64,000 nucleotides of DNA from Haliotis asinina (Eukaryota > Mollusca > Gastropoda > Lepetellida > Haliotidae). The stretch spans positions 44,001,001-44,065,000 of the forward strand of contig NC_090291.1 of the NCBI RefSeq assembly GCF_037392515.1, given 5' to 3'. The notes beneath the pieces were generated by a model. The model was not told the DNA's origin. It worked only from the letters and a program-made list of their open reading frames with translations, and did no database searches. Below are positions 1 through 64,000 of this stretch, piece by piece. Position numbers and translations under genes: made by a program. How positions within the stretch are numbered: position 1 is the stretch's first letter; every line of letters starts with the position of its first letter.

Positions 1-449
1 CTTGCACCTGCTTTTCTATACTTGATTTACTTAGAAATCTAGGATTCTGATAAAAGTCATTCTTTGTCCCTGTTTTCAGCTATGTTGTCCTCTGTCTATC
101 TTAAATGTCACTAATCTTTGCATATTTGTAAAATAAGAATTTAGTGTGATAAGGAGAGTATGATGGTTGCTTTCTGATATGTATCACTGACATAGATATG
201 CTTCGTCTGCAACCATAACCACTACTCACATCACATTTCATGTCCAGTCTTTTAGTCACAATCTGGCATCTGATAATTCAGCAATACTGTATTCTGAAAC
301 TAATGCCAATCCTGGCTTGTAGACTCAAAGTTTTTCTAAATACAAAATAACCATATCTACAGGCAGTTCGATGATACAAGTGTACAGCTTGCTGACGGTG
401 GCATGAAATACCTTTGACTGAATCACTGTTAGATACATTGGGTCAATGG

Positions 450-583
450 TTGAAGTATTCACTCATCACACCAAAGATCCACTTCTTATTTCCCACACTG
501 GTCCATTGTTAGAAACCCATTCTGGTGTTCTGCCGTGACATTGCTGGAATATTAAAATTGGTTGAAAACCATACTCACTCAGA
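450..583 (+). repeat. SINE family A, diverged copy
   Basis: A weakened copy of the tRNA-derived SINE seen better at 975-1130 and 48172-48345. The 'CCCATTCTGGTGTTC' body and the 'TTGCTGGAATATT' tail block are recognisable; the tRNA-like head is poor. No gene is seen in 1-449 or 584-974. Confidence 0.6.
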
Positions 584-974
584 TTGCTGGAATAACATTG
601 GAAGAAATGTTAGAAATGTTACTGGATTTGTAGTGCTGTGTCCCATACTAGATGAAGTATAAGTGTTGTTGTGAACTCTGGCCAAATATTGATGCATGTC
701 TCCTCTTGTAGGGTCATACTAGGGCAGCATAGGCAGCTGTGATATATCTCTATTGCATCATTACTGCTTCTAAAAATTACATAGCAGTTTATATGTGACT
801 TGTTTCAGTGTTGTAATGTTGTTTTATACAGATGCAGTCATTGCATGTACAGTGCACAAATTATATATTGTGTAAGATTTCTTACCCATGAACTTTGAGC
901 CAATGAACTTGGTGCAGTCGAGAAAGTTAAATAAACATGAATTCCATCATTTGCTTTGTTCATTCTTTCTGAAT

Positions 975-1130
975 GAGGCCGTGGGGTAGCCTCGTGGTTA
1001 AAAGCTTTGGGTCATCATGCCAAAGGCCGAGTCCCTAGATGGCACAATGTGTGAAGCCCATTTCTGGTATTCACCACTGTCATATGACTGGAATATTGCT
1101 AAAAGCAGCATAAAACCAAACTCACATTTT
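975..1130 (+). repeat. SINE family A (tRNA-derived)
   Basis: The head carries an A-box-like 'GTAGCCTCGTGGTTAAA'. It is followed by the body block 'TGTGTGAAGCCCATTTCTGG' and the tail block 'GGAATATTGCTAAAAG', ending near 'AAACTCAC'. The same order recurs in about ten copies in the window. Confidence 0.8.
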
Positions 1131-3935
1131 GAATGCATTCTGAAGGTGGCGGGATACAGTATCTTTTATATAAAATATGAGATGCATTTTTACAACGCAC
1201 TGGAATGAACTTTTACTTTAAATTTGAAATTCTTTATTCAAATTGTTTGACTTTCAAGATGGTATAACCACATTGGGTTAGAGATCATGGTTTGCAGTTT
1301 TCCCCATTCTTGTGTCCCTGTGTAGTAAATAATATTTCTGCAAGTGTTGTTAACACCAGTGTAGAACAGAACTCTCCAATATACTCATACTAGGAAGATA
1401 CTGCAAGTCCAGTTTCTCCTTTGTTTGTTCTGAAGAAAGCAATCTAAGTAATAGTTAATACCCTGACTCATGAATGGTAACTTTAACATCTACTATGATG
1501 TGTCATTGATACTGTAAGTTTGTACTGTAATATCCTTTTACCAGTTGCTGCTGATGGTCATACCTGTTGTCACGGCAACCAGGTGGAATGCATGCATTGT
1601 ACAAAATTATATCAGTCAGTAATGGTGTCAGTAAACCGTAAAATCCCATGATGAAAAGATTAGGAGATTGCTAATACATGTATTTATTATTAAGTTTGTA
1701 CATGGAATGTTCATATAATTTCTTGGATTTGCAAGCCAATTAATCATTTTTAAAAAAATTGTGAAATGTATATATACCTTTTTCAAATCTAGGATATGTA
1801 CATAAACATGAACTGCATATTGGCATATTGTTGTGCAAACTTGGGTATATCCGTCACTCATATTCTCTAAACAATGATCCCATTGATCACACAGTATTTG
1901 AAACTTTTACTTTTAAAGGGATCAGGAAATAATTCCTGACAATTCCTAAAAGTCGTTTTTGTGAACATTTACATAGTCTGCTAGTTGTTTCACACAGAAC
2001 AACAAGCATGCATGTGTGTGGACTGTGTGGTCTTATGCAGACTTGTGCTGGTTTTATTGTAATAGCAAACTGGATACCCTACCATACATAGTCTACTGAT
2101 AACAAGCTGACACGTGTTTGTTTTGTCCCTGGGATAACGTAAAAACAGCACATCTTTTGGATTAACTGGGGCCTAAGAGTGAAATCACTTCCCTTCCCCT
2201 CTTGTGACAGCTGCTCTATCCACTACACCAAAGAGAGGTCCTGAGTTTATTTGAACATTGATAAGTCTAACTATTACTAAACCTGGCTTTAATGTTTTGC
2301 CTCGAGTTGAGGCCTCTGTATGAAGTAACAGAGAAGAAGCATAATGTGTTGAAGAATGGTTATTAGGCAAGTATTTGATGGTACTGGGATTCAAATGATG
2401 TACATGATGTTGTAACCAACAATTTCACTTGTGATTCCCCTATAAATATTTATGTATAAATGATATGTGCAATAAACTGTGCAAACCTAGTGTATTTATT
2501 GTCAGAATACACAGATAGCTGTGTAATATTACTTTCTTTTGTACACACTGTGGATCCTGTCTAATCCAGACCATTGTCTTTAGGCAGATTCCCATCATAA
2601 CATCTGTATATGTACAGATGTATGTAAGCGTCATAATGGTTACATTGATGATGCCACAATGCTAATGCCTCTGTCACAATGGTGTTAGACCTTGCTTGAC
2701 TGGCAGAAAGTTGAGAGTCATGACACTGTAGGCAGTTTCTATCATTTTATGAGTAATAAACAGGATACTAAACTTGATTCCATGAAATACCATTTTATTA
2801 AACTTGTGAAAGATCGATTTCGCATCAGACTCATTTTCGTTTGTATTACACTACTCATTTCAACATTTGATTACCTGTAATAGACCTTTTTGACAACATT
2901 GCACAATTCTCTCCTGCAAACGAAATTTCAACCAATCAGAGGGGTGCGCCTTTGTGACGTATGCCAATGTGGGTTGCAGTAGTATTCATGTACATTTCCA
3001 GGGTTAGATTATCTTGTTAATAGGTTTGTCTAAACCTGCAATCATTCTTGTATAAAAAAATTGGTATTACACGGAAGGTCATTTAGTATCCTCTATTTAT
3101 GTAGCTGCTCATTCAGTTCATCTGTTTTTGCATGTATCTAAATGGCTGAAAAAACTACAGCTCTTGTGTCATAAACATTAATAGCATATTCAAAATATTT
3201 GTCATATTCTTCTCTTTCTTTTCATGAAAGAATTTGGTTTGGTCCTCGTCTTGGTTTACGTAATCGACTAATATGCTGTTGAGCAACGATCAGGAATATT
3301 GTTGAGTGTAGTGTTGAACAACAACAAACAAACACATCTAAATGAGAGAAGCCAGTGATATAAACCAGTAGTGACGGTATGAGTTGTCAAACAAGTTGCC
3401 AAGTATGACCACCCAATCTTTCACATCACTACTCATGACAAACTTATCCTGCTCTGTTCAAATCCCCTTGAATCTAAGTCCAATAAATAACATACCAAAG
3501 TGTGAAGATTTATAAAATGAGTATTCCAACGGAATTGGTCTGGATTTGTCATGCTCCATCGCAGTTGTCAGTTACATCTTTTGTCATATTCATGTAATGC
3601 GTCATTTGTATATAATAATGAATAACCCTTTTTACTTCATATTTTGCACAGCAGTATCAATAAATCATTTTCAGAATCTACTACCGTGTTAGTTTCTATT
3701 TCTAAGCAGTAGGACACAGGCAGTGATCACAAGAATCTTGTTGGGAATGTCCAGGAATAACCTAAAACTGACGTACCAGAAACAGGTATCTGTATTTGAA
3801 CAGGTCATGGTAGTTGCAATGGAAAGTTTTTCTTGTGACTGAGGGCATGGAGGACCCAGTTGTCAAAGGTGCTACAATTTGCTGTGCAGAGTGGACTGTA
3901 GGTTCTCACCCTATCATCTGAGGCTTTCCCCTCTC
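1131..3935. other. Intergenic stretch without a supported gene
   Basis: AT-rich DNA with only short chance ORFs. AATAAA-type sites occur near 930 and 3659, so part of this could be the 3' UTR of a plus-strand gene lying left of the window. A tRNA-like head may lie near 2190-2250 on the minus strand. No exon could be supported. Confidence 0.5.
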
Positions 3936-4075
3936 AGAATCAACAGACACGTCAATATTCCAGCAATATCACAGCAGGGACACCAGAAATGGTCTTCACA
4001 CATTGTACCCATGAGGTGAATCAAAGAAAAGGTCTTCAGCATGATGAGCAGACACTTTAACAACAATGCTCCTCA
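3936..4075 (-). repeat. SINE family A, inverted copy
   Basis: Reverse-complement match to the family A body and tail. The blocks 'CAATATTCCAGCAATATCAC' and 'TTCACACATTGTACCCATG' are clear. It lies just beyond the poly(A) signal of the ACOT8 gene. Confidence 0.75.
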
Positions 4076-4154
4076 CCATATGTGTAGTGTGATGAAACAG
4101 GAACATCCACACACACATCCAACATAAAAGACAAACAAGTATTTCCTCATGAAA

Positions 4155-4160
4155 TTTATT
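4155..4160 (-). terminator. Poly(A) signal of ACOT8 copy 1
   Basis: AATAAA on the minus strand, about 620 nt after the ACOT8 stop codon at 4780. The 3' UTR would run through 4161-4779. This is the first good signal I see downstream of the stop; no transcript end is available to confirm it. Confidence 0.45.
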
Positions 4161-4779
4161 ATTATAATTTACATGTCAAATTCAACAAGGCAAGTCAAAA
4201 TTCTTGTCCCATGATAGACGAAACAGTGAATTTATAAAATGCTATCTCACTTGTAAAATAGTACATAAACAAATAAATTAAACACAAGGAAAAACCCAAA
4301 CAAAATAATAAAGCTTATGCCTACATTCTCCACAACACAATCTCCCACTATATGGCAGGGTAACATTAGTTTTCACACCTTCCTGCAACCGAAGAGTCTG
4401 TACTACTGGTGACTTGACTCCTATAGTTTACAAAGTCATCAGTTAATTGATCCACATTAAGTTATTATGATCTAGATATTGTAACAAAAATGTAACATCC
4501 CAGTTATAACTTGGTCCATATATCATGTTCTGAACATTTATTAAAACAATCTAAATTCAAATGAAATGCGCTTTTGTTACATATATAGGACTGATTTTTA
4601 CAGTTTTGTTCTGTAACTCATCATCCCAAGGCAGTGGTTTCATCATGTCCATTGATAATGCCTATCTATTTGCACTGAAGTACAAAAATATACTGATTAT
4701 ATAAGACAAACTCTGTTGGTTCCATGGAAGAAAAAGAAGTTGTATAATGATTTTGAGATCCTACACAGTCTGAGGTGGG

Positions 4780-7700
4780 TCAGAGTTTGGAGTCTTTCAC
4801 TGTCCTGACTACTCCCTCCTGGACGACAGAGATTGCCAACACACCGTCAGGCCTCCACAGTCGGCCCAGGGACAGCGCTCGTCCAGACCCTGAAGAACAT
4901 ATGGCCATGTAACATTGTTAAAATCTAAATATTTTAGATATTTAAATACTTACCTTACCATAGGTCTATGGCATATTACCTCAAGCTTCACTTAGTAGGA
5001 GATCTGACAGAGTTGAATTGCTATTCAATCTTGAATAGGTACCCCGAATTCGACAACTGTACTGATACGGAAGTATCTGGATCTCCCCACTCCACGAGAA
5101 CTTCACTTTTACTTCTTGGTCCGATGAGTCCATAGTGGGGAGGAGCATTGGGAGGGACTAACCACCCTTTGGTAAGGTAAGTATTTAAATATCTAAAATA
5201 TTTAGATTTTAACAATTTTTTTATTTACCTTATCATAGGTCTATAGCGTATGGATGCAACAGGCAGGACATTGGTGCAGGACTCCAGAGGACTGTCAAAA
5301 GTCCATCATCCCACATATGCCACGGGCAGCTGGACCATTACTGATTCACAAACACTGCTCACCGGTCTGCCGCAACAATCTCTCATGAAGGTCAACTGGA
5401 ACCAGAATCAGAGTAGTAGGCCACACACTAATCACTGGAAGGCAAGGTAAATTATCTGACATAAGTACAAGACCCCCATAGACCAAGGTAAGTAAGATCG
5501 TATCTTCTAGGGCGGAAGGACGCATGAGTTACTGTGCAACCACCAATGGTCTGAAAGACTGCAGCCCCTCCATATCTTCCACCACCAAGTCCCGCAAGTA
5601 ATAGCTACCAAACACCGTAGAGCATCCAGCCATAATGTCGGGAACTTACAGTTTCTGTGCAGGCCATTGTTGATGCTAACGCTCGAATCTCGTGTGGGAT
5701 GTTAGACGACAGGTGCAGAAGATTCTGTGCGTCATAAGCTGCCAGGATGGTCTGCCTCAACCATAAGGCTCCTGTGTTCCTTGTGACTTACCCCCTAGTA
5801 GTCATGGAAAAGGGCAGGAAAAATCCCTTCCTAGTTCACCAACGAGGAGAGGACTGCCTGATATATAATCTGAGGGCCCAAACCGGACAGAGTAACTGCT
5901 CTTCCCGATCCTCTGGTCCGAAGACAGCAGTAAGAGGGGGGATGGTGAATAACCTGCCTGGTTGACTTGGCAGCTGGTTCTTTGCCAGGAAATCCCAAAG
6001 AAGGCCGAAGTGTACAGCCCCATGTCTGGTCTGTTCAAACCGGACCCTAGTCACATCCAGCACGTGAATTTCACTAACTCTCATCGCTGTAGCTAGCGCC
6101 AACAGAAACACCATCTTCCTTGTTAAGTTGTCAAACTATGCCCTGTCAAGCGGCTCGTAGAGGCGACCTCTCAAGAGCTGTAGCACGACATTGAGGTCCC
6201 ACCCAGACGGACAGAACTTAACCTTTTTGTCCTCCAGCTTGAACGCCTTCAATACAGCAACCAGTTCCGGTATCTTTGAGACCTTCCTATCTCCTCTGAC
6301 AGCTAACATTGAGTTTAATGCTGACAGGTAAGTCCCAATGGTACTGCCCTTGAGTTTCCTCGAGCACCATAAAAAACGTAAAAACTCCGCCAGTAGTGAC
6401 GCTAACAACGGGTCCTGTGACTTCTGGGCACAGAACTTCTCAAATGTAGCCCACTTGTCATCATAGGAGTGACCAAGTGGAAGTGCCCGGGCAATGATCT
6501 TCGCCACTTGAGATGAGTACCCCTTGGCCCTCAAAGTCCTTTGCAGATGGTCCAGGCACATAGATGAAACCGCGCCAGATCCGGGTGCAGTGTCAGACTG
6601 TGGTGATGGTGTAGCAACTGGTCCCACTCTGGAAGCCAGAACAGATCTTTTCCTGCAAGGCAGCACAACTCTGGGAACCAAGACCTTGCTGGCCACCAGG
6701 GCGCGACCAAAAGCAGACGAATCCTCACATGAGCTTGAGTTTCGCCACCACCGCTGATACTAGCACTGGTGGAGGGAAGGCATAAGCGTTCAGTCCCTCC
6801 CAAGACATCGACAGAGCGTCGACAGCCAAAGTTGCCAGGTCTGGTATCAGAGATACGTACACTGGAAGCTGAGCGTTGAACTTGGTGGCAAATAGGTCGA
6901 TCAGTGGGCGCTCATGATCCTGACATATGAGCTGAAATATCTCCGGGTGAAGCATCCACTCTGTCAGGGACGGCTTTCCTGGTTGGGAGAGGTAAGGCGT
7001 TCCTGCAACCTGGGATATGACGAGCTCTTGCCTTGGTGCCATTTGCGTCTAGAACGCTGGCTAAGCGGAACATCTGATCCAGCAGGGACTTGGATCTGGT
7101 TGTCCCCTGTCACTCCCAGCCCTGATGTGACGCATCGACAAACAATTCGTGGTCCTGCACAAACTCGGTCAAGCAAACTCCGTCGCAGATATTCGCCTTG
7201 ATCATCCACCACTGCTGGTATTGGTGCAGACGTCATAACATCGTCTGCCTGTACCTGTATGTACAGGAGGAGGTATCTTTGTAACGGTCGTAGCATCAGG
7301 TGCCCTCTGCGTGTTAAGTCCTGAGCCGACGTCAGTAGGCCCAACAGAGACTGCCACTCCATGAGAAGCAATCGCTCTGACAGTCCCTTAGCTACAAACC
7401 AGGAAATCTTCTCCCACCAGTCGAGAGGGATCCGAACACGGTCATACTGTGTCTGGAACAGGCCCCCGATAAACACCAATTCCTGCGTGGGATGCAACTG
7501 CGATTTTTCCCGGTTGATTATCCACCCTAACTGTTCCAGGAGATGGATAGTAAAAACTAGCTTTCTGCGCAGCAACTGAGGTTCGAACTGGTTGAGAAGG
7601 CAATCATCTATGTATGGGTTGAACTCTATCTGCCTGAGATGAAGAAACCGACTGATGGGCGTTGTGATTCTGGTAAATAGCCACGGGGCCGTGGAAATGC

Positions 7701-10700
7701 CAAACAGCAGGACCTGCCACATGTCAACTGTCAAATACAAACCTCCTGTGAGCTGGGTAGATGGGGACGTGCAGATACGCATCCTGTATGTCGAGACTTC
7801 ACAGCCACATTCCGGGGGCCAACTTGAGGCGCAGCTGTTCCAGAGACACCATCTTGAAGTGAGGAGGCTCCATCAAGTAACAATCATTGAACGCTGCCAT
7901 GTTGTGGATGATACGTAACTTGTCGGAGTCCTTCTTGGGAATGAGCAAGATCGGGGAGTAGAACCCTGGTGAAAGGTGTGGGTCCAACACTTCCTCAATG
8001 GTACACTTCTCTAGTAACACCTCGATGTTGTCTGCCAGCAACTGGTGTTGCTTCTCTGGATACACCCATGCCAACGGCTGAGATGTCAACTGTAAAGGTT
8101 GTATGACCATTAGTTTGTAGCCCTTCTTTAGGATTCTGGTAACGTAAGGATCTTCTAGGATGGACCAGTTCCTCCAAAAAATGCCCAGTCTCCTGCCTAC
8201 TGGTGTAGGGAAAACTGGCATGGCTGGGGGCGGGAGCTCCAAGTCGTGACAGGTAACACCCTCAACGTTTTAAATAGGGGCGCTTCCCTTTCCCTCTACC
8301 GGGGGTGGTGGGGGCATCCCTGGTTGCGTCTGAAGGCTTGCGATGATCGCTGCCACGTTGCCGTGACCTCTGGTAAAGGCGGATCTGACATATTCCCTCC
8401 TCAGGACGTAGTGTTTCTTCCCCCTGTCGTGTGTTCCAGCTCTGTCACGAAAGGCAGAAGATAGGGCCTCAAATTCTGACAACATCTCAGTGTTAGTTAG
8501 CTCCGGCATGCTCCTTATAAACCTCCTGGATAGCATTTCTGAAGAGGGCCTCTGAGGAAAAGAGAGTTATGAGACGCCGCTTGAACTTCCTGTCGTCGTC
8601 ATAGCTAACGCTGTATGGATGTGCCCCAACAGGTCATGAAGCATCTTGCCCTGCCATAAGAATAACAACGACAAATACTCCAACCGGGACTTCAGTCAAA
8701 CCACAGCCGCTGCTGACGTAGCTGCCGCGATCGGGGGAAAAATACTGCTCTTCATCCATATTCCAAAATACGCCCGACTTGCGCTCCGGAGCCTGCTTCC
8801 TGTGCACCGACTGCCTGGCCCTAGGAGATGCAGATCGGGATCATGACCGCCTGCTCCTTCTCCTACGGTGAAGTAATCTGGCCTGATGATCCGGAGATCT
8901 GGAAGACAATAGATGCCGACACATCAACATCTGTTGATTGTGATTTGCCCACAGGCACCAACGCCAGTAAACAGATGCGCTCCTCTCTTGGCATTGCTGC
9001 AAAGTCCAGGACCAATGGAGGAGTCCTAGTCATAGGCATCGTCAACTCCTGAGATGCGCCTAACATCATCGAAGGGTCAGATACCAACAACGCTCGTAGA
9101 ATCCGCTGTACCTCCGGGTGCGCTAGGGCGTCTGGCCTTGACAAGTCTACCCAACCTCCAGTCTGGGTGGTTGGTGTCAGCGTCGGTATCTGCGTCAGTA
9201 TCTGCGTCGGTATCAGCAATGACGTCAGTATCTGCATCAGCGTTGACTCCATCCTCACTGAAGTATCAGACGCCGCCCCCGGTGCCTCCAGTGCTGTCTG
9301 CAACTCTGGTGTACCAGGCGCCGACAATCTGGATCCTGAAGAGGACGCAGGTGAACGGGACATCTTGCATAACTTCTGAGTTTTCCTCTTCCTAACCACA
9401 GCCAGGAAAACTTTAAACTCTGCACTTGTCAAACTTGTACATGCTGCACAACACTACTCAAGGGTGCACGACACCATAGCACAATCCGGACGCCAGGGGT
9501 GAGGATCCTTGTCTGACTTCAGGCCTTAACACACCACTCACAAGTGTCATGTCATACACAACTACTGACTTAAAACGAAATATAAACGTGACAATAAGGA
9601 TAAATGAAAAAACATGTGCAGCAGCTGCTTTGCAAATGACAAGTGAAATGGCTGCCGCTAAATAAGGACAGCAAAATTTCACTAGATACAGCGCCATTTG
9701 ACAAAAAATGAAACAAAAATGCTTAGATATGGCGGAACAAATATCAACAGAAACTAATCCGCCGAAAAATAAAAACGATCCTCTTAAAATTACGGAGGCA
9801 ACATCGAAAACAGGTGACACACAACAGTGTCTTGTCCATGGTAGCCAACAAGTGTACGATAACGAATTATACGTTATAACCAACACAAAGATTGAAAATA
9901 TTACATACCACAACACCAAGAACCTGTAAAAGGAATCAGCGCAAAAACGTAGTAAATCAAACTTTATTAGTTAAAAGAAACACAGGTAGCAACTCAACAC
10001 ATCTAGACAAGACGATAGCAATTCAACTCTGTCAGATCTCCTACTAAGTGACAAGAGGTAATATGACCTAAGGTAAGGTGAGTAAAAAATAATACACACT
10101 GCCATTTAAAAAGTTGTTAAATGTAACCTAAGTTTGTAATCTCATTGACGATTCTGGTACTTTTATTAGGTTGTGTCCACTCTGTAGATGAGTAACTCAT
10201 GTGAGATCACTGGTAGGAAAAGTGTAAGATAAAGTTCCAGGTTTGTGACAGGCTACTCCACAAAACTTACCACAGTGAGGACTCTCCATTTCATACAGCA
10301 TCCATTCATTTGCATGGAAGGGGTTGTGGAACCACATGGAGTGGTCAAGTGAGGTAGTGGCGAATGAGGCCTTCTTGTCCGCAGGCATCAGAGCGACGTC
10401 TAACAACATGAGGTCTGACATGTAGGCGGCAGCACACTTGTGCATGTTGACATTGTCACCTGGAACATAAAACATGTCACTGACAGTAAAAAACCAAAAC
10501 AATATCACCAAGAACACCATGAGGTCCAACATGCATGTTGACACTGTTACCTGGAATAAAGAATAAGTTGTTGACTGAAAATAGCCCAACAATATCACCA
10601 GGAAAATCATGTAGGCAGCAACACACCTGTGCATGTTGACATTGTCACCTGGAACATAAAACATGTTGGCAGCATTATTCCCATGAACAATATGATGACA

Positions 10701-13700
10701 TCATTTTGTTCATCAATAAACAACATATTTTCTGTGAGGACATGATCTGTCCTAACATACAGAGCGACATACGGATGTTTCTGTGAGAAGCATGAATGAT
10801 AATATTGTCTGTCCTAAACATCACATCACGACTTTCATTCCTGAGAGAAGCATAGATGATATTCCAGTCTATCCTTTCTCCTGCATACAGACTTTCATTT
10901 CTGAGAGAAGCATAGATGACTATCTAGTCTATTCTTACCCTGCATACAGACTTTCATTCTTCCTGAGAGAAGCATAAATGGTAATCTTGTCTATCCTTAC
11001 TCCTGCATACAGACTTTTCATGAGAAGCATACATAGTAATCTTGCAGTCCTGAGAGAAGCATAGATGGTAATCTTGTCTATCCTTACACATGCATAGAGA
11101 CTTTCATTCCTGGGATAAAGACATTTCACTGAGGAGAATGGATGATACAGAGTTAGAGTATGGATGGTATTCCGTCCTCACCTATGTGTCCACACGCTCG
11201 GATCCAGATTTGTCTGCGCGGAGCCTGATTCCTGTTCCTAACAAGGTGCATTGGGTCGACAGGTCGGAATTCCATGTTCATAGGCTCATCAATGAACATA
11301 CCCAGCTGTGCTTTCCTCTTTTCAGGCAGCTTTTCATTTCTTCAAAAGAACAAAGGGGACAGACTTCACAACACACGAAAAAATGGCTTCCATCCCTGTA
11401 GTGCAAGGTGGCACAGCCATGACAAAAAGGAACTTTCAATTTTCAAAAAGATGATTGGTTGGAATGGGAAGAGCTCCTTCATCCAAACCTTTTAATCTTT
11501 GGGTAGAATATGCTTATGATATAGGTTTTGTCATTAGATTTGCACTACAAACTAGATCAAAATAATTGGTAAGGCAGTTCAAAATACAAGGAATTACACC
11601 AAGGAAGAATAATGTGTGAACCCAGTGCACCCAGCCATATTACAACCTCAATATCTCTAGGGTATATGTTCCAATAAGTCTCCACTATACCCTGGATGCA
11701 TCTACGACTAAGCCCAATAAACTTATTACCTCCCTTGGTGGACTTTTTATCCAGTCAGGTATCTGCGCTGAATGAACAAATCACTGCTCACTTTCACTTT
11801 TTTCATTTATCTAACCAGTTAAACTTGGCAACACAAACCATGCATAGGTTCTCTGAAAGACATAGATGTGTATGTTTAATATAAGTTTCAGACCTATCAG
11901 TTTGTCTGTATAACTGGGTGACTGGCTACTGTGAGAATGCACAGCCATCAAAGGGAGGTAATAAATTTATCAGGCCGAGACGGAGATGCACCCAGGGTAT
12001 AGTGGAGACTTATCACAATATGTACCCTGGAGATATCAAGGATGGCCATGCTGTTGCTGGAATTCTGATAAAGGCAACATAAAACCCAACACGCCCACTC
12101 ACACGCTCTGTAAAATACTGATACATCAGAGACCAGATACCTTCACTCACTCACTTACTTACTCAAGTGCTATTTTTGCTAGCTCAACAGTGTTGAGGAG
12201 GTTCTCAGGTCCTACTGTTTCTGGCATCTTGTACTGATGCCGATAGGGGTCACTTTCTTCCTTCTTAAAGGATGCCTGCATTGTCAGCACTGCCTTTCCC
12301 CTCTGGACCGCCTTCACCGTGCGGCTACAGTACGTCTTCCCATCTCGTGTACGATCCACATGATACAGGACAGGGCGCTCACTGGAACCTACAGCCAAAC
12401 AACGCCTTAATATCCGGATTCATGTATTGTTTAAACTTAGCATTACTTGATTAAATCTATGAAAACACAATGCCATTTAGAAAGTGGTCAAGTGTAAGAT
12501 GTTATATTGTATTTCTTAGCAAATTATATCAATGAAGCTGCGGGTTAGAATATTGGCCTTCAGTAACCCAAGCTTGTCATAAATGGTGACAAACAGGATC
12601 GGGTGGTCAGACTAGCTGACTTGGTTGATGCATGTCATCGGTTCCCAATTGCATACATCAATGCTCATGCTGTTCATCACCGGATTGTCTCATCCAAACT
12701 CTATACACAGACCACCGCTATATAGCTGAAATATTGCGGACTGCGACATAAAATTAAACTCACTCACTCACTCACAGTACAGATTCTAGTACATGTATTT
12801 ATGTTGGGTTCAGTCCAATCCGTGATTCAAGCCCACTCTCTCAGTCACGCACCTAATCACCAGAACACAAAGTCACCCAGCTGATCTGCTGAGTCACTGC
12901 CTGACTCTGCATTACGCTAATGCCGAGTCTCTAAAAATAGACAATTTTGCCTGAAATAAATAGTTTCTTTCATTGAAAAGGTGACCCACTGTGACAATTT
13001 AGATTCATACCCTGAGGTAATCTAGACTTACTTCAGTTAGTTTCAGCACTGCAGAAAGCTGATGGGAAAACAATGGGGTTCAGGAACAGAATATGTATGC
13101 ATGTCACATGATCTGCAACTCCTCACACCTACAGCTGGTGCCTGGGTACGGATGAACAAGTGATCCACAGTCCCTTTCACAACCAGTACAGGCTACTGAT
13201 AACATACCAAACCCAGTACAGTTAAGTCTCGAATATTCGACCTCTTTTTATCCGTCAATCTGCTTTATCCGTCGCTTTTGTTGGTAACAAATTGAATTCA
13301 TTTATTTAGTCTGACATCCTTGTTAATCCGATGATTTGCTGTGCTACGAACGATGTTGGATTAGCGACACTTGACTGTATTTACCTCCTTGTAGAAAGTA
13401 GCAATGTAGACTGTGAGCAAACTGGGACTCTGGAACTGTCTGAGCAGCAGCTACCAATGCTTGACCAATCAGCTGACCACCAAAAACTGACCTAAAATAC
13501 TTGGGTTGCCATAGATACGTGCTCCTGTCCAAAACAAACAATTAACCATGAATGTCATGGCTAGAAGTGCATGGTATTAGTATTGCTGGCATACAAAAAT
13601 ACGTGTTTCAAACGATGTGTATTGCAACATATTTTTGGAGAACTGGTATAATGGGTAAAAAAATATATGAGTGATTGAGTGACATTGCTTTACACTATAT

Positions 13701-15099
13701 AAAAGTTTATGTGATTAGCTGTAAAGGTTTGAATTGAAGCATACACAATCTTTCATTCAAAACAGCTGTTTCACTTCATTATTTAATGAAAAAATGACAT
13801 ACTATCAAACTATACATTTCTAAAATAAGAAAACTGAATCCTGACTTTGCAACCTCAGTTTGAAATTGCTATTATCAGAACAATAACATATTATTAGGAA
13901 CTTATAATGGAGAACATTGGACATAATCTACAATTTAGTGTCACTATTGTCAAACACCTAAGATCCCAATATATCACAATACACATCACAATCCAGGTAC
14001 ATGAATCACAATCTACTGCAGTACACAGCCTTAGTCGTGGCAATGCAACAAACAAACCAAAAATAGACTTAAATAGACCATGAGGTATGCTAGTGATTAA
14101 AGCACTTGCTCATCACACGAGATCTGGGTTCGATTCCCCACACGGTTTCTATGTGTGAAGCCCATTTCTGGTGTTCCCTCCGTGATATTGATGGAATATT
14201 GCTAACAGTGTGGTAAACCTAACCACACTCACAGGCTTATCACTAAGTAGCTTAGGTGTTCCCCAGCTTGTAGCAATGGGGATATCCTGTGTAGTTCAGT
14301 ATAATGTCAACTGAGATCTGTCAGATATATTTTTTTCAGGCAATGGCATCTGATGTACTTGTAACGTTATGCTTTTATAAGAAATAATAAACCACTAAAC
14401 TCCAAAAGCATAAACTGCATACAAGTATACAAGTATTTTAATTTCTATATCATTTGTCAAATGTGGCAAGGTGATGAGTGTGTGTGTAAATCTTAATGTC
14501 TGACTCCCCTTCCCTATATCCGTAAGTACCGCGAGAATAGGAGACGCCTGTATATCTGTGACAATATGTGGATGGCCTACTTAGTTAAAATAAAGTATTA
14601 GTGCTTTTAAGACAGGGGTTTCTAATTCAAGAATCCAACACTAAGACCGTGCATTTGATCACAGCCATCACGTTGGCTATATAAATGCTGAGGAATGGGA
14701 TAGCCCAGAGGGTAAGCTTTCGTACGTGACGCCGAAGAATCCAGTTTCGATTCCCCACATGGGCACAGTGTGTGAAGCCCATTTCTGGTGTCGTGATATT
14801 GCTGGAACATTGCTAAAAGCTGCGTAAAACTAAATAGTCACTCCCTTTAGTGTGAGCACATTTTGATGTATGGACTCAACTTACATTCGGTCGGACTCGG
14901 AGAAAAGCAGTAGGACCCCATCGGGACTCTCGGCTACCTGCAGGTAGATCATCCGAAGATGACATTCGATAAAATCTAAACATACGTCTCACGTCATAAA
15001 CGTAGCATATACAAACCTGTATATGTTTTCATCAATCTTGTCTAAATTGAGAAACGATTTCTGCAAGAAGTCATCCAAGTCTGGTTCTCGCGTCGCCAT
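4780..15099 (-). CDS. ACOT8: Acyl-CoA thioesterase 8-like protein, copy 1 (six exons)
   Basis: Coding exons on the minus strand: 15017-15099, 13385-13524, 12163-12388, 11182-11339, 10271-10459 and 4780-4889. All junctions are GT-AG and phases agree (2,1,2,1,1), giving 906 nt or 301 aa, close to vertebrate ACOT8. The family is a double-hotdog (TesB-type) thioesterase that hydrolyses acyl-CoAs in peroxisomes. Visible family blocks are '[18 protein letters not shown]', '[11 protein letters not shown]', '[17 protein letters not shown]', '[12 protein letters not shown]' and '[19 protein letters not shown]'. Asp241 in LDHS and Gln289 in VQEG sit where TesB enzymes have catalytic residues. The protein ends in SKL, a canonical PTS1 peroxisomal signal. 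Start: the first ATG, followed by [10 protein letters not shown], with 27 codons before the first intron. Introns carry a DIRS element (intron 5), a minisatellite (intron 4), a long-armed foldback (intron 3), and a pogo-type MITE plus nested SINEs (intron 2). Confidence 0.93.
4914..5216. repeat. Foldback module at the 3' end of DIRS copy 1
   Basis: Arms at 4914-4960 and 5170-5216 are perfect reverse complements (47 bp, AT-rich, each ending in a 'TACTTACCTTACC'-type sequence). They enclose the left ITR and about 210 bp. DIRS copy 2 has the same arrangement at its 3' end, so this belongs to the family and is probably the counterpart of the DIRS internal complementary region. Confidence 0.8.
4949..5025 (+). 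repeat. Left inverted terminal repeat of DIRS copy 1
   Basis: Matches the reverse complement of 10015-10083 almost throughout, including the shared block 'TTAGTAGGAGATCTGACAGA'. A small insertion around 4965-4972 is the main difference. Confidence 0.85.
5560..6696 (-). pseudogene. DIRS tyrosine recombinase (broken)
   Basis: The N-terminal part (6696-6136) shows a core-binding-like region with '[13 protein letters not shown]'. The catalytic part follows in another frame (6114-5836) with the first catalytic arginine in '[13 protein letters not shown]'. Further on, a His-x-x-Arg box '[11 protein letters not shown]' is readable near 5680, and the tyrosine box 'YYLRDL' near 5600 is in a shifted frame. 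These are the R...HxxR...Y residues of tyrosine recombinases. At least two frameshifts break the gene. In DIRS elements this enzyme integrates circular cDNA. Confidence 0.85.
6725..8242 (-). pseudogene. DIRS reverse transcriptase-RNase H (broken)
   Basis: 8242-7799 gives the RT entry ('[19 protein letters not shown]'). After a frameshift, 7782-6964 continues with '[15 protein letters not shown]' and the active-site box 'YIDD'. An RNase H-like start '[11 protein letters not shown]' is readable near 7150 in a third frame. The segment 7042-6725 carries the '[16 protein letters not shown]' block also present in DIRS copy 2 between RNase H and recombinase. The frame changes make it non-functional as read. 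Confidence 0.85.
8270..9432 (-). pseudogene. DIRS gag-like ORF (broken)
   Basis: 9432-8863 encodes 189 aa rich in Ser/Pro/Thr, including a stretch made by a 12-bp repeat (about 9178-9245). After stops, 8536-8270 continues with a conserved-looking piece ('[14 protein letters not shown]') and a proline run. Placed as gag by position before the RT. No zinc knuckle was seen. Function is inferred from element architecture only. Confidence 0.6.
9458..9919 (-). other. 153-codon hydrophobic ORF in the DIRS copy 1 leader
   Basis: An uninterrupted ORF upstream of the gag-like region, with three hydrophobic stretches (about residues 5-25, 44-64 and 90-112) and many cysteines. I recognise no family. It may be chance openness in leader sequence; it is noted because it is long for a 5' leader. 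Confidence 0.3.
10015..10083 (-). repeat. Right inverted terminal repeat of DIRS copy 1
   Basis: Reverse complement of 4949-5025 with a short deletion. It marks the 5' end of the element. It lacks the 47-bp foldback arm found at the other end, so the element ends are asymmetric. Confidence 0.85.
10093..10200 (-). repeat. SINE family C fragment
   Basis: Begins with 'CACTGCCATTTAAAAAG', like the 'ACAATGCCATT' end of the copies at 12464 and 46285, and runs into 'GATTCTGGTACTTTTATTAG'. It lies directly against the right end of DIRS copy 1. The tRNA-like head is missing. Confidence 0.5.
10536..10662 (-). repeat. Partial duplicates of ACOT8 exon 5 start
   Basis: Copies of the acceptor plus the first codons of exon 5 lie upstream of the real exon. 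10612-10662 reads '[16 protein letters not shown]' after a good acceptor, and about 10536-10560 holds a shorter copy. The real exon begins at 10459. The duplicates run into stops and are decoys or relics. Confidence 0.7.
10745..11115. repeat. Minisatellite in ACOT8 intron 4
   Basis: About five imperfect tandem copies of a roughly 60-bp unit containing 'GAGAGAAGCATAGATG' and 'CTGCATACAGACTTTCAT'. It lies wholly within intron 4. Confidence 0.8.
11646..12043. mobile_element. Foldback element with long inverted arms, ACOT8 intron 3
   Basis: 11646-11742 and 11948-12043 are reverse complements over about 95 bp. Shared blocks include 'AAGTCTCCACTATACCCTGG' and 'TTATTACCTCCC'. The 205-bp spacer encodes nothing recognised. 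This fits a MITE or foldback transposon. Target duplication not resolved. Confidence 0.75.
12464..12920 (-). repeat. SINE family C, split by a SINE B insertion
   Basis: The left part (12464-12535) has 'ACACAATGCCATTTAGAAAG'. The right part (from 12777) continues with 'GTACAGATTCTAGTAC' and a degenerate tRNA-like head on the minus strand. The gap is exactly the SINE B at 12539-12776. An uninterrupted relative is at 46285-46495. Confidence 0.7.
12539..12776 (+). repeat. SINE family B, nested in a SINE C
   Basis: Opens with 'GCGGGTTAGAATATTGGCC', carries 'GGATCGGGTGGTCAGACT' and 'ATCGGTTCCCAATTG', and ends 'TAAAATTAAACTCACTCACT'. The last part resembles the tail of family A. It interrupts a family C copy, giving an insertion order. 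Confidence 0.8.
13219..13377. mobile_element. pogo/Tigger-like MITE at the ACOT8 exon 2 donor
   Basis: A 159-bp element bounded by TA on both sides. The left end is 'CAGTTAAGTCTCGAATATTC' and the right end, reversed, is 'CAGTCAAGTGTCGCTAATCC'. CAGT termini, TA target and this TIR style fit pogo-type MITEs. Its TA duplication forms positions +6 and +7 of ACOT8 intron 2. Confidence 0.75.
14086..14235 (+). repeat. SINE family A
   Basis: B-box-like 'GGGTTCGATTCCCCACA', then 'GTGTGAAGCCCATTTCTGG' and the 'GGAATATTGCTAA' tail. In ACOT8 intron 1. Confidence 0.8.
14690..14848 (+). repeat. SINE family A
   Basis: Second intron 1 copy. It has 'TTCGATTCCCCACATGGG', 'GTGTGAAGCCCATTTCTGG' and the tail 'GGAACATTGCTAAAAGC'. 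Confidence 0.8.
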
Positions 15100-15952
15100 T
15101 CTGTTTCAAGGGCATGTAACTCTAATTCACGGACACAACATTTTATACTGGGAGAGAACCCGTCCCAGTTTGTCACAAGGTGAGCTCAGGGGTCAAGAAA
15201 GATGTACACAACTCAGCGAAATTGATTCAGGAAAACATGCCACTTTTAAGTTTCGAGAATGAACCTGCTACTTTGCGTGTAGATGTACTAGTTTGTAGAT
15301 AGCGTGTAAGTGATGCTGGTGGGGTCGCTGTCGGTGGGGGTACTACAAGGGTACTACAGGAGTACTACAGATGTGTACTCCAGACCTTTCCTGTACACAC
15401 ATAAGCTATGTACCCTAAACAAAGTAAAAATACAAAAACACCTCACGACTATTCAGTTCCGTATTCCATCGTTTTCTTGATCGAAACCGTCATAATATTG
15501 CATTAGATGATTTGATTGGGTTACGTACGAAACGAGCATCCATGCACGTACACGACAAGGGTTCGAATCACTCTTTGGACATTCATTTTAAAAAATAAAA
15601 ATCTAGACTTTTGTAATCGTATATTGTTTTTACATGTTAGGACTAAGATATTTCAAACATGAACAAAATCGGCGAGGAACTGAATACTTTAGAAAATTCT
15701 ACCGCTACATTCAATACATAACATACAAAAGTATTTGCGTTGCTTCAATCATGTAACACATGTTTGCTTGTTTGTTTCGAATTCTTCATATATTATTGTT
15801 ACACAGCATGTAATCTTGTATGGGTCCACATGCGTCTTCACAGAGATTAGAAGCTTATACAAATTCGTTAATACTGACCATGGTGTTTCAACGTTATGGC
15901 GTTTGTTGATAGGTTAAATTAGATCTATATGATTGTATTTTGTACATACGTA
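15100..15952. other. Upstream region of ACOT8 copy 1; no further gene
   Basis: Presumed promoter side of ACOT8 copy 1. A short run of 'GTACTACA' repeats lies near 15345-15370. No TATA box could be assigned for the minus-strand gene. Plus-strand ORFs here are short and unsupported. Confidence 0.4.
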
Positions 15953-15960
15953 TCAGGTTA

Positions 15961-16091
15961 GAAAGCCAACATTGCCCACTTAATCAATTTCTCTCATAAC
16001 ATAGTCTACACAAAGTAGAGACGCGAGGTCAACATACGGGCGGTAGGTCACCCAGGTCACGAGATGACCTGTGCCCGTCATTCCCTTACTA
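15961..16091 (+). repeat. Left inverted terminal repeat of DIRS copy 2
   Basis: Nearly identical to the reverse complement of 20580-20719. Blocks include 'GAAAGCCAACATTG', 'AGTCTACACAAAGTAGAGAC' and 'GTCACGAGATGACCTG'. Confidence 0.88.
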
Positions 16092-16211
16092 GAGACGAGC
16101 GAGTCAGGACGTGTCTTGCACGCATGAATAAAGTAGTGTACGTTGTTTCTTGCATCTTTCTCTCTTTCAGCTATCTCCCATCTAGTCGATTTCGGGTGCT
16201 TTTAGTTACCT

Positions 16212-16680
16212 GTGACTAGGAAGCTCTCTCTTTTTCTGGTACAAGTCACCCTATCAGCTGCTAGGATTTCGGCCGCCATTATCAACCTCAGACGGGAAGG
16301 CTTCCTGGGGCATACTAATATCCCTCCGGAGATTAATGACTCCCTCCGTCACCCCTCAGTGTCCGCAGACACTTTGTTCGTGGGGGAGATCCCAGAAGCC
16401 CTCCGCACGCGCCTTGAGATCCAGCAGCAGGATCTAACCAATCGGATCATGACAAGTGGTGGACCCTCCGCAGGCTCCACCCCCTGCAAGCGTCAGAGAG
16501 GTCCTCCAGCGGACCAGTCCACTCCTAGGAAGCGGACAGGGAAGGTGGACTTTCAGTTCGGAGGAAGTGGCCGTGGACCCACGAACCAGTCTAACCAGCC
16601 CAGGCAGGCTAACCAGGGGTTCCAAACCCCCAGCAAGGGCAGTCCCTGGAAACGGACCAAGGGTAAGTGGCAGGCACTTT
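16212..16680 (+). pseudogene. DIRS gag-like remnant
   Basis: About 150 codons with 'VTLSAARISAAIINLRREGF' and a Pro/Arg/Gln-rich tail. It runs directly into mid-RT sequence at about 16680, which implies an internal deletion that joined gag to RT. No ATG start fits; the frame is inferred. Confidence 0.6.
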
Positions 16681-17810
16681 CAATGGAATGTCCTCCCGTT
16701 TGGCATTTCCTCCACCCCATGGCTGTTCACTCGTGTGACCCAACCCATCGTCCAGTTCCTCCACAAACTCCAGGTACAATTACTCATGTGCCAGGACTAT
16801 GGTTTCGCTCACAACCCTTTCCCCTCCATTCTCGAGGTGCAATGGGACCTCGTCATCCACGTCCTTCGACGCCTAGGGTGGTTAGTGAACCTGGAGAAGT
16901 CGGATCTAGTACCATTTACCTCTCCTCCAATACTTAGGCGCCATACTGGATACAGAAGCCCTCAAGGCCTTCGTACCCAAGGAGCAGATGACAAGGCTAT
17001 CACCCCTAATGACTCATGCACTATCACAGCCCCTGTCCCCCAGGCAGTGACAGAGGATACTGGGCCTCCTGACGTCAGCCCAGGACCTAACCGTCAGAGG
17101 GAGGCTGATGCTCCGACCCCTTCAGGTGTTCCTCAACGAGCACGTCAGGGAAACCCACTGTCTTCACCCTATAACTCTCCCACCTCACCAAAGACACTTC
17201 CTCGCATGGTGGCGAGTGGACCCCCCTAGGATACCTCCCCCGACCAGTCACCTTTTTGTGGACACCTCCACCCAAGGATGGGGCGCTCAATTGGGGTCGG
17301 ACCAGACGGCAGGTACCTGGTCAGCAGACCAGAAGGACCAGCACATCAATGTGCTGGAGTTGGACGTCATCCGGCTACTCCACTGGTCTGTTCCCCTCAG
17401 GCACCAGATCATACTGGTCCACACGGACAGCTCGGTCGCAGCCTGGACGATCAACTGACAAGGTTCCACCAGGGCCACTGCTCTCCTAGACCTGACACTC
17501 AGCTTCTTCAAACTGGTAGACAGGCTCCACCTGAGCATCCCAGGAGCCAAGAACGTCCTGTCAGACGCTCTCTCCCAGTCGGACGCGCCTCCTTCAACGG
17601 AGAGGCAACTGAACCCGCGGACGTTTCAGTCCCTCTGTCTCCAGTTAGGCAGGCCCATGCAAGATCTGTTCGCCACGAGGCTGAACTGCCAGCTCCCCAT
17701 TTATGTATCCCCAGTACCGGACCCAGCAGCCTGGGCCCTCGACGCAATATTGTTAGATTGGGAAGGGATGGATGCTTATGCTTTCCCTCCCCCAGTGACA
17801 GGTAGTGGCC
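16680..17810 (+). pseudogene. DIRS RT remnant and RNase H
   Basis: 'FQWNVLPFGISSTPWLFTRV' matches the RT region before the YxDD box, but the box itself is lost to a second deletion or frameshift. RNase H follows with 'LFVDTSTQGWGAQLG', 'INVLELDVIRLLHW' and 'VHTDSSVAAWTIN'. The Asp-Glu-Asp order of RNase H is visible. Then comes 'DLFATRLNCQLPIYVS', matching DIRS copy 1. Not functional as read. Confidence 0.82.
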
Positions 17811-18039
17811 AAGCTTCAGACCACCAAGTCCATCAGACTGCTTCTGGTGGCTCCCATGTGGCCCACTCGACCCTGGTTCATTCCCCTTCGCAGACTTTGT
17901 CTGCAGGATCCTATTCGGATCCCTATCCAGAGGGACCTACTCCTAAGCAAGCCAAGCGGCCGCGTTCACGAAAACCCTCAGGTATTCGATCTGCAAGTTT
18001 CGCTCGCATTCAAAGGGGGCTCAGGTAGAGCTGATACTC

Positions 18040-18990
18040 CAAGCGAGTAGCCTCCGCCCTGGCTTCCTCACAGAGGAAAACCGCTCAGAAGCTCTACGAC
18101 TTCCAGTGGGGCTCCTTTTCCACCTTCTGTGAGGACCAGGGCGTGGAGGTGGATTCTGCCACTCTGCCCCAGATAGCTGACTACCTGGTTCACCTGCGCA
18201 ACGTCAGAGGGCTCAAGGCCTCGTCCATTAGCACCAATCTGGCGGCAATCATGTCCAAACCATGGCCAGGACTGGACATTTCAGTGCTGAGGGAACTAAT
18301 CAAGTCTTTCTGACAGGCGGAGGGTCGGTGCAAGCCGAGGGCTCCTGATACGGATGTGGCGGTGGTCGTTGACCACCTCAAGTCAGATTTTTATGAGCCT
18401 CTGGAAGAGGCTTCCCTCCTCCGCGTCACTGTCAAAACCACCTTTCTAGTGGCCATTGCCTCGGCGGCCCGAATATCGGAGCTTCAGGCGGACTTCCTGA
18501 GATTCAAGGTCGCAGACGGAGGGTCTGCATCCCTGGGACTAGCCCACGACTTCGTCTGCAAAAACCAACAGGCAGACAATCTGGGACGTGCCTTCCATAT
18601 CCCTTCCTTAGGGCCGTTGGTAGACCCTGCAGAGGAGGGAGCGCTCTCTCTCTGCCCCGTTAGGGCTCTCTCAGACAGTGACGGCGGAGGCTCTTCCTCC
18701 CTCACTCCCAGAGGAGCAAATGGGAGATTGACAGGAGAGCGCTTTGGGTCTACCTTCGGTCAGCCATTATAGAAGGCCTACAAGAGTCAGGACAGGCCAG
18801 TGTCACCTCGAACTAACCCACACGAGATTAGGGCCGTTTCGGCCACCATGGCTTATCATCACAACATTGCGATGGCAGACATCATGGCGGGCTGCTTCTG
18901 GAACCACTATTTAAGAGCCCTCTCCAACGAGGATCTGGCGGGCATTTCCAGACCTCACCGTTTGAGTCGGCGCGGTGTTCCTCCTCCTTA
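18040..18990 (+). pseudogene. DIRS tyrosine recombinase (broken)
   Basis: The N-terminal part has 'KTAQKLYDFQWGSFSTFCED'. The catalytic part has 'ASAARISELQADF' (first Arg), 'NPHEIRAVSATMA' (HxxR) and 'NHYLRAL' (Tyr). In-frame stops lie at about 18312 and 18770. The catalytic residues are intact although the frame is not continuous. A possible poly(A) signal AATAAA lies at about 19063. Confidence 0.85.
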
Positions 18991-19149
18991 GGAGGCCTAC
19001 ATTCCTCCGCCTCTCGATAGGTCCCAAGCTGGAGACCTCAGCTCCTCACCCTTGTTTATGCTAATAAACAATTCCGTTGTTTCTCTCCACTTCTTTGGTG
19101 TTGCCGTCCGCGTCCTCGCTCTCAGCCCTCCACCTCTGTGCCATTCTTA

Positions 19150-20050
19150 GACTAACAGCTAGTCTCTGAAATGAACATATTTTACTGAAAAAAACGTCCG
19201 CAGTGAAAAAAAAATAATAAAATGAAATGGAGCCCTGAGACTTTCTTCATTTTCAGAGACTAAACAAATCTGCAGAGCGATAATTTCTTGGAATTTCTCA
19301 ACACATGCAAAGATCCTTATCACCCATTACTGACAAGCCACTGAAGGTGTATGTGACAGGACTTTTTATTGCCCCTAACATCACCCAACCCAACCCAACC
19401 CCTACTCCCTCTCAGTGTGGTGTGGGCAGCTCAGGGGAAGTATCAAGTGTCGGAACCACATAGCTCAGGGTTAGCATCTCTTGAGACTAACGCTATGGCT
19501 GGAAAACTGGATGTATCCAAAACTCCAACAAAGATATCAAATATAATTTTTCTGTCAAATCAAAATATTCTGTCTGCATTATATAAGGCAGTTTGATTGA
19601 AATCACATGGAACAGGAGAAAACTGTTTATTGGAAGTAGTAAGACAGAGCCATGTCTTTGATTGAAATGTTTTACAAGTAACAGTTGATAGGAAATAGGA
19701 AATGTTCAACACACACAGTGTGTAGAAAATGTTCACATGAGGTCGCTCATATGGACACTACCTTGTGTCGTCTTGTAAAACCCTTTGAAAACACTGTCAT
19801 CGATTTGTACCTTTCCTGTGGAATTGAAGTCACAAAACAACTGAGATAAAAAAAACAGTCTGTTGCACAGACCCTGAAGCAAATATATCCAGGAAAACTC
19901 ATGCAAGTCTAGAAAATGTGGCAAGTCTAGACTTCCTTAGCTTCTAAAAGTGAAGAAAGTTTCAGTCTCCACTTTATTATGTTATTCTTATTTTTTTACT
20001 ATGACCTTTTCCCAGTAAAATATGTTCATTTCAGAGAGTAGTTGTTAGTC
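19150..20050. mobile_element. 901-bp TIR element nested in DIRS copy 2
   Basis: Ends share an inverted repeat of about 38 bp beginning 'GACTAAC'. The inner part 'TGAAATGAACATATTTTACT' is identical on both sides. TA flanks both ends (19148-19149 and 20051-20052), suggesting a TA target. No transposase ORF, so non-autonomous. Confidence 0.75.
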
Positions 20051-20316
20051 TATCGAAGACATTGTGAGTCAAGGGACTCGCTCAGGAAGACAGTATTCCA
20101 GGAAGGAAGATCAGGAATCTTGGATAAAACCAGACACATGTTGCCACGTGGTGAGAGGACAGGGCAGCAGGTCTTAGTCAAGTGTGGGGCCATGGGGGAG
20201 CTGTGTGTCTGTGTGTGTGTGTGTGCTCTCCATGAATTTACACTAAACACCAGTGACAGCTAGAGATCAAGTCATAATTACTAGCCATATACTGGCTACG
20301 AATTCAGCAGATTGGT

Positions 20317-20405
20317 ACAGACCCTGAAGCTATGGAAGCTATGGACTTGCCACATTTTCTAGACTTGCTTGGGCTTTCTTGGATATTTATACTTCAGGGT
20401 CTGTA
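20317..20405. repeat. Small foldback related to an inner part of the nested element
   Basis: Bounded by 'TACAGACCCTGAAG' and its reverse complement. The sequence 'CTAGAAAATGTGGCAAGTC' inside is an inverted copy of 19903-19925 within the nested 901-bp element. Confidence 0.6.
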
Positions 20406-20468
20406 CGACAGACTGTGCCATTCTGGGCAATGTTGGCTCACTTACCTGATAAGTATGTAAAGTAAGAA

Positions 20469-20764
20469 ATATAACATTTTTGATTAAATGTCATTTTTTA
20501 TACTTACCTGGTAGAAAGCCAACAATCCGGATTTCCCGCCCAGCCTCCCCTCCTGAGGGTTTATTAACTGCCTCGCTGGGTAAGGGAATGACGGGTACAG
20601 GTCATCTCGTGACCTATGTGACCTACCGCCTGTATATTGACCTGGCGTCTCTACTTTGTGTAGACTGTGTTATGAGAGAAATTGGTTAAGCGCCACTCAA
20701 GTGGTCAATGTTGGCTTTCTTCCAGGTAAGTATAAAAAATGACATTTAATCAAAAATGTTATAT
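20469..20764. repeat. Foldback module and right ITR at the 3' end of DIRS copy 2
   Basis: Arms 20469-20522 and 20711-20764 are reverse complements with one mismatch in 54. The right ITR (20580-20719) lies between and overlaps the outer arm. Same plan as 4914-5216 in DIRS copy 1, with different sequence. Confidence 0.82.
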
Positions 20765-20767
20765 ATT

Positions 20768-21597
20768 TTTACTTGTACGTGCAGCTATTTGCATAGGTAT
20801 ACACTGTTTTTCTGACATAGATCTAGATAAGCTGCGTATGCGGGTAAAATAAGCATAGAAAATGTCCACTGAAAAGCAATTGTTGCATACCAGTTACGTT
20901 AGATACGCAAATATATATATCAAGTTTACTGTTAGTATAGGATTGGTGTTGTACTGTCAGTACAGGATGAATGATTTTTTATGAAATCATTTCAGTTACA
21001 TTTAAATTGGTTTTTATTAAGTATGTCATAAGACAGTACAAACCAGTGCCAAGATTGTAAAAGCTCTCTTAGCGCTAAGATAATCGTAAGTGCCGTACAT
21101 TGACATTGACTTACGACTATCTTAGCTCTAAGAGAGCTTCGAAAATCTAGGATCTGCTTAGTAAACTTGCTCAATGACATGTACTTAAGTGAGTAAAATC
21201 TCTGAAATACCCTCTTATTGACAGCCTGTCTGTCTGTCTGTCTGTCTGTCATATTTTACACCAGTGGATAACGGAAAATAAAATACCTTCTCACCATCAA
21301 TAATACCCACTCCGAAAACACTCGCACAGTAGCTACAGCACCCATTATGAGGTAAACATCAGGAGCTCTGCTGAGACTGTGTCTGATTACACAATGCCAT
21401 TTAGAACGTGTCAAATGTGACATATGTTATATTTGGGATTACACTTATTAGTAAAGTACAAATTCTATTACTTTGGTTTGGTTGATTAATGATCATTATT
21501 AGTGACGTGATTGTATACAGGTTATCATTGCGTTCACGGGAGGCTGACCTGTATCCACTGCCTCCCGACTTACAAAGTGAACAAGACCTGTACACAT
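20768..21597. other. Intergenic with small repeats
   Basis: Holds an 80-bp palindromic MITE (21060-21140), a (TGTC)n run at 21226-21250 and a partial SINE C at 21390-21480 (minus; 'ACAATGCCATTTAGAACG'). No gene supported. Confidence 0.5.
21060..21140. mobile_element. Palindromic MITE, about 80 bp
   Basis: Arms beginning 'AAGCTCTCTTAGCGCTAAGA' and ending with its near reverse complement fold over about 31 bp with two mismatches. Short spacer, no coding capacity. Confidence 0.65.
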
Positions 21598-21765
21598 CCG
21601 GGTTAGAATTGGTGTTCAGTATCCCATGCTTGTCGTTGGAGGAGAGTCGGGTCAGATCGGGGAGTCTGGATAACTGGCTTGATTGACATATGCTATCGTT
21701 TTCTATTGCGTTGGTCGATGCCCATGCCGTTGATCACTGGATTATCTGGCCCAGGCTCGTTCCGT
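21598..21765 (+). repeat. SINE family B, partial
   Basis: Begins 'CGGGTTAGAATTGGTGTTC' and includes 'CCGTTGATCACTGGATTATC'. Lacks the 3' tail. Confidence 0.65.
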
Positions 21766-22616
21766 AAGACAAAATATATAATTGGTCTGGCCTTTTTGAA
21801 AATTACAACACAGGGCTGACTTTCAATAACTGATTTTATCCTCTGACAAAATATTTGCCGTGAGTGTTGATATTGCACATTATACACTCTTAAAAAAAAA
21901 CCCCGCAAAACCCAAATATCAATGAAAATTTGGTGTTATTCAAGGACGTGTAGATAAGCGGAAAACAAAGATACATAAATGAATTTTTTGTGGAGCGATG
22001 CATTGCTATCTTGTCCATATTTCACATCGATTGGCCGTCAGATTGGCTTGGACAAGCGCAAGTTCCGATCTGCGGGTATATGAGATCGTTCCCCACACCA
22101 TAACACTCTCTCTACCGACTGATTGATAAAACCGTTCAAAATCACTTTTAGTTGCGTTTGGTCAAGCATCAAGCATGATCTTCTAAAACATTCCAGAAAC
22201 AATGTGCAACCCTAAGAAATTCTTTGAGTTTACATAAGTGTACATAAATGTAAGTATTCATTTTGCGTTTCCTCTTTTTTCTTTTTCTTTTCTTTTTTTC
22301 TTTTTTCTTCTATTTTTTTTTTTTTTTTTGCTTTTGGAGAGTGTATGTTATTAACTGACCCTGCAATCCTAGAAATTGATATTTTAAATGTTTTTGCTGA
22401 AAGAATTGTTTTCAATATAAATGAGAATCAAAGAAAACGGAAGGCGGTGGAGTCGGGCTGACATGTACCTGTCCTTCCTTTTCCAAGGGTTGCCTTTCTG
22501 TTGATCTGTCCGTGCTGAAACGGGAGGTGTTCCTCGCATTCTTGGATCCTCTAACCTCTCACTCCCCTCACCACCAACCACACACACACATCACATCACC
22601 CATCGAACCCCACCAC
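21766..22616. other. Intergenic, with a pyrimidine-rich tract
   Basis: A C/T tract (about 22268-22330) of mixed CTTTT units and poly-T, and a CA-rich stretch near 22578-22595. No gene supported. Confidence 0.5.
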
Positions 22617-23312
22617 ACCCAGTCATTGTACAGTAATCACCTAAAATATCTACCAATCACGACGATTTCGTTATCACATAAAAGATTACGGGCGCTCAGC
22701 GCCTGATCCATTTGAAGATAAGATGTCAAGTCACTATGACCCAGGTGACACCTGCTTCCAAATAACATGGAAATCCCAGGCATAGTACAGTAATCACCTA
22801 AAATATCTAGCAATGACAACAACTATTTTGTCACATAAAAACTGAAGGGCACCAAGCGCCTGGTCCATTTGAAGATAAGAAGTCAGGTCGCTATGACCCC
22901 GATGACACCTGCTTCAAAATAGCATGGAAATCCCAGTCTTTGTACAGTAATTACCTAAAATATCTACCAATCACGAAGATTTCATTATCACATAAAAACT
23001 GTAGGGCACCAAGCGCCTGGTCCATTTGAAGATAAGAAGTCAGGTCGCTATGACCCCGATGACACCTGCTTCAAAATAGCATGGAAATCCCAGTCATTGT
23101 ACAGTAATTACCTAAAATATCTACCAATCACGAAGATTTCATTATCACATAAAAACTGTAGGGCACCAAGCGCCTGGTCCATTTGAAGATAAGAAGTCAG
23201 GTCGCTATGACCCCGATGACACCTGCTTCAAAATAGCATGGAAATCCCAGTCATTGTACAGTAATTACCTAAATTAGCTGCCAATCACGACGATTTCAAT
23301 ATCATATATAAA
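22617..23312 (+). repeat. 157-bp tandem array upstream of the GIY-YIG gene
   Basis: The marker 'GTACAGTAAT' occurs at 22628, 22785, 22942, 23099 and 23256, an exact 157-bp spacing. Four full units are followed by a fifth partial unit that ends in the TATA region of the next gene. Units 2-4 have 'CATAAAAACTG' where the fifth has 'TATATAAACTG'. The array therefore looks like repeated promoter-proximal sequence. Confidence 0.9.
23305..23311 (+). promoter_or_regulatory. TATA box of the GIY-YIG gene
   Basis: TATATAA lies 45 bp before the ATG at 23356, implying a 5' leader of only about 20 nt. Placed by consensus only. Confidence 0.5.
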
Positions 23313-23355
23313 CTGAATCACGCCAGCTTCACCCGCAGCTTCTGCACTGGACAGG

Positions 23356-25076
23356 ATGAGGTAAGCAGTAGTATGTTATGAAGGATTGCTATATCACGTT
23401 GATATATGTTCAATATGTTCAAAAGGAAGTATTTTCATAATTCATTAGTTAATATCATCACCCTTTGATTCAAATATATGTATGCAAGATGTAGTGAGAT
23501 ACTGGGCTTTCTTTAGAGCTTTGTATCTGAGCTATTTTCTAGAAATTGTTGGCTTTTTTCGCTTTTTAATGTTAACATTATATGAAAGTTTTTTTTATGA
23601 TTTCAGCAGGACAAAAAGGGTTCCGGTAAGTTTGTTTCAAAAAACATTTCTTTGAGCTACATTAGTGTTACAGTAATATTCAAACATCCACTAAAGAAAT
23701 AATAAAACAGGATCAAAATAACTGATTTCATCATATCTAAAAAAGTGTTTGTTTTCATGATATTAATTGATCATGCAAATCTAGTAATTGATATTTCAAA
23801 TTCTGAACAGTTTTTCATAAATAATGTTGCTGTTAATCACCTTTCTACAGTTTCACGAAATGAGATCAAAGACATTGTTATGTTTAGCATTGTGCACAAG
23901 CTACACCATGTATTTAGTTTCTTACTTAAAATCACTCTTTAAGGTAATTTCAAAATATGGAGTGATTGAGTTTAGTTTTGCTCCACACTCAGCAATATTC
24001 CAGCTATATGACTGCCGTGTGTAAATAATCGAGTCCAGACAATCCAGTGATCACCACCATGAGCATCGATCTGCTCAATTGGGAACCGATGACATGTGTC
24101 AACCAAGTCAGCGTGTCTGACCACCCGATCCCGTCCGTTAGTCGCCTCTTACGACACTCATAGTCGCTTTTCATGGCAAACATGGGTTGATGAAGGCCTT
24201 GTCTACCCCGGGACCTTCACGGGTCTTAGAAATATGGAACAGCTCTATGACCACTCGTGACAATAGTACATAACCATTTAGTTTAAGATTAGATTTGGTG
24301 ATGGAAAAACTTGAATCGAACACTGTAATTTTTTCTTATAATTTCAGAAAGACACCCATTGTCAAAAAGCTGCAAAAGGCAACTGACTCTTAATGTTCGT
24401 TTGGCCAACATTAAAGCAAGTTTTCCCCTCAAACCATAGTCATCACATGGTATCTCAATAATACGGTCATCCATTCGTCACCACTCGCCCATTTCCGTAA
24501 CCCCCGGCATGTCCCGGAATAACACGAGTTGTTCACGAAAAGGCCATCGTCACAGTGAAAACTTTTATAACCTTGCATTTTAATCGTCTGTCCTTGATAT
24601 CATTCACTGAACTGCATTTGAAAGGCTTTTTAGATAGGAGATAAAACTGCCATATCATTGTCATCCGACTGAAAAGAAAACGCTCAACACTTTATAATTA
24701 ATGAACATTCATATGTTTGTTGCAGAGACCGATAGAAAATGCTAGCAAACGGCTGGTGCGGAAACCAAGACCATGGTACTCCCGACCTCCTCCCTCAAAG
24801 AAGGGTTTGTATTCAGTTATGAAAGATAAAAGGCCCATATATGTAGGAAGATCCTGCGACATTCGAAGGCGCCTCAATCAACATTTCTCCGGCAGCTCTC
24901 AAGCCATTGACAGGTATCTGAGAACTAAATCAAACAGTTACCTGCAGCGTCACATTCAGGTGTCCTGGGTCCAAGACAAGAGGAATAAATGCCATGAACA
25001 GAGCGTCATGAAGGGTGTTGAACGCAATCAGAAGAGACGTCTGACGTACAATAAGCGGGCTGGAGATTCTTGCTGA
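23356..25076 (+). CDS. Stand-alone GIY-YIG nuclease-fold protein (three exons)
   Basis: Exons 23356-23360, 23607-23625 (19-nt microexon) and 24726-25076 join in frame to 124 aa beginning MSRTKRVP. All introns are GT-AG. The protein is very basic. From residue 35 it shows the complete GIY-YIG signature: Gly35-Leu-Tyr, then Tyr47-Val-Gly, Arg57 and His61 at the spacing seen in I-TevI, a candidate catalytic Glu99, and a closing Tyr-Asn at 116-117. These residues form a divalent-metal DNA-cleaving site in the family. Nothing else is fused to it: no RT, UvrC or helicase. It is unrelated in context to the Penelope-type GIY-YIG at 35.4 kb. Exon 2 has a CAG-CAG acceptor, so residue Ser2 may be optional. 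Substrate and role are unknown; a DNA repair or processing role or a captured homing-type nuclease are options. A SINE B sits in intron 2. Confidence 0.82.
23960..24232 (-). repeat. SINE family B, near full length
   Basis: Reverse orientation: 'TGAGTTTAGTTTTGCTCCAC' tail first, then 'GGGAACCGATGACATGTGTC' and 'TCTGACCACCCGATCCCG'. In intron 2 of the GIY-YIG gene. Confidence 0.85.
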
Positions 25077-25217
25077 AGGAAACTCCAGGAATTCACAAGT
25101 TCAAAGATTTACTATTACAATGAACAGTTTTAAATAATATAATTAATTTTATGTCATTTGATTTTTAACATTTGTCAGCAAACGTTTTGCTTGAAATCTA
25201 TTGGAACCTTCGTACAG

Positions 25218-25223
25218 AATAAA
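25218..25223 (+). terminator. Poly(A) signal of the GIY-YIG gene
   Basis: AATAAA 142 nt after the stop codon, so a short 3' UTR. Confidence 0.55.
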
Positions 25224-25521
25224 AATATGTAACTAGTCACCTGTTTGTTTGTTGTTTTCTATTCTTTCTCAAATAATTGCCCAATCAATATTTTTGTTTG
25301 TTCAGGTGGCACAACTTTGCTTTTTATGGTTTTGCTAGCGATATTCCCGGCTCGTAGGCCTGGATATACTCACCTGTTGTGGCATCACGTGTAATACCTC
25401 TTGAAAGAACACGGGCGCGTTTTCTCCTCGCGGTACATCTTTGTGAAGCGTAGAGAAACATTTGACATTAACATTTAACATTTGACGAAATGACTTCTTT
25501 TCATTCGTCACGTCAACGAAC

Positions 25522-25665
25522 ATGGCGACGTCTCACCTGACTCATGTCGATAAGCGTAATGTGGTACGAGAATCCTTGAGCATTGTGAACAGTGACTATC
25601 CTCAAATACCTGTCCAGCAACAGCAAGTATATATTTCTACACCAGTAGATGGAATCCATTAGCAG
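25522..25665 (+). other. Possible first exon with a 46-codon ORF
   Basis: An ORF starts MATSHLTHVDKRNVVRESL at 25522 and ends with TAG at 25660-25662. It is followed three bases later by a strong donor (CAG|GTAAGC). It could be a 5'-UTR exon with an upstream ORF, or a coding exon with a nonsense change. No partner exon was found, and I recognise no family. Confidence 0.3.
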
Positions 25666-25989
25666 GTAAGCTATGTGACTGCCACTGACACCCCTTATAT
25701 AGTAAAGTAAATTGAGGACATCAAAGTCTTAACATAACTAAAAATAGGCAAATCAGGAAGCAGTAATTCCTAATTGGAAATAAGTATTGTAATTACATAT
25801 TCAATACTTCTGTTTGCTATCCAGATGAACTTTGAAGCGATGGCCAACATGGTAGCACTAACTGTCTTTACGATGTCGACGTGGAAGGGTTGCATTTTCA
25901 CTCCACACTGCCGATTTAGCCCAATCACCCATTTGCACGAAGAGGACACTTTTCACTTTTTCCAGAACTTAGCTTTTACACGTTCCGAG

Positions 25990-26150
25990 AATTCCTTGGG
26001 TAGCCTAGTGGTCAAGGCGGCATTGGCTTGTCACGCGGAAAGGCCACCATTCAGTTCTCAGGTAAAATCAATTTCCTGTGTGTGTCCTCCGCCATGATAT
26101 ATTATTTTATTATGAATATTGCTAAAAATGGCGTGAGACCAAACTCACAG
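25990..26150 (+). repeat. SINE family A, rearranged copy
   Basis: The A-box region 'GGGTAGCCTAGTGGTCAAG' and the tail 'AATATTGCTAAAAATGGCG' are clear. The middle differs from other copies. Confidence 0.65.
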
Positions 26151-26344
26151 ATTTATGGATATCAGATTAAAGGTCAAGCTAGTTCTGCCCATGACAAGAA
26201 ATTGGATACATTTTGAATTTGGAGGGCAACATCACCACCTTTGCTTCATTCTGCGCTCTATAGTATTGGAAGAGCAATAATATGACAAGGGATTTGTCAA
26301 ACATCTTGTGAATATTTTCTATTGCGCTTTCAAACATGTCATAG

Positions 26345-26402
26345 CGGTAGTTTTGGAGATTAGTCAAGTCTCCTTTCTTGGGAAGGAGTATTGTACGACC
26401 TT
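26345..26402 (-). pseudogene. Possible non-LTR reverse transcriptase remnant
   Basis: The minus strand reads 'GRTILLPKKGDLTNLQNYR', which resembles the RT entry motif of LINE elements. Sequence beyond it shows no further RT motif. Too short to classify. Confidence 0.3.
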
Positions 26403-27014
26403 TGCAAACTATGGGGGAGCATCACCTGTAACGTTGAGATAACTGAAAAACTGAAAGTAATATTTTTGGGGACACACAAAACAGTTTCCAGTACCGGTTC
26501 TCAGACAATAAGTTAAGCGCTACCAGATTGCAAAATAATTTTTTGCAAATATGTGGAACTCACATTCATTCTTGATAACAGAGATGTAAAAATTGGGACC
26601 CAGTGTTAAAGATAATACGTTCACTTGACAAACTGACAACATTAAGTGAATGGTCATACATTTCAGTGATTTCGTAGCCCGGAACGTGTTTTGTGTCATT
26701 CCTGTTGAGGAAGCACCCTCTTCGTGACATAACTGTCCCCGACAGAAAAAGCTGATTTCTCAGTTTGCACGACCTCAGGTATTAAGGTCGTCGCACGAAA
26801 CTTGCAGGGTATTCGAAATGGTTTGAATCAATATACCGAAAGTTACTTCAGTTGGTAAATATCTTAGATTGCATTATTAGAGCCTTTGCCAGAAATTCTA
26901 CCATGAGAAACAAGGGTTTCGCCTTTGAACAGAATATCACTAGGAAAAAACAAATCCAATTATTAGATTGTTCGAATATCCTGAGATTCTAACAAAGATA
27001 CCTTTAGAGAATAC

Positions 27015-27668
27015 ATGTACTACTATATTGCGAAACGAGCTCATGCGCTGTTGAGAATTTTCAAGTACAACTATGAAAATAAAACAGTACAGACCTACTT
27101 ATGTTATGTTTTGGTGAATTGTCTGCTTGTAATTACGACGCGTCTGGTTGATGGCCATGGTTCTGGTGACATGATAGTTCTTAGTAAATTAATGTTATTC
27201 CACGGCATCTGTGTCGGAAATTCTTTAACCACAAATGAATTTAATATGGGATGGCCTACATCGAAGATGTTTACTAGTACGACCTGTGGAGTTCTACTGA
27301 GGACGTCCAGGGGCACTTGTTCTGTAAATACAGACAAGTTTGTCTTGTTTTGGTCCATGTTGTCAGTGATGAGGGACATATACTATATACCTCTTTGCCC
27401 TGTCTCCTTGTTTGTAATACGTCTCCTGGGGTATCCTGTAGACATAAATCATTTGAATTATGAAAACAATATGCATGCATATACCGAACCTGTGAAAAGC
27501 CACAAGGCCGTTCATATAGGAAAGATAGGTGTGCTTGTTTTGCTTCTGCATACTTCTGCATACTTTGTCAAGTTCCCTTTTTGATGTGCTTCTCCACATA
27601 AGACGCTCACAGAGAATATTATTTGAATTCCTTTGTCTGGAACAAGAAGTAAGCAATTTCATATTCAT
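27015..27668. other. Overlapping long ORFs on both strands, unrecognised
   Basis: Plus strand 27015-27584 is open for 189 codons from an ATG. The minus strand holds 27668-27363 (101 codons) and 27379-27104 (91 codons). The minus peptide containing 'FPTQMPWNNINLLRTIMSPE' looks the more protein-like by composition, but the frames do not join without a shift. Could be a decayed gene or chance. Confidence 0.3.
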
Positions 27669-29801
27669 CGTGATTTTATAAGTGCATTATCTAATGGAGC
27701 CTTCAAGCTGTGATGAAACTGTACATTTTAGGTCCTGAAACATCTCAAAAGCATCATTTCTCACAGTGGTTTATGTAACTGTAGTGACAAGAAATTGCTG
27801 ACAACTTGCTGAAAGCTTGGAACTTGGTATACGTAAGGTATCTTCATTTCCAAAGATGAGAAGAACTTTCTCCACAGCTTATTAAGACCACTACAACCAA
27901 TCACCAGATTGCCATGATCAACGTAATCTTCAAGATAGGCATTTTAGATTTGCCCTTTGTAAGGTCCAATGGGAGCTGGATTTCTGTTTTCTACGAATGT
28001 ACACAAAGTGAGTAATCGATGAGTTACACCATGATTTCCAGAGACAAGTAGTCTATGGATGAGGAAAAGGAAGGAAGAAAGCTGTCTGTGACAGTATACA
28101 CTGGTATGAAAACAAAACGACCAGCATTAGTGTATTCAGACTTTAGATACTGTATCATGCAAAGAATTACTCTAAATAATAACGAATACGATATGATGGT
28201 GCTCGAAAAACACACATACAAACCAACCTTTTGAAATACTGATCCAGCGACACTTTTGCCTACAGGTTTTTCGGGAATCGTAGTTCTGATCAGATCTTTA
28301 TTCAACTTTTTGAGGTAGACAGTCTTTCATAGCTCTCATGATAAGTAAAATTTATTATTTCATTGTAATTAACCCAATTATTGGTTAAACATATAACATG
28401 TAAAATATTCAGTAAACACACTGTTTGAAAGAAAGAATGACTTTTTTCACCTCAACAGTTATGTTTGACTTACGTGGTGTTACTGATCTTGCTGGTTTTA
28501 TAGTACGCCAACAAGACTCTGCAAACCTCGTGGCCTTCGAGGGTGAAGAGAACATCAGATAGTCTTTGTTCTTGTTATCTGAAGACTCCTTTCAAATTTA
28601 CTTTTGATGAAGCGACTCTGGTCTGGGTCTTCTTAAAAGATAACAATCTAGTTGGGGTTATATCTTCAAAAGACAGTGTCTCCAAGCTTCCTTTTACACA
28701 ACACTTGGTCACCAAAGCTTCCTTTATGTCTTATGATGTTAATGCTTTCTGTTCTCGTTGTTACCTTCATTGAAACATGATATGATTGAAATAGTGCCAA
28801 AGTGACTATAAATTTTAGCTCACTCACTAACTAGCCTAGTTGTCCATGTCCATTTACGGATATACCTATATCTGAATCAGTATCTCAGCTGATATGCTTG
28901 ATTATGTAGTGTATTTTATTTTCCTTTGAATATCATAGGCTCCCGTGAAAGGTCAACTCATCATAACGGATGGTAGGTTTACCCCTTTTTGGACCCGGGG
29001 TAGAACAGGTCTGTTGCACCCCGCTGCTGATCGTAAGAGATGACCGAAACCGCCTGTTTGCCGCATCTCACTGGTTTCAGGAAAAGCGTTCCTTTGCCCC
29101 AAACACCACCCCGGCCCTTACTTCACCTAGACGGGTTGTAGAATGGTTCCGGTTCTATCAACTGGCTGGTCACGCCAAGCCCTGTACATGGTGATTATAC
29201 TTGCACATAAGATTATCATTTGGCTTTGGTTATTTTGGTTCTCAGTGTACAAATTATTCTTATTTTATATTTGACTGCTTAGAGTTTTATGCTAGAAGGC
29301 GGTGGCTCATGGGCCAGCTAGAGTATATCATCCTGGTATCCATGGTGCTCCAAGCTAGAGATCGCTCCTCTAGCATTGTCTTTACGATACTCCATGGTGA
29401 TGGGGAGCTCGAAAGATGAACCGTTAAACAATGGACTACCAACCCCTTACTAAACGTCCACTTGACAATGTTAAAGACCACAGACCGACCAAATCAACTG
29501 ATTATGGTCACATTATAGTGATCACGACTCTATGCAAGACGCTCCTGAAGTTAAACCCTTTTTCAAACAAATGCGTTGAGAAACTATTACATTATAATAT
29601 TGCTTATTAGAAGCCTTATTGTTTCTGGTGTCCACTCACCGATCGTGCATTCTGATTAAGATGGGTTCAGGTGTTTTTTGTGAACACTCTTTGTTATGAA
29701 ACTTGTATTTTTACATTGTACATCTGAAGAACCATTAACAATTATCTTATTCCGATGGAGGAGTTTTGACAAGGAGTATCAGGACTAATTTTTTATTTAT
29801 A

Positions 29802-30558
29802 CTGACGGGCAAAAGAAACTTAATGTTGCAAAATGTATCATAATTTCAAAATATAAAATCACTATCAAATACAAATTGTTCCATCGTTATTGCCTCAAAC
29901 ATGAGTTTGATTACCACAAACAACAGCGCCCAAACACAACTCTTTACCACTTTGGACGAAAAACAAGAGAATGCGCGTTCACGTGCACGTATGGTATAAA
30001 ACCACCCCACAGTGCCGAGTAGATCGCACTTCAACAGAAAAATACTTAACAATGCCAAGGTTAACTCCAGAAGAGCCATCGGAATGCTGCAGATGGGCGC
30101 CACTACGGGTGACGTTGCAAGAACGTTCCACTGTTCTGTCGTTACCGTCAGGAACCTTCGTCGGCGTTATCAACAGACTGGGCAGACCCCAGACAGACCC
30201 AGGACAGGCAGGCCAAGAGTGACAGCTGCGCAGGACGATCGCCACCTGAGGCTGTTACACCTGACAAAACACTTACTGACGGTGACGTCATCAGCGGCAA
30301 CTGCTCTCGGTCGCCCAGTCAGTCGACGGACGGTAGCAAGAAGACTACGTGCCAATGTTATGTGGGCCTACCGACCGTACGGAGGAACGCTGCTGACTGA
30401 CAGACATCGTCATCTGAGAGTGCAATGGGTGACAAGAGTAAGACGAGGGCAACTCCGTGACTGGCACCGAATTCTGTTTAAGATCTGTTATATCTTAAGA
30501 ACCCTTTTCTTTCAATAAAATTGAATCATCACACATCAAAAGTTTTTTTTCTGCCTGG
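29802..30558 (+). mobile_element. Tc1-like transposon, internally deleted
   Basis: Left end 'CTGACGGGCAAAAGAAACTT' next to TA. The right end near 30558 is a degenerate reverse complement (AAGTTTTTTTTCTGCC). At about 757 bp it is half the usual length because the catalytic half of the transposase is gone. Confidence 0.7.
30053..30518 (+). pseudogene. Tc1-like transposase, N-terminal half only
   Basis: Starts MPRLTPEE, shifts frame at about 30072, then continues 'RAIGMLQMGATTGDVARTF' with the helix-turn-helix and the 'GRPRVT' linker. It reaches 'RDWHRILF', where Tc1 enzymes begin the first catalytic Asp block, then changes to unrelated sequence. The DDE domain is absent. Confidence 0.8.
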
Positions 30559-31004
30559 AAAAGTGAGTAGAGCTCACGTCAAAAATCGATCCGCACAAAC
30601 GGCAGCCATTACAGCTGGGTGAGGACATGAGATTAGAGCTCTGGTCGTACAAGTTACTGTCAGGATGCAGAGTTGTGCCACTGTCGTTATAAATCTGATT
30701 TATTGTTACACAGTTTGTGTATTTGTCTTCATTTGAAAGAGTTTACACGTTATTTCAAGAAATATTTCCAGAACACGACGATATAGGAAATGGAGTCTCT
30801 AGAAAGCCAAGTTACAACACAGGGAGCCCCCTGGGTGTATGCACGCTGCACCTACACCGGAGATTAATTGGGAGCATACTTAAATATTTTGTTAAACAGT
30901 CGGGATGTATTGCATATATTCCTCTTATAACAGAACGGACAGTTAGGTACGAAGAGCACTGTCATGGCATTTCAGAGATATAAAACGTGTCTGACTGTTT
31001 CACA

Positions 31005-31130
31005 CGGATTGGGTAGATCGATGATCGTGATGTTGATCACTGGATTGTCTAGTCTAGACTCGATTATTTACAGACTTAGCCATAATGCTGGAATACTGAC
31101 GATGCAGCCTTACGCTAAAATAAGGCTCAA
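31005..31130 (+). repeat. SINE family B, 3' part
   Basis: 'GTTGATCACTGGATTGTCTA' and 'GACTCGATTATTTACAGAC' match the second half of family B. No gene in 30559-31004. Confidence 0.65.
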
Positions 31131-31382
31131 CCCCAAACTGTGCTGCGTTCAGAGACCAGTTTAATACATCGCCAATGCCTTTCCTATATGCAGATGGTGT
31201 TCACATCTAAACTTGTCGATATTAGCAGTGCCTGTTTTAGAGCGTATCTCTCTGTCTCCTGACACCAGCCACGTATTTTGGCAATGGGTTTTAAATGATA
31301 AATAATTGGTCACATAAATGACCCAGTATGTTGCTATGTGCTTCCTAAGAGTGAACTTGTACTCTTTTTTTTCTTTTGTTAT

Positions 31383-31391
31383 TATATATAG
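31383..31391 (+). promoter_or_regulatory. Candidate TATA box of the IgGFcBP-ZP gene
   Basis: A TATATATAG-type element about 120 bp before the ATG at 31510. Plausible by spacing; unproven. Confidence 0.35.
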
Positions 31392-31509
31392 ACTCTAGTT
31401 TTGTAATCTTTCATGTGACATAACACAAGTGTGCTGATAAGCACGAGAATTAAATAGAAAGGTTTGCACGATTTGCACTTAATAGTCTCGTAAGACAGAC
31501 ATTCTAACC

Positions 31510-34500
31510 ATGTTGGTATCTATATTGCTGGCATCTTGGACATACAGTGTAGTATTAGGTAGGTGTTTCCCTTACTTAACTCGAGAAGATAACCTCAAAG
31601 ACACTTCTGCACAACCTAATTTTTTAAATATAATTCTTTAATGTTTTATTCACCCAATCATGAATAGGTTCACTAGGAATATTGGCTACTGACAAATTGT
31701 GGCTAGTTGGCTAATTGTGATATGTGAAAACTGGAACAACCAAGCATACTTTGAGGTATGAAAATGTATGACCTGGGGGCACACAAATAATATGAAAAAG
31801 AATGGCGGTCTGTAAATAATCGAGTCTGGGTCAGACAACCCAGCTATCAACAGTATGAGCAATCTTGGCCATTGGGAAGCGATGATATGTGTCCACCCAG
31901 TCTGACCACCCGATCCCGTAAGTCGCTTATTACAACAAGCACAGTCGCCTTTCGTGGCAGGCATGGGTTGTAGAAGAGCTATTCTACTCCGGCTCTTCAT
32001 GGGGTCTATGAATTACTGCTAGACACATATTAGATGATCCTGCGCACTAAACGCATTTGTGACAAGAGAGACGGTACAACGAATTGGGCGAGTACACTTG
32101 GCTGCTACAGGTAGTTTGACGATTATGCACGTGCAATACATGCTAACCGTGATATGAAATCAACACTGCATATTCCTTCGAATGATAAGACTGCAATTTC
32201 AGGCATAAGATACTGATATTCCACGCTAACCTTTCGTTAAGACGCAGACAAACAGATGATTGGGGCATTGACAAGCATTTTAGATATTCAACAATTTTGT
32301 TTAAAAAACCCAGGAAAATGTCATTTGCTTCGTGAAATGGATCGGTGGTCCTAAACATGTTTGCTCAGTATATTGTGTTGATTCAATTCGTTGGGATTGT
32401 ACCTGTTCCCAAATCGAGTGTGCTATAACAATCCATGCGTGAAACGCACGGGGAAAATGAACTACTCGATATTTATCAGAAAACCTGTCTCCCTCTTGTT
32501 TCAAGTGGATCGTTCTGTGGGGCGTTCCCAAGTATGCAAATTGGGGTCATTTGTCAGGTCGTGGATCATCTTATATGTGTTTACCAGTATATGAGGTAAT
32601 GCGTGTTTTGTTCCGTTTCAGGCTCAGGGCAGTTTGAAGGGTCCTCCTTCTTGCTGACTTACTCACCCACAGGGAGTACGGATGTACAGGAACAAATGTA
32701 CTTATATATGACAGCCAACCATAAAGACACAAGCTGCAACGTGACATCAGGATCAAGATCTTCCACCATATTGCTTGATACCAGTTGGAACCGGTATATA
32801 CTGCCTGAAACAAACAACATCAGCACATTTGGCATATACAGGAAGAGCGCAATTGAAGTTAGTTGTACAGGGGATGTGCAAGTGTATGCATTGTTTAATA
32901 CTGTAACGGGTGTAACTGGTTCCTTTGGTGTCATCCCGGTGTCATCCCTGTCCACTGATTATATTGTTCCGTCGGTTGATAGGAACCCCACATTGTCCAT
33001 AGCCGCACCATCAGACAACACGGCCGTAACTGTGTTCTTCACATCCAACTGTCCCTTCAGCTATCTGAATAATACGTTCTATAAAGGTGACAATATTTCA
33101 GTATTGTTAAACAGCGGAGACGTTTTTCACATTGCACACTTTGAAAACTATCCAGCATCTCAGTGTGATTATCATAGTACGCGTGTATTTAGTACAAGTC
33201 CAGTGGCTGTGTTTTATGGCTCAGGTTACATTGCTATGCCCGGCGGATGTGGCTTGAAGGTACTAGACCAATTAATGCCTGTAAGTTCCCTTGGAAAGGA
33301 TTATGTTATTCCTTCCATTGATCAAATGGACTCGAAGCAGGTTCGAATATTTGCACTTGTGAAAAACACGTCCATTACTCTGACTGAAGGCTACAAACGT
33401 TTTTCGTTCTCACTGGATCCCGGGCAGATGCATGTCCACAGTTCCGATAATGATAATATAGTTACCATATCAAGTTCTGAGCCTATTAGTGTACAAAACC
33501 CCGAAGGAGCTTATGGTAACTGTACAGCTTTGTCGTCAGTGGTACCACCCATCAATAGATATGGACATAAGTATACATTTCCAGATCTTCAAGGACATAA
33601 CCACACGTTCACCCGCCAGCTTGGGATTGTCGTAGACAGCAACTGTACAAATCAAATTAGTAGCAACAACCATTGGCGGAATGTATCAGTTGGTGGTCAT
33701 CAGTATTCTGTCACAATATTACGAGCTCCGGCCACTCTGACCCATCTGAACACGACACCGAACTGCAGGTTCACCATTCACGCCTATGGACTCAGTCAAC
33801 ACGGAAGCTACGGCTATTTTGCTGTTCCTAAGTCAGCTGGTTCCTCTAAGGAAAACAGTAAGTGAAGGAATCTTCCAGCATCTGCATCATTTGTATTTTA
33901 AATGTTAAAACAGCAAAGCGTTCGCGGTTCTACGCCATTATTATTTCTATAATAAAGTATCGAGTTACGACAGGTCGTAACGTTGCGAATTCTTTGTGGA
34001 TCAGGGCCCTTATTCTCGAAACGTTCGTAGCCCTAATTCTTAACTTTGATCGTAGCCAATGTGTTAAGAATGGGCTTAAGAAGTTCGTAGGGCTACGAAC
34101 GTTTCGAGAATAACTCGCCAGGACACTGCGCTACAGATATGATGAGGTTTAACACTTTCAGACTGCGATTAAAACGAATGGCTTTATTAGCAAGGTGGCA
34201 AACGTTTGAAATATGTGTAGCCAAACATGAGTAGGGATTCAACATATGATATAAAACAACTGAAAATATAATGAGATGTTTTTATGTATGAGCTTAGATC
34301 TTGTATCCAAAGAGAAAATATTAGTGGTTGATAATATATATCTCGAGAACACAAGTTACGATTTCTCAGAACTTACTTATTAATGTAAGCTGGTGTAAAT
34401 ATCAGCTCTAACATTCTGTTGCGTCACATACATTTTGTTGATAATTTTACAGTAGACTGTAGATGTAAATCATCTTTCATCGATCCTCTCACTACACTGT

Positions 34501-37500
34501 TTGGTTGCGAGTTCCTTCTCCAAGTATATTTATCATACCTGTTAAATATGTCCAAGTTTCTAACAAGTATTCTTGCTTATTTCCAACCATGACGTTTTCA
34601 GCCCATCTAGATCTACAGAAAGCATTTACTTTGGTCTGCGAGACGAACAACTGGGTGGTGGAGGTGAACATGGACATGTTTGGTAACGGCTTTGGCAAAC
34701 ACTCTTCCTCAAATATTTTTATGTCGACTGGAATCTGTCATGGCGCTTCCATGGGGCATGCACTGGTATTCAACTACACCTACACTGATTGCAATACGCA
34801 CATGCAGGTGGGTTGTACAGGTTGTCGAGGTTAGCGTGGGGAGGTATGTACACGTAAACTACCCCCCAAAGAAACGCATAGGTAGTATTTTTCCATTTAA
34901 CTTTTCGAACTATGGTGAACGCTGTCTGCAAACATTTCTGAGTTTGAATCTTTTGTTATTGGGGACAACTCGCCAAAATGTACCCAAATCTGGTTTCCTC
35001 AATAAATGAAATAAATAGTGAACGGGAAGAAATTCATGCATTTCCTTTTGCGCGCACCATTTCTATGCATCATTTCCAATATAAGTCGGGAAGGGGGAGA
35101 AGGTGGTTCAATGCTCTTGCGACAGGTGACAGTCTTGAATTTAAAATTCTTCAAAGGCATTTAGAAGTTGGTGAGGTAATACAAGACACTATTATGGATG
35201 ACAACTTCTTTAATTCTTTTAACACGACGTTTCAAGGCTAATTCTTGCCCCTTCGTCAGGTGGATAATGAGCATAGGTAACATTGCAGAATATATATATA
35301 GGTATACATGAAGCCAGGCAGGTAAGATGTATATACAAGCACATAGATGTAATTAGGTATGTACAATCACAGAGGAGAGATGAAAAGGAGGAATGTTTTA
35401 ACAGTACATGGTTGTTTACACAGCTGATAGATTGAGAGTCTATGAGTCCTTGTTGTCACACCAGGCAGAGGGTAGGTACACGCCTTGATCTCTATTGATC
35501 TGAGGTTCTAATCTTCTGATGTTGATTGCTTCCAAAAGCTTCCTTCTCCGCCAATCACTGATGTTGGAAGCCAGGATCTCGGTGTTTTTCCAGTTGATGG
35601 AGTGGTTTGGATAGTTCACGATGTGTTCAGAGAGGGCCGAGTTTAGATCTAATTTTCTTACTGAAGTTTTGTGCACTTTGAGTCTGATGTTGAATGGTCT
35701 GCAGGTTTCACCTATGTAGCTGCTGCCGCAATCACAGTTTATATTGTAGATGCAGCCTCTGGGGTTGGGGTTGGTTTGATCACTGCACACCTCTTCCATT
35801 TGCTCTAAGGATGTTTTTCAATGTCGTATTAGAATAAAAGGTCACATCAACACTGGCAGTTTTTCTGAGGAGTCGACTGATTTGATGACTTATCTTGCCT
35901 TCGTATGGAATGTTGACTCGGATGGGTGCAGGCTCAGGTTCAGGGAGGCGGTCGTTCTGATGCTGGAGAGTTGTGGCTATAGTCTGGTCAACGAGTTGTT
36001 TAGGGTATCCATTGAGGGTGATGAAAGTTCTCTTGAGGTGGTCAATTTCGTCTTGGAGGTGGGCTGGGTCACAGATGGCTTTGGCACGTCTGGCTAGGGT
36101 GGAGACTATGGCTTTTTTTATTTGTGGATGGTGGTTGGATAGGTTGTGGATATACTGGTCAGTGTGGGTGGGCTTTCGATAGACAGTGGGAACGATTCTT
36201 TCAGATGAGTTGTCAAGGGATACGTCGAGGAATGGCAGCTTGTGTTGGGCTTCTACTTCCTTCGTGAACTGGATGCGGGCGTGTTGTTTGTTAAGGTGGT
36301 CAATGAGTTCTGCAGGGTTGTGGTAGGGATCAAGGATAGTGAAAGTGTCATCATCTTTTCTATACCACCATAACGGTTGGAATGGCGATGTAGATTGGGC
36401 AGATTCTTCAAAGCTGGTCATGAAGATTTCAGTTATCAGCGGTGAGAGAGGTGAGCCCATGGGTAGGCCATGGATCTGCTGGTAGATGTTGTTCTGCCAT
36501 GTGAAGTACGAGGTTTGGAAACAGCTAGACACAAGGTTGATGATACTGTCAATGGTGAGTTTAGTGTCAAGGGTGTCAATACAACTAGTTAACTTAGCAC
36601 GGAGAACATCAAGAGCTTCAGGTAGAGGGATGTTAGTGAACAAATCAACAACATCATAGCTGACCATACGGCCAGATAACTTAGCGTCCAAGAGTTTTTG
36701 CACAAAGGAATGCGTGTGGCCGAACACGGGGAGAGGTGTCTCAGTCTGCGATTGCAATGCAACTGAATGTGTCACAGAGTGTCACAGAGTACCATAGCAA
36801 GACTTTGGCATCGCTACCAGCCGCAAGGGCCAATACGTGATCGATCCAGGTCAGGTCGACCCCGTGTAACCACGCCCGCTCCGGACAGGTTTATTCGGCT
36901 TCGACTGTTGCGGAACGGGTTCACCACAGCATCCTCCACAACGTTGGAAGTGTCAGGACGGACTCAGAATAATTTCTGATCAGACTATGAGGAACAGCTT
37001 ACGTGAGGCTGGTATTCGTTCCAGAAGACCTTTGCGAGGACCTGTCCTTACACGTCAACGTCGGCAACAACGCAGACAGTAGTTTGGGCGAACATATCAT
37101 GCAGTGGCAGGACAGATCTCATTTAGGTCCAGGGCAATTTGACAGCTCGACGTTACCGTGATGAAATCATCAGGCCTCATGTCCTTCCTTTCATGAACCG
37201 CCAGAACGTCATTTTCAGCATGATAACGCTGGGATGATAACCAGGGATTACCTCACGATCACCGGATCTTAACCCTATTCAACATTTGTGGGACGAATTG
37301 TGACGTACAGTTTCTTCCAGCATTGGACCGTTAATGTTCATTCAGGTTTTCTTCGTGACTGTCCTGGATTACTGAACCTTAAGTGTATACATTGATACCA
37401 TTTTCAGCAATCCGTTTCCTTTTTGTGAGTAGTATATGTTGGTTATTGTAGTGTGCAGGGTTCTATACAGGGATGTCTGTGCAGAGATATGGATTTTAAT

Positions 37501-39617
37501 GTGGGGAGTTATGTGTAGGTATGTTTCAGGTTTGAGCATGGGGAGTTTTGTACAGGTATCTACAGAATATAACAGCGTGCGTTTGCCGCTGGTTATTTCT
37601 CAGATCAGCAATAAGTGAACCATATCTTAATCCTTTGGGGCATGTTTGTGACTTTTTGGGTCGCAGAACATGCTTTTGAGATACTGGTTCTCCTTCACTA
37701 CTAGAAGACAATACATCAATCTCAAAATCAAAAGTCGTGCTCAGTTATTGATACTTGTGTGATTGCTTGATCACTGTGATAGAATCTGGAATAAGACAGC
37801 ACCTGGTCAGCACTACAAAATGAGTCAGCGTTCGACCATGTTTGTTTCTCTGAATCAGCCACAGTTTTGCATTCTTATTTTTTCATTGAGAAAATTTGAA
37901 ATTTTAATGCTCCTTAAGGATCAATATCAACACAGTACGTTCCACTGAGGTTGAAATAAAGTCTTTTGCTATGGTACCATAAAAGATATAGGATGGTGAA
38001 TCCATTTTTTCTAAGTTGCTTCCTAACGTGTCTTCCAGGAAAATGGCACAGATTACATATTTTCAAACTACCTTGTTGAATACCACGTCGATCCTCTGAC
38101 AAACCTCGCAGACCGCGTCCTATGGCGCTACGATATTCAGTGTCTTCGTCCTCGTCATGAGGTGGACTTCGTCACTATCTCCCCAGTTGACGTCAACAAC
38201 GCCATCCATGTTCAGTCTTCAAGCAAGGTCAAGGGTCACCAAGCGGAGATCAGACTATTCAATGACAGCAGTTTCACGAATCAGATGTCTGAAAACCGTG
38301 CGTCTGTGAATGTGGGGAGCCGTGTTTACGTCCAAGTTCAGATCAAGGGTACTGCAGATGTTAAACTGGTGGTTGACAACTGTTACGTCAGCCCTGACAA
38401 CAAGAGAGATAACTCTACCACAGTTTCTCTTATTACGGACAGGTGAGCAAACAGTCTTGTCATGAACGAAATGCTAAATAACACGTCTGAATCCTTAACG
38501 AATAAATATTGATTACACATATACCTCCAGGTGGCCTTAACTTAAGAACATTGATCACAGTTCAGCCTCTAGATGGCCTTTACTAATGAACATTGCTCAC
38601 AGACCAACCTTCATTTGGCCTAATGAACATTGATCTAACGTCAGTCTTCAGATGACCTTAACGAATGAATAGCAGTGATCGCTATTATGTAAGAGAGCGT
38701 GCAGAAATAACATTATAAATAATTATTTCAGTACAATCCTTAATCATGTTAAAATTTATTGTTTGTTTACAGGTTGCGGTTTTAAGGTATTTTTTTAAAA
38801 TTATGTACATCAGAATCTATGCGTCCAAAACATGCGCGCAAAATATTTTTAGCGTGGTTTTATTAATTTTTTTTTTGCGTGAAAAAACGCATGTTTCTAC
38901 GTTAACGCGAACACTGTGAACATTGATAACACGTCAACCTTCAGATGGCTTTAACTTATGAACATTGGTCACACTTCAGCCTTTAAATGGCCTTTAGTAA
39001 CAAACATTGGTCACACACAAACCTTCAGTTGGCCTAATGAACATTGATCACACGTCACACTTCAGATGACCTTATAGAATAAACATTGATCACTCATAGA
39101 CCATCAGACCGATGAACATTAACCTTCAGATGGCCTTTACTAATAAACATTGGTCAGACATATACCCTCAGGTGGCCTTAACATGTGAACAGGTCAACCT
39201 TCAGATGGCCTCAACTGAACATTGATCACAAACCAACCTTCAGGTGGCCTTAACTAGTGAACGTTGTGACAAAACAAGTTCAGATCGGAGCCAGTGAGTG
39301 AGGCATCCATATGATTGCAGCTTGCTTTCTCAGTGGTCTAGCATTATAAAGTCATGCCAGTCATTGTGTAACGAGATTTCCACTCGAACAATCGTGAATA
39401 ACCAGTGTATAATACAACATGTACTACTTGTAGGTGCGAGTCGAATCATTTCGTGCACATAATTGGATCTGCGGACAAGGTCACCCGCTTCTTTTTCGAC
39501 ATGTTCGAGATTCCCCACCGACACGACTTCGTCTACGTTACATGTGACGTCAGCTTCTGCGACATCATGGACTTCACTGATGAGTGTCAACACGGCTGTA
39601 GTCACCTGCATCCATGA
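31510..39617 (+). CDS. Secreted IgGFc-binding-protein-like N-terminus plus ZP module (five exons)
   Basis: Exons 31510-31558, 32622-33857, 34602-34807, 38039-38442 and 39434-39617 join in frame with GT-AG introns (2079 nt, 692 aa). Exon 1 is a signal peptide (MLVSILLASWTYSVVLG). Exon 2 (to about residue 428) resembles the IgGFc-binding protein N-terminal region: repeated 'VIPVSSLSTDYIVPS'-type blocks, 'VFSTSPVAVFYGSG' and 'PVSSLGKDYVIPSID'. Exons 3-5 form a ZP module: ZP-N begins 'FTLVCETNNWVVEV', ZP-C ends 'FFFDMFEIPHRHDFVYVTCD' plus 'VSFCD'. Many Cys and N-glycosylation sites. ZP modules polymerise; IgGFcBP-type proteins occur in mucus. The stop follows shortly after ZP-C, with no membrane segment or GPI tail seen, so the product is probably secreted. 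Introns 2 and 3 hold a MITE, a Penelope-like element and a Tc1 relic; intron 4 a minisatellite. Confidence 0.88.
31795..32005 (-). repeat. SINE family B
   Basis: 'GTAAATAATCGAGTCTGGG' and 'CTGACCACCCGATCCCGTAA' in reverse orientation. In intron 1 of the IgGFcBP-ZP gene. Confidence 0.8.
34010..34113. mobile_element. 104-bp MITE with perfect 26-bp arms
   Basis: 34010-34035 and 34088-34113 are exact reverse complements, starting 'TTATTCTCGAAACGTTCGTA'. The 52-bp spacer has no coding. The perfect arms suggest recent activity or conversion. In intron 2 of the IgGFcBP-ZP gene. Confidence 0.85.
35215..36770 (-). mobile_element. Penelope-like element, 5'-truncated
   Basis: Minus-strand RT domain followed by a GIY-YIG endonuclease, the Penelope-like layout. 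The 3' side ends in a hammerhead-like motif at 35221-35262. The RT N-terminus is missing and the element meets a Tc1 relic at about 36760. Inserted in intron 3 of the IgGFcBP-ZP gene, antisense to it. Confidence 0.85.
35221..35262 (-). ncRNA. Hammerhead-ribozyme-like core
   Basis: Read on the minus strand: 'CTGACGA' (core CUGANGA), a short helix with AAGG...CCTT pairing, then 'GAAACGTC' (core GAAA). Order and strand match hammerhead motifs known in the terminal repeats of Penelope-like elements. Stem III appears very short, and folding was not computed. Confidence 0.5.
35440..36775 (-). pseudogene. Penelope RT and GIY-YIG endonuclease (frameshifted, N-truncated)
   Basis: 36775-35780 holds RT motifs in order: 'SYDVVDLFTNIPLPEALDVL' (A), 'GLPMGSPLSPLITEIFM' (B), 'YRKDDDTF' (C) and 'VYRKPTHTDQYIH'. 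Motif C has Lys-Asp before the Asp pair, where most RTs have Tyr-x. After a shift at about 35785-35799, the next frame gives the endonuclease with 'CIYNINCDCGSSYIGETC', the cysteine-flanked GIY-YIG typical of this class. One frame change separates two long open halves. Confidence 0.88.
36757..37375 (+). pseudogene. Tc1-like transposase relic
   Basis: 'STIARLWHRYQPQGPI' and 'RSGRPRVTTPAPDRFIRL' are the helix-turn-helix and linker of Tc1 enzymes. Further on 'RPHVLPFM' and 'SPDLNPIQHLWDEL' (the end of the catalytic domain) appear after deletions and stops. Not functional. Confidence 0.8.
38500..39270. repeat. Degenerate minisatellite in intron 4 of the IgGFcBP-ZP gene
   Basis: Imperfect units of about 40-45 bp combining 'CCTTCAGATGGCCTTAAC' and 'GAACATTGATCACAC'. 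Roughly 38660-38915 is unrelated AT-rich sequence that splits the array. Confidence 0.75.
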
Positions 39618-39955
39618 AAAACCCCATGATGTCCATTGCTCTCAAATGTTACTGGTTGCCAGGTCACCGATTGTCTCCATGATGACGTTTAAACCTTGTT
39701 TCAAGGTTTATGTAAATATAATTTAACACTAATGGGGGAAAAAGCCCAACTGAGTTTACGTTTAGCTATTTAGGAGTGAAATTTGATGTTGATTTCTGGG
39801 ACAATCTTCCACAGTGAATGTTCCATCATATACCATTAGGTGTAGGGAAAGGTCAGATCCACTTTGAGTTGAAAGGTCAAGGTCACCAGTATCCAAGAGC
39901 TTTATTAATTCTTACCTTGGTAGCTCAATGCGTTTGTCTTTCTGTTTCAAGTATA
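39618..39955. other. Downstream of the IgGFcBP-ZP gene
   Basis: Presumed 3' UTR. No standard AATAAA signal was seen before the Tc1 element at 39956, so the transcript end is unknown. Confidence 0.4.
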
Positions 39956-41493
39956 CTGAACTACAAAAGAAACGTCGCACTTTTCAAAGTCATCTTACTC
40001 ACACCTGATGTGGAATTTGATAGGTTGACTCACAGTTTATGCTATTGTAACAAGACAAATATGGCATTGACCATTCATAACACATCATTTTAAAGAAATG
40101 AGATTTCTGAGTAGGATTCAAACTCATACCCTTTCCGTGAACATGGTAATGCTCTGGAACGCAACTTTCTGAAAAGCATGATGCACGTGCAAATCCCTGG
40201 TCTAGTGGGTATAAAAAGGACCCCAAACCATCATCCTCTCATTCGATTCCTGATCACTGTCACCATGCCACGTTTGACTCGAAATCAGAGGGAACAAGTC
40301 ATCGGACGTCTTCACGCTGGTCAACGTCCACGGGTCATTGCCAACGACTTCAACTGTAGTGTTCGGACAGTCGAGAGACTTCGGGAGCGGTACAATGGAA
40401 CCAACAGCACTAACGATCGTCAGCGCAGTGGCCGTCCCAGGGTAACAACAGCACGTCAAGATCGTCATCTTCATCGGGAGCACTTGCAGGACCGCTTCCG
40501 CACAGCGACAGAATCGGCTCGAGCGACTGTTGGAACCCACAACAGACCCATTTCTGCAGCAACAGTTCGTCGTCGGCTGAGAACTTTCAACCTGGCCTGT
40601 CGACGTCCTGCTCAGGGTCCTGTCCTGACAGTTCGACATCGTCGGGAACGTCGTCTGTGGGCCCAACAACAACGGAACTGGCGCTATCAGCAGTGGAGGA
40701 CTGTCATCTTTTCAGACGAGAGTCGTTACTGCATATCCGTGGCAGATGGCAGAGCTAGAGTTTGGAGAAGGAGGGGTGAACGGTACATTGATGCATGTCT
40801 TATGGAGAGGGACTCGTGGGGAGGACCAAGCATCATGGTTTGGGGTGGCATTGGACTGAACCACAAACTTGGACCCCAGGTCTTCCAGAATATTGGTCAA
40901 GGTCGAGGAAATGGAGTGGCTGCTGTTCGCTACATCGATCAGGTGTTAAGACCGCACGTTGTGCCACATTTCGCCCGTCATCCAAACCATGTGTTTCAAC
41001 AGGATAATGCACGTGCTCACACAGCCAGGATAACGAGGGACTTCTTCCAACAGCACAACATCCGCACATTGCCCTGGCCTGCTCTGAGTCCAGATATGAA
41101 CCAAATTGAGCACCTATGAGATGAAATTCGGAAAAGGATGAATGACCTTCGACCAAGGCCGACAACTGCTGCAGAACTCATGGCAGGTTTTCTCAGAGTG
41201 TGGAATGCTATCCCCATGCACTTCATCAACCACTTGATACACTCCATGTATAGGTGTTGCATGGCAGTTATCAACGCAAATGGTGGCCACACACGCTACT
41301 GACTTCAACCCTGAATGTCAAGGACATGACCTCATCATGTGGCACCATGTGTTGTCAGACTTGTTTCTGGAGTACTTGTTAATCAACAGGAAAAAACAGT
41401 TCCTTCAATTTCAACCTTAAATAAGAAATATGTTTCCACATAAATAAAACAGTTTGCAATACATACATGAATGACATTTCTTTTGTAGTTCAG
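39956..41493 (+). mobile_element. Tc1-like transposon, near intact
   Basis: Ends are inverted: 'CTGAACTACAAAAGAAACGT' at left and its near reverse complement at 41474-41493. Left flank is TA; the right TA is altered. About 1.54 kb with a full-length transposase frame. Confidence 0.85.
40265..41302 (+). pseudogene. Tc1-like transposase with one nonsense codon
   Basis: Starts MPRLTRNQREQ and stays in frame for 346 codons to TGA at 41300. The only break is a TGA at 41117-41119, where related enzymes have Trp ('IEHLWDEI'). The catalytic triad is DD34E: Asp in 'IFSDES', Asp in 'QQDNARAHTA', Glu in 'NQIEHL'. The N-terminal paired helix-turn-helix and 'GRPRVTT' linker are intact. One G-to-A change explains the stop. 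Confidence 0.9.
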
Positions 41494-41899
41494 TGTAGTT
41501 CTGAATTGATAACTGGATAAATTATTATTTTGTCTTTTGCTTTATGATTATTTGTGTTGTCTTTGATGCATTTGCTGCATCCAGTATTTAATCTGGAACA
41601 AATAGTTTCATAAGCACACGTGTCGCGTCAAACACATATGTAACATAGAACACGAATCTTCAAGAACGAGAAAGGGACATTTTGGCCTGGTTCTATACAC
41701 AAAAGAGGCATAATGTCTACATTATACCAATTTGGGAGAGGGATTGGGAGGAATGACTTTTCTGTTAGGTATGGGGCATTGTGTACATGAGAAAATATCT
41801 TTTTCCAACAAAGTAACTTGTTATTATTTAGAGTGAGTGAGTGGGTTTGAGTGAGTGAGTAAGTGGGTGAGTCGGGCGACAGAAATAGGCCTCTCACAT

Positions 41900-42115
41900 G
41901 TGGTGACTCGAACCCTGATCTTCAGCGTGGTGAGTCTGAGTGAGATCCGGTTTGGAATTCTTCAGGAACCCAAGTATATCATAGGATGCATCTAACGGAA
42001 TCGAATCGTCAGGCATGGTGACTTGGTTGACATATGTATACCTATTCCAGCTGCATAGGTCAATGCCCAAGCTGTTGGCCACGGGGTTATCTTATCTAGA
42101 CTCGATTGTTTACTG
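41900..42115 (+). repeat. SINE family B, diverged
   Basis: 'GGTGACTTGGTTGACATATG' and 'TAGACTCGATTGTTTACTG' match family B. Confidence 0.6.
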
Positions 42116-42504
42116 AACGTCATTAACAATGAAAACAACAAAAAACACATGCGTGTCAGAGCCGCATTCATTCACAACTGTGACACTGCGAGACAGCACT
42201 ATAAAACCCCATAGGTTGGTCTGGGACAAGGAGCCACACAATATGAAACCTGTTCTCCTTCACTCCCTCAAGCAAAGGAGGAAATGGCACATCACCTGCA
42301 AAAAATAGTGTTGTTCATCCATAATGCGTGTCTTTATCTGATGCACCAACTTCTAAATATGCCACTCAAAGAAGTCTTCCATTGTTTATCCACAACAGAG
42401 AAAAGTGGTCTTCATAAAAGAGCACACTAACAAACTCAACATTTTTTAACAAAGGATGACATCTGATTAACTGTTTTCTCTGTCTTTCAATAGCGAGAGA
42501 GTTT

Positions 42505-42632
42505 TACCCATGTTTTCAACAATATTCAGCAATATCACAGCAAGGGACGCTAGTGATAGGCTTCACATTATGTGCTGACATGGGGAATAAAAGATGGGCA
42601 TGAGTGCACATCTTTACCACTTTACTAACACC
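42505..42632 (-). repeat. SINE family A, diverged
   Basis: 'ATTCAGCAATATCACAGCAA' followed by 'GGCTTCACATTATGTGC' in reverse orientation. Confidence 0.6.
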
Positions 42633-42779
42633 GCCCCTCTTTTTCTGCACGTGATACCTATACTAGTATATAAAGTAAAGTTATCTCAAGTACAACAAGC
42701 AGTTGTCACTAAGGTGACATAATCCCCCACCTCAAATTATCAAATCAAACTTAACATCCTGAAAACCATTGCCTAAGTC

Positions 42780-43140
42780 ATGTTTCTATGATGAAGCTAG
42801 CATGTATAGTTTTGGAGATATGCTCCCGACATGATGACACCCTCACAGTCACAGTTGAAGTCATGTTTCCATGGAAACCACAAAAAATAAACTTCATGCC
42901 TGGGTCTACACCCCAAAAGGCACAACTACGAATCATGCTTGACATATGTACCAAGTTTGATGAAGCTAGCATTTACAGTTTGGAAGATCTGCTCCAGACA
43001 ATATGACAGCCTCATCATAAGTCATAGTCACAATCATGTTTCCATGGAAACCACCTAAATGAAAACAAATTCATATCTTGGTCTAAACCCAAAAGGTAGA
43101 TATAGGGATCAAGCTTAATATGTGTACCAAGTTTGATGGG
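42780..43140. repeat. Two tandem copies of a ~175-bp unit
   Basis: Both copies contain 'GATGAAGCTAGCAT', 'CATGTTTCCATGGAAACCAC' and a 'GTACCAAGTTTGATG' joint, at about 175 bp spacing. Confidence 0.7.
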
Positions 43141-43201
43141 ATGCTCTCTTCCAGCCATCATTGCCAATTAATCAGCTATATATAGCTTGGTTTCACTCCA
43201 C

Positions 43202-45115
43202 CTGCTATGTATACTTTGACTTCCCCCTATTATCATTGTAAAACTTCCCATCCCACCTGCTATGTATACTTTGGCTTCCTCCTATTATCATTGTAAAACT
43301 TCCCTCCCCATCTGCTATGTACACCTTGACCTCCCTCTATTATCATTGTAAAACTTCCCTCCCCATCTGCTATGTACACCTTGACCTCCCTCTATTATCA
43401 TTGTAAAACTTCCCACCCCACCTGCTATGTACACCTTGACCTCCCTCTATTATCATTGTAAAACTTCCATCCCCATCTGCTATGTACACCTTGACCTCCC
43501 TCTATTATCATTGTAAAACTTCCCACCCCACCTGCTATGTACACCTTGACCTCCCTCTATTATCATTGTAAAACTTCCCACCCCATCTGCTATGTACACC
43601 TTGACCTCCCTCTATTATCATTGTAAAACTTCCCACCCCATCTGCTATGTACACCTTGACCTCCCTCTATTATCACTGTAAAACTTCCCTCCCCATCTGC
43701 TATGTACACCTTGACCTCCCTCTATTATCATTGTAAAACTTCCCACCCCACCTGCTATGTACACCTTGACCTCCCTCTATTATCATTGTAAAACTTCCCT
43801 CCCCACCTGCTATGTACACCTTGACCTCCCTCTATTATCATTGTAAAACTTCCCTCCCCACCTGCTATGTACATCTTGACTTCCCCCTATTATCATTGTA
43901 AAACTTCCCTCCCCATCTGCTATGTACACCTTGACCTCCCTCTATTATCATTGTAAAACTTCCCTCCCCATCTGCTATGTACACCTTGACCTCCCTCTAT
44001 TATCACTGTAAAACTTCCCTCCCCATCTGCTATGTACACCTTGACCTCCCTCTATTATCATTGTAAAACTTCCCTCCCCATCTGCTATGTACACCTTGAC
44101 CTCCCTCTATTATCACTGTAAAACTTCCCTCCCCATCTGCTATGTACACCTTGACCTCCCTCTATTATCACTGTAAAACTTCCCTCCCGACCTGCTATGT
44201 ACACCTTGACCTCCCTCTATTATCATTGTAAAACTTCCCTCCCCATCTGCTATGTACACCTTGACCTCCCTCTATTATCACTGTAAAACTTCCCTCCCCA
44301 TCTGCTATGTACACCTTGACCTCCCTCTATTATCATTGTAAAACTTCCCTCCCCACCTGCTATGTATACCTTGACCTCCCTCTATTATCATTGTAAAACT
44401 TCCCTCCCCATCTGCTATGTACACCTTGACCTCCCTCTATTATCATTGTAAAACTTCCCTCCCCACCTGCTATGTACACCTTGACCTCCCTCTATTATCA
44501 CTGTAAAACTTCCCTCCCCATCTGCTATGTACACCTTGACCTCCCTCTATTATCATTGTAAAACTTCCCACCCCACCTGCTATGTACACCTTGACCTCCC
44601 TCTATTATCATTGTAAAACTTCCATCCCCATCTGCTATGTACACCTTGACCTCCCTCTATTAATAATCACTGTAAAACTTCCCTCCCCACCTGCTATGTA
44701 CACCTTGACCTCCCTCTATTATCATTGTAAAACTTCCCTCCCCACCTGCTATGTACATCTTGACTTCCCCCTATTATCATTGTAAAACTTCCCACCCCAC
44801 CTGCTATGTATACCTTGGCTTCCCCCTATTATCATTGTAAAACTTCCCTCCCCATCTGCTATGTACACCTTGACTTCCCCACATTATCATTGTAAAACTT
44901 CCCACCCTACCTGCTATGTACACCTTGGCTTCCTCCTATTATCACTGTATTACTTCCCACCCCACCTGCTATGTATACCCTGGCTCCCTCCTGTTATCAT
45001 TGTATTACTGCCCACCCCATCTGCTATGTACACCTTGTTCTACCCTGGCTTCCTCCCAGTTGTCATTGTATTATTACCTACTCCATCCGCTATGTATACC
45101 TTGTTCCGCCTCCTC
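43202..45115. repeat. 55-bp minisatellite, about 35 copies
   Basis: The marker 'CTGCTATGTACACCTTGAC' recurs every 55 bp from 43202. Central copies differ at only a few fixed positions (CCCCATC/CCCCACC, ATCATTG/ATCACTG), while the last units diverge. 55 is not a multiple of 3 and the reading is low-complexity, so it is not coding. Confidence 0.93.
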
Positions 45116-45221
45116 AACATTGGCCTTCTCCCATTGTTATTGTATTATGACCTATTCCATTGTTGTCATTGTTAATCCCTTTGATGCATTCCCTTATGTG
45201 GTCTTACTTAATCCCTGTTAC

Positions 45222-45250
45222 CAGAGACCATATCTATTATATGGTCTCTG
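45222..45250. repeat. 29-bp palindrome matching the TIR of the 53.3-kb element
   Basis: 'CAGAGACCATAT', a 5-bp spacer, then the exact reverse complement. The arm equals the terminus of the transposon at 53262-54113, so this is probably an almost fully deleted relative. Confidence 0.65.
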
Positions 45251-46284
45251 CTGATACATGTATAAAATCCAGTTCTGTGCTGTATTGCTCTTCTCTTGCT
45301 TGATAAAAGTACAAGAGGCTATACCAAAACATCACACCATATAAATAAAGAAGTTGTTATCCATAAAGATATATACTTTTCCGTTAAAAATATCAGCAAA
45401 CTTGGAAAAATGTGTCTTTTTACACTGGAAGTTATCACTTCAATATAGTTTCATAACGAAGTACTTTGTTAAGTAACTCCACACAGTTGGAAATTCTCAA
45501 ATATGTACATAGGTTTATCATAAAATATTTCAATGAGCATACTTTTTCTTGTTTCTGAATGCACCACAAACTCACAAATGTTACACTATTTCTCAGATCA
45601 GTCATGTTAGTGTCCACTGATACAAGAGCACTATTGGTATAAACATTTTACTTTGTTTACCAATCTGTTTCTTCTAGCAATAAAAATATGTTTAAACAAA
45701 AAAAAAAAAAAAAAATCCCATTACAGGTCTTTGGAAAATACAACGTTCAGTCCCTCAAGGTATAAACATTTTCGTATCTGCATACAGGCTTTTCCATTTT
45801 CGCCCATAGTACTAAAACAACTTATGTATGCTTGAAGACATCATTGGTGAAGTTATCAAACATCAAGGAAAGGTCAGGTCCAAATATATATTGAATAAAT
45901 ATTAGTTGTAAAGAATGAAAAAATGTGTTACTCTGTGACTTCATTCAACTTCCTTCTAAATATACACCACTGACTAGAAACTTCAGTATCAACACATCAA
46001 ATGAAAAGTATACATATATTCTAATCTTGTCAGTGAAATAATCAGTTTATCAAGTAAACATGATTAAAACAAATGAAAAAAGAAAAGTTATCTGTATCAC
46101 TTCATACAAACATGAATTAAAATATGCAAAATGTACGCAAACACAATATTTCTGTAATACTGCATAGTGATCCATATTCGAAATTTGTGATAAGGTTTCA
46201 CAGGATGTTTGTGGGAAAACAAATGAAAGACAGCTATGACAGTGTTCTACATAAAATTGTTCAGAAAAACAAATGTACAAATCA

Positions 46285-46495
46285 TCATTATGAATACACA
46301 ATGCCATTCAGAAAAGTGGTCAAATGTAACGTCAAATTTTTATGATTACACTTTCTATGTAAAGTACAGATTCTAGTACTTTTGCTGGGTTAAGTTCCAT
46401 CTGGGATTCAAACCCACACTCTCTGTGTCATGCACCTAATCGACAGCACACAAACTCAGCTGCTTAACCCACTCAGCTACCACAGCCTCCCCAAA
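46285..46495 (-). repeat. SINE family C, near full length
   Basis: On the minus strand it starts with a tRNA-like head ('GGTAGCTGAGTGGGTTAAGC', then a B-box-like 'GGGTTTGAATCCCAG') and ends at 'GGCATTGTGTATT'. Best copy of this family in the window. Confidence 0.75.
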
Positions 46496-47410
46496 ATGGA
46501 GGTTGGAGGACTCATAGTCTAGACTGTACCGTATTTATAACAATAGCAGCCCTGCTCCTACAAGTGTCCTATCCAACTTCTGACCAGTCTGTGATATGGT
46601 TTTGCTTTTCACATGTAAACACAACACAGCAACACAGATGGTAATGTTACTGCCCAGTATCTATTCACAGAACTCCAGATAAGACTTAGTTCATGTGGGT
46701 ACTGCACCCACTGTTTTTTGGGAGTGGGTATTATATTGATGGTGAGTGGGTATTTCATTATCTCTTACCCACTGCTTCAAATATGAGACAGACAGACAGA
46801 CAGACAAACTGTAAGTGTGTGGGTATTTAATGATTTTACTCACTTAAGTATATGTCATTGAGCAGGTTTACTTAGCAGGTTTGTGCTACTATACCGAATC
46901 TAAACTAACTTAAAGATAATGGAATATGATTTTTTTAAATTGCTCATCCTGAACTTACACTATGACACCAGTCCTATACTAACAATACAAGTTCATAGCA
47001 ATCAATGTCTTTTTCATTACGAAAGTGATTTTTGTAAAATATTCTGTACGCATATATGTTTTAAACTTTTAGCGTATCTGACATTTTAAATGTGTAATTT
47101 GTCCATAACAATTATTTTTCAATGCATAATTTGAAATTTTCTTTGCATATTCTACCTGTATAGAAAAAAATCTGCACCCCTGCATTCAAATACTTCCAGT
47201 TTGCTCAACGATCACGTGACATCTATTTTCAACCATTTGATCTTTGAGAATAAATTTACATCATGTCTGGTTTGATTATCAAGTCCTCCACAACCAGGAC
47301 ACACTAAGTATTTTTGTGTAGATATGCCCTTGCAGTAATCATGAAGTAAACCGAGAAAGGACATCTGGAGTAATAGTCAATCAAGAGGCTAGTCTGTGCT
47401 CATATGTGCA

Positions 47411-50400
47411 TCATAAACTGGACTTGAATGTTCTCATGACTCCCTCCTGGGCTACCGACATGGCTAGTGTGCCGTCTCTCTTCCACAGTCGACCAAGCGT
47501 TATTGCCCGCCCATCACCTGAGAAAGGCAAAGGGTTAGAAACTAGTTTAGATATGATGTAAATGAGTGAATATTGCTCAGTGCTACTGTCAGTTATAATA
47601 AATCACTGGGCAGTGGGGTAGCCAAGTGGTTAAAGCTGTCACTCGTCACACCATATATGACATGGGTTTGATTCCCTTCATGTGGTACAATGTGTGAAGC
47701 CTATTTCTGGAGTCCCTACATTGCTGGAATATGGCTAAAAGTAGCATAAAACTAAACTCACTACACTCGAACCATATCACAGATAACTATTAACAGACAT
47801 CATGGCTTAGGTACAATGATCAAGATCATTATCTAACATAAACATGGATTGAGCGGTAGGGCTGCAACGTATAGTGTTCATGACTGAACCAGTAAATACC
47901 AGTAAACCAGTTATTTTTCGCAGCCCTAATCCCTAGTAAAATATTTGGTCCCGATTCTGTAAACAGTTTTCTATTCTGCATAACACTGGGTAATAATATT
48001 CTAATTGTCCCACTGATGAAGGACTGAAATACTGCTCAAAATTCAATCTTTTTGACAGGCTGTAGCTAATATGCCATCATGATAACCAAAAAATCAACAT
48101 GAAACAAAATGGGTGTCCTTTTACGTCATGTGAGTAGTATATATATGGCAGACAATATTCATACTTGGTGGGGCGATGGGGTAGCCTAGTGGTAAAGCGT
48201 TCGCTCGTCATGCTGAAGACCCTACGTTCGATTCCCCACATGGGTACAATATGTGAAGTCCATTTTCTGGTGTCCCCGGCCGTGATATTGCTGGAATATT
48301 GCTAAAAGTGGCGTAAAACTCACTCACTCACTCACTCACTCAACCACCCACCCACCCATCCATCCATCCATCCATCCATCTTTGGTTCCGTTCCAGCAAA
48401 TACCCTGGACGCATCTGCTTATACAGCCTGAATACTCGAGGACAACTAATAGGCTAATATCCCTTTTACTTCATCTTAATAATTTCATTGCCAACATGCC
48501 AAAAGCAGTCTTAGTGTTAAGACAATGGTAAGTCCATTCATCTAACAAAGACTTCCGATGGTCACAGTACTATGATTGCTTTGTGTTAGTACCATGACAA
48601 TATAAATGAAAGTTATGCTTGCCAACTTACCACAATGTGGACACTCCTTCTCATAGAGCATCCATTCATCTATACGGAACGGGTTATGGAACCATACAGA
48701 GTGATCCAGCGATGTCATGAACATCCTACTTCTACTTTTCTCTCCATGGATTGCACCAGGGAAGGTTGCGACATCCAGGATAGAGTCAGATAGATAAACA
48801 GCTACACAATGATGTATCCTGTAGTCATCACCTGGTGAGTAGACAGTAACACAGCTACACTCCTGACAGACAGCTACACAATAATGACATACAGCTACAC
48901 TCCTGACAGAAAACTACATATCCCTGACAGATGCTTACACACTCCTGACAGACAGCTACCTACCTAACAGACAGCTACACACTCCTGACAGACAGCTACA
49001 CACTCCTGACACGACAGCTACACACCCATGACATACACCTACATTCCAGACAGACAGCTACACACACCTCAGTGCTTCACTCCTGACTGACAGCTACACA
49101 CCCTTGACAGCTTCACTCCTGCCATACAAGTATTTTCCCGATACGAGGGGATGTCAATAAGTTTTGAGCCTTGAGCACATTTCATACCCAGGTGCCACAG
49201 CCTATGGTGTGACATTGAACCTTGGGGCTTAGCTGATGTGATATATAAGTTTTGGTATCCTACTCTCAGAAGTTATTGAAAAGCTCACATTGACAGAAAG
49301 AGACCTCCCTCACGGCAGTGAAACTGATTAAAATTGAGTATAGAGCAGTAATTAAGTTTTTAGTTCTTGAAGAAACTCGGCGAAGAACATTGGAGAAATG
49401 CTTTCAGCATTTCATGGGAAGTCTTCCCCTTCATCTGCTACCATCAAACGATGGGTCAATGAATTTAAGCATGGTAGAGAGAGTCTTGAAGATGACCCCT
49501 GCCCAGGTCTCCCAACAACAAGCACTAGTCAGGAAAACATTGACAGAGTGCATAGACTTGTGCTGGAAAATCGTCGGATCACACTCCACGAGTTAGAGGA
49601 AACCACAGGCATTTCACAAGGATGTGTCAAGTACAATTCTTCATGAACATCTCGTCATGTCTAAGGTGTGCGCAAGATGGGTGCCAAGAATGCTTACAGA
49701 TGAAATGAAGCAAACAAGGGTCACCATAAGCAACTCCATGCTAACCAGATACAACAAGAATCCAGAAGATTTTCACTTTAGGCTAGTAACCTGTGATGAA
49801 ACCTGGATCCACCACTATGATCCTGAGAGCAAACAAGAATCCATGGAATGGAAACATGTCACTTCTCCCAGGACCAAAAAGTTCAAAGCCTCCAGATCAG
49901 TGCAGAAGGTAATGGCAACAGTCTTCTGGGATAGCAAAGACGTCATCCACATAGATTACTTACCAAAAGGAAGAACAATGAAGGTGGAATATTATGCTAA
50001 CTTGTTGAGGCAAGTGCGACAGTCAATCAAGGAGTAGCGCCAGGGCAAGATCAGATGTGGTATTCTTCTACATCAAGACAATGCTCCAGTACACCTCTCT
50101 CGCGTTGCAGCCGCTGCTGTCCAGGAATGCGGGTACGAAATCTTGCAGCATCCCCCCTACTCTCAAGACCTGGCACCAGGCGATTACCATCTGTTCCCAA
50201 ATCTCAAATAACACTTGCGTGGTTGTAGATTTCAGGATGATAATGAGCTTATTGTTGCTACTGAGGCTTGGTTTGAGGACCAAAATGGCGCCTTCTACAG
50301 AGATGGCATCAGTGTCTGGCAGAAAAGATGGCACAAGTGTCTTGACTCACAAGGGGACTATGTTGAAAAATAAATGCGGTTCATACCAATATTTTGTGTT

Positions 50401-52129
50401 TTTCTATGCAAGGCTCAAAACTTATTGACATCCCCTCGTAGCTCACTCCTGACAGACAAGTACACAGCTGACAGACAGCTACATCCCTGAAAGTAAGATA
50501 CACACAGCTGACAGACGGCTACTCTACCCTCAAAGACATCTACAAACCCCTCACTGACACCTACCTACCCCTGATATACAGCTACACGCTCCTGACAGAG
50601 AACTACACACAGCTGACAGCTAAACATTCCTGTACATAATGAAGTCAAGGGAGGTATTCACAACCTGGTACAGAAGTTAAGAGAGGTGTTCTTTATCAGT
50701 ACCTATATGTCCAACAGCCCGGACCCAGCTGTAGGAGATGGGAGCCATTGGTTCCTCTCTTGAAGTATACTGCACTTTCACTGGTCGTGTTTCAGTTGTC
50801 ACTTTTTCTGTCAGTTTCTTTTCTAAATATTGCTTCCTCCTTTCTGACACACTGTCTGACCTGGAAAATACGAGCTCCATCCTGATAATGTCATACATGA
50901 CCAAGGTGGGGATAGTTGAATCACATATATACACCTGTGAAATACAATATGATAAAAACATGTCACACCACAATATTCACACCACAAGAGATTTCTCACT
51001 ATCCATTAATGCTATGTGTATGGTGAAGAATATCTGTGTAAAACTAATGCCTTAAACAATGTTAATAAAAGAGCAGTAACATTATCACTCCTCTTTTAAA
51101 AACAATATTCATATTTATCTATTTAATACTTATTAAAATTTTTGAAGACTGACATTACCTTGACATATCATTTTAACGAATGTTTATTCCAGTCCTAGGT
51201 TAATTTAAAACCTAAATGAATGAATGAATGAATGAATGAATGAATGAATGAATGAATGAATGAATGAATGAATGAATGAATGAATGAATGAATGAATGAA
51301 TGCTACATTATTCCAGTTATATGGCAGCAGTCAGTAAATAATTGAGTCTGGACCAGACAGTCCAGTGATCAGTATCCTGAGCACTGTTCTAAGCAATTGG
51401 GATACAATGACATGTGTCAAACTAATCACGAAGACTGTCAGCTAGTTGCATCTTAAGACAAGCATGGGTTACTTAAGACCAACCAATTCTAAATTGGATC
51501 TGCACAGGGAATGAATGAACAAGCAAATGATCGACCGAATGGCTGAATGAATGAGACTGACTTCAGCTGCCTCTCCATGATTTCCAGATTAGACAGCAGT
51601 CCTTCTGGCCCCGGCACAACAGGCATGGAGTACTGGTGAGTGTAAAGGTCAGTCTCTGCTTTCTTGAAGGATGCCTGCATCGTGAAGATGGCTGCTCCAT
51701 CTTGTATGGCCTTGACATTGCGGTTGCAGTATGTCCGACCCTCACGCGTGTGGTCCACATAGTACAGGATGGGGGTGTCTGCACTTCCTAACATCAAAGA
51801 AAAACCATCAGAGATAATTGATGAACTATTCCTCCTTATTTCGGTTGATAATAATGTCAGTTTCTAATTTTCATTTACTAACTTTTACAATTAACATAAA
51901 ATGGCCTTACTATTGAAAAAATAATCACTGACTTTGGATAGTGTTATCTGAGAATGACATAAAAACCAGCTGAAATTTGGGTTTGATATATTTTCCTCCT
52001 TAGAGACACAAATTAATTTTCATTTGCTAAATTTCACAAGTAACATAAAATGTTCTTACTACTGAAAAAAATCAAAAACATTGGAGTGTTATCTGAAAAT
52101 GACATAAAAAAGCAGCTGATATCATGCAC

Positions 52130-52176
<47 letters not shown>

Positions 52177-54712
52177 CTTAACAATAAATAAGAGTTTAAG
52201 CTCTGCTTATTGCTAGCATTCCACACACCTCCCTTCAGGAAGTAGCAATGTACACTGTGGACATGGTGCTCGGCTGGAACTGTTGTGTAAGCTGCTCGCA
52301 AGGCATGTCCCACGACCTGACCTCCATACACTGACCTTGCCCCGGTTGGATGGAACAAATTTACACCCCTAAAAACATAAATGTGATCAGGAATGTGATC
52401 AGGAATGTGATCAGGAATGTGATCAGGATACCCGCAACACTAAACTTTTAGCTATGTAAATATATAACAAAATAAGTCATTACATATACATATATACTGT
52501 CTGCAATGGAAATAAAATATCTAGTCTATCACAGATTTACACTTTAACTAGCATTCAGTCATGGGACACTATTCATACCTTCAACAATATAAAATAAAAA
52601 TGGTCTATAGGTCGCATACAGTTGAAGGAAGATCACTATATTGGGGACCCTGGGGAGTTTTGCTACCTGTATGGACCTTAGCTGGATTAACATCATCACT
52701 TCAGCTGTTGGCAGTTAGACAAATTTAGCCATTAATTTAAACAAAGATAAATACTACCATAAATACAAAACATACTTGGTCAGATCAAAAATACTTTGAA
52801 AGACTTGGTCTTATATACCCTCTCTGGGAGACAATAATTTTAGAATATTTAAAATTCCTTCGAGGACACAGCCACCTGACAAGTGAGTGAATGTTTTACA
52901 CCCCACTCAGCAATATTCAAGTTATATCCCAGTGGTCTGTAGATAACTGAGACTGGACCAGACCATCCCGAGATCAACAGCATAAGTATCTATCTGCACA
53001 ACTGGGAACCGATGTGGTGAGTTAACCAAGTCAGTAAGCCTGAACACCCTATTCTGTTAGTTGCCTTTTATGACAAGCATGTGTTACTGAAGGTCAATAT
53101 TCTAACGCAACCCTTTACGTGTCTCCACCCTGACAAATAGTAATTGAGCACTTTGCATGATTAACAAAACAGAAAGCATATTGTTCAAATATGAGTTCCA
53201 CTGGCATAAGCCCATTTCAACTTTGAAAAAAAAATTGATGGTACAAGACAGTATATGTGAGCAGAGACCATATAATAGAGGGACGGCCCTCTCCAACAGT
53301 TCATCATTAAACATCAGCGCTACGGTCTGGCATGTAACTGATACACATCGACACCCTGCTGCTAACTTCCGGTTACCGGAACACATGCGCAGCAGATGCG
53401 CAGACATTCGCAAATGAACACTCTGGTAACCACGTAAACAATATTGCGTAATATCCGGACCGAGAGTTAATTCCTTAGCTGGATTTCACCGGCTGCGACT
53501 GACAGTCAAAGATTACATGAACAGCTCCAATAAACTGATTACAATAATCGTAATCTCTATCTTGTCTCTCAGAAGATGTCAACTTTTCAACTGTCGCACA
53601 TGTCAACTGACAAAATCGCTGAAAATGTGTATCGTTCGCGAAATCCGTGCCGTTTTAGGCCAGTCACGTAACAGTACTGTTGTCAATATCCCCGATGTTA
53701 GCTGAACTTCATCACATAACCTCTAGATTTTGTTTTAAGTATCCGTTGCCACTGGTTCGTGGTTCACTAAATGACGCTATTAGTCTCTGATTTTGATTTC
53801 ATATTAATTTGCGTAACTTTATGAAGCTGATAGTCGAAACGAAACACGATTACACGTTATCCAATAAAGGGTTATAGTAATGTTTGTTTGAATGCCAGTT
53901 TGGGGCTGACAGTGATAACGCTTTCGGAGCCGTACGGAGACAGAGGCACATTATAATATGTTTTTTTTTGCAAAGGAAAGCTACTCAGAACTACTAAAAC
54001 CATATAGTTGATTTTGTGACCATTTGACCGTTTCTTTCACAGTAGATTGAGAGGGAATGAAGCAATGACTTGAGAACTTGAACTTGTCATGATATTATAT
54101 TATATGGTCTCTGATGTGAGTGAGGATGTTGAATGAAGTTATACATAGCTTGCACCAATATTTCAGAAATATCATGGGGTGCGGAAGAAATGAACTTCAC
54201 ACATTGTACCCGTGTAAGGAGACAAAGGTGCCTATGATGCTTAGTCATGACAGCCGAATCAATTAACCAGTCTGGTCAAAGTCCGATCTAGCCATGTTAC
54301 CTACAAAACCGTTACCTACATAATTCACGAGTTCAACCATTATAAATTCCTTAGAGAATCTTTTAATCCTAATTACTCAAAAGTAAATGAAGATCCCTGC
54401 ATTTAAACAATACACAATGCCCCGTAATCAGAGACTCTTATGCTCTGTACATTGTCTTGACTAAGGTACCTGCATGGAGCTTAATATTTTATGTCCGTTT
54501 CACTCAGGGCTTTCTTACGGTAAAACTCAAAATCAACAGGTAAAGTGTCCACTACACAGGAATGACGTGTGGCATTAGTTAGGTTTAGTTGCTTAACGGA
54601 CTTTTCAAAGCTGAAACTACCTGTACAGATTCACGTCTATTTCTTCCAAATGGAGAAAAGAATCTGTTAAAATATTTTCATTACTTTTCACACAAGAGTC
54701 AGGGTCAGCCAT
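47411..54712 (-). CDS. ACOT8: Acyl-CoA thioesterase 8-like protein, copy 2 (six exons)
   Basis: Exons: 54621-54712, 52229-52368, 51562-51787, 50703-50860, 48631-48831 and 47411-47517; all GT-AG, in frame, 924 nt or 307 aa. Exons 2-4 have exactly the lengths of copy 1 (140, 226, 158 nt) and all intron phases match, so the two are duplicates. Exon 5 is 12 nt longer. Blocks: 'VYGGQVVGHALRAAY', 'HSVHCYFLKGG', '[12 protein letters not shown]', 'SLDHSVWFHNPF' and 'GTLAMSVAQEGVMR'. Asp248 and Gln296 match the catalytic positions of copy 1. The C-terminus is SSL, not SKL, so peroxisomal import may be weaker or lost. Exon 1 was found by its 'SFLHLEEIDVNLYR' block, like '[14 protein letters not shown]' of copy 1. 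Introns hold SINEs, a minisatellite, a mariner and a TIR element. Confidence 0.92.
47608..47765 (+). repeat. SINE family A
   Basis: 'GGGGTAGCCAAGTGGTTAAA', then 'GTGTGAAGCCTATTTCTGG' and the tail 'AAACTAAACTCACT'. In intron 5 of ACOT8 copy 2. Confidence 0.8.
48172..48345 (+). repeat. SINE family A, best copy
   Basis: A box 'GTAGCCTAGTGG', B box 'GTTCGATTCCCC', body 'GTGAAGTCCATTTTCTGG', tail 'GGAATATTGCTAAAAGTGGC' and a (CTCA)n end. It shows the whole layout of the family. Confidence 0.88.
48318..48380. repeat. Microsatellite (CTCA)n then (CCAT)n
   Basis: The SINE tail CTCA repeat passes into CACC and then CCAT repeats. Confidence 0.85.
49144..50438 (+). mobile_element. mariner transposon
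   Basis: 1295 bp with perfect 27-bp TIRs ('CGAGGGGATGTCAATAAGTT' and onward) and TA duplications at 49142-49143 and 50439-50440. Perfect ends and target suggest a fairly recent insertion, although the transposase is broken. Confidence 0.95.
49318..50373 (+). pseudogene. mariner transposase (frameshifts and stops)
   Basis: Readable in pieces: 'KLIKIEYRAVIKFLVLEET', 'RWVNEFKHGRESLEDDPCPG', 'VTCDETWIHHYDPES', 'LLHQDNAPVHLS' and 'PPYSQDLAPGDYHLF'. The last two place the second and third Asp 34 residues apart, the DD34D of mariners. Frame changes near 49400 and 49630 and a TAG at 50035-50037 inactivate it. Confidence 0.92.
51214..51302. repeat. (AATG)n microsatellite
   Basis: About 22 uninterrupted AATG units, directly abutting a SINE B end; GAGT/AATG-type runs often grow from such tails. 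Confidence 0.95.
51303..51480 (-). repeat. SINE family B
   Basis: 'GTAAATAATTGAGTCTGGAC' and 'CAATGACATGTGTCAAACTA' in reverse orientation. In intron 3 of ACOT8 copy 2, close to the exon 3 donor. Confidence 0.75.
52127..52176. repeat. (ATC)n microsatellite
   Basis: About 15 ATC units, 50 bp from the donor of ACOT8 copy 2 exon 2. Confidence 0.93.
52868..53100 (-). repeat. SINE family B
   Basis: 'GAGTGAATGTTTTACACCCC' tail, then 'CTGGGAACCGATGTGGTG'. In intron 1 of ACOT8 copy 2. Confidence 0.8.
53262..54113. mobile_element. Non-autonomous TIR transposon, 852 bp
   Basis: Termini 'CAGAGACCATATAATA' are inverted at both ends, and a 7-bp duplication ATGTGAG flanks the element (53255-53261 and 54114-54120). 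No transposase is encoded. The CAG start and 7-8-bp duplication suggest a hAT-like or related superfamily, but this is not certain. In intron 1 of ACOT8 copy 2. Confidence 0.82.
54140..54270 (-). repeat. SINE family A, diverged
   Basis: 'ACTTCACACATTGTACCCGT' in reverse orientation, with a weak remainder. Confidence 0.65.
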
Positions 54713-54874
54713 CTTCAAATATACTAAGAGAAGATAACTCTAATCCTGTTACCGTGTTTAAGTTTTCAAGTACGGTGAACGTTGTATCGATACGTGTGCG
54801 TTCGAAACTGACGAACAAAATCTTGTATTTTTGTTTCAAATGCACAACAGAATGTATATGACACGACCTGATGT

Positions 54875-55030
54875 CTTTTGGGATCGGGTGGTCAGGATTG
54901 CTGACTTTTCTGACACATGTGATTTCATCCCACGATTGCTTAGAAGTTAGAGTGATGCTCATGATGTTGATCACTGGATTGTCCAGACTCGATTGTCTAC
55001 AGGCCGCCTCCATTTACCTGGAATGTGACT
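54875..55030 (+). repeat. SINE family B, partial
   Basis: 'GGGATCGGGTGGTCAGGATT' and 'GATCACTGGATTGTCCAGAC'. Upstream of ACOT8 copy 2. Confidence 0.7.
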
Positions 55031-55135
55031 GAGTGAGGCATTACGGAACAAACAAAACACTTAATGTGTTTCTACACGGATACAGTTATCCATATCGAGG
55101 TATCCGATGTTACTTATAGGCTGAACAAGCAGCAT

Positions 55136-58100
55136 TCAAACAAGAGATTTGTTGGTTTGACGCCAGAGCTGTTCCAGTCTGTAGCGGCAGACTATACATG
55201 GTGAAGACTGGACCAGACAATCCTGTTCCTGACACTTATCGAGAGCATGTAAGAATGAATGAACATTACAGGGTATCTGAAAGGACAATTCATAGACATG
55301 CAGCTGCTGAGGCTGAAGCAGTAGTTCAGGATTTAGAACTGCATTCAACATTCAAGAAATAGGGGTGGAGAGAACTGCACTGTTGGTAGTCTGAGAGCAC
55401 ACAGTTTCTTCTAGAGTGATGACTGTATGGCCAAAGATGATCAATGTATAGAATTACATGTAGACACTGAAGAGGCTAGTGATGATGACCATTCCTCCCG
55501 TAACAGGGATAACAGAACAGATAACAGTTCTGTCTCTGATAGTCATGTAGAGTTGACTGATGAAGAGGGTGAATTTTTACTGATAAAATCAGGGAATGGA
55601 TACTGACAAGTGGAACGCCCTTAGTTCATGCTAACATGCTAAAACTTTCACATTCAAGATACCTGCATCATTTTTATACAATACTCCTTCAGCTCAATAT
55701 AGATAGTTTGCCCCTTTTTAAAAGCACCAGCCACTCATTCTGGCCAATTCTTGGAATGATTCGACAGGGGGTCAACCCAGAACTCTTTGTAATTGGATTA
55801 TGGGTTGGGTCATCCAAACCGTCTGATGCTAATGATAACCTTCCATTTTTTTATCGATGAGATGAAAGCTATTAATGAAAATGGCATATCATTTGACAAT
55901 AAAACATACAAAGTTTCCATAGAAAACTTTGTTTGTGACACACCGGCACGACCATTTGTGAAGTGCACTGAGGTCAGAGTGGCTATCATGGCTGTGATTT
56001 CTGTGTGCAAAGAGGGAATTACTACATGCACAGAATGACCTTTCCTATGAATCTTGGTTGAAAGATTTAAATATAGGGATGGTTAGTCAGTTTCCTCTAG
56101 ATTACATGCATCTCATCTGTTTAGAAATCGTCAAAAAGGTCATCAACCTTCCATAAGTGGGCCACTGCATGTTCGTATTGGAAGTGCAGCAAAACTCTCA
56201 CTATCAAATGCTCTCATGGCCTTAGGCACATTCTTGCCAAGAGAATTTGCTCATAAAGGAAGAAAAATTGCTGACATTGAAAGATGGAAAGCTACTGAAG
56301 TTAGAACATTTCTCTTATACACTGGACCTGTTGCCTTGAAAGGAGTTCTTTCTGACATTGTTTATAAGAATTTCATGGTGCTTTCTGCTGGGGTGTGTTT
56401 ACTGTGCAATGAGAAGCTTTACAAACAATGCAGTGATCATGTAGGAAATATTTTTATATATTTTGTACAAAATTTTCTTAACTGTATGGGAAGGAAATGA
56501 TGATCTACAATGTTCATGCATTAATTCATCTCCCCAAAATGTCAAACCAATTTGGTCCTCTGCATAATTTTTCAAGTTTCCCATGTGGAAACTACCTGCA
56601 GGTTTCAAAGAAATTAATCCGAAAGCCTAAGTTTCCCCTAGCACAAGTTGTGCGACGTCTAACTGAAAGGATGTATCTTGAGTCACGCAAAAGAGAGAAT
56701 GAGATTTTCTGCAAAAAGAAACATTCACAAGGACATCTCCACAATATTTCAATGCCTTGTATTCAATTTGAACAAATTCACATGTCAAAATTTTTACTAT
56801 CGCTAACTGTTCCTGATAATGTCATCTTTATTGGAGAGAATACATTTATTATTACATCATAGTATGTAAGGATGATTTATGATTCTGTGTCTGTCAGAAA
56901 TTTTGTACTTGACAAAGCCTTTTCAATTACCCATTTGATTCCTTTGAAATTCATATATCTATTGTTAGCGACTTATCTGAATGTTCAGATGTGTTTAAGA
57001 CAAAGTAAATTTGTTCTCTTACCAATGAAAGAAGCATTTGTGGCTATTCCCATGATTTAGATGTGTTACACCTTCAAAGGTGGTTGTTTGAGCATGCTGA
57101 ACGTTGTACATTTGAATTCATTTTCCTACTGTGTTTATTATTGTTTAAGAGATATTTGTAAGTTGTGTATCCAGGGTTTGACAAATTGCAAGTTTTTGTG
57201 GTATCCATTGGGCAGGAGGAATCATTGGCCCCAAAGTAATTTTCATAGGTAATAAGCCAAAACTTTGAATTAAATACAACAGCTAAAAATACTTGTTTTC
57301 ACGGTTTACTTAGTGGATACAGAATTTACCATCATTAGCTGAGTTTTATTTTGTTGTTTCACACTTGCTTGATGACAATAGTGTTTATATCTTGAAGGGT
57401 GAAATCAGTAAATATTTGCACTGGCCAGAATCCCACCATTTAAATACAATGGTAAAGTATAAGTCTAAATTTTCTATCATTTGACCAGCATATTTGTCAA
57501 ACCCTGGGAATCTTAAGAGAACTTGAACTATTACAGAGCTACAATGTACAGAATTGTGCTACTTGAGGAAGATTTAGTTGAAGTCGTCCCAAAATCATGG
57601 ATGAAAAGAGAAGCGAAAACGTGCTACTGGCCTGACCACTTGAGAGGCCTAACCCTCACAAAAGCAATTGAAAGGGAGCATGCACCTCAATCCGAATGGG
57701 CAGAATACCCAATCACTTCCATTCTGTAAGAGTGTGGTAAGTCAAAAAGTTATTTTTCATTTCTGTCTCGTCATTAAAATAAATAAATACTCACATAGTT
57801 GATACTTTGTGACATAAAAATACATAATAAAAATGTTTAGAATTAAGTACATCCGACACTTTACCATATTTGGTATTAACTACCCAAACTAATGCACAGA
57901 TGATCATATGCATCTAAGTGAAACTGTGTTAATTATGTCATGCTTTGTAAGTAGTAATATGATCCTGGTACATCATAAGGAAAATAACAGATTGTCTTCA
58001 AAAGGAAGCTGTATAGTGATCAAGATGTTAGGAAATTCTGTGCTGAGAATTCATAAAAACTTGAAGAATATTAACCAGCCTGACTGGATCAACTTCATGA

Positions 58101-59395
58101 GTTACACTTTGTGTTTTGTGTAATCCTTCTGTGGAATTTCAGATATATTATTCACATTTTAGGTGACTATAAAAAGGCTAGGGCCAAATGTCCACTGACC
58201 TTGACACCACAGATATGGAATGCAGCTCACGGAAAAGGTTAATTAAGAGATGTAATACATGAATGACCTATTATTTCATTTATGGGGAAAAATGTTTTTC
58301 AGGAAGAAACAAATATATATTTTTCATGCACATCCATATGTCAGTTACTAGGAGTAAACAAATTAAGAGCAAGTAATAATACAGACATATTTAGGAGACA
58401 AAGATTATACATGTATATTTAATGTGTTTCCAGTGTAAACAAACGGTCATATGATATATATGTATACTTGTTTTTGTTTTTCAGGCGCAAACCTGAAAAG
58501 TACATGGAGGAGCCAAACAGTTTATGTGACAATGATAATGGTCACTCTCAAAATCTGGAAAGAGCCACCACTGAGAGGGGAGTGTTATCAGTTAATACTA
58601 TACGCGTACAACAAAGGAGATTAAGGACTTTGTATGGCTTACTGTCACTTATGTTTAGAAAAAGTCACCATGTTAAACTATTTGAAACATTACTCATAAT
58701 AATGAATAACATGAAATGTATCTTGTAAATTTGAGTTTATTATTTTATGTTAGTTATGGCCTTGAAAACAAAGAATATGAACATTATGGTTTTGCTGTAG
58801 GTTTAAATGCTTATGAATTGCTTGGTATGACTTCATTCATAGCAGTCAGGACAAGAGTGGGAGGAAAATCATGTTGCCTCATGTTCCAAGTCTACCAGAG
58901 TTTGAATTGCCTCCAGTGACACCTCAAAGGTGATGAAGCAGTTTTACCTTTTCAGTGAAATATATAACTAATTCTACACACAAAGAATCAACAGAACAAT
59001 GGAAGCACAAATCATAACTTGCAATATATGACTAATGATATACATCACAATGTGTTGACGTCACTTTTTACAGATCATCATGATTTGATAGTTCTGTCTC
59101 CAGAAATCCATTGTAACACTGTGGACCCTTATGACAGTCATGAATTAAAATATGTTGATTAATGGCTAAATAGCTTTGACTGTAGATGCCACTAAGAACA
59201 AGGCAACAGAGCCAGATGTGGAATCTGCCATCTCTGTATGGCTAAAGAATGCCATCGTCCGAGATGGTGGAAGGACGAAACGTTTGGAGAAGAAGAAAGG
59301 GGAAAATGAATGCATCAAAGTCATGTTTAAAACATTCAGGCACTCTACTGAACGTTCTCACAGTTATATATCCTTTTACATTGTTTCAACATTTT
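55136..59395 (+). pseudogene. Decayed transposase-derived gene, introns retained
   Basis: Pieces in several frames, in order: an acidic region ('VELTDEEGEFLLIKSGN', 55.55 kb), 'FKSTSHSFWPILGMIRQG' (55.72), 'YKVSIENFVCDTPARPF' (55.91), 'SQFPLDYMHLICLEI' (56.09), 'DIERWKATEVRTFLLYTGP' (56.28), 'NVHALIHLPKMSNQFGPL' (56.51), 'KKLIRKPKFPLAQVVRRL' (56.61) and 'WMKREAKTCYWPDHLRG' (57.6). The first part resembles a widespread animal family of transposase-like proteins related to CACTA-type enzymes. The WPDHL part resembles the region leading into DUF4806 proteins. A donor at 57737 and an acceptor at 58163 would link to 'GDYKKARAKCPLTLTP', but a TAA precedes the donor. Later exon-like parts lie at 58485 and about 59190. 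Many frameshifts make it non-functional. Family placement is from memory. Confidence 0.6.
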
Positions 59396-59624
59396 AAATA
59401 ACTATGAAAATATGTTGTTTTTTTTCTTTTTGTTTTGTTTTGTTTGCTTTTTTTATTTTGTTGTTGTTTCACTTGTAGCAATTTATCCTTTCATTTCATT
59501 GCAGAGAAAGAAGCAGAAAGGTTGAAAAGGTAGTGCCAGAGCACTTTTTGCAACCCAATCAGACTGTGATTTTGACACAGAGTAACAGATCCTCCACTGC
59601 AGATCTCTGACAGACACATGAAGG

Positions 59625-59855
59625 TCCGGGTTAGAAATTTGGCCTTCAGCAACCCATACTTGTCATAAGAGGCTAATGGGATCGGGTGGTCAGACTCGCT
59701 GACTTGGTTGACAGGTCATCGGTTCCCAATGGTGCAGATCAGTGCTCATGCTGTTGATCATTGGATCGTCTGGTCCAGATTTGATTATTTACAGACCATA
59801 TAGCTGGAATATTGCTGAGTTTGGCATAAAATTAAACTCACTCACTCACTCATAG
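59625..59855 (+). repeat. SINE family B, near full length
   Basis: 'CCGGGTTAGAAATTTGGCC' to 'GGCATAAAATTAAACTCACT' with a CTCA tail. Confidence 0.85.
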
Positions 59856-61008
59856 ACAGTGTGCTTCACTACACAGGCAGTTTGTATCAGTTTATGTTGG
59901 AGAGTAATAAAGAGAAAGCTAAACTTTCGTTTAGTACCCCCCTATGTTGATAAGTATATTTCACTGTGCAATTAATTAAGTATGCATTTGCATTTAAAAT
60001 AAAATTCATAATTTATGATAACTGTCTTTATTTCTTCATTCCATCCTAACATTACGATTATATATTGCCTATTAAACTGTGTAATACAAACAGGGAAGCT
60101 TTCCGTGGCTTGCCACCACTGGCCCACCTTCAATTAGAGGGACACACCACCAGTGGCCCACCAGTACACCTAGGTGCTATTTGGGCATCTATCAAGGCAG
60201 TTGGCTCGTGGTGACAAAGGATAATTCAAGTCTTACACGATCCTGTTAGCAAGCCTCTAACGGCACACACATGTATTGCACGTTCTTCATCAAAGTAGTG
60301 TAAACATCACCAACATTGTAAGCCTGTACGTCAACTGTATAAACATAAATGTATGTCCTCATGCATACACATGTTTTACCAACAATATTGAACATTACTT
60401 GATAGCGGTGTTAGCGTCGGCGTTGAAAGGTTGAATAAAAGTTGCATAACCACAGGATTATCCCCCTGTTCATCACACCAACTTCTAAATGCCACTAACA
60501 GACAGCATGGATTGCTGAAGAACAATTTTATCCCGGATTTTAATGGGTCCACGTGTCCACTAACAACTACTACTACTGCTACTGCTACTGCTACTGCTAC
60601 TGCTACTGCTACTGCTACCTAAACGAACTCCGTCAAGACCAACAAGACAAACACATCGACAAACCCGGCAGACGACAAAAGGAACTTCCGGTTTTGGTTC
60701 TATGGCTTTCATCACTTATCACGTTCGTCGTTTGCTGCAATCAGTTATATATGTGTAGAATGAGGAATTGTTTTGTTATTCCGGAACGCCAAATTCAGAA
60801 AACGGATATGCTGAGTGGCTGATAATGTGGATGGGACATGCACACACATGATGTTCAGCTCGGTACCCTACAGGTGTTACTAGGGGAAAATAGTTAATAA
60901 AGCTTATATCCCTCCTCCACAATAGATGTACTATATAAAAGTGACAATATATTTCCACCTCCATTAGAAATATCTGCTCAAAGCATGCAGACTCGAATAT
61001 AGAGGCCC
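59856..61008. other. Intergenic
   Basis: No gene supported. Contains a (CTACTG)n run (60567-60618) and two 'CCACCAGTGGCCCACC'-like repeats near 60105-60160. Confidence 0.5.
60567..60618. repeat. (CTACTG)n hexanucleotide run
   Basis: About eight units after a short CTA run. Confidence 0.9.
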
Positions 61009-62370
61009 GAGTGTATCACGAGCATATGTCCCCAGTGTATCACGAGAATGTCGCCCGTGTATCACGGGTATGTCCGCCAGTGTACCGCGAGTATGTCCCC
61101 AGTGTATCACAGTGTATCGCGAGCATGTCTCCAGTGTATCACGAGCATGTCTCCAGTGTATCACGAGAATGTCCCCAGTGTATCACGAGCATGTCTCCAG
61201 TATATCACGAGAATGTCTCCAGTGTATCACGAGCATGTCTCCAGTGTATCACGAGCATGTCTCCAGTGTATCACGAGCATGTCCCCAGTGTATCACGAGC
61301 ATGTCCCCAGTGTATCACGAGCATGTCTCCAGTGTATCACGAGCATGTCCCCAGTGTACCACGAGGATGTCCTCAGTGTATCACGAGCGTGTCTCCAGTG
61401 TATCACGAGCATGTCTCCAGTGTATCACGAGCATGTCTCCAGTATATCACGAGCATGTCCCCAGTGTATCACGAGAATGTCCTCAGTGTATCACGAGCAT
61501 GTCTCCAGTGTATCACGAGCATGTCTCCAGTGTATCACGAGCATATGTCCCCAGTGTATCACAGTGTACCGCGAGTATGTCTCCAGTGTATCACAGTGTA
61601 TCGCGAGCATGTCTCCACTGTATCACGAGGATGTCTCCAGTATATCACGAACATGTCTCCAGTGTATCACGAGGATGTCTCCAGTGTATCACGAGCATGT
61701 CTCCAGTGTATCGCGAGCATGTCTCCAGTATATCACGAGCATGTCTCCAGTGTATCACGAGGATGTCTCCAGTGTATCACGAGCATGTCCGCCAGTGTAT
61801 CACGAGGATGTCTCCAGTGTATCACGAGCATGTCTCCAGTGTATCACGAGGATGTCTCCAGTGTATCACGAGCATGTCTCCAGTGTATCACGAGAATGTC
61901 TCCAGTGTATCACGAGCATGTCTCCAGTGTATCACGAGCATGTCTCCAGTGTATCGCGAGCATGTCTCCAGTATATCACGAGCATGTCTCCAGTGTATCA
62001 CGAGGATGTCTCCAGTGTATCACGAGCATGTCCGCCAGTGTATCACGAGAATGTCTCCAGTGTATCGCGAGCATGTCCGCCAGTGTATCGCGAGCATGTC
62101 TCCAGTGTATCACGAGAATGTCCCCAGTATATCGCGAGCATGTCTCCAGTGTATCACGAGCAGGTCTCCAGTGTATCGCGAGCATGTCTCCAGTGTATCA
62201 CGAGGATATCTCCAGTGTATCACGAGCATGTCGCCAGTGTATCACGAGGATGTCTCCAGTGTATCACGAGAATGTCCCCAGTGTACCACGAGCATGTCTC
62301 CAGTGTATCACGAGCATGTCTCCAGTGTATCACGAGCATGTCCTCAGTGTATCACGAGCATGTGATAACG
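61009..62370 (+). repeat. 22-bp minisatellite, about 60 copies, open in three frames
   Basis: The unit 'AGTGTATCACGAGCATGTC' plus three bases (TCC, CCC or a variant) repeats every 22 bp. The unit contains no stop in any forward frame, so all three frames stay open for 431-464 codons and encode the same 22-residue repeat. A block near 61727-61813 recurs about 242 bp (11 units) later at 61969-62056, a higher-order duplication. No splice, signal or codon evidence supports translation. Confidence 0.92.
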
Positions 62371-63759
62371 AATCATAAACTGAAACGCATGCAAAGGCTA
62401 GTCAATTATTTATTCACCTGCAAAAACATAACAGGAACGTAGGGTGCAAGTTAATTTTGAGAAAATACGCATCTTTTGCCTCATGCGTCCAGTTTTTATA
62501 AATTCCTCCACGTTTGCCATCAAACGTTTTGGAACGTATACTGAGGGATTTTGGATTGTAGCCTTGATTGAACAACTTCAGAGGTATATATCACACCAGA
62601 AACGCTTGAGATTCATGTTAATTTCAGCTACCCCGCTTGACACGAACTCCCGATAACTCAGTGTTTTGTTGTCAACTCGCGGAACTAGAAACCATGGGTA
62701 TGTTTCGAGTTTCCTTAAATCGAGACTTCGAGATAGACAACAATGGTTATTAGGCCACCATTTCCAGGTACATCTAACACTATTCGACAAGGGTAATCAA
62801 CCAATCAGATTGCGGGAAACACTCAGTATTGGTTTCCAGTATACTAACGCGAGTCGAACAAAAAAAGATCCGCAGAAATGATTGAGTCAAAGCTTTTCAC
62901 TGTATGTATAACACTCCTGAAAACTGTGATTAGGTTTGTTCTCTTGTGCGAGAAGGCGTGCACAGTCCCAGTCTCAAATAAACCCTTAGTGCATTAATTG
63001 AACCCATTTTATGTATGTGTAGAGCCTTTCACTACAATGTATCTTCTATATATGGCACGAAGCAAAGCCGTACTTTGAAGTCCTTCTCATGTAAGAGAAT
63101 TCAACTGCTGTGTTAGCAAGTATCGAGTGACCGACTTTACGTATCACCAGGTGTAATTAATATATATTCCGGTGACCCTTTCATAATACATGAAGTTATA
63201 TAGTTTCGCCCCTATTTTGGTGGATCGATAATCGAGACGCGTATTCTCCGACGTCGACTTCCGTGATTGATTGACGTGCCTCATTCGTCAATGTTCTAGC
63301 TATATTACGGCGGTCTGTACAAAATCGAGTCTGGACCAGACAACGGGTTGCTGATGATCAATTCTAACCCGGCTCTTCACGGGTATGTGAGACTGTGTCA
63401 TGCGTATTTATCATTGTAAAATGGCGATAACACACTCTGAATAATAGAAGATGGCATGTCGCGGGTATCACCATGGCGACAACGAGGAAAGGTTGATAGC
63501 TAAGCCATGAAAAATGCGAAAACCATTGCCTCTGTATACAACATCCGGATTGTGTTCCCTGCTTTTCTGATATCAGAGCCCTGTTTTGCATGTCTAACCA
63601 TTGACAGTATTTTCACACAAAATCATGAAACAGAGTGACATTTTGACCTTACTTCATAAATGATAAAAGTAAAAAGGGAATTTGTTTAATTTCACTCCTC
63701 TAGCACTCAATGACGTTTGGGTAGCCTAGCGATTCAAGACTCCGCGAGAAATACGTCGA
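62371..63759. other. Intergenic with short unassigned ORFs and a SINE B fragment
   Basis: Overlapping ORFs at 62444-62881 (for example a 71-codon frame with 'WLLGHHFQVHLTLFDKGN') look mildly protein-like, but I recognise no family and stops divide them. A SINE B fragment lies at 63293-63385 (minus) and a SINE A head 'GGGTAGCCTAGCGATTCAAG' at 63719-63740. Confidence 0.4.
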
Positions 63760-64000
63760 GCTGGGTAGATGCATAGCTGTGCACGACACTAGGAGAACAT
63801 GACGCTCAATTCTGCTCACCAGCACATAGAAAGGACACGCATAGCTGTGCATGTCACTGGGTCAACATAACACTCAGTTCTGATCACGGACAAACGTCAA
63901 ACACGTCGTTTGGCGATCGAACTTGGTGGATGCGTAGCTGTGCATGACATTGGGTCAATATAACGCTCAGCACATGGGACGGGCACCGGACGTTTGTATC
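63760..64000. repeat. Imperfect tandem repeat at the right edge
   Basis: 'GCATAGCTGTGCA' type units start at about 63768, 63839 and 63929 (spacing 71 and 90 bp), each followed by 'CACTGGGTCAACATAAC'-like sequence. The array may continue past the window. Confidence 0.65.

Follow-up and report, generated by a model that had tools for sequence, protein, structure and literature searches.

The GIY-YIG nuclease SLX1 acts on branched DNA, keeping the genome stable, and T4 endonuclease II is a small, stand-alone phage nuclease of the same superfamily. The bacterial UPF0213 (YhbQ-type) proteins, which are relatives of SLX1, consist of a single GIY-YIG domain of about 100 amino acids. Human proteins with annotated GIY-YIG domains number two, SLX1A and ANKLE1 (PMC13179284), and ANKLE1 likewise acts on branched DNA and keeps the genome stable (PMC10287932). 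RING-less eukaryotic Slx1-like proteins that have a GIY-YIG domain and an unstructured extension alone, such as SJCHGC08377 of Schistosoma japonicum and At2g30350 of Arabidopsis, were reported in 2006 (PMC1564403); that report also counts, in a table, three eukaryotic 'unorthodox' relatives of homing endonucleases. A precedent for a stand-alone GIY-YIG protein in an animal thus exists. PMC6215123 mentions a GIY-YIG transcript of mussel, and PMC4764851 a lungfish genome in which GIY-YIG domains have expanded.

The gene lies in a 64,000-nucleotide stretch of the genome of the abalone Haliotis asinina (contig NC_090291.1, positions 44,001,001 to 44,065,000), hereafter the window, and our literature search found no description of it. 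A sequence-only reading of the window had held that the known animal GIY-YIG proteins (SLX1, ANKLE1 and Penelope endonucleases) are larger or fused; as a general rule this is too strong, because stand-alone eukaryotic examples are known, that of Schistosoma included (PMC1564403). Like the RING-less Slx1-like proteins, the gene product is eukaryotic and has a GIY-YIG domain with little else; those proteins are classed as Slx1-like, and the comparison with them is one of descriptions. The product does not have, at the matching position, the RPW stretch that follows the YIG part in two aligned SLX1 chains, and it has an Asn near its C-terminal end (Asn117) that Slx1 members are without according to the table in PMC1564403. 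It resembles the UPF0213 proteins in being a single domain, nearly all of which is matched by their profile, but unlike them it is an animal protein from a spliced gene, with a long basic N-terminal tail and a Gln (Gln100) in the column of the catalytic Glu. With the N-terminal nuclease domain of UvrC and Cho it shares an E-x-x-hydrophobic-hydrophobic-K motif and a YN pair near the C-terminal end, although it is without their C-terminal parts and has, by hand alignment, about six extra residues before the YN pair.

Structure of the gene

The features of the locus are as follows, in window coordinates.

22618-23317, no strand: tandem array of a 157-bp unit, 4.5 copies about 90% alike, the last partial copy holding the TATA-like box near its end
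23305-23311, + strand: TATA-like box TATATAA, 51 nt 5' of the ATG
23356-23360, + strand: coding exon 1 (ATGAG), donor GAG/gtaagc
23607-23625, + strand: coding exon 2, 19 nt, with a NAGNAG acceptor (23610 also in frame), donor CCG/gtaagt
23960-24211, no strand: dispersed repeat within intron 2, SINE-like (label given by eye), with ten more matching pieces in the window, 74-86% alike
24726-25076, + strand: coding exon 3 with stop codon, holding the whole GIY-YIG domain
25218-25223, + strand: AATAAA poly(A) signal, 142 nt 3' of the stop codon

Both the three-exon, in-frame model and its 124-amino-acid product, as first proposed in the sequence-only reading, were reproduced from the sequence. The first two exons are tiny (5 and 19 nt). 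Scored with approximate splice-site frequencies, their donors GAG/gtaagc and CCG/gtaagt rank in the top 0.3% and top 0.4% of the window's + strand GTs, and acceptors 23607 and 24726 in the top 0.6% and top 1.7% of its AGs. On the + strand, 2 of 58 strong acceptors had a chain of ATG, exon and exon that stays in frame; on the − strand, none of 73 did. The thresholds for these counts lay just below the gene's own site scores, and acceptors in the opening 3.5 kb of either strand were excluded. Both successful chains are built on the gene's own exons 1 and 2 (acceptors 24726 and 24348), and no other tested locus of the window yielded one. Nine one-exon joins into exon 3 can also be made, for example from ATG 23482 or 23569 to donor 23625. 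The length of the open frame is not significant by itself: when 8 kb was dinucleotide-shuffled 200 times, 52 of the shuffles had 123 or more codons without a stop on the + strand. The GC content of exon 3 is 0.474, compared with 0.371 for intron 2 and 0.380 and 0.385 for the downstream flanks. The model of a spliced, stand-alone gene of host style, with a predicted transcript, is supported.

We note that acceptor 24348 is a strong alternative within intron 2, in frame with exons 1 and 2, and that its use would add 12 further codons to give a short product without the nuclease domain.

Two readings of the 157-bp array were rejected. A hammerhead or other known ribozyme finds no supporting Rfam match: none reached the gathering threshold anywhere in the window, and the three matches within 22300-25400 (E 1.2 to 6) are far under their gathering scores and lie outside the array. 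Nor does the array look like an amplified promoter plus exon 1, since 172, 187, 198 and 376 of 500 shuffles reached the similarity that the four full copies show beyond the TATA-like box.

A single basic GIY-YIG domain

The 124-residue product (14.8 kDa) has a pI of 11.3, with 33 Lys and Arg against 8 Asp and Glu, and 11 Lys or Arg fall among the 33 residues of its N-terminal tail. Residues 34-90 match Pfam PF01541 (GIY-YIG) with 30.3 bits against a gathering cut-off of 22.6 (E 5.3e-7), which by the Pfam criterion makes the protein a member of the superfamily; the match ends short of the catalytic-Glu region. PF01541 is the single Pfam domain above its cut-off, PF20815 (GIY_YIG_2) falling under its own (19.1 versus 22.4 bits). 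The description of the product as a basic protein that is essentially one GIY-YIG domain stands.

The chain ends seven residues past Asn117, and the accompanying domains of other GIY-YIG families were not found with it. Neither the protein nor the nearby six frames hold a RING finger as in orthodox SLX1, and no ankyrin repeats or LEM domain (as in ANKLE1/LEM-3) occur in the protein or the six frames of 20001-29992. The NUMOD DNA-binding domain of orthodox GIY-YIG homing endonucleases is found neither in the protein nor in the + strand frames nearby, and this single-domain protein has no UvrC C-terminal Cys-rich or UvrB-binding domain and no Cho-specific domain.

Mobile elements and the surroundings of the gene

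GIY-YIG domains are often carried by mobile elements (PMC1564403), and the gene could descend from the nuclease of such an element, a transposon or homing element that has gone unrecognised; the nuclease would now stand alone, as a relic or domesticated. The window is rich in such elements (RT-bearing, Tc1/mariner-type and Penelope-like), and the tandem array abuts the promoter of the gene, both of which speak for this origin. The immediate surroundings do not: a six-frame Pfam scan of 20001-29992 found no RT, transposase, NUMOD or other domain above cut-off besides GIY-YIG, a DUF7015 match (E 0.03) being under its cut-off. The gene is spliced, tblastn (E <= 10) found no second copy of it in the window, and the 15 inverted-repeat pairs within 21500-26500 are weak, being 74-88% complementary and no longer than 52 nt, with none seen in the position of element ends. 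We consider such a relic unlikely.

The window has a Penelope-like element of its own at 35440-36781 on the − strand, with RT (RVT_1) identified by Pfam, sitting between IgGFc-binding and zona pellucida domains. Its endonuclease (35440-35817, recognised by eye and not by Pfam) is also an animal GIY-YIG domain, but it lies behind the RT, in another frame, and has a CxC before the YIG. BLASTP aligned it with the gene product over 23 residues (E 0.018). In a shuffle test 10 of 300 shuffles scored as high as this domain; for six bacterial or phage GIY-YIG domains, picked because they already matched, the count was 0 of 300 each. The Penelope comparison is with the window's own copy; Penelope elements with a permuted endonuclease form a further branch, reportedly the subject of a study. 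With no RVT match in the six frames of 20001-29992 and almost no endonuclease similarity, we rejected the idea that the gene is a Penelope fragment. The earlier statement that it is not part of a retroelement thus agrees with 10 kb of surrounding DNA without RT or any recognisable mobile-element domain, and the homology check that had been proposed for a Penelope or other mobile-element origin, now run, does not bear out a fragment.

Elsewhere in the window, 20 ORFs were scanned with Pfam: 17 out of 42 that encode 110 amino acids or more, plus three shorter ones. An IgGFc-binding domain (32600-33865, + strand) and a zona pellucida domain (38027-38446, + strand) are host pieces, possibly of one gene. 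Two similar-looking elements, at 6136-8269 (− strand) and 16206-18772 (+ strand), are DIRS/Ngaro-like by eye only; the first has an RT (RVT_1) at 6964-7872, and the two scanned ORFs of the second gave no Pfam match. Tc1/mariner-type transposase pieces lie on the + strand at 30000-30518 (below Pfam cut-offs only), 40115-41119 and 49597-50037. Minisatellites occupy 43198-45037 (55-bp unit, 33 copies) and 61110-62363 (22-bp unit, 57 copies), the latter keeping long + strand frames open.

Active-site residues

The motifs GLY (35-37) and YVG (47-49) and the residues Arg57, His61 and Glu99 are all present in the product. Tyr37, Tyr47, Arg57 and His61 are in register with UvrC in a seven-row MAFFT alignment, and Arg and His follow the YIG Tyr at +10 and +14, as they do in the UvrC rows. 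Asn117 stands within a YN pair resembling that of UvrC. We assigned catalytic roles by analogy with human ANKLE1, whose activity is lost when the first Tyr, the Glu or the Asn is changed (PMC10287932).

The catalytic Glu is less easily fixed. Judged by eye, Glu99 matches the E-x-x-hydrophobic-hydrophobic-K spacing of UvrC (for example the row EHNLIK), but the UPF0213 profile, which gives the best full-length match, puts its Glu column on Gln100, and the seven-row alignment sets the UvrC Glu opposite Met103. The sequence-only reading had listed all five positions as intact; four of them stand, and the fifth, Glu99, depends on the alignment chosen, so that an intact set is likely.

With Gln100 in the place of the catalytic Glu, as the UPF0213 register has it, the protein could be inactive, a pseudo-enzyme that has kept the fold, lost the metal-binding Glu and remains as a DNA-binding or scaffolding protein. 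An animal parallel is ANKLE2, whose GIY-YIG-like domain is without nuclease activity; that domain, by contrast, has no clear GIY or YIG motif (both from PMC13179284), whereas here Glu99 fits the UvrC spacing and the GIY and YVG motifs, Arg57, His61 and Asn117 are all in place. Loss of activity is about as doubtful, in our estimate, as origin from a mobile element.

Of two structure models, both poor, the second agrees with the GIY-YIG family, a result that is partly circular. AlphaFold run without an alignment gave a mean pLDDT of 61.1 and no recognisable GIY-YIG fold; with four bacterial rows, that is, when fed GIY-YIG sequences, it gave the expected beta-beta-helices-beta-helix order at a mean pLDDT of 51.9. 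Among the best 50 of 87 Foldseek rows, the top 19 are all GIY-YIG proteins (UvrC, T4 endonuclease II, Hpy188I, Slx1 and one UPF0213 protein), and no Foldseek match reached E <= 0.001. A PDB sequence search returned three weak hits, T4 endonuclease II not among them.

Relationships to other GIY-YIG proteins

A UPF0213-type profile matched residues 37-114 with 24.5 bits; of 1000 shuffled copies of the protein it reported 951, with a top score of 8.1 bits. The profile holds 30 proteins, from the top 30 genomes found with phage protein P0004, whose PDB matches are strong for chains of UPF0213 and weak for those of SLX1. Narrow and wide UvrC profiles of 30 rows each both scored 16.2 bits over about 38 residues (31-67). 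The classes are not told apart by mean pairwise scores, which are 54.0 with UPF0213 and 61.5 or 52.4 with UvrC, depending on the set. Trees of 12 of the 30 rows per profile set place the protein beside UPF0213, at 97/95 (starred) with outliers included and 94/95 (not starred) without them; this placement depends on a long branch of 2.24 changes per column, and the AU test does not reject grouping with UvrC or Cho (p 0.055 and 0.058). UvrC as the sole best family was given up after the UPF0213 profile and the trees, and it is a UPF0213/SLX1-like rather than a UvrC/Cho-like placement that profile and tree favour.

Relatives in prokaryotes and viruses are remote. Phage genomes gave nothing under E 0.3 (17 records up to E 10) and plasmids nothing under E 1 (13 records); 3 of the 17 phage hits and 7 of the 13 plasmid hits were examined, H18 and H19 being left out because they show no visible GIY-YIG frame and H20 (L003) also going unused. 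Two PHROGs families of unknown function matched at E 0.0006 and 0.02. Neither the single protein nor a two-row alignment found a match in IMG/VR. The single protein found none in GTDB, where the two-row alignment returned four remote loci with 28-65% identity across 20 to 88 residues: three carry, by eye, a Cho-like GIY-YIG domain (one, L012, with a DEDD-exonuclease part in the same frame) and the other is a 246-residue protein of Caballeronia. In Pseudomonadota, 6 of 398 genomes matched at E <= 1e-4; five of these hits are to UvrC, and the remaining one, in a frame without a GIY-YIG motif, appears to be a chance match. No close relative was found in any of these collections, from phages and plasmids through IMG/VR and GTDB to the 398 Pseudomonadota genomes.

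The sequence-only reading had suggested a captured nuclease. That a UvrC/Cho-like nuclease was taken over from a bacterium or phage is improbable: UvrC N-domains are indeed the best prokaryotic single hits, and the partial NCBIfam hits are headed by UvrC at E 5e-5 and DEDD-exonuclease fusions at 5.2e-5, all far under their cut-offs, but no donor is seen and the UvrC profile scores below that of UPF0213 over a shorter stretch.

A possible host-encoded nuclease

The explanation that we favour, at about even chances, is that the locus is a host gene, nuclear and with introns, whose very basic product has one GIY-YIG domain and belongs to the UPF0213/SLX1-UvrC part of the superfamily. The anatomy of the gene, its domain and the lack of recognisable mobile-element partners nearby are observed; we infer that the gene would be expressed and its product active, with a partner and a role in the cell. 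The basic N-terminal tail would bind DNA and the domain would make a divalent-metal-dependent nick. Tyr37, aided by His61, may activate the water; the phosphate would be the target of Tyr47 and Arg57, and the metal would be held by Glu99 (or a neighbouring register) and Asn117. Specificity could come from a partner or from a branched DNA structure, as with SLX1. It is a more tentative suggestion, and one we hold to be a good deal less probable than the host gene itself, that the protein belongs to an animal family so far undescribed. Such a family of single-domain GIY-YIG nucleases would be encoded by the host, would differ from SLX1, ANKLE1 and Penelope, and would nick some particular DNA structure together with a partner.

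Should the protein prove inactive, or a relative of SLX1 without the RING, the gain would be a modest one in annotation. If it is a third, minimal and host-encoded animal kind, it would offer a compact subject for the study of GIY-YIG catalysis, and might reveal a route of junction processing or DNA defence that vertebrates are without.
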